Shown here: positions 1 to 29,635 of the stretch, piece after piece
Layout of the letters: the number at the start of each line of letters is the position of its first letter
How positions within the stretch are numbered: position 1 is the first letter of the stretch
Virus record (IMG/VR): IMGVR_UViG_3300009080_000049
Coordinates: 1-29,635 of that record
Length of the DNA stretch: 29,635 nt
From: a virus
Strand: one strand, 5' to 3'
Translations under genes and position numbers: made by a program
The notes under the pieces: generated by a model
Told to the model about the DNA's origin: nothing
Seen by the model: only the letters and a program-made list of their open reading frames with translations
Database searches by the model: none

Positions 1-422
1 TAGAAGTGATTATAATATGAACAAATGCATTATTACGAATGTAATAATGTTTAAGTTTCATGTAGATTGTTTCAGTCAGACGGAACCTGTTACGGTCCCA
101 TCTAATCTCAAAATACGCTTCATGTGAGTCGCACCAGCCGAGACATTGGAAGTAGGTAATTGTTTATACACAAAGTACAATGGGCTCTGACCTTTCCCAA
201 CCTACGTCGACATCGCTTGCGCTACCTCTCGCTTCGTTCCTATTGCTAAAGAGTTTTTATGTACTGTGTTTGTGTTTTTCGACTGCCAACATGCAATCTA
301 TATCAACTAGTGAGCCCAATTTGTTTGATGGCTTCCACACTCTGGTGTGTCAATCAATATGTACGTGTGCTTCTATACGAGAGCTTTTTCCACAGCGGTA
401 TTTCTAGTCTGGCCCGCCAACC
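1..422. other. Left-edge region without a supported gene
   Basis: No convincing gene is seen. Plus-strand open frames here are cysteine-rich, and one runs antisense to the endonuclease gene, so I treat them as chance. On the minus strand a frame is open from the stop at 164-166 to the window edge (54 codons). Its translation looks protein-like (it includes CDSHEAYFEIRWDR), but the only ATG in it (59-61) has no Shine-Dalgarno, so it is at best a fragment. Between about 190 and 240 the sequence is richer in G and C than its surroundings and repeats the word TCGCTT. No tRNA cloverleaf or strong terminator was found by eye. Confidence 0.4.
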
Positions 423-872
423 TTATGTGTTGGTTTGTTTTGCCTTGATGTGGTGTTCTAGTAATGCCTGTTTGAGTTTATCTGATCCGCCTACTCTAAC
501 ATTAATGATTCCATTATAGTAATCATCTGTTTCGAGTACTCGCCTGTCAAACTGCTCTCTTGCCTCTATGTAGGACATTTCGCCCCTACCTTTACATAGG
601 TATAGTATTTCTCTTGTGAAGTGCTTTTCGCCTAGTGTTGCAACATCTGCATTAAGTCTGTCTGAACTACCATAGTAAGTTTTCCAGTCTGACTCTTTGT
701 ATCCTCTGCGTTTGTTTTTTCTGCCTTTGAGTGGTGGCTTTGTGGTCTTAAATTTTGCTAGTTTTTTGCCTACGTATTTTTGACCAGTCTTTTTGTTCGT
801 TATTAAATAAACGAAGCCTTCGTACTCGTCTGGTATTTCTTTAAGTTTTTTGCCTTTGTACGTCCACTCCAT
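423..872 (-). CDS. GIY-YIG-type endonuclease (Seg-like / free-standing homing nuclease family)
   Basis: This 149-residue protein has the signs of a GIY-YIG nuclease domain. A degenerate first motif GFVYLI lies at 19-24, the second motif KYVGKK at 32-37, a WKTYYGSS segment at 63-70, and a later conserved glutamate in the YIEAREQFDR helix (Glu103), where the family keeps its metal-binding Glu. A basic stretch at 42-57 suggests DNA contact. Such small proteins occur in T4-like phages and are often labelled Seg-like homing endonucleases; no separate DNA-binding domain is visible, so homing activity is inferred. It is the last gene of the leftward gp55-gp47-gp46 operon, 34 nt after the 62-residue gene. 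Its ATG lies inside a 9-bp inverted repeat (869-899) that could hide the start codon. A repair or junction-trimming role is an alternative. Confidence 0.7.
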   Translation of the reverse strand: MEWTYKGKKLKEIPDEYEGFVYLITNKKTGQKYVGKKLAKFKTTKPPLKGRKNKRRGYKESDWKTYYGSSDRLNADVATLGEKHFTREILYLCKGRGEMSYIEAREQFDRRVLETDDYYNGIINVRVGGSDKLKQALLEHHIKAKQTNT

Positions 873-899
873 GCAAGTAATTATTTCCTTCTTGCATGG
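869..899 (-). promoter_or_regulatory. Hairpin over the start codon of the endonuclease gene
   Basis: A perfect 9-bp inverted repeat (CCATGCAAG at 869-877, CTTGCATGG at 891-899) encloses a 13-nt loop. On the minus-strand mRNA the endonuclease ATG (872-870) lies in the 3' arm, and the purine-rich AAGGAAA lies in the loop or its edge. A second ATG (897-895), in the 5' arm, opens an out-of-frame 18-codon reading frame that stops at 841-843. No U-run follows, so a terminator is unlikely. The arrangement suggests restrained translation of the nuclease; that function is inferred. Confidence 0.45.
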
Positions 900-906
900 T
901 GTTAGA

Positions 907-1095
907 CTAGTTCTGACTTTTGCCTTTATGTTTAGTGTGTATTTCGTCCATACGTTCTTTTGCTAACATACGTAACTGTCTTAAAGCACGTCTTGCACTT
1001 CCGTGTGTTCTCACAGAATTACGTGCTTCGAACTTTTCATTTTCTTCAAAGTACATAAGATATGCTTTAATAAGTTTATCGTGTGTATCGTCCAT
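907..1095 (-). CDS. Small basic helical protein next to gp46, conserved hypothetical
   Basis: This is a 62-residue protein of unknown function. The N-terminal half looks like an acidic amphipathic helix (residues 2-22). The C-terminal half is strongly basic, with the segment SARRALRQLRMLAKERMDEI at 33-52 likely forming one long helix, so nucleic-acid or protein binding is possible. No signal peptide or membrane segment is seen. Its ATG overlaps the gp46 stop by one base (TAATG), which implies translational coupling and that it is a real gene. From memory, similar small proteins with an RRALxxL-type helix occur beside gp46 in other marine T4-like phages; this could be checked by database search. 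A role with the gp46/47 nuclease is only suggested by position. Confidence 0.65.
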   Translation of the reverse strand: MDDTHDKLIKAYLMYFEENEKFEARNSVRTHGSARRALRQLRMLAKERMDEIHTKHKGKSQN

Positions 1096-2867
1096 TATTC
1101 TATCACTTGAACATCGTTTTCATAACTTGTAAATCCGTTCTCTTTTATAACTTTAAGAACATTGTTAACTCTACCAATTAATTCATCTTTATGTGATATT
1201 AAGTAGATATTTTTATCACGTTCTCTAGCCATCTTTTTAAGTACACTTAACGAGTTTTCAACTCCGTTAGCATCCATACCACTGTCAATAAGTTCGTCAA
1301 TGAATAGTAAGTTAATATTTTGATACAAACTTTCCCATACATCTCTGAACGCAAAACTCATACCAAGTATAAGTCTGTTACGTTCGCCTCTTGACAAGTT
1401 ATCAAAGTCTAAGTCTTGACCAAGTTGTGTAATTTCTACACTAAGATCATTTTGGAATGTAACACTGTGCGGTAGTCCTAATCTATCAAGATAGTTAGTA
1501 AGTCTATTGTTTAAATATGCTAAATTTTGATCAATAATCTTTTTACGTATAAAGCTATCTTTATTAGTAAGTAGTTTCAATAAAAATTCTTGATGTTCTT
1601 TGAGCGAAGTTAACGTATTAATTTCTTCCCAATCAATCTCTTGTTTTGCACTATTTTCAAGATCGTCAATTTGTTCTTGATATGGATCAGCTTCGTCTTT
1701 TTTGTTGCTCCATGCCTGTGTTAAGTTGCTAACATTACTCTTATGAGCATACGCTTCTTTAGAAGTTTCATAAAAAGTATTTGGACGACCGTTAATATCA
1801 CCAATGCTTGAAAGTTCAGTAATTACAACATTTAACTTATCAGATACTTCAGTAAGATATGCATCAGCGTCAGTTAGTTCTTTAGATTTGTTATCTAATA
1901 TTTCTGCTTTTTTATCAGCATGTAATGATTGTCCGCATGTATGACAAGCAGCATTATCTAGTTGTAAGATATCTTTTTCAACTTTAGACACAGACTTAGT
2001 AGCACGTAACTGTGCAGTCTCTAGTGTGCTTTTCTCTTTATTAAGAGCCAAAATAGAATTGTTTAGTTCAGACCAATTTGTTAATTTTTCGTGTGATTCT
2101 AGTTCTAATTCAATGTCCAAATGTTCTAATTCGTCAATTGCTTCACGTAACTTTATTGTGTCTGTAGTACGTTTAGATAGCCATGCTTTCTGTTTACTTT
2201 TAAGACCGTTAATTGTTTCGTCAATTTTTTCGTTTGCTGTTTGTAATGCATTAATACGCATTGTCTCTTGACTTAGATTGTCTTTAGTATCTCTAATATC
2301 TTCTTTAAGTACATCTGCCTTTTCGGATAATATTGTAATACCTAAAAGTTGTTCAATAATAGCTCTTTGATCGTTAGTACGCATACTTAGGAATGGCTCT
2401 GTGTATGTGTTTAATGCAACAATGTGCTTAAACATATCATGGCTCATACCTAGCAAATGGTCTATTGATTCTTGAGTCTTACGACTATCGCCTTGCGATT
2501 CATCTATGTCAACTTGTTCTTCATTGTTGATGTAGAACTTTAATAAATTTGGGGATCTACCACGTTCAATGCGATATTGAAGACTGTCCTTCTCAAAAGA
2601 AAGAGTAACTAACATACCTTTAGAATTAGTTTTGTTAATTAAGTTATTTTTTCTAATATTAGTTAATGCATTTCCGTAGAGTGCATAACTTAGTGCATTG
2701 ATGATTGTAGTTTTACCAGTACCGTTTCGCGAGCCAGAATCGTCACCTCCTTGATCTAAGTTTTCGCCGAGTACTAATGTAAGTTGTTGTTTGTCGAAAT
2801 CTACCGCTTGGGTTTGATTCCCAACACTCATAAAATTTCTTACTGTTAGGTCTTTAATTTTAATCAT
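1095..2867 (-). CDS. gp46: gp46 recombination endonuclease subunit (Rad50/SbcC-like ATPase)
   Basis: This is the ATPase half of the gp46/gp47 complex, which resects DNA ends for recombination-dependent replication and host DNA breakdown. The 590 residues are close to the roughly 560 of T4 gp46. A Walker A motif (GSRNGTGKTT, 45-54) is followed by a Q-loop-type region, coiled-coil arms (about 180-300 and 320-410) and a zinc hook CHTC (Cys308, Cys311) at the apex. The signature motif LSRGE is at 491-495, Walker B LLFIDE at 520-525, a D-loop follows, and a switch histidine lies in ISHK (His559). All ATPase elements are intact. The start overlaps the end of gp47 by 8 nt, so the two subunits are probably co-translated. 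Identification is secure. Confidence 0.96.
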   Translation of the reverse strand: MIKIKDLTVRNFMSVGNQTQAVDFDKQQLTLVLGENLDQGGDDSGSRNGTGKTTIINALSYALYGNALTNIRKNNLINKTNSKGMLVTLSFEKDSLQYRIERGRSPNLLKFYINNEEQVDIDESQGDSRKTQESIDHLLGMSHDMFKHIVALNTYTEPFLSMRTNDQRAIIEQLLGITILSEKADVLKEDIRDTKDNLSQETMRINALQTANEKIDETINGLKSKQKAWLSKRTTDTIKLREAIDELEHLDIELELESHEKLTNWSELNNSILALNKEKSTLETAQLRATKSVSKVEKDILQLDNAACHTCGQSLHADKKAEILDNKSKELTDADAYLTEVSDKLNVVITELSSIGDINGRPNTFYETSKEAYAHKSNVSNLTQAWSNKKDEADPYQEQIDDLENSAKQEIDWEEINTLTSLKEHQEFLLKLLTNKDSFIRKKIIDQNLAYLNNRLTNYLDRLGLPHSVTFQNDLSVEITQLGQDLDFDNLSRGERNRLILGMSFAFRDVWESLYQNINLLFIDELIDSGMDANGVENSLSVLKKMARERDKNIYLISHKDELIGRVNNVLKVIKENGFTSYENDVQVIE

Positions 2868-3882
2868 GTGCCAATCCGTTATAAATCTCCAAAAGTTTTA
2901 CCTTATCAAAAGAGTCTGTATCTAGTTCTGCTATTTCACCTGCAACAATTTGGTCAACACTAACAAATTTGCTAATGTCTAAGTCTGTTGATATTTCCTC
3001 AATTTGTGATTGGGGAATAAGTGTAATTTCTCTACATTTATAATCTCTTATAAATGTTTCTTTAATAAAACTTGCTTCTTCATAACTAATGTCAATGTCA
3101 AGTTCTACACGCAGATACATTCTACTCTTAATAAGAGTGCTCTGTTCATCAATTAGTTTTGAAAGTTTTACAGTCCGATACTTTGGACAATCTTCCCAAT
3201 TGATGTATTCTGGTTCTAAATCGTTTTCACGATCTAATATCATCATACCTCTATCGTCATCCCACGCATCTGCATAGTTGTGTGGAAACGCATTACCAAT
3301 ATAATGTATTTTACCCTGTGTTTGTCTTTTGTGAAAGTGTCCACTAAACACATAATCCTGATTTGCAAAATGTTGTTTGTTAAGATCGCCTCCGTGATCG
3401 GGCATCTTAACCATTGCGTTCATATAAAAACTAGGAAGTTCAAAGTGACCAAACATATACTTTGCTTTACACTTTTGTATTTTCTTCCATTCATCGCCTA
3501 CTAACCAAGGAACAAGTGCAACATCTTCTTCAACCATCATTTCGTCAACAAACGTAATTCCGGGAATGTGTTTTGCAAATGCTGTTGAATTTACATCTCT
3601 TTTGTCTTTGTAGTATAAATCATGATTACCATCAAAGAAATAAAACTTTTCAAATGCATTACCTAATTTTTCCATGGATCTAATAGTTGCATCCATAGTT
3701 GTAAGGTTAAGGCTATTTCTGTTGTGATGCCAGTCTCCGCAGAAGATACCAGTTTCACAACCGGCAGCTTGTGCTTGTTCTATATACCAATCAATAAATT
3801 CTTCACAGTCGTCATTATGAACACGCGAATTGCTTTTTAAACCGAAGTGAATATCGGTAAAGACAGCGGCTTTCTTAAACAA
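2860..3882 (-). CDS. gp47: gp47 recombination endonuclease subunit (Mre11/SbcD-like nuclease)
   Basis: This is the metallophosphoesterase nuclease partner of gp46. All five metal-site motifs are visible in order: DIH (Asp10, His12), CGDWHH (Asp50), DGNHD (Asn86, His87), GHFE (His146) and SGHFHK (His182, His184). The length of 340 residues matches T4 gp47. The start is TTG at 3882-3880, chosen because a strong GGAGG (3890-3894) lies 7 nt upstream and the N-terminus MFKKAAVFTDIHFG begins right at the first catalytic strand; the nearby ATG at the Shine-Dalgarno opens only three codons. The gene has its own perfect sigma-70 promoter (3914-3942), so it can be transcribed apart from gp55. Confidence 0.96.
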   Translation of the reverse strand: MFKKAAVFTDIHFGLKSNSRVHNDDCEEFIDWYIEQAQAAGCETGIFCGDWHHNRNSLNLTTMDATIRSMEKLGNAFEKFYFFDGNHDLYYKDKRDVNSTAFAKHIPGITFVDEMMVEEDVALVPWLVGDEWKKIQKCKAKYMFGHFELPSFYMNAMVKMPDHGGDLNKQHFANQDYVFSGHFHKRQTQGKIHYIGNAFPHNYADAWDDDRGMMILDRENDLEPEYINWEDCPKYRTVKLSKLIDEQSTLIKSRMYLRVELDIDISYEEASFIKETFIRDYKCREITLIPQSQIEEISTDLDISKFVSVDQIVAGEIAELDTDSFDKVKLLEIYNGLAHD

Positions 3883-3889
3883 AGTCAGT

Positions 3890-3894
3890 CCTCC
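3890..3894 (-). promoter_or_regulatory. Shine-Dalgarno GGAGG for TTG start of gp47
   Basis: GGAGG on the minus strand, 7 nt ahead of the TTG codon. It decides the start, as no in-frame ATG is suitably placed. Confidence 0.8.
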
Positions 3895-3913
3895 ATTAGG
3901 CTCTTATATTAAT

Positions 3914-3942
3914 ATTATAGCGAAACAATTAGCTGTTGTCAA
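3914..3942 (-). promoter_or_regulatory. Perfect-consensus sigma-70 promoter ahead of gp47
   Basis: Reading the minus strand: TTGACA (3942-3937), a 17-bp spacer, then TATAAT (3919-3914). Both hexamers and the spacing match the bacterial sigma-70 consensus exactly. The -35 hexamer lies within the last codons of gp55 (Val-Asp-Asn), the stop codon lies in the spacer, and the -10 is in the 46-bp gap before gp47. The expected start of transcription is near 3907, giving a leader of about 25 nt with the GGAGG. It would allow early host-polymerase transcription of gp47, gp46 and the genes downstream. Confidence 0.85.
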
Positions 3943-4789
3943 CCGGTTTTTTATCTTTAAAGATTGTAATAGGTGCTTGTTCGTTACGTTTCACAGCTGC
4001 TTCCCATTCACCTTGTGCTTGTCTTGTGTAAGAAGGATTAAGATCGTTCATTTCTAAAATGTCGTCTCTAATGTTTTGATTACGTTTTTCTATATTAATA
4101 ACACGTACGAAACTGTTAGTAACGGCTGCTGTATAGTATGCAAACGGATTGTTTGACTTTGATTCGTCAAATTGTAAACCAATCTGCGCTAATTGCAGTA
4201 TTGCTTGACCCTTCATTTCGTCATTGTATGTGTAACCACGTACATTGCCTCGAGTAGCATAACGGTCTACTAACTTTAACCACATAGTAGCAAGTGTATT
4301 CGTTGCCTTACCATGTGTTTTGTCAAAGTGCCCGTTGTCCATACCACCGACCCAATGACTTTTACCAACTAAAATTAGCTCACCTTCGTCATTAAATTTA
4401 TAATGGTGAAATGGTGGAAAATTAAGTTTAGTCTTTGTGTCTGCAATAGTTTTAGGATTTTTCTTACGTCCAGGCTCTTCTGGAATATGATCAAATGACA
4501 TAACACGGAAGATTAGTTCTTCTTTTGTTATCTTTTTCCAATCTGTTTCACATTCAGCTTGCTTGACCTTTTCACCGGCCATTTTTCGTCTTTCGTATTC
4601 AGCAGAGCTGAGTCTCTTAGCCTTCGCTCTTTTTGCTTCTGCAATAGTTAGCCTATTAATTTTAGCTACATCTAACAGTATCAAATCGTACTGATGATAT
4701 GAAGATTCCACATAACTATTAAAAGTGTTCTTAGATTTATGGATTTCTGACAATATATCCTTATTATTAAGGTAATTACGTTTTCTCAA
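3929..4789 (-). CDS. gp55: gp55 late-transcription sigma factor
   Basis: This T4-type sigma factor directs host RNA polymerase to late promoters. The 286 residues exceed T4 gp55 (185) but fit the long form of marine T4-like phages. N-terminal region 7-30 (NNKDILSEIHKSK) is followed by a basic segment, then ELIFRVMSFDHIPEEPGRKK (91-110), a SHWVGGMDNGHF segment (144-155), and the sigma region-2-like core 164-243 with RGYTYNDEM and NPFAYYTAAVTNSFVRVIN. The C-terminus (PITIFKDKKPVDNS) has a small hydrophobic patch that might contact the sliding clamp; this is inferred. The start is TTG (4789-4787), with GGAGA 6 nt upstream and no better ATG. It is transcribed leftward from a perfect sigma-70 promoter, so it should be made early, before the late genes it activates. 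Confidence 0.92.
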   Translation of the reverse strand: MRKRNYLNNKDILSEIHKSKNTFNSYVESSYHQYDLILLDVAKINRLTIAEAKRAKAKRLSSAEYERRKMAGEKVKQAECETDWKKITKEELIFRVMSFDHIPEEPGRKKNPKTIADTKTKLNFPPFHHYKFNDEGELILVGKSHWVGGMDNGHFDKTHGKATNTLATMWLKLVDRYATRGNVRGYTYNDEMKGQAILQLAQIGLQFDESKSNNPFAYYTAAVTNSFVRVINIEKRNQNIRDDILEMNDLNPSYTRQAQGEWEAAVKRNEQAPITIFKDKKPVDNS

Positions 4790-4795
4790 TGGTAT

Positions 4796-4800
4796 TCTCC
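4796..4800 (-). promoter_or_regulatory. Shine-Dalgarno GGAGA for TTG start of gp55
   Basis: GGAGA on the minus strand, 6 nt ahead of TTG. It supports the non-ATG start. Confidence 0.75.
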
Positions 4801-4815
4801 AAGTTAATTAACACT

Positions 4816-4844
4816 ATTATAAACTACATACTTAATTATGTCAA
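4816..4844 (-). promoter_or_regulatory. Perfect-consensus sigma-70 promoter ahead of gp55
   Basis: Minus strand: TTGACA (4844-4839), 17-bp spacer, TATAAT (4821-4816), an exact consensus match. Transcription should start near 4809, about 20 nt before the gp55 start codon. It is the main early promoter of the leftward operon and abuts the rightward late box at 4844-4851. Confidence 0.87.
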
Positions 4845-4851
4845 CTAAATA
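4844..4851 (+). promoter_or_regulatory. Probable gp55-dependent late promoter ahead of gp48
   Basis: ACTAAATA differs by one base from the T4-like late box NATAAATA. It lies 20 nt before the gp48 ATG. The same layout (box, 8-9 nt, purine Shine-Dalgarno, start codon) occurs at the perfect box before gp6. It is the only late-like element in the gap that opens the rightward baseplate operon. The mismatch leaves some doubt. Confidence 0.55.
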
Positions 4852-4871
4852 ATACATATAGGAGATATGAA

Positions 4872-5765
4872 ATGGCAACAGATCCGTTTGGCGCAGTAGG
4901 AAAAGCTGTAAAGACACAAGCAAACAAAGCACAAGCATCACTAATCGCAGGTGCTCAAGCATCAGTTGAAAAATTTGTTGGTGATACTTTAAACACTGGT
5001 GTAGGCTTTATAGATAGTACAATTAAAAATGTAACTAGTGAAATATTTGGAGCCTTAGGGTTTGCAAAGTTAGCTAGAAGTATTAATCTACCAAGTGCAG
5101 AAACTGGCAAAGTAGATTCCAAAGTTGGCGCCGGGTTTGCACAATCTGCAAAAGATGCTGATTGGCGTGTAAAACTTAGTCTGCCTGCAAGTCCAACACT
5201 AGATAATTCTAAACTGTTATCCCCGCTAATAAAAACTAATGGCTTCTGTTTTCCAATTACTCCTACAATAATTGTAAGTCATAGTGCAAATTATAATACG
5301 TTGCAACCTGTGCATACTAATTACCCATTTCAAATTTACGAAAACAGTCAAGCAGACGACATTGTAATTACTGGTGAGTTTCCTGTAGAAAGCCCAGACG
5401 ATGCAAAATATTGGATTGGTGCTATACATTACTTGCGTACTGTAACAAAAATGTTTTATGGAGAAACATCAGCAAATGCTGGATCACCGCCTCCCATGGT
5501 AAGATTAAATGGATATGGAGATTATATCTTTAATAATGTTCCTGTAGTTATAGCAAACTTTACAGTAGACCTTCCAGCAGATGTTGATTATATTGCTACA
5601 GCACTAGAAGGCGCCGACATTGAAGGAGCAACTTCATGGGTGCCTACAAACAGTCAAATATCTGTAACACTTAAACCTACTTTTTCAAGAAGAAGAACTA
5701 GTGAATTTAATTTACAAAAGTTTGTTAATGGTGATTACATTAGCGGCTCAGAGGGCTTTATTTAA
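4872..5765 (+). CDS. gp48: gp48-type baseplate tail-tube cap protein
   Basis: In T4, gp48 caps the baseplate hub and, with gp54, starts tail-tube polymerisation. This 297-residue protein has an N-terminal alanine-rich amphipathic region (1-60), then a tube-like core containing FPITPTIIVSHSANYNTLQP, a YPFQIYENSQADDIVITGEF strand pair and a helix DDAKYWIGAIHYLRTVTKMF, as expected for tail-tube-related folds. It is shorter than T4 gp48 (364). Its homologue gp54 is the main alternative name; position directly before gp53 and the hub fits the marine T4-like order beginning with gp48. AGGAG at 4860-4864 lies 7 nt before the ATG. It is the first gene of the rightward late operon, and its stop overlaps the gp53 start (TAATG). 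Confidence 0.78.
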   Translation: MATDPFGAVGKAVKTQANKAQASLIAGAQASVEKFVGDTLNTGVGFIDSTIKNVTSEIFGALGFAKLARSINLPSAETGKVDSKVGAGFAQSAKDADWRVKLSLPASPTLDNSKLLSPLIKTNGFCFPITPTIIVSHSANYNTLQPVHTNYPFQIYENSQADDIVITGEFPVESPDDAKYWIGAIHYLRTVTKMFYGETSANAGSPPPMVRLNGYGDYIFNNVPVVIANFTVDLPADVDYIATALEGADIEGATSWVPTNSQISVTLKPTFSRRRTSEFNLQKFVNGDYISGSEGFI

Positions 5766-6067
5766 TGGCAAATTATACATCATCAAGTCCGTGGAAGCAA
5801 ACACCATACACTAGAAACGGCGCACTAGATATACTTAGAATAAGACCTGTGCCTAAATCATCAGACGATTCGAGTTACACTATTGAAACACAATATACTC
5901 ATAGACCAGACTTATTGGCATATGACCTTTATGGAACACCAAAACTATGGTGGGTGTTTGCACAGAGAAATATGGATATAATTAAAGATCCGGTATTTGA
6001 TATGGTTGCCGGAACAACTATATTTTTACCTAATCCGGCCAAACTTAAAAGAAAATTGGGAATATAA
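5765..6067 (+). CDS. gp53: gp53 baseplate wedge protein (short form)
   Basis: gp53 joins neighbouring wedges and fixes them around the hub. The 100 residues are about half of T4 gp53 (196) but hold its recognisable core: a RPDLLAYDLYGTPKLWWVFA segment (about 46-65), then NMDIIKDPVFDMVAGTTIFLP, a LysM-like fold shared with short tail proteins of other contractile phages. The N-terminal third (YTRNGALDILRIRPVPKSSDD) is polar. Start and stop touch the flanking genes (TAATG with gp48; TAAATG with the hub gene), indicating coupled translation. The short length is normal for marine T4-like phages as far as I recall. Confidence 0.85.
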   Translation: MANYTSSSPWKQTPYTRNGALDILRIRPVPKSSDDSSYTIETQYTHRPDLLAYDLYGTPKLWWVFAQRNMDIIKDPVFDMVAGTTIFLPNPAKLKRKLGI

Positions 6068-9000
6068 ATGAGCATTAATCCAAAAGCTATTATTGAAAAC
6101 AAAGCAAAAACTCTTACTAGCAACTTAGGATTAGATAATTTTGATGCTTCGGCACAGTTTGGCGATATAAAAAACATAGCAACAAATGTATATGATGCAT
6201 CGGGTGCATTAAGTGTTCTTGAAAATCCTTTTTCTAAAACTGATATTCAAGGTCTAGGACAAAAAGTTGCATCTTTAGGTAGAAGTATACCACAGTTAGT
6301 AAATGTAGATCCGTCTTTAAGTTCAATATATCCACCAAGTCTAAATGCCTTTGCAAATGGCTTCGGCGCAAGTTTACAAAGCAAAGCAGATAGTCTTATA
6401 CAACAAGTAATTCCTTTAGCTAACAGCGTTATGACTGATGTCGATCTTAACGCAGCTGTAAGTGATAAACTTGATAGCCTTGTTGACGCTGAATTTCAAT
6501 CCGTACTTACAGATATAGAAAAGATATTAGATGGTCACCCTGGTTCGCAAAAAGGATCAAACAGCGAACCCGAAAAGGAACCTAAAGGTCCGGGAATAAC
6601 AATTAAAAATCCACTTAGATTATTTAATAGTGTTAACGCCATTTTTTCTTTAGGAGTGTTAACGGCAGATAGTGCAAATAATCCTGTTGACACATATCTT
6701 AAAAACGGTGCAGACTTTACTATATTAAACAGTGGCGGCGGCGGCATCGACGACAAGCGTATACAAACAGCATATGATAGTGCCGGCGAAGAAAAGGGCA
6801 ATTTAGAATACTTCATAGATGACTTTGATATGACTGCTATTTTAGCAGCCAATAGTAGAACAGGCGCTACTCAAGCAATTAATTTTAGTTTCTCAGTAAA
6901 AGAACCTTACTCAATGGGAATATTTTTACAAGCATTGCAGGGTGCTGCTTTTGATGCAGGATTTGAAAACTATTTACAAGCACCGTATTTGTTAGAACTT
7001 GACTTTGTAGGATTTGACGACGCGGGCGGCAGGCCAGCTGCATACAGCAAAAGATCATTTCCGTTTAAACTAGTTAATATTGAATTTAGTGTAGAAAGTG
7101 GAGGAAGCACTTATCAAGTAGAATGTATACCTTGGAACGAACAATCCTTTGATGAAGAGGTACAAAGAATAACAGATCCGGTAAGTCTTACAGGTGAATC
7201 ATTGCTTGATGTACTTTCAGTAGGAGAACAAGGATTATCAACTATAATTAATTCTAAGCTAGAAGAAATTGCTAAAAAAACTTGTCAACCGGCAACTAAC
7301 TATTATCTTATTAGATTTCCTACAAAGCGTACACCTCCAATAACGAAGTCAATGTTAGCACCCCCGGATACTAATAAAGCAACCCAGACAGATTCAGAAG
7401 CAAGGGCATCTCGTAAAGGAAGCCAAACAGCAGACGTACCTGAAGAAGATGGATTAACATCATTCTTTAACAGTGTTGGCGTAGACGCTACTAATAGTTC
7501 ATTACTTCAAACGCTCAAAGCATCCGGCATTACTGATTTAAATGCTATCGGTGCCAGTAAAATGATATCCGATTATAAAGAAGGCGGCGACAATCCTTTT
7601 GGATTAGGATTATATGCATATGATAAAGAAACAAATATTTACAAGCGTAATGGTGTAGAACTTACTATTAGCGATAAAAATAGAACATTTAAGTTTGATC
7701 AAGGAACACCGATTACTAAGATAATTGAAGAACTTGTAATTGTAAGTGAATATGGTAGAACAGCAATACAAAGAGCAGACCAAAAAGGTGAACTTAGTTG
7801 GTTTAGAATTGAGTCACAGTGTTATATTATAAGTGACCAAGCATATGAAAGTGCAAATGGTGAACCAGCAAAAATTTATGTGTATGATGTAGTTCCTTAT
7901 AAAGTAGATGCAAGTAGATTTAGTGCGCCTAACCAAGCAGGGCCTGGCTTAATTGAAAAAGCAAAACATTGTGTAAAAACATACAACTATATTTACAGTG
8001 GAAAAAATGAAGATGTGTTAGGCTTTGATATTAAATTCGATGCAGCATTTTACCAAGCAATACAAATGGATATGGGCCAACTAAACGCATCAGCTGTAGT
8101 TAATGATAGAGAAAAAACTACGATTACACCACAAACTCCTGCAACAGGAAAACCAACAGACGGTAATGTTATACCAGAAGGTAAATCAAGGTCTGTTATG
8201 AAGCCTGGCAATTTTAATGGTGGTAGTTATAATAAACAGTACGGCGAAGAGCTTGCTAAGATGTTTCATAATGCGCTAATAAACAGTCCGGTAGATTTGA
8301 TTACAGCAAATTTAGAGATTTGGGGAGATCCTTACTTTTTACCAGATAGCGGAATTGGAAATTATACAGCACCTCGAGGCGGCACAAAAAATATAACAGC
8401 TGGCGGCGGCGTTGATCACCAAAGGAATGAAATAGATATTATTGTAAACTTTAGAACTCCAGTTGATTATAACAGTGACGGCACAATGTTTTTCTCAGGA
8501 GCAGACACTCTTGCTGTAGACAGTTTCAGCGGAGTATATCAGGTAATAACTGTTCAATCAAAAATAAGCAACAATAAATTTACACAAACTTTAGAACTAG
8601 TAAGACGTAGAAATCAAAGTACAGTAGGCATTAATAAAGTTAAAGCACTTGTTGAAAAACCAGGTTGCGAAAGTCTTAATCCTAACGACATAGGGCCTGC
8701 TGGAGAACCTGGTTCAGATTATTCAGAAGATACTACTAATCAAGACATTGGTGTAGTGCCTCCAACAGGAACTAATGGGCCGTTGGCAACAATTAGAACA
8801 TCAACAGGAAAAGCAACACAGGTTGCTGCAATGTTTGCAAAAAACTTCCAAGGTTTAATTGACGAATTAGAAACAGAATACAATTACGAAATAAAATCAT
8901 TAGGCGGGTATGCGCCTAGAGCTATAGAAGGCGGATCAAGACCTAGCTATCATGCTAGTGGACTTGCAATTGATATTAACCCAGCAGAAAATCCTTTTAG

Positions 9001-9622
9001 AAAAATTAAGAAAACTGGAAGAGTTACAGATGATTTTACAGACATGCCGGAAGACGGAACCGGATCAGCTATGGTAGCACTAGGTGAGAAGTATGGACTA
9101 GGATGGGGCGGTAATTGGAACAGTTCAACAGATGCTATGCATTTTTGTGCAGCAAAAGCTGAACAAGGCTCGTTTGAATGGCCGGCAAACGGATTAATTC
9201 CTGGAGGAACACCATTTGTTGGACCAACAAGACCAGACGGCACTGACACAAAAGATCCTAAACAAAAAACAGCAGCACTAGATGACGGGTACAGAGTTAG
9301 TGGCACACGTTCAATGACAACAACCCAATATGCAGGATACGAAAGTGCATTTCAAAATAGTGTACGTGGTGAATCAAGTATACGACCATACTTTCCTACA
9401 GACCCAACTGACAATCTATACAATATACAACTAGGTGACAAGGTAAAAGCAATATCTGCATTTTACACAGCTCAGGGTGTAGAAACAAGTAGACCAGTAA
9501 CACAATTATCGTCCGGGGTTACTTATAACGAGTTCGGAGATGAAGTAAATACAGCAACAGCACGAGACGTAACAGTAGAACCAGAAACTCAGCAATTCAA
9601 TCCTGGCACAACAGCAATTTAA
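6068..9622 (+). CDS. gp27-like baseplate hub protein with C-terminal M15 zinc peptidase
   Basis: This 1184-residue structural protein sits between gp53 and the gp5-like spike gene, where a hub ring protein is expected. Residues about 255-380 (YFIDDFDMTAILAAN, SFSVKEPYSMGIFLQALQG, LELDFVGFDDAG) and 690-860 (ANLEIWGDPYFLPDSGIGNY, GVYQVITVQSKISNNKFTQT) resemble tube-like hub domains; the gp27 identity is inferred from context. Residues about 915-1040 form a peptidase M15 domain: SYHASGLAIDIN with His962 and Asp969, and DAMHF with Asp1022 and His1025. The spacings match zinc ligands and catalytic Asp of the phage T5 L-alanyl-D-glutamate endolysin. It should cut peptidoglycan stem peptides during injection. 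The tail after 1050 is low-complexity and threonine-rich. T4 gp27 (391) has no such domain. Confidence 0.8.
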   Translation: MSINPKAIIENKAKTLTSNLGLDNFDASAQFGDIKNIATNVYDASGALSVLENPFSKTDIQGLGQKVASLGRSIPQLVNVDPSLSSIYPPSLNAFANGFGASLQSKADSLIQQVIPLANSVMTDVDLNAAVSDKLDSLVDAEFQSVLTDIEKILDGHPGSQKGSNSEPEKEPKGPGITIKNPLRLFNSVNAIFSLGVLTADSANNPVDTYLKNGADFTILNSGGGGIDDKRIQTAYDSAGEEKGNLEYFIDDFDMTAILAANSRTGATQAINFSFSVKEPYSMGIFLQALQGAAFDAGFENYLQAPYLLELDFVGFDDAGGRPAAYSKRSFPFKLVNIEFSVESGGSTYQVECIPWNEQSFDEEVQRITDPVSLTGESLLDVLSVGEQGLSTIINSKLEEIAKKTCQPATNYYLIRFPTKRTPPITKSMLAPPDTNKATQTDSEARASRKGSQTADVPEEDGLTSFFNSVGVDATNSSLLQTLKASGITDLNAIGASKMISDYKEGGDNPFGLGLYAYDKETNIYKRNGVELTISDKNRTFKFDQGTPITKIIEELVIVSEYGRTAIQRADQKGELSWFRIESQCYIISDQAYESANGEPAKIYVYDVVPYKVDASRFSAPNQAGPGLIEKAKHCVKTYNYIYSGKNEDVLGFDIKFDAAFYQAIQMDMGQLNASAVVNDREKTTITPQTPATGKPTDGNVIPEGKSRSVMKPGNFNGGSYNKQYGEELAKMFHNALINSPVDLITANLEIWGDPYFLPDSGIGNYTAPRGGTKNITAGGGVDHQRNEIDIIVNFRTPVDYNSDGTMFFSGADTLAVDSFSGVYQVITVQSKISNNKFTQTLELVRRRNQSTVGINKVKALVEKPGCESLNPNDIGPAGEPGSDYSEDTTNQDIGVVPPTGTNGPLATIRTSTGKATQVAAMFAKNFQGLIDELETEYNYEIKSLGGYAPRAIEGGSRPSYHASGLAIDINPAENPFRKIKKTGRVTDDFTDMPEDGTGSAMVALGEKYGLGWGGNWNSSTDAMHFCAAKAEQGSFEWPANGLIPGGTPFVGPTRPDGTDTKDPKQKTAALDDGYRVSGTRSMTTTQYAGYESAFQNSVRGESSIRPYFPTDPTDNLYNIQLGDKVKAISAFYTAQGVETSRPVTQLSSGVTYNEFGDEVNTATARDVTVEPETQQFNPGTTAI

Positions 9623-9623
9623 T

Positions 9624-9628
9624 GGAAG
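9624..9628 (+). promoter_or_regulatory. Shine-Dalgarno GGAAG for TTG start of the gp5-like spike
   Basis: GGAAG lies 6 nt before the TTG at 9635-9637. The overlapping ATG at 9622-9624 is out of frame and opens only eight codons. Confidence 0.65.
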
Positions 9629-9634
9629 TTTACA

Positions 9635-12037
9635 TTGGCAAAAAGTAAAAGAACTAATTTAAAGAAACTTGATATTGGACCAGGACCATTTGAAGCCATC
9701 GTAGTGAGCAATTTAGATACTACTTACATGGGCACATTAAAAGTTGATATTTTAAGAAATAATTCTTCAGGCAGTTTACCTGAAAAATTAGGCACATCAA
9801 TTGAAGTTAGATATCTATCACCGTTTTATGGTGTTACTAATCCCCAGCACACAACAAATAATGATGGATATGCAGCAACACAAAAAAGTTATGGTATGTG
9901 GTTTGTTCCACCTGATGTAGGTGCTAGAGTATTAGTAACTTTTGCAGAAGGCGATATTGCTAACGGTTTTTGGATTGGGTGTGTGCAGGACAAGTTTATG
10001 AACTTTATGGTTCCAGATGGCCGTGCATCAACTTCACTTACAACTCCGCAAACACCTGACAATGTACAAGGACTTAAATTACCAACAGGCGAATATAACA
10101 AAAAAGTTGAAAAGGGTAATGGCAGAGATCCAACAAGATATCTTAAACCATACAACAAAGATTTTACACAAACACTAGAAGTACAAGGATTAATTAGAGA
10201 CGAAAATAGAGGACTAACTTCTTCAAGTGCAAGACGAGAAGTACCGAGTACTGTATTTGGAATAAGCACACCTGGACCAGTAGATAAACGACAAGGTGCA
10301 CCTAAAGGATTAAAGGGAGAAGCAGGCCTTAAACATTCTGCTTTTGTAAATCGATTAGGCGGCTCGAGTTTTGTTATGGATGACGGTGATGACAAACTAT
10401 TAAGAGTTTCGCATGCATCAGCAGGTCCTCCAGCATATGCTAATATTGAAGCTGGCGAAGACTTTGGCCAAAGTACAATACCTCACAACGAACTGTTAAG
10501 ATTTAGAACTAGAACAGGGCATCAAATATTAATGCATAATAGTGAAGACTTTATCTATATTGCAAACAGTAGAGGCACAGCTTGGGTAGAATTAACTAGT
10601 GACGGGAAAATAGACGTATACGGATTAGATAGTATATCTATTCATAGTGATGCAGATATTAATCTTACAGCAGATAGAGATGTAAACATCGAAGGTGGCA
10701 GAAATGTAAACATGCGAGCCAGTGGTAGATATGATAATTTTGCTTCAGGCGGTGAAGTAAAAATAGAAAGCCAAACTAATACAACTTTAAGAGCTGAAAC
10801 TAATATGTTTGTAGATGTTGCTAAGGATCAAGATATTAAAATTGGCGGAATACAAAAGACATTAGTTACGGGTGATATACATCATCATACAAATGCAAAT
10901 TTATACATATTAGCAGATGAAGAAGGACATATAAAAGCTGGAACAAACATGCTTATTAATTCTACAGAAACTCTTAACTTAGTAGGAAAAGCATCATACT
11001 TAACAGCAACAGCAGGAGCAATTAATATCAATGCCGCTGGCGGCAACGTTGAAATTGACGGCGACACGGATATTAATTTAAACAGCAGCGCATCTTCGGC
11101 AGGTACAGATGCTACTGATGCAACAGACGCTGTGTCTGCAATACCGTTACCTACATGGACTGTACCTAAAACAAGCCCAGGAACAATAGTTCCATCAGAC
11201 GTAATTACTTTTGTAAAAAGGATGCCAAGTCACGAGCCATATGCACATCATGAAAATTTAGATCCTGTAATGCTTAAAAGTGAAAGAACAGATATTAATA
11301 ATGATGTTTCATTACCTAATGCTGCATTACTTAATACTGTAGATACTTTTAGAAAGAGTTTTACAGGTGGCACAAGATCGGACTCCTCAAATGTAGCAGA
11401 TACAAGCGGCACTAAAAGAGTTTATGGTGGTGTAGGAACTGCCGGTGCCGGTGGCGCCGATGATAAAGCACTAGCACAAAAATATTCTACTGTTGGAGCC
11501 GACGGAAATATATTAGACATTATTGGAGCAGCTGAAGGTGCAGGTTACAATACTCCTTATGGCGGAAGTAACATAACACCAATATCGTATTATGGAAAAC
11601 AGCTTTCAGAACTAACAGTGCAAGAAGTTTTAGATTGGCAAACAGCATCAATAAATGCAGGTTCAATTAGTAGTGCTGCCGGCAAATATCAAATAATTAA
11701 TAAGACTCTTAAAAGTCTTATTGACGGAGATGGAGTATTAAGCAGAACAGAGCTGTTTAGTCCTGCTAACCAAGATAAATTGTGTCGTAAGTTGCTACAG
11801 CGTAGAGGGGTTGATGCATTTAGGTCTGGTTCAAAATCTAGAAGATCATTCTGCTTATCAATGGCACAAGAGTGGGCAAGTTTACCAGTAATTGAAAAAA
11901 CATATTCTAAGCCAGCAAAACGAGTTGTTAATCCTGGTGAAAGTTATTATGCTGGTGTTGCTGGAAATAAGTCAAGAATATCTCCAACACAATTACTTGC
12001 GGCTGTTAACGTTATTAAATCAGACGGTTATGCATAG
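9635..12037 (+). CDS. gp5: gp5-like tail spike with OB fold, beta-helix and C-terminal lysozyme-like domain
   Basis: This 800-residue protein is the cell-puncturing spike of the baseplate hub. An N-terminal OB fold (about 14-130: GPFEAIVVSNLDTTYMGTLK, PPDVGARVLVTFAEGD, FWIGCV) binds the hub. A linker leads to a beta-helix region (about 320-485) with short repeats such as DINLTADRDVNIEGGRNVNM, like the T4 gp5 C-terminal needle. Residues about 620-760 resemble the lambda endolysin R (GH104-like): IIGAAEGAG with candidate catalytic Glu634, SSAAGKYQI near 679, SPANQDKLCRKLLQRRG, and QEWASLP near 745. It should cleave the glycan chain. In T4 the lysozyme lies between OB fold and helix and is a different family (GH24-like). 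The TTG start is set by GGAAG; the gap from the hub gene is 12 nt. Confidence 0.87.
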   Translation: MAKSKRTNLKKLDIGPGPFEAIVVSNLDTTYMGTLKVDILRNNSSGSLPEKLGTSIEVRYLSPFYGVTNPQHTTNNDGYAATQKSYGMWFVPPDVGARVLVTFAEGDIANGFWIGCVQDKFMNFMVPDGRASTSLTTPQTPDNVQGLKLPTGEYNKKVEKGNGRDPTRYLKPYNKDFTQTLEVQGLIRDENRGLTSSSARREVPSTVFGISTPGPVDKRQGAPKGLKGEAGLKHSAFVNRLGGSSFVMDDGDDKLLRVSHASAGPPAYANIEAGEDFGQSTIPHNELLRFRTRTGHQILMHNSEDFIYIANSRGTAWVELTSDGKIDVYGLDSISIHSDADINLTADRDVNIEGGRNVNMRASGRYDNFASGGEVKIESQTNTTLRAETNMFVDVAKDQDIKIGGIQKTLVTGDIHHHTNANLYILADEEGHIKAGTNMLINSTETLNLVGKASYLTATAGAININAAGGNVEIDGDTDINLNSSASSAGTDATDATDAVSAIPLPTWTVPKTSPGTIVPSDVITFVKRMPSHEPYAHHENLDPVMLKSERTDINNDVSLPNAALLNTVDTFRKSFTGGTRSDSSNVADTSGTKRVYGGVGTAGAGGADDKALAQKYSTVGADGNILDIIGAAEGAGYNTPYGGSNITPISYYGKQLSELTVQEVLDWQTASINAGSISSAAGKYQIINKTLKSLIDGDGVLSRTELFSPANQDKLCRKLLQRRGVDAFRSGSKSRRSFCLSMAQEWASLPVIEKTYSKPAKRVVNPGESYYAGVAGNKSRISPTQLLAAVNVIKSDGYA

Positions 12038-12052
12038 AGGGTAAATATTACT

Positions 12053-12499
12053 ATGAGTACATTAGAAAAAAACATATACAAAAGAGTAAAGGTATCGAGC
12101 TCTAAAAAACCTAAACAGCCAGCTTCAAGTTCTGCTTATAGGTCTATTAGCACAGTTAACCCTGCAAACGAAGGGTACAGACTATATGATCTTGCTGTTA
12201 TTAAACAAGATATAATAAATCACTTTCATATACGTCAAGGAGAAAAGTTAGAGAATCCTGAATTTGGAACTATTATTTGGGACACATTGTTTGACCCACT
12301 GACCGAAGGACTAAAAGCTGCAATTATAGAAAATGTAGAAGATATTGTTAACTATGATCCGCGTGTTTCTGTTAATAATATCATTGTTGACACATACGAA
12401 AGCGGCATACAAATTGAATGTACTCTAATATATTTAAAATACAGTATTGCTGAAGCTATGACACTACAATTTGATAGAGACATTGGCTTACTTGCTTAA
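12053..12499 (+). CDS. gp25: gp25 baseplate wedge protein
   Basis: gp25 is the sheath-initiating wedge component found in all contractile injection systems (GPW/gp25 family). The 148 residues compare with 132 in T4. The conserved core starts near residue 44 (YDLAVIKQDIINHFHIRQGE) and includes ENPEFGTIIWDTLFDP, the family's turn region, then helix EGLKAAIIENVEDIVNYDPR and a final beta-sheet (IQIECTLIYLKYSIAEAMTL). A basic, serine-rich N-terminal extension (1-40: KKPKQPASSSAYRS) is extra compared with T4. It starts 15 nt after the spike stop, with GAGG at the spike stop codon. It is followed by a 55-bp gap holding the late promoter for gp6. Confidence 0.93.
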   Translation: MSTLEKNIYKRVKVSSSKKPKQPASSSAYRSISTVNPANEGYRLYDLAVIKQDIINHFHIRQGEKLENPEFGTIIWDTLFDPLTEGLKAAIIENVEDIVNYDPRVSVNNIIVDTYESGIQIECTLIYLKYSIAEAMTLQFDRDIGLLA

Positions 12500-12527
12500 A
12501 AAATAAAATACGTACATAACTATTATG

Positions 12528-12535
12528 AATAAATA
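12528..12535 (+). promoter_or_regulatory. T4-like late promoter ahead of gp6
   Basis: AATAAATA is an exact match to the late box NATAAATA. It lies in the only sizeable gap of the baseplate operon (12500-12554), 19 nt before the gp6 ATG, with AGAGGA (12543-12548) as Shine-Dalgarno. Initiation about 6 nt past the box would give a leader of about 14 nt. It should be read by host polymerase carrying gp55. Confidence 0.75.
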
Positions 12536-12554
12536 CGTTATAAGAGGAAATTAG

Positions 12555-15500
12555 ATGTCAGCTACGGATAGACAAAACAGATTACTAGTTGCAGAGGATT
12601 GGAAAACAATATACCAATCCTTTCGCAATGCCGATTTTCAAAGTTATGACTTTGACAATTTAAGACGAACAATGATAGAATATCTTAGGACTAACTATCC
12701 TGAGGATTTTAACGATTACATTGAATCAAGTGAATACCTTGCACTAATTGATTTAGTTGCATTCCTTGGGCAAAATTTATCCTTTAGAATTGACTTAAAT
12801 GCAAGAGAAAATTTCCTCGAACTTGCAGAACGTAGAGAGTCTGTTTTAAGACTAGCAAGACTTTTAAATTACAATCCTCGTAGAAATCAATCAGCTAATG
12901 GACTTTTAAAATTCACAGCAATTAGCACAACAGAAGATTTAATAGATTCTAACGGTACTAACTTAGCAAGTCAAACAATACAATGGAACGATAGTACTAA
13001 CTCAAATTGGTATGAACAGTTTATTAAAGTTATAAATTCTTCATTGCCGGTAAACGGTGTATTTGGTAAACCAAACAAAAGCGAAATAGTATCTGGCATT
13101 TCAACTGACCAGTATAGAGTAAACGGTGTTAATACTGATGTTCCTGTATTTGCATTTGAAAAACCTATTGAAGGTAAAACAACACCATTTGAAATTGTAT
13201 CTACTGATATTGAAGATGGCAGTTTAATAGAGGAAGCACCAGTACCAGGAAATAATTTTGCGTTTATGTATAGAAACGATGCACAAGGACCTGGAAGTAG
13301 TAACACTGGATTCTTTGCACACTTCCGTCAGGGAAGATTAGAAAGTGGACAGTTTTCTGTAACACAACCTACACCAAATCAAACAGTTTCGATTGATACT
13401 GAAAATATTAATGACTCAGATGTTTGGTTATTTAAACTAGACGGCAACAACAATGAATCAGAGTTATGGTCAAAACTTGATGCTGTTGAAGGCAACAATG
13501 TAATCTATAATAGTATTAATAAAAAAGTAAGAAATATTTATAGTGTCTTAACAAGAGTTGACGATAGAATTAATTTAGCGTTTAGTGATGGAGTTTTTGG
13601 AAACCTTCCAAAGGGTAATTTTAAAACTTATTTTAGAACAAGTGAAAATAGAAATATGGTTATTACACCAACATCTATTAGTAATATTTCTGTTAATATA
13701 CCGTACCTAAGTAAAAAGGGCAGAGTTCATACACTTACATTAACAATGGGTTTAGAAACAACTGTTGCAAATAGTTCAAGAGCTGAAACAAGTTTAAGTA
13801 TTAAACAAAATGCTCCTGCAACATATTATACACAAAATAGAATGATTACAGGAGAAGACTATAATGTTGCTCCTTTAGGTATAAGCCAAGAAATAGTAAA
13901 AGTAAAAAGTGTTAACAGAACATCAAGCGGCATATCAAGATATTTCGACTTAAACGATGCAACAGGAAAATACAGTAATACTAACTTATACGGAAACGAT
14001 GGAGTAATATACAAAGAGTATACTACTGAAAAAACAAGTTTTAACTTTAATACACAGACTGACATTGAAGGTATTATAATAAACAATGTTGAGCCTATTC
14101 TTGATAACAAAAAAGTAAAACATTTTTACCTAGACAAGTTTCCAAAAATTAATACAGTTGACCTAAATGTTTATTGGAACGCTGTTACTGAACAAACAAA
14201 TACTTACACAGGTAAATTTCAATCATTAGATGCCGCAGGTTATCAAGTTGGTACTTTTACTACAAATAGTTTAAAGTATATTGAAGCAGGAACAGCAATT
14301 AAGTTCCAAGCACCGACTGGCTTCCATTTTATGGAAGATGGATCATTAATGGCAGGCGATGCTGATCACCTTGGAAGTGCTTTATACAAATGGACTAAGG
14401 TTATTGCTGTTGCAGGCAACGGACTAGATGTAGGCCTAGCAGAAACACAAGGGCCTATAGCACTAGCTGATAAAATTCCTACTAACTGTAGACTAATACA
14501 AATACGTCCTATGTTAGCAAATAGTCTACTTGATGATGTTAAGGTAGAAATTATTGATCAAACTTTTGCTTACAATGACTTTGGATTGCGGTATGACGAT
14601 GTTAATAGAGTTTGGAGATTAGTAAAAGCAACTGACCTAGATAAAAGAAGTAACTTTAGTACAGGCTTTGCAGGAAATGTAAGTAACGGAAATCTTGATG
14701 CAAGTTGGTTATTACTTTTTGAAACTAATGGCGAAACATATAAAATTACATATAGAGGTTTGAGATATGTCTTTGAAAGTGATAGAGAAATAAAATTCTA
14801 CTACGACAGTTCAGACAAAATATACGACACACAAAAAGGTAAAGTTATAAGAGATAAATTATGTGTTTTAAATATAAACACACAGCCTGATAGTGCATTA
14901 CCGTTTACTAGCGGTTTTGACTTTGATATTTTAGAGTCTTATAGAGATAAAGAAGGTTACGTAGATACTAAAAAAATAGAAGTAACATTTGCAGACAAAG
15001 ATGCAGATGGCGTAATTGATGATCCAGAATTATTTTTACATATTGTAGATGAAGATGTTAATCCTTTAAATAAAATTATTATACATGAAAAATATCTCAC
15101 AGATGCAGGCGTTGAAGAATTTAGATATGTTGAATCAACAAATATTCAAATACTTGAATCACAAACAAATGCAGGTCCTTTAAGTTCTTATACAGACGGA
15201 CAAGTATTTTACTTTAGAGATAACAATGTATTTAAAAAACTAGATTCGACAATATTAGAATTAGTAACAAATAGTGATTATAAAGCATTTGTTGGAAGAG
15301 ACAAACTTAAATTCCATTATGTACATGTTGCTGATACAAACAACAGAATTGATCCAAGTGCAAGTAACATAATTGATACTTATATGTTAACTAAAACATA
15401 TGACAGGAATTATAGACTTTTCATAGATGGACAAATTCTACAGCAACCACTACCGCCAAGCTCAGATGAGTTGTATAGATCATATGGTCGACAACTTAAT

Positions 15501-16034
15501 AAAATAAAATCAATAAGTGATGAAGTAATTTATCATCCAGTAAAATATAAGGAATTATTTGGTTCACTTGCTAAGACAAATTTACAAGCAACATTTAAAG
15601 TAGTAAAGAATCCAGATCAAGTCCTTAACGACAACGATGTAAAAACAAGATGTATTGAAGCAATTAATCAATACTTTGCATTAGAAAATTGGAATTTTGG
15701 AGACACTTTTTACTTTCAAGAATTGGCAACATATATTACAAACAGACTTGCACCAGACTTAGTAAGTGTAGTAATTGTACCTGATCAGCCAACACAGTCG
15801 TTTGGTAGTTTATTTGAAGTAAGAAGCGAAGTTGATGAAATTTTTATTAATAGTGCAACTGTAGCAGATATAGAAATAATAGATCAAATTACAGCTACTA
15901 GACTAAATGCGTCTGGCAGAGTTGTTACATCAAGCGAGACAGCAAACACAGGGATTACAAGTGCAACATCATTCACTAGTTCAAACAGTTCAAATAGTTC
16001 AAACAATTCAAGTAGCGGAGGAAGTTATTACTAA
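12555..16034 (+). CDS. gp6: gp6 baseplate wedge protein (enlarged)
   Basis: gp6 forms the inner ring that links the wedges, as a dimer clamping gp7 in T4. The 1159 residues are much longer than T4 gp6 (660). The N-terminal part is typical: NADFQSYDFDNLRRTMIEYL, PEDFNDYIESSEYLALIDLV and the helix ENFLELAERRESVLRLARLL. The C-terminal gp6/gpJ-like part is also clear: IYHPVKYKELFGSLAKTNLQ, CIEAINQYFALENWNFGDTF and LAPDLVSVVIVPDQP. The extra length lies in the middle, including a module near 820 (ADKDADGVIDDPELFLHIVD). The last 25 residues are almost only Ser, Asn, Thr and Gly, coded partly by a 9-bp tandem repeat. Its stop overlaps the next start (TAATG). Confidence 0.92.
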   Translation: MSATDRQNRLLVAEDWKTIYQSFRNADFQSYDFDNLRRTMIEYLRTNYPEDFNDYIESSEYLALIDLVAFLGQNLSFRIDLNARENFLELAERRESVLRLARLLNYNPRRNQSANGLLKFTAISTTEDLIDSNGTNLASQTIQWNDSTNSNWYEQFIKVINSSLPVNGVFGKPNKSEIVSGISTDQYRVNGVNTDVPVFAFEKPIEGKTTPFEIVSTDIEDGSLIEEAPVPGNNFAFMYRNDAQGPGSSNTGFFAHFRQGRLESGQFSVTQPTPNQTVSIDTENINDSDVWLFKLDGNNNESELWSKLDAVEGNNVIYNSINKKVRNIYSVLTRVDDRINLAFSDGVFGNLPKGNFKTYFRTSENRNMVITPTSISNISVNIPYLSKKGRVHTLTLTMGLETTVANSSRAETSLSIKQNAPATYYTQNRMITGEDYNVAPLGISQEIVKVKSVNRTSSGISRYFDLNDATGKYSNTNLYGNDGVIYKEYTTEKTSFNFNTQTDIEGIIINNVEPILDNKKVKHFYLDKFPKINTVDLNVYWNAVTEQTNTYTGKFQSLDAAGYQVGTFTTNSLKYIEAGTAIKFQAPTGFHFMEDGSLMAGDADHLGSALYKWTKVIAVAGNGLDVGLAETQGPIALADKIPTNCRLIQIRPMLANSLLDDVKVEIIDQTFAYNDFGLRYDDVNRVWRLVKATDLDKRSNFSTGFAGNVSNGNLDASWLLLFETNGETYKITYRGLRYVFESDREIKFYYDSSDKIYDTQKGKVIRDKLCVLNINTQPDSALPFTSGFDFDILESYRDKEGYVDTKKIEVTFADKDADGVIDDPELFLHIVDEDVNPLNKIIIHEKYLTDAGVEEFRYVESTNIQILESQTNAGPLSSYTDGQVFYFRDNNVFKKLDSTILELVTNSDYKAFVGRDKLKFHYVHVADTNNRIDPSASNIIDTYMLTKTYDRNYRLFIDGQILQQPLPPSSDELYRSYGRQLNKIKSISDEVIYHPVKYKELFGSLAKTNLQATFKVVKNPDQVLNDNDVKTRCIEAINQYFALENWNFGDTFYFQELATYITNRLAPDLVSVVIVPDQPTQSFGSLFEVRSEVDEIFINSATVADIEIIDQITATRLNASGRVVTSSETANTGITSATSFTSSNSSNSSNNSSSGGSYY
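15978..16013 (+). repeat. Tandem 9-bp repeat in the 3' end of gp6
   Basis: Four units of a 9-bp repeat (AGTTCAAAY, the last with changes) encode the SSN-type tail of gp6. Such repeats can change in number by slippage without breaking the frame. Confidence 0.7.
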
Positions 16035-19000
16035 TGTCTTACGATAACGATCAGACAGATTCACCGTTGCCAGCAGGCGACAACTCTAATAGAAAGAGTG
16101 TTGACTTACTTCCTAAATATTTTAGAACACAAGCAAATAAGAAAATACTTTCTAGTACAATAGATCAGTTAGTACAACCTGGCACAGCAGAAAAAGTTAG
16201 TGGCTATATGGGACGAAAAAATGCAAAAGCATTTAGGGCCGGCGACACATACATTGCTGATGTTACTGAACAAAGAGAAAACAGGCAGTTAGAACCAGCA
16301 ACAGTTTCTGTTGATGATTTAGGCAATGTAAACTTCTTTGCTGATTATCCTGACTATGTTAATCAAGTTAACAATTTTGCTGGAAGTGTTGCAAATCAGA
16401 GTAAATTAAATAGCCAAGAATATTATGCTTGGAATCCAAACATTGATTGGGATAAGTTTACAAATTTCCGTGAGTATTATTGGTTGCCAAACGGTCCTCA
16501 AACTGTAACAGTTTTTGGAAAAAGTTTAGAAGAAGTTAGTACATATACTGTAACAACAGAAGACCAAGATGACAATGTTGTTTACAAATTTTCACCACCA
16601 GGGTTTACACCTAATCCGGCATTGACTTTATATAGAGGTCAAACTTATACATTTGAAATTAACACACTAGGACATCCATTTTCGTTCTCTACAGATAGAC
16701 GATTTACTGATGCACCATTTGATGTAGTTAAACAAGCAGATGGCAGTTATAATATTGTATCAACTGGAAGTGCAGAAAATATATCTAGTTTATATGTACA
16801 AGGCATAACAGCAACAGACTTAAATGGCAATGAAATTAATCCTGTAAATGTTGAAGAAGGCTTTATTACATTTACAGTTCCATTTAATGCACCAGAGCAA
16901 TTATATTATTCAAGCCAAAGTGACGTTAACACTAGTGGCTATATCAAAGTATTTGACATAATTGAAAACACTGAAATTGATGTTAACGATATTATTGGAA
17001 AGAAAACTTATACAAGTTCTAATAAAGTTAAATTTAGTAACGGACTAAAAGTTAAGTTTGCTGGAAATGTTACACCTGAAATTTATAAAAATGACGAATG
17101 GTTTATTGAAGGTGTCGGTAGCGACATTAAACTAGTTAAGGAAAGTGACTTAGTTATTCCTGCTAGTTATGTTGGAGATAAATTAGTTCCGTTTGATAGT
17201 GAAGGGTTTGATAGATTGCCATTTGGTAATGCAAGTGCCTTTGCAGGAACTAAAGATTACATTATAGTTAATAGAGCAAGTGTTGATAGAAACGCTTGGT
17301 CACGTTACAACAAATGGTTCCATAAAGATGTAATTGAAAAATCTGCAGAATATAATGGACAAGTACCTACAGTAGATCAAAGTGCTAGAGCATCAAGACC
17401 TATTATTGAATTTAATGCAGGCTTAAAATTATTTAACTTTGGTACTAAGGCTAAAAATGATGTTGATCTAATTGATTTTAAAACTAAAGATGCATTTAGT
17501 ACAGTAGAAAATGCTACAGGATATAATATTGACGGCACAAATGTTGCTGAAGGTATGCGTATAGTTTTCAATGCAGATACAGATAGAAATGTAGTAGGTA
17601 AAATTTACACAGTTAACTTTATTCTAATTGATAATATTAGACAAATTAGTTTAATTGAAGATACTGATTCGACTCCGTTAGTAAATGAAACACTATTAGT
17701 TAAAGGCGGAACAACTTATAAAGGTAATTTATTTTACTTTAACGGATCTATGTGGAAAGTTGCACAAGACAAAATTAAAGTAAATCAGCAACCGTTATTT
17801 GATGTATTTGATAATAACGATGATAGTTTTACTACTTACAATGCTTCTACGTTTAGTGGAACACAATTATTTGGTTACAAACAAGGCACTGGCACTAATG
17901 ATTCAGAGCTAGGATTTCCATTATCGTACAGGGCAATTGAAAACTTTGGCGATATACAATTTAATTTTCCACTAGTTACTGATTCATTTGTATACGAAGA
18001 AAATAACGAAAATATAAATGTTAAAGTTGAAACAGGATATTTAAGAAAATATACGGACCTTAATACTTACGTTAGTGAAAATGGCTGGACTAAAGCACAT
18101 GCATTAAGTAGTCAAGCAATAATAAGACAGTACGTTGTAGATACTACAACAAATGATTTTGCTGTTGACGTTTTTGATGCAAGCGGCGACCTAAATGATT
18201 TAGTTGTAAAAGTTTATGTAAATAATTCTTTCAAACAAGAAACAACACACTACGAAATTAACAGAATTAATAGCATTGCATATGTAAGATTTAATAATGA
18301 TCTTACAGAAGACGATGTAGTAGTATTAAGATGCTACAGTGCTACAACTAAAAACAAAAACGGTTATTATGAATTAGCATATAACTTAGAACGCAATCCT
18401 ATGAACGAAAACATAGGCGATTTTACAATAGCTGAAGTTAACGATCATGTTAGCACAATTATTGAAAATACATTTGAGTATGACGGAAATACATTTCCCG
18501 GAGTAAGCAATCTAAGAGATATTGGTAACACGAGCAAGTACGGAACACGATTTGTAAAACATAGTGGTCCAATAGCATTAGCTAGTTACCACTTAACAGA
18601 TAAAAATGCAAACATTGTAAAAGCATTAAAATATGCTAGAATAGAGTACGCAAAATATAAAAGAGTATTTTTACAAGTTGCAGAAAATCTAGGATATGAT
18701 GGTCCTACCAAAGAACATGTTGATAAAGTATTAGAAGAAATAAACAGCCAAAAAACTGAAGGCATGTCGTTTTACTTCTCAGATATGTTGCCGCATGGTG
18801 CATCTAAAAGAACACTACATTCAGTAACAGCGAGTACTGGTACATTTTTTGCATTGTCAAAAGTTTTTACACTTGACACTTTGTCGCCAAATGGTGTATT
18901 AGTATACCTTAACGATCAGTTACTATGTCATGGAACAGATTATGTTTTTACTATAGAAGGCTTTGTAAATATTTCAGCAACATTAGCTGTTGGCGATGAA

Positions 19001-22000
19001 GTAGAAATATACGAATACGATACAACTGATGCTTGCTTTGTTCCTACTACACCGACTAAGTTAGGATTGTATCCAGCATATAAACCTGAAATATTTTTAG
19101 ATACAACATACCAAACACCAAAGACTGTTATTCAAGGTCATGACGGAAGCATTACGTTTGCTTACGGGGATTTTAGAGATAACTTAATATTAGATTTTGA
19201 AAGAAGAATATATAATAATTTAAAACAAAAGTACAACACAGACATTTTTGACATCACTGATTTCCAAGGCGGCAACTTTAGAGATACAGGGTTTAATAAT
19301 ATTGATATTAATAATGCAATGGTTTCGGATTTTGTACAGTGGAGTGTTATTGCAGGCGATCCTGATTATACTTCTAATAGTTTTTGGAAAGACACTGATA
19401 CATTTAGATACAACTATAAAAATATGTCATCTCCACAAGGCAATACGTTACCTGGATTTTGGAGAGGCGTATATATAAACGCATACGATACTGATCGTCC
19501 TCACAGTCATCCTTGGGAAATGTTAGGATTTAGTATTAAGCCAACATGGTGGGAAACAGAATACGGTGCAGCTCCATATACTAGAAATAACTTTGTACTT
19601 TGGGAAGATTTACAAAATGGTATTGTAAGAGAACCTGGTGTTCCTGCAAAAGTAGTTAAGAAATACAAAAGACCAAATTTAGTTAATCATATACCGGTAG
19701 ACGAAAATGGTAATTTATTAAGTCCGTTAGACAGCAACTATGCACAAAACTTTATTGCTGTTAAGACAAGAGATCCTTATGCATTTGGAGACCATACTCC
19801 TGCTGAGAGTGCTTGGAGAAAAAGTAGTGAATATCCGTTTGCATTAATTACTTCATGGTTATTAAATCAACCTGCAAAAGTAATGGGCACAGCGTTTGAT
19901 TTATCAAGGATTGAAAGAAATAAAGTAGGCAACCTTGTTTACAAACCTACTAATGCTATTATTAGATTAAAAGATTTATTATTTCCTAATACATATACTG
20001 ATAATCAAAGAGTTATAACTAGTGGACTCGTAAACTTTATATACAATTATATTGTAAGTGATATTAATACAAACTATAATGAATATCAAACAGAATTAAC
20101 ATCATTGTCTAACAGACTAGCATTAAAAGTAGGCGGCTTTACAGATAAGAGTAAGTTCAAATTAATATTAGATAGCAGAACTCCATTAAATCAAGGTAAT
20201 GTTTTTGTACCTACAGAAAATTATAAGTTATTTCTTAATACTTCGTCACCAGTTGATATCGCAACTTACAGCGGTGTTGTTATACAAAAAAATACAAATG
20301 GGTATGTAGTAAAGGGTTACGATCAGGCATTATCAACATTTAAATACTACGAGCCTATTGCAAGTCAAAGGGATCCTGTAATTAATATTGGCGGAATATC
20401 AGAAACATTTGTTAATTGGGATTCAGGCAAACAATATGTTAAAGGCCAAAATGTAAGATTTGATAGCTTTTACTATAGAGTAAGCGACAGTCATGTAAGT
20501 GGACAATCTTTTGATACTACTAAAATGTCTAAATTGGCAGAGCTTCCGTTAGTTGGAGGACGGTCAAATGTACTTAGACGACAGTTTACAAACAGAGTTA
20601 AGACTATATCATACGGTACATTACTAAGAACAACACAAGACGTAGTTGACTTTTTATTGGGCTATGAAGCGTATTTAAAACAGCAAGGTTTTGTATTTGA
20701 ATACTACAATAAAGATATTAGTGTAGTTGAAGATTGGACTTACAGTGTAAAAGAATTTATGTTCTGGACCACACAGAATTGGGCAGCAGGCACAGTTATT
20801 ACACTTAGTCCAGGCGCACAACAATTTAACTTTACCCGTCCATATGTTGTAGTTGATAATATCTTTGATAATTTTTATGATTATAGTTTATTAAAAGCAG
20901 ATGGTCAAAAATTAGATAAGAGCTTTAGTAGTATTGCTAGAGACAGTGAAAACCAGTTTGGGCTAACTGTTAAAAATTCAGCAGACGGCATTTACAGTGT
21001 AAAACTTCCGTTAGTACAAAGAGAACATGTTATATTATTAGATAATAAAACAGTTTTTGGAGATGTAATTTACGACCAAGAAGCAGGTTACAGACAAGAG
21101 AGAATTAAAGTTACTGGTTATAGAAGTGATAATTGGAGTGGCGGATTAAATATTCCTGGATTTGTTTATGACGAAGCTGAAGTAAGAGATTGGACGCCTT
21201 ATAAAGATTACGGAATAGGAAAGCTAGTAAAACACAAAGAATTTTATTATGTTGCAATAATAGATGTTACTGGGACAGAATTCTTTATTGACAACCAATG
21301 GCAACGTTTAGACGAACGTCCAGAAGCAAAACTAATACCAAACTTTGAATACAAAATAAATCAGTTTGCAGACTTTTATGATTTAGATACAGACAACTTT
21401 GATCTAGAGCAACAGAAACATGCACAACATTTAATTGGTTACCAGAAAAGAAAATATCTTGAAAACATTATTAATGATGAAGTTTCACAATATAAGTTTT
21501 ATCAAGGTATGTTACAAGATAAAGGAACATCAAATTCTTTAATTAATTTATTTGATGCACTTGCAAGTGCTGACAAAGAAAGTTTAGAATTTTACGAAGA
21601 ATGGGCGTTAAGAGTAGGCCAATATGGCGCAACTGAAAATTTTGATAATGTAGAGTTTTTACTTGACGAGTCAAAAATTAAAACTAATCCGCAACCAATT
21701 GAATTAGTATCTAGTATACCAGCTAATGATACCGATACTATTTACAAATTAACTCCTGAAGAAGTATATTTAAAGCCACAAAACTACGATCATAAACCGT
21801 TTCCAACAATTACTGATTACACATCGTTTGTAAAAGACGCTGGATTTGTATTTGATCAAGATATTAGTTACAGAATTAATGATAAGTCAGACATACTTAC
21901 AGCTGATATATCTGTTATAGGTGCAGATGATTATGTTTGGGTAACAGGAGAAAATAGTAACTGGGACGTACTTCAGCATGTTACTACTGACCTGCGAGTA

Positions 22001-25000
22001 ACAGCAATATCATCATTTGCTGCAGGACGAGATACAATAGATGGCACTGAAGGACCGGGAGGCTTGTTTACATTTAATAAAGCTCATCCGTTTGTTAGAG
22101 GTGATATTATTGGTGTACAAAGTACATCAGCATCTAACGATGCATTTTACTCAGTTGAATCAGTGTTTGCTAATTCTATCGAAGTGCTGTCAGGTCAAAA
22201 TCAAACAATTGAAACGTTAGAAGAAACAGATGGATTTGTTAGTGTACTTAGGTCAGTAAAATATGACACTATAAAAGAAGCAAATGCTATACTAGAAAAT
22301 AAAGTTCTAAAAAATCAAAAAATATGGGTAGGTGATACAGGCAATTGGATAGTTCCGATTAAGAATAGTGTTTACACAGAAAAAACACATTACAATAATC
22401 CGTCAGACTACGATAACACTTCGACATACGAGTTTGGGTCTTCAATGACATCAAATTCTTCAAATACTAAATTAGCATTTGGAGACCATAGTGCTAATAA
22501 CAATAAAGGATTAGTTTACACTTATCAAAGAGGGTCAAATTTAAGAGAGTTACTTTACGAAGCAACACTTGAATTAGATACTAGTGTTTACCCAGTAAGT
22601 GACGATCACCGTTTTGGTACAGATATTGACATTAGTGCTGATGGTAAGTATCTTATTGTAGGTTCTAGCACAGCGTCTGACGTAGCATCAAATTATAAAA
22701 GTAACTATGCAACAAGCATAGAGTACAGCGAAAATGACATAGTTAAGTATGACGAAAACTATTGGAAGGCTGTAAGAACTATTACTCCTGAAAGTGGAAG
22801 CATTGCATTTAGTACGTTTGATAGTTATGCAAATCTTGAAAGAGCAAGTGATAGTAGTTTATTAACATTGGTATTACAAGGTAATCCATACCTTCCTAAT
22901 ACTTCAACAGACCATTTATTAATAGCTGCACCGTTTGACCAATACAGAGGTACAAAACCTCAAGACAAGTTAGTACTTAATTGGAATTCGTTTACTAACT
23001 TTAATCGAAATACAGGCTCGTCTAACTCAGTTGAATTGTTTCCGCAAGGAATTAACGCACAAAATACAGCATCACAATACACTGAACCAAATGCAAACTT
23101 TATCGAAGGCGAGCATTTAATTATAGAAAAAATTGATTCAGTATTGCTTGTAGAGCCATTTACAGATCCGCCACAAGACGGTGACATAATTGAAACAGCA
23201 AGTGGTTCAGCAACAATTTATAAAGCATTCCAAAGAGACTTTAAACTTGTACTTTACATAAAAGATACTAACGGAGTATTTGGACCATCAGGTACTATTA
23301 ATAATTCTAATGGTACATTAATTGGTAATTATACACAGCCTAATTACAATGGCACAACTAGCGCAATCGGTGGTTGGTGGTATATCAATATGCCTGCTAC
23401 CCAAACTTACTTAACATCAGATGAATTTACTAATCCTAGTGATTATGGTATTCCTGCGTATGGTTTAGTATATCAAGATATATTAGTTTACGACGAAGTT
23501 AATGACTCGTATGCAAGAACAACACCAAACTTTTATAACAACATACTTGATGATGTTAACTCTACTATTTTTCCAACTAGAGATGAACCAGGATTTGTAA
23601 GTGTTCTATCCCATAGAGGTGCAGCATACACTAATGTTGATAACGATGGTATACAAAATATTTTAGATAATAGATGGTTACTTAGAATACCTCCAAGTTT
23701 AGCTGGACAAATTAATCAGCCTAACGATAAATTTAGAGCTTACATTGACGACCAAGCAGTACCAGCAGATTTTGATTTACTAGGCATTGACGCTAGTTAT
23801 ATTAACGATAACGAACACACTGTTATAGATATGTGGGAAGGATATATTGACTTTACATTTACTAAAACACAGGGTGCAGACGTTGTCATGTTATCAGACC
23901 AGGACATTGATACTGGTGACTTCTTTGAACCTGCATACATAGGCAAAGTGTTTACAGACATAAACGGTGCAATTGTAAATGTAAATGGAGCAGATGGCGA
24001 CTTTATAAGAGATGATCGTACAGGTGCAAGGGCTAGGGTAGCTTATTATATTCGAAGAGCTACTGATCAAGGCAGAGTTTATCTTAAAGATGTTACAGGC
24101 ACTTTTGTACAAGGCAACAGAATGTTACTTGAAACAAAGGAAGGCGTAGCAGAACTAGATAACTTGCGTATCATGGGTCCAATCAATAAAATATCTGTAA
24201 CAGGAAATAATACAGGTAAAATTGCTGTAATGCAAAAAGGAACAACGTTTCCAGCTCACCCAGAGTCATATGGTGGTTTAGATCAGTTTAGAGATTTAAA
24301 CTCTTTTGCATATGTAAACAAAGAATTTTGGATTTACAAAGAAAACTTAACAGAGGCTGGAACAGATGCTCCGGCAAGTATTCCTAGTACATCAAATAGT
24401 GATTGGCAATTAGTTTACAACCTGCCAGTTACTACAGCAGGGTCACAAGTAAGCAAGCCAGCTAACCAAGGTGTCTACAGTATCTTTAACAGAATAGGTA
24501 GTACATGGGTTAACCGAGGCACTTTTGAAATTCCTAATAGTAGTACAAATAGTAATGTAGGTCAGCAAGTTGCTGTAAGTCAAGAAAATGATTTATATAG
24601 ATTCTACGTTGGATCAAAAGAAAATTTAACAGTTATAAAACACGGTACTGACAAGTACGGCAAACAATATAACTATGCATTTGATATTAATCCTCATTAC
24701 AGAGGTGAATATAATGTAGACGCAACATATAAAACAGATGAAATTGTGTTATATAGTAACCAATTATATTCTGCATTAACTTTTGTTAAAGGTGTAACAC
24801 CAACAAACACTCTTAAGTGGAGAATACTTAACAGTCAAGTTAACTATTTGCCAACTTTACCAAATGCTGTTAATATATTTAACGACCCGGCGTTTGACGA
24901 CTTAGGCGAAAGTGTAACAGACTTTACTAAACAAATTACAGTAAGCGATAATGGACAAGTACTTGCAATTAGTATTGTAACAGATGTGTCTGTTGATGCA

Positions 25001-28000
25001 GATAACAAAGTTCTTGTGTATAGAATATTAGATGACAGGTATGTAATAGATCAAACAATTGTTGCACCAGTATCAAACACTGGTTGGGGCAGTAGTATTG
25101 ATCTTAGTGAAGATGGAGACACTTTAGTTATTGCAGATCCTGAAAGTGATATAGACGGATACAATACAGGAAAAGTTTATGTGTACGCTAAATCAAACAA
25201 CACATTTGAAATGCACCAAGTATTATCCGGTACAGGCACACAATCAGAAAAGTTTGGTAACAAAGTTAGTATTTCAAAAGATATAATTGCTGTTACAAGC
25301 GGAAACGGTGATGTAGCAACTGATACATTATTCGATGGCGACATAACAACATTTGACGATACATTTACATCCTTCCCCGATAAGAAAATTGATAGCGGAA
25401 GTGTTAGGTTGTATCAAAAAGTAAAAGATGCATTTATACTAGCAGAAGAACTAGATTATGATGGTGACCTTACAGTATTATCAGCAAGTAGATTTGGTGA
25501 GCAAGTATTAATTAATGACAATCATGTTTATGTTGGTGTACCTGGTGATCCAAATGATTACTATACTGAAGATACAAATCCAGGCAGTTTTGTTGATTAT
25601 CAAGTTAATCAGGGTACTAAACCTTGGACTACATTAAGATCACCTAATGAAATTGTTGATATTAAAAAGATTAAATCAGCATTTTTGTATAATACAAAAA
25701 CAAATAGCCTTGTTGAGTACTTAGATTATATTGATCCAATACAAGGTAAAATTGCAGGACCAGCAGAACAAGAATTAACATTTAAATCTAATATTGACCT
25801 TGCACGTTACAATGTTACAACACTACCTGATTACTTTAGCGAAACAAGTAATTGGGAAGAAAAGTATGTAGGAAAATTATGGTGGGATCTTAGCACAACA
25901 AGATTCTATAATCCATATCAACAAGACATTGTTAATCAAGCAAATGTCTGGAGTAAATTAATACCTAACTACTCAGTTGATGTTTATGAATGGGTTGAAA
26001 GCACCATTCCCCCAGCTGAATGGGATTCATTAGCAGACACAAGTGAAGGTTATGCTAAAGGTATTAGCGGAACGTCTAAGTATGGTAATAATGCATATAG
26101 TCAAAAACTAGCATACGATACATTGTCCCAAACATTTAGCGACAAGTATTACTTCTGGGTAAAAAATAAGAAAACAATACCAGCTGGTGATCCAACAAGA
26201 TCAATTAGTGGGTTTGAAGCAGAAGGATTAATTGGAAATCCAAGAGGACAAGGTTATAGTTTCTTAGCATTATTAAGTAATGACAGATTTGTGTTATATA
26301 ATAGCGAGCGTTTACTTAAAGATAAAGACGTTGCATTACATGTAAGTTACTATACACAAGATACACAAGAACAGAATTCACATCTTGAATATCATATTGT
26401 TACAGAAGGCTTAGAAACAAGTGTTCCTAAAGCAGATATAGAAAGAAAGTGGATTGATAGTTTAATTGGATACGATACTAGGGGTCGACCTGTTCCGAAT
26501 CCAGAGTTAAGTTTACGAGAAAAATACGGAACATTAAACAGTCCAAGACAAAGTTGGTTTGTAAATAGACAAGAAGCATTCAAACAAGTTATTGAAAGAG
26601 CAAATATAACTTTAAAAGAAAATATTATTGTAGATGATTTTAGTTTTAGTACACTTAATAGTGCCGATGTACAACCTTTTGTTACTGATAGAACATATGA
26701 TTATAAAATTGATACATTGGATGAGCTTGATTTTATTGGCATTAATAAAATACAAACAGCGATACTTCGAGCATCAATACATGGCGGCACTGTTACAGAT
26801 ATAAGAATAATAAATTCTGGTAGAGGATATTCAGACCCTACATATGATATTACAACATCAACTGTTAGACATGGACCAAGTTTTGAATTATTTGGCAACG
26901 GCAGCGGACTAGATTTTAATTTAGAGATTAATAACTTAGGTCAAATTAGTAAAGTAAATATTATTAATGGTGGATCTGGATACGATGAAAATTTAAGAAT
27001 TGAAGTTAGACCACTTACAGTACTTGTTGAAAATGATTCAACAGTAAATAACAAATGGGCTACATACGAATACAATAAAAATTCAAACGTATGGAACAGA
27101 ATACTATCACAAAGTTACGATACTACAGAATATTGGGATTATGTAGATTGGTATGCACCTAACTATACTCAGTTTACTAGAATTGATCATAGAGTAGACG
27201 AAAGTTACCAACTAGCGTCAACAAATGCTAAACTTGGACAAATTGTAAAAATTGACAATATTGGCAACGGCGGCTGGTTACTACTAAAACGTACAGCAGA
27301 AACAAACTCAACTGATTACACAATTGACTATGATACAATTGGTAGAGAAAACGGCACAATTGAAATTAATAGTAAACTATACAATGTTATTGAAAACACT
27401 GTTGGTTACGACTTATTAGGTTACGATAATAGATTCTTTGATACTGAACCTGTTACAGAAGCCAGACAAATAATGACAGCACTAAAGAATGATATATTTG
27501 TTGACAATCTTGCTGTTAAATGGCAAGAGCTGTTTTTTGCAAGTATTAGATATGTGCTTTCAGAACAACAAAATGTTGATTGGGTTTATAAAACAAGTTT
27601 TGTAAAAGCAAAACATAATGTAGGCGACTTAACACAAAAAATAAATTATCAGAATGATAATTTAGAAAGTTACAATGACTACATAAACGAAGTTAAGCCT
27701 TACAAAACAAATGTACGTGAATATTTAAGTTCTTATGAAAACGTTGATAACACAAAAACACAAACAAGTGATTTTGATGTTCCTCCTTATTATGATTTTA
27801 CACAAAACGGAATCAAAACTAAGTCAGTTAAAATTACTGACAACTCATTAGTTGGTGTAGATTCGTTCTTTGATGATTATCCATATAAAAACTGGAGCGA
27901 GAACTACGGATTTAAAGTTATTGCTGTAAACATTTACAATGGCGGAAGTAATTATACATATCCTCCAACAGTTACTATTTCAGGCGGAGGCGGCACAGGT

Positions 28001-29635
28001 GCAACAGCAAAAGCATATCTTGGTGCAGGCAAAGTTGTAAACATTGTAGTTACAAATACAGGTACTGGATATACATCTGCACCAACAGTTACTATTACTG
28101 GATCACAGGCAGACGGATCTACAACAGCAATAGCATCAGCACAAATAGGCGAAACTGTTGTTAGAAGTATGCATGTCGAAATGAAGTTTGATAGAGTATC
28201 GGGCGAATATGTTATAATTGAATTACCAGAAACAGAAACATTTACTGGTACAGCAATTAACGATAAGTTTGCACTAAAATGGCCAATGAACTTAAGACGT
28301 AACAAAGTAAAAATTACGTTAAATGGTCAAATTTTACTACGTAGTGAGTATACGTTTACTAATATAGAAGACAATACTTATACCTATAAGCGATACAAAG
28401 GGCAAGTACAACTTACAACAACACCGCCGTTAGGATCAATAATTGTCGTAGAGTATGAAAAACAATCAACTATACTAAATGCACAAGACAGAATAAACCA
28501 TTTGTATAATCCTACTACAGGAATGCTAGGTAAAGAATTAAGTCAATTAATGACTGGCATTGACTATGGCGGAGTTGAAGTTAAGAGCTTTGGGTTCGAA
28601 GGTACATCGGGTTGGATGACTGACGAGTATGGTGCAGATACTTGGGATAGCTATGATAACGAATTCCAAGACGAAATATTCTTTGCAGACGGCACTACTG
28701 TTGCTATAGAACTAGATAATCCATTAGAAGACGGAATACAATATAATGTATACCTAAAACGTTCTGGACAAACTAAAGCAATTAGAATTGATGATCCTAA
28801 CTACGGTAATAATCCTGCAAATACACTTGCAAAGATGCAAACACTTACAGGTGACGGTGTAACACAGACTATTAATTTAGCAGAAAACGATATAGAAGTT
28901 AGCGATGGTGATATTGTTACTATAAGAAAAATAACTAGTGATGGTAGTTTTAAACCAGATCCTGATTCTTATGACACACTGTTAACAGGCGGCCAATTAG
29001 ACTATGGTAATGCAGCAGGTGTAAACGCAGATGATATTATTTTAGACGGTGATTTATTTGTTACTCCGCTAAATGCAGGCGGTCCTGAAGAATTAGTTAA
29101 CGGGCAAGTTATGGACTCGGTCAATATTACAGTGTTTGAAAGAACCGGTGAAGGCCAAGGACAAATATATAATCAAAATTATATAACTGACGGAACAACA
29201 ACTGAGTACCCATTAGGATTGTTACCAAACAGCAACGATGCTGTTATTGTTAAATTAGGTAATACAATAATTGATGCTAGTTTGTATACTGTTGATTATA
29301 AAACACTTACATTGGCATTTAAAGTTGCTCCGGTAACTGATCAAATATTAACAATTTTAACAGTTGGCGTAAACGGTCAAAACATAATTGATATAGGTAC
29401 AATAATTAGTGTAGCCGATGAAAATGTATATCAAACAAACATACTTTGGGACGATAATTATCAAATCTTCCTTAGAAAAGATGGTAACACACCAGACGGA
29501 CTTGAGCTTATTGCAAGGAAAGATAATGTTAACGGATTTATTGAATTTGAATTTAATCCACAAGTGCCAGTAGTTGGTACTAGATTAGATTATGAAATTT
29601 ATTCAAACAGTGATCAAATTAATTATAGTAAAATA
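16034..29635 (+). CDS. Giant baseplate/tail protein at the gp7 position, 3' end beyond the window
   Basis: An ATG overlapping the gp6 stop opens a frame with no stop for 4534 codons, to the last base of the window. Modules by residue: cupredoxin-like fold 190-305 (LTLYRGQTYTF, GHPFSF); conserved structural segments 412-482, 821-890, 1011-1186 and 1245-1296; CBM5/12-like modules near 1460-1501, 1718-1760, 2229-2256 and 2891-2933; FG-GAP-like propeller strands 2135-2217 and 2963-3176; glycine/tyrosine repeats 3583-3660 and 3962-4040; LNGQ-type hairpins near 4086-4143 and 4386-4450. From memory, marine T4-like phages carry similar giant structural proteins after gp6; T4 gp7 (1032 residues) occupies this place. 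Wedge role, with possible glycan binding, is inferred. GGAGGAAG at 16017-16024 is the likely Shine-Dalgarno. Confidence 0.88.
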   Translation, partial: MSYDNDQTDSPLPAGDNSNRKSVDLLPKYFRTQANKKILSSTIDQLVQPGTAEKVSGYMGRKNAKAFRAGDTYIADVTEQRENRQLEPATVSVDDLGNVNFFADYPDYVNQVNNFAGSVANQSKLNSQEYYAWNPNIDWDKFTNFREYYWLPNGPQTVTVFGKSLEEVSTYTVTTEDQDDNVVYKFSPPGFTPNPALTLYRGQTYTFEINTLGHPFSFSTDRRFTDAPFDVVKQADGSYNIVSTGSAENISSLYVQGITATDLNGNEINPVNVEEGFITFTVPFNAPEQLYYSSQSDVNTSGYIKVFDIIENTEIDVNDIIGKKTYTSSNKVKFSNGLKVKFAGNVTPEIYKNDEWFIEGVGSDIKLVKESDLVIPASYVGDKLVPFDSEGFDRLPFGNASAFAGTKDYIIVNRASVDRNAWSRYNKWFHKDVIEKSAEYNGQVPTVDQSARASRPIIEFNAGLKLFNFGTKAKNDVDLIDFKTKDAFSTVENATGYNIDGTNVAEGMRIVFNADTDRNVVGKIYTVNFILIDNIRQISLIEDTDSTPLVNETLLVKGGTTYKGNLFYFNGSMWKVAQDKIKVNQQPLFDVFDNNDDSFTTYNASTFSGTQLFGYKQGTGTNDSELGFPLSYRAIENFGDIQFNFPLVTDSFVYEENNENINVKVETGYLRKYTDLNTYVSENGWTKAHALSSQAIIRQYVVDTTTNDFAVDVFDASGDLNDLVVKVYVNNSFKQETTHYEINRINSIAYVRFNNDLTEDDVVVLRCYSATTKNKNGYYELAYNLERNPMNENIGDFTIAEVNDHVSTIIENTFEYDGNTFPGVSNLRDIGNTSKYGTRFVKHSGPIALASYHLTDKNANIVKALKYARIEYAKYKRVFLQVAENLGYDGPTKEHVDKVLEEINSQKTEGMSFYFSDMLPHGASKRTLHSVTASTGTFFALSKVFTLDTLSPNGVLVYLNDQLLCHGTDYVFTIEGFVNISATLAVGDEVEIYEYDTTDACFVPTTPTKLGLYPAYKPEIFLDTTYQTPKTVIQGHDGSITFAYGDFRDNLILDFERRIYNNLKQKYNTDIFDITDFQGGNFRDTGFNNIDINNAMVSDFVQWSVIAGDPDYTSNSFWKDTDTFRYNYKNMSSPQGNTLPGFWRGVYINAYDTDRPHSHPWEMLGFSIKPTWWETEYGAAPYTRNNFVLWEDLQNGIVREPGVPAKVVKKYKRPNLVNHIPVDENGNLLSPLDSNYAQNFIAVKTRDPYAFGDHTPAESAWRKSSEYPFALITSWLLNQPAKVMGTAFDLSRIERNKVGNLVYKPTNAIIRLKDLLFPNTYTDNQRVITSGLVNFIYNYIVSDINTNYNEYQTELTSLSNRLALKVGGFTDKSKFKLILDSRTPLNQGNVFVPTENYKLFLNTSSPVDIATYSGVVIQKNTNGYVVKGYDQALSTFKYYEPIASQRDPVINIGGISETFVNWDSGKQYVKGQNVRFDSFYYRVSDSHVSGQSFDTTKMSKLAELPLVGGRSNVLRRQFTNRVKTISYGTLLRTTQDVVDFLLGYEAYLKQQGFVFEYYNKDISVVEDWTYSVKEFMFWTTQNWAAGTVITLSPGAQQFNFTRPYVVVDNIFDNFYDYSLLKADGQKLDKSFSSIARDSENQFGLTVKNSADGIYSVKLPLVQREHVILLDNKTVFGDVIYDQEAGYRQERIKVTGYRSDNWSGGLNIPGFVYDEAEVRDWTPYKDYGIGKLVKHKEFYYVAIIDVTGTEFFIDNQWQRLDERPEAKLIPNFEYKINQFADFYDLDTDNFDLEQQKHAQHLIGYQKRKYLENIINDEVSQYKFYQGMLQDKGTSNSLINLFDALASADKESLEFYEEWALRVGQYGATENFDNVEFLLDESKIKTNPQPIELVSSIPANDTDTIYKLTPEEVYLKPQNYDHKPFPTITDYTSFVKDAGFVFDQDISYRINDKSDILTADISVIGADDYVWVTGENSNWDVLQHVTTDLRVTAISSFAAGRDTIDGTEGPGGLFTFNKAHPFVRGDIIGVQSTSASNDAFYSVESVFANSIEVLSGQNQTIETLEETDGFVSVLRSVKYDTIKEANAILENKVLKNQKIWVGDTGNWIVPIKNSVYTEKTHYNNPSDYDNTSTYEFGSSMTSNSSNTKLAFGDHSANNNKGLVYTYQRGSNLRELLYEATLELDTSVYPVSDDHRFGTDIDISADGKYLIVGSSTASDVASNYKSNYATSIEYSENDIVKYDENYWKAVRTITPESGSIAFSTFDSYANLERASDSSLLTLVLQGNPYLPNTSTDHLLIAAPFDQYRGTKPQDKLVLNWNSFTNFNRNTGSSNSVELFPQGINAQNTASQYTEPNANFIEGEHLIIEKIDSVLLVEPFTDPPQDGDIIETASGSATIYKAFQRDFKLVLYIKDTNGVFGPSGTINNSNGTLIGNYTQPNYNGTTSAIGGWWYINMPATQTYLTSDEFTNPSDYGIPAYGLVYQDILVYDEVNDSYARTTPNFYNNILDDVNSTIFPTRDEPGFVSVLSHRGAAYTNVDNDGIQNILDNRWLLRIPPSLAGQINQPNDKFRAYIDDQAVPADFDLLGIDASYINDNEHTVIDMWEGYIDFTFTKTQGADVVMLSDQDIDTGDFFEPAYIGKVFTDINGAIVNVNGADGDFIRDDRTGARARVAYYIRRATDQGRVYLKDVTGTFVQGNRMLLETKEGVAELDNLRIMGPINKISVTGNNTGKIAVMQKGTTFPAHPESYGGLDQFRDLNSFAYVNKEFWIYKENLTEAGTDAPASIPSTSNSDWQLVYNLPVTTAGSQVSKPANQGVYSIFNRIGSTWVNRGTFEIPNSSTNSNVGQQVAVSQENDLYRFYVGSKENLTVIKHGTDKYGKQYNYAFDINPHYRGEYNVDATYKTDEIVLYSNQLYSALTFVKGVTPTNTLKWRILNSQVNYLPTLPNAVNIFNDPAFDDLGESVTDFTKQITVSDNGQVLAISIVTDVSVDADNKVLVYRILDDRYVIDQTIVAPVSNTGWGSSIDLSEDGDTLVIADPESDIDGYNTGKVYVYAKSNNTFEMHQVLSGTGTQSEKFGNKVSISKDIIAVTSGNGDVATDTLFDGDITTFDDTFTSFPDKKIDSGSVRLYQKVKDAFILAEELDYDGDLTVLSASRFGEQVLINDNHVYVGVPGDPNDYYTEDTNPGSFVDYQVNQGTKPWTTLRSPNEIVDIKKIKSAFLYNTKTNSLVEYLDYIDPIQGKIAGPAEQELTFKSNIDLARYNVTTLPDYFSETSNWEEKYVGKLWWDLSTTRFYNPYQQDIVNQANVWSKLIPNYSVDVYEWVESTIPPAEWDSLADTSEGYAKGISGTSKYGNNAYSQKLAYDTLSQTFSDKYYFWVKNKKTIPAGDPTRSISGFEAEGLIGNPRGQGYSFLALLSNDRFVLYNSERLLKDKDVALHVSYYTQDTQEQNSHLEYHIVTEGLETSVPKADIERKWIDSLIGYDTRGRPVPNPELSLREKYGTLNSPRQSWFVNRQEAFKQVIERANITLKENIIVDDFSFSTLNSADVQPFVTDRTYDYKIDTLDELDFIGINKIQTAILRASIHGGTVTDIRIINSGRGYSDPTYDITTSTVRHGPSFELFGNGSGLDFNLEINNLGQISKVNIINGGSGYDENLRIEVRPLTVLVENDSTVNNKWATYEYNKNSNVWNRILSQSYDTTEYWDYVDWYAPNYTQFTRIDHRVDESYQLASTNAKLGQIVKIDNIGNGGWLLLKRTAETNSTDYTIDYDTIGRENGTIEINSKLYNVIENTVGYDLLGYDNRFFDTEPVTEARQIMTALKNDIFVDNLAVKWQELFFASIRYVLSEQQNVDWVYKTSFVKAKHNVGDLTQKINYQNDNLESYNDYINEVKPYKTNVREYLSSYENVDNTKTQTSDFDVPPYYDFTQNGIKTKSVKITDNSLVGVDSFFDDYPYKNWSENYGFKVIAVNIYNGGSNYTYPPTVTISGGGGTGATAKAYLGAGKVVNIVVTNTGTGYTSAPTVTITGSQADGSTTAIASAQIGETVVRSMHVEMKFDRVSGEYVIIELPETETFTGTAINDKFALKWPMNLRRNKVKITLNGQILLRSEYTFTNIEDNTYTYKRYKGQVQLTTTPPLGSIIVVEYEKQSTILNAQDRINHLYNPTTGMLGKELSQLMTGIDYGGVEVKSFGFEGTSGWMTDEYGADTWDSYDNEFQDEIFFADGTTVAIELDNPLEDGIQYNVYLKRSGQTKAIRIDDPNYGNNPANTLAKMQTLTGDGVTQTINLAENDIEVSDGDIVTIRKITSDGSFKPDPDSYDTLLTGGQLDYGNAAGVNADDIILDGDLFVTPLNAGGPEELVNGQVMDSVNITVFERTGEGQGQIYNQNYITDGTTTEYPLGLLPNSNDAVIVKLGNTIIDASLYTVDYKTLTLAFKVAPVTDQILTILTVGVNGQNIIDIGTIISVADENVYQTNILWDDNYQIFLRKDGNTPDGLELIARKDNVNGFIEFEFNPQVPVVGTRLDYEIYSNSDQINYSKI

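Follow-up and report, generated by a model that had tools for sequence, protein, structure and literature searches.

The T4 baseplate genes run in the order gp25-gp6-gp7-gp8, and gp7-type proteins, of which T4 gp7 (1032 aa; PDB 5IV5/5HX2) is the reference, form a core bundle with two copies of gp6 (PMC10457771, PMC6300606). Marine cyanophages encode giant proteins of 3,884-6,817 aa directly after gp6. Several of them are annotated gp7 (P-SSM2, 5195 aa; P-HM1, 4446; Bellamy, 4067) and others lie in the same slot (S-CAM9, 3884 aa; ACG-2014f, 4225; Syn33, 6376; ACG-2014d, 6817); as a set, they can be tied to T4 gp7 by profile, weakly yet credibly (89%, T4 alignment columns 732-820). Another group, catalogued as PHROG 10938 ("virion structural protein"), belongs to jumbo phages and ranges from 3,323 to 4,555 aa among isolates. 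Its members phAPEC6 gp245 (381.9 kDa, 17 unique peptides; PMC7247149) and CBB_236 (21 peptides; PMC5259590) were found in virions by mass spectrometry, and the sequence record of PA5oct gp355 carries an ESI-MS/MS note of virion detection; this proteomics places the protein in the virion, not specifically in the baseplate. We found no solved structure for either group of giant proteins.

Here we describe a window of 29,635 bases, an entire IMG/VR record, in which a giant open reading frame directly follows gp25 and gp6, and thus lies in the gp7 position, as a sequence-only reading of this DNA had proposed. Its product matches phrog_10938 over five stretches (1070 bits), and tblastn finds full-length relatives in Atu_ph07 (gp180, 4449 aa), Phosso (294, 4555 aa), PA5oct (3857 aa), SCTP-2 (gp140, 3807 aa), Vibrio 2.275.O (gp424, 3771 aa), RaK2 (ORF070, 3326 aa) and 121Q (gp582, 3323 aa), among others; megablast of the window against phages gave no match. 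The protein is probably part of the baseplate. That the family is already catalogued limits the surprise. The sequence-only reading had also supposed relatives in marine T4-like phages, which the cyanophage giants in the slot after gp6 bear out, and had known of no functional description of them; this holds for structure, and falls short in that relatives are catalogued and detected in virions and that the cyanophage counterparts carry gp7 annotations.

Extent and integrity of the giant frame

The frame begins with ATG and stays open through the end of the window, so that its 4,534 codons are a minimum; because the window is the whole record, the end of the gene is missing by truncation. We took the missing part from L089 and L090, two near-identical contigs with 25 and 18 residue differences from the window where they overlap it; in both, the frame runs 477 residues further before a stop. 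The complete protein would thus have 5,011 aa, a mass of 563 kDa and a pI of 4.6, which agrees with the earlier estimates of at least 4,534 codons, over 500 kDa and a size over four times that of T4 gp7 (now 4.9 times; 5,011 vs 1,032). An open frame of the same length, 5,011 residues, occurs in the more diverged contigs G001 and G004, and other contigs have 4,946 residues. Close to the contig end, at 29549-29570, several differences lie together (EFNPQVPV in the window, VFSPKPPV in L090), which may reflect strain variation or an error at the end of the contig.

At the base composition of the window, the chance of so long an open run is ~1e-158. The dN/dS ratio is 0.07-0.15 in every 500-codon block relative to L091 and L097, and 0.07-0.20 relative to L014, and purifying selection acts along the whole length of the ORF. 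It could be supposed that assembly had joined two or more genes into one frame, as a stop or frameshift interrupts it in four relatives (L032, L069, L110 and L117) and L092 has a 2-base indel close to the ORF end. However, the four breaks each fall at a different place, a single frame spans the N-terminal and middle parts in 109 of 113 related loci, and independent relatives and isolates have single frames. The breaks in these five contigs are probably themselves assembly errors, and we consider the chance of such an artefact in the giant frame negligible. Purifying selection together with the uninterrupted loci indicates that the ORF is neither a chance run nor an assembly product; it is a genuine gene, whose product, at about 5,000 aa, is among the largest phage proteins.

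Table 1. Features of the window, with residue numbers referring to the inferred 5,011-residue protein
Feature	Position	Strand	Evidence
gp53-like baseplate wedge protein	5765..6067	+	phrog_7145 E=9e-25
Virion structural protein with M15 peptidase domain	6068..9622	+	phrog_11190; Peptidase_M15_4 57 bits
gp5-like hub and tail lysozyme	9635..12037	+	phrog_13211, phrog_90; DUF2345 and Phage_base_V above cutoff
gp25-like wedge / sheath initiator	12053..12499	+	phrog_261, phrog_43
gp6-like baseplate wedge protein, 1159 aa	12555..16034	+	phrog_10646 E=9e-304; phrog_219 E=5e-25; hhalign 98.7% to cyanophage/T4 gp6
Giant virion-protein ORF, residues 1-4534	16034..29635	+	ORF listing; phrog_10938 E=0; stop in L089/L090
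Family-wide N-terminus, residues 20-160, predicted helices, low monomer confidence	16091..16513	+	HMM match in 7/7 isolate relatives; alignment; AlphaFold2
Cupredoxin-like beta domain, residues about 168-310, partly lineage-specific	16535..16963	+	Foldseek; boundaries by eye (sequence, strands)
Best conserved family block, residues 1001-1900	19034..21733	+	Occupancy and identity profile; alignment
CBM5/12-type chitin-binding fold (predicted), residues 1461-1503	20414..20542	+	Weak by sequence, consistent by structure
Highly conserved helical segment, residues 1769-1870, low monomer pLDDT	21338..21643	+	Alignment; AlphaFold2
First FG-GAP-like propeller blades, residues 2133-2230	22430..22723	+	Sequence pattern, by eye
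Remaining FG-GAP blades, residues 2814-3170	24473..25543	+	FG-GAP_2 27.7 bits (cutoff 23); pattern by eye
Second block conserved in isolate relatives, residues 3201-3900	25634..27733	+	Occupancy 0.71-0.98 outside residues 3601-3700, less within them
Gly-rich 'NGGSNYT..PTVTI' repeats, residues 3961-4062, common to cyanophage gp7 and gp8	27914..28219	+	blastp; phrog_460; phrog_438

Gene neighbourhood

The same-strand block upstream of the giant gene includes a structural protein, the gp53-like gene, the M15-peptidase virion protein, the hub gene, gp25 and gp6 (Table 1); the same block is seen in PA5oct, 121Q, RaK2 and Vibrio 2.275.O. The stop of the gp6-like gene overlaps the start of the giant ORF by one base (TAATG), and the giant frame lies directly 3' of gp6 in 110 of 111 loci. 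In SCTP-2, which is outside these 111 loci, gp6 lies near 231-235 kb and the giant gene at 128-139 kb, ~92 kb apart, so adjacency to gp6 is not obligatory. A second giant ORF, of 3096 aa, stands immediately upstream of the phrog_10938 homologue in that phage (L085, 5630-14920), with gp6 elsewhere.

The opposite strand of the window carries SbcC/SbcD-like (gp46/gp47) and late sigma factor (gp55) genes, as well as a small gene at 423-872 with matches both to phrog_447 (NAD synthetase) and to PHROGs of homing endonucleases. The large protein encoded between gp53 and the hub gene has a domain of the M15 D-Ala-D-Ala carboxypeptidase type, which, together with the gp5-like lysozyme, makes two candidate murein-cutting enzymes in the baseplate region. 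A short tandem repeat (9/18-base unit) at 15977-16015 encodes an Asn/Ser-rich tail at the gp6 C-terminus. Since a related metagenome contig measures 238 kb, the source phage is very probably a jumbo phage.

While gp25 and gp6 precede the giant as in T4, the gene after it is not the gp8 that the sequence-only reading had expected. In L090 (14858-15478) it encodes a 206-aa protein of phrog_11259, a conserved group with no assigned function, followed by three proteins (694, 609 and 499 aa) that are tail or fibre-like. Homologues 37-57% identical to the phrog_11259 protein occur in PA5oct, Atu_ph07, Phosso, SCTP-2, Vibrio 2.275.O and RaK2, mostly just 3' of the giant gene. We considered this protein as a small gp7 or TriB and rejected it, as its profile matches neither gp7 nor gp6. 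Matches of the gp8 profile phrog_438 inside the giant frames of relatives reflect common repeats, not gp8.

Domains of the giant protein and its relation to gp7

By alignment occupancy, blocks 1-160, 400-1900 and 3200-3900 are common to the isolate relatives, and the rest varies. We modelled residues 1-1190 (51 sequences, pLDDT 80) and 990-1995 (52 sequences, pLDDT 76) with AlphaFold2; most of the Foldseek matches in BFVD were to the giant's own family. The cupredoxin-like region resembles two-domain laccases and nitrite reductase (Foldseek against PDB, prob 0.99-1.00), and residues 201-300 are nearly absent from isolate relatives. For residues 1461-1503, Pfam CBM5/12 scores 17.7 bits, below cutoff, and a profile match to chitinase A1 (1ed7) has E=0.024; in the 990-1995 model, Foldseek against PDB superposes the CBM5/12 fold at about 2 A over 42-48 columns. 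The two sets of FG-GAP blades are separated, by eye, by a ~600-residue insert. The later set includes an FG-GAP_2 Pfam match above cutoff near residues 3018-3051 and, near residues 2892-2915, a CBM5/12-like insert (CBM_5_12 20.5 bits, below cutoff). Occupancy in the isolates is low across region 2100-3200, which accounts for much of the extra length of the window giant. The Gly-rich repeats match cyanophage proteins at 39-47% (blastp). The predicted CBM5/12 fold, split FG-GAP propeller and cupredoxin-like domain lend support to the proposed presence of glycan-binding add-ons.

The extreme length, and the alternation of modular conserved blocks with variable stretches, might also suggest a polyprotein-like precursor that is cut into several virion proteins after synthesis. 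Yet we found no evidence of cleavage, and proteomics lists the homologues as single proteins, at a coverage of about 8% that does not decide the matter; we regard such processing as very unlikely.

Turning to T4 gp7, hhalign gave a probability of at most 1% in every part of the window giant tested, including 500-residue pieces, and the Pfam gp7 helical domain, domain V and domain VI, present in T4-type gp7, are absent from the window giant. Foldseek of the models of residues 1-1995 against PDB found no gp7 among the best 50 matches per model, the possibly partner-dependent helices being of low confidence in these models, and phmmer against PDB gave no match for the window, 121Q and PA5oct giants or for the window gp6. 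As these sequence features are not found, we make no claim that the giant belongs to the T4 gp7 family. Compared with cyanophage giant gp7, its N-terminal and core segments reach at most about 3% by hhalign, and matches are confined to C-terminal repeat regions. The conserved helical segments were also considered as a gp6 helical domain, to which they show no resemblance. Because gp7-type proteins bundle with gp6, the low-confidence helices of the N-terminus and of residues 1769-1870 would fit an interface that needs a partner, and the latter segment is a possible partner interface.

The earlier statement that there is no separate gp7-sized gene is in keeping with our searches, in that T4-type gp7 (phrog_964) was found in none of the seven isolate relative genomes, and neither PF23786 nor the P2-gpI-like TriB (PF09684) scored above cutoff in isolate relatives. 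This absence is weak evidence, because even the cyanophage P-SSM2 gp7 matches phrog_964 over only 70 positions.

We favor, with moderate confidence, the view that the giant is a baseplate wedge organiser onto which surface-binding modules have been fused. It would assemble beside the gp6-like protein, in the place taken by gp7 in T4. Its wedge scaffold would consist of the N-terminal ~160 residues together with blocks 400-1900 and 3200-3900, and the variable middle, with its chitin-binding-like folds and FG-GAP propeller, and the beta-repeat C-terminus would extend outward to carry fibres or contact the cell surface. We infer that the giant sits in the baseplate, that it acts in a gp7-like way and that its add-ons serve in binding. 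This view accounts for the phrog_10938 match, the adjacency to gp6, the homologues in virions, the cyanophage giants in the same slot, the lack of T4-type gp7 and TriB in isolate relatives, the pattern of common blocks and variable remainder, and the CBM5/12 and FG-GAP_2 matches. Against it stand the missing T4 gp7 matches, by profile and, for residues 1-1995, by Foldseek, the separation from gp6 in SCTP-2, and the fact that gp8 is not next.

The same observations in part suit the main alternative, in which the giant is a side-fibre or adhesin-type baseplate appendage and another, unrecognised protein has the gp7/TriB role. The beta-rich composition, the FG-GAP, CBM5/12 and cupredoxin-like domains, the lack of gp7 homology, the distance from gp6 in SCTP-2, and the fibre-like genes downstream all point in that direction. 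However, the giant keeps its slot immediately after gp6, the cyanophage giants of that slot are linked to T4 gp7 by profile, and the one small conserved neighbor, the ~200-aa gene that comes next, matches neither gp7 nor gp6 by profile; we therefore regard an appendage as possible, though rather unlikely.

The wedge organiser reading has a stronger form, in which one 563-kDa chain merges the organiser with glycan- and surface-binding modules (CBM5/12 folds, an FG-GAP propeller with inserts, repeat arms). Six copies would then account for the greater part of the distal baseplate and would themselves sense the cell surface, and the likeness to cyanophage giant gp7 would reflect either convergence or deep divergence. 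We hold this form to be doubtful. The merged wedge and glycan-binding chain of the sequence-only reading thus stands as to predicted glycan-binding-like modules and a likely virion and baseplate role, and not as to T4 gp7, for which profile, Pfam and, over residues 1-1995, Foldseek gave no match.

Comparison with known giant proteins

Among marine T4-related phages, two groups encode giant proteins after gp6. Should the role be confirmed, adding host-contact modules to the contraction trigger through baseplate gigantism would be a recurrent strategy, and the isolates RaK2, 121Q and PA5oct make the role of the giant directly testable.

The window giant shares with T4 gp7 the gene-order position after gp25 and gp6; in the parts tested, no relation to it can be detected by sequence or by fold, and the window giant is 4.9 times as long. 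The likeness to cyanophage giant gp7 extends to the slot after gp25-gp6, a comparable size class, and Gly-rich repeats near residues 3961-4062. However, the cyanophage proteins show no detected N-terminal homology to the window giant, keep the weak match to T4 gp7, and are followed, where seen, by gp8, whereas the giant of the window's relatives is followed by phrog_11259. The PHROG 10938 proteins of isolates, by contrast, are homologous to it over residues 20-1900 and 3200-3900, and their genes, like that of the window, lie directly after gp6 in all phages examined except SCTP-2. The window giant is longer (5011 vs 3323-4555 aa) and has two parts that most of the isolates lack at that place, the FG-GAP propeller region and the cupredoxin-like domain. 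Judged by its sequence, it is a marine, longer member of the already catalogued giant virion protein family of RaK2/Atu_ph07/PA5oct-type jumbo myophages.
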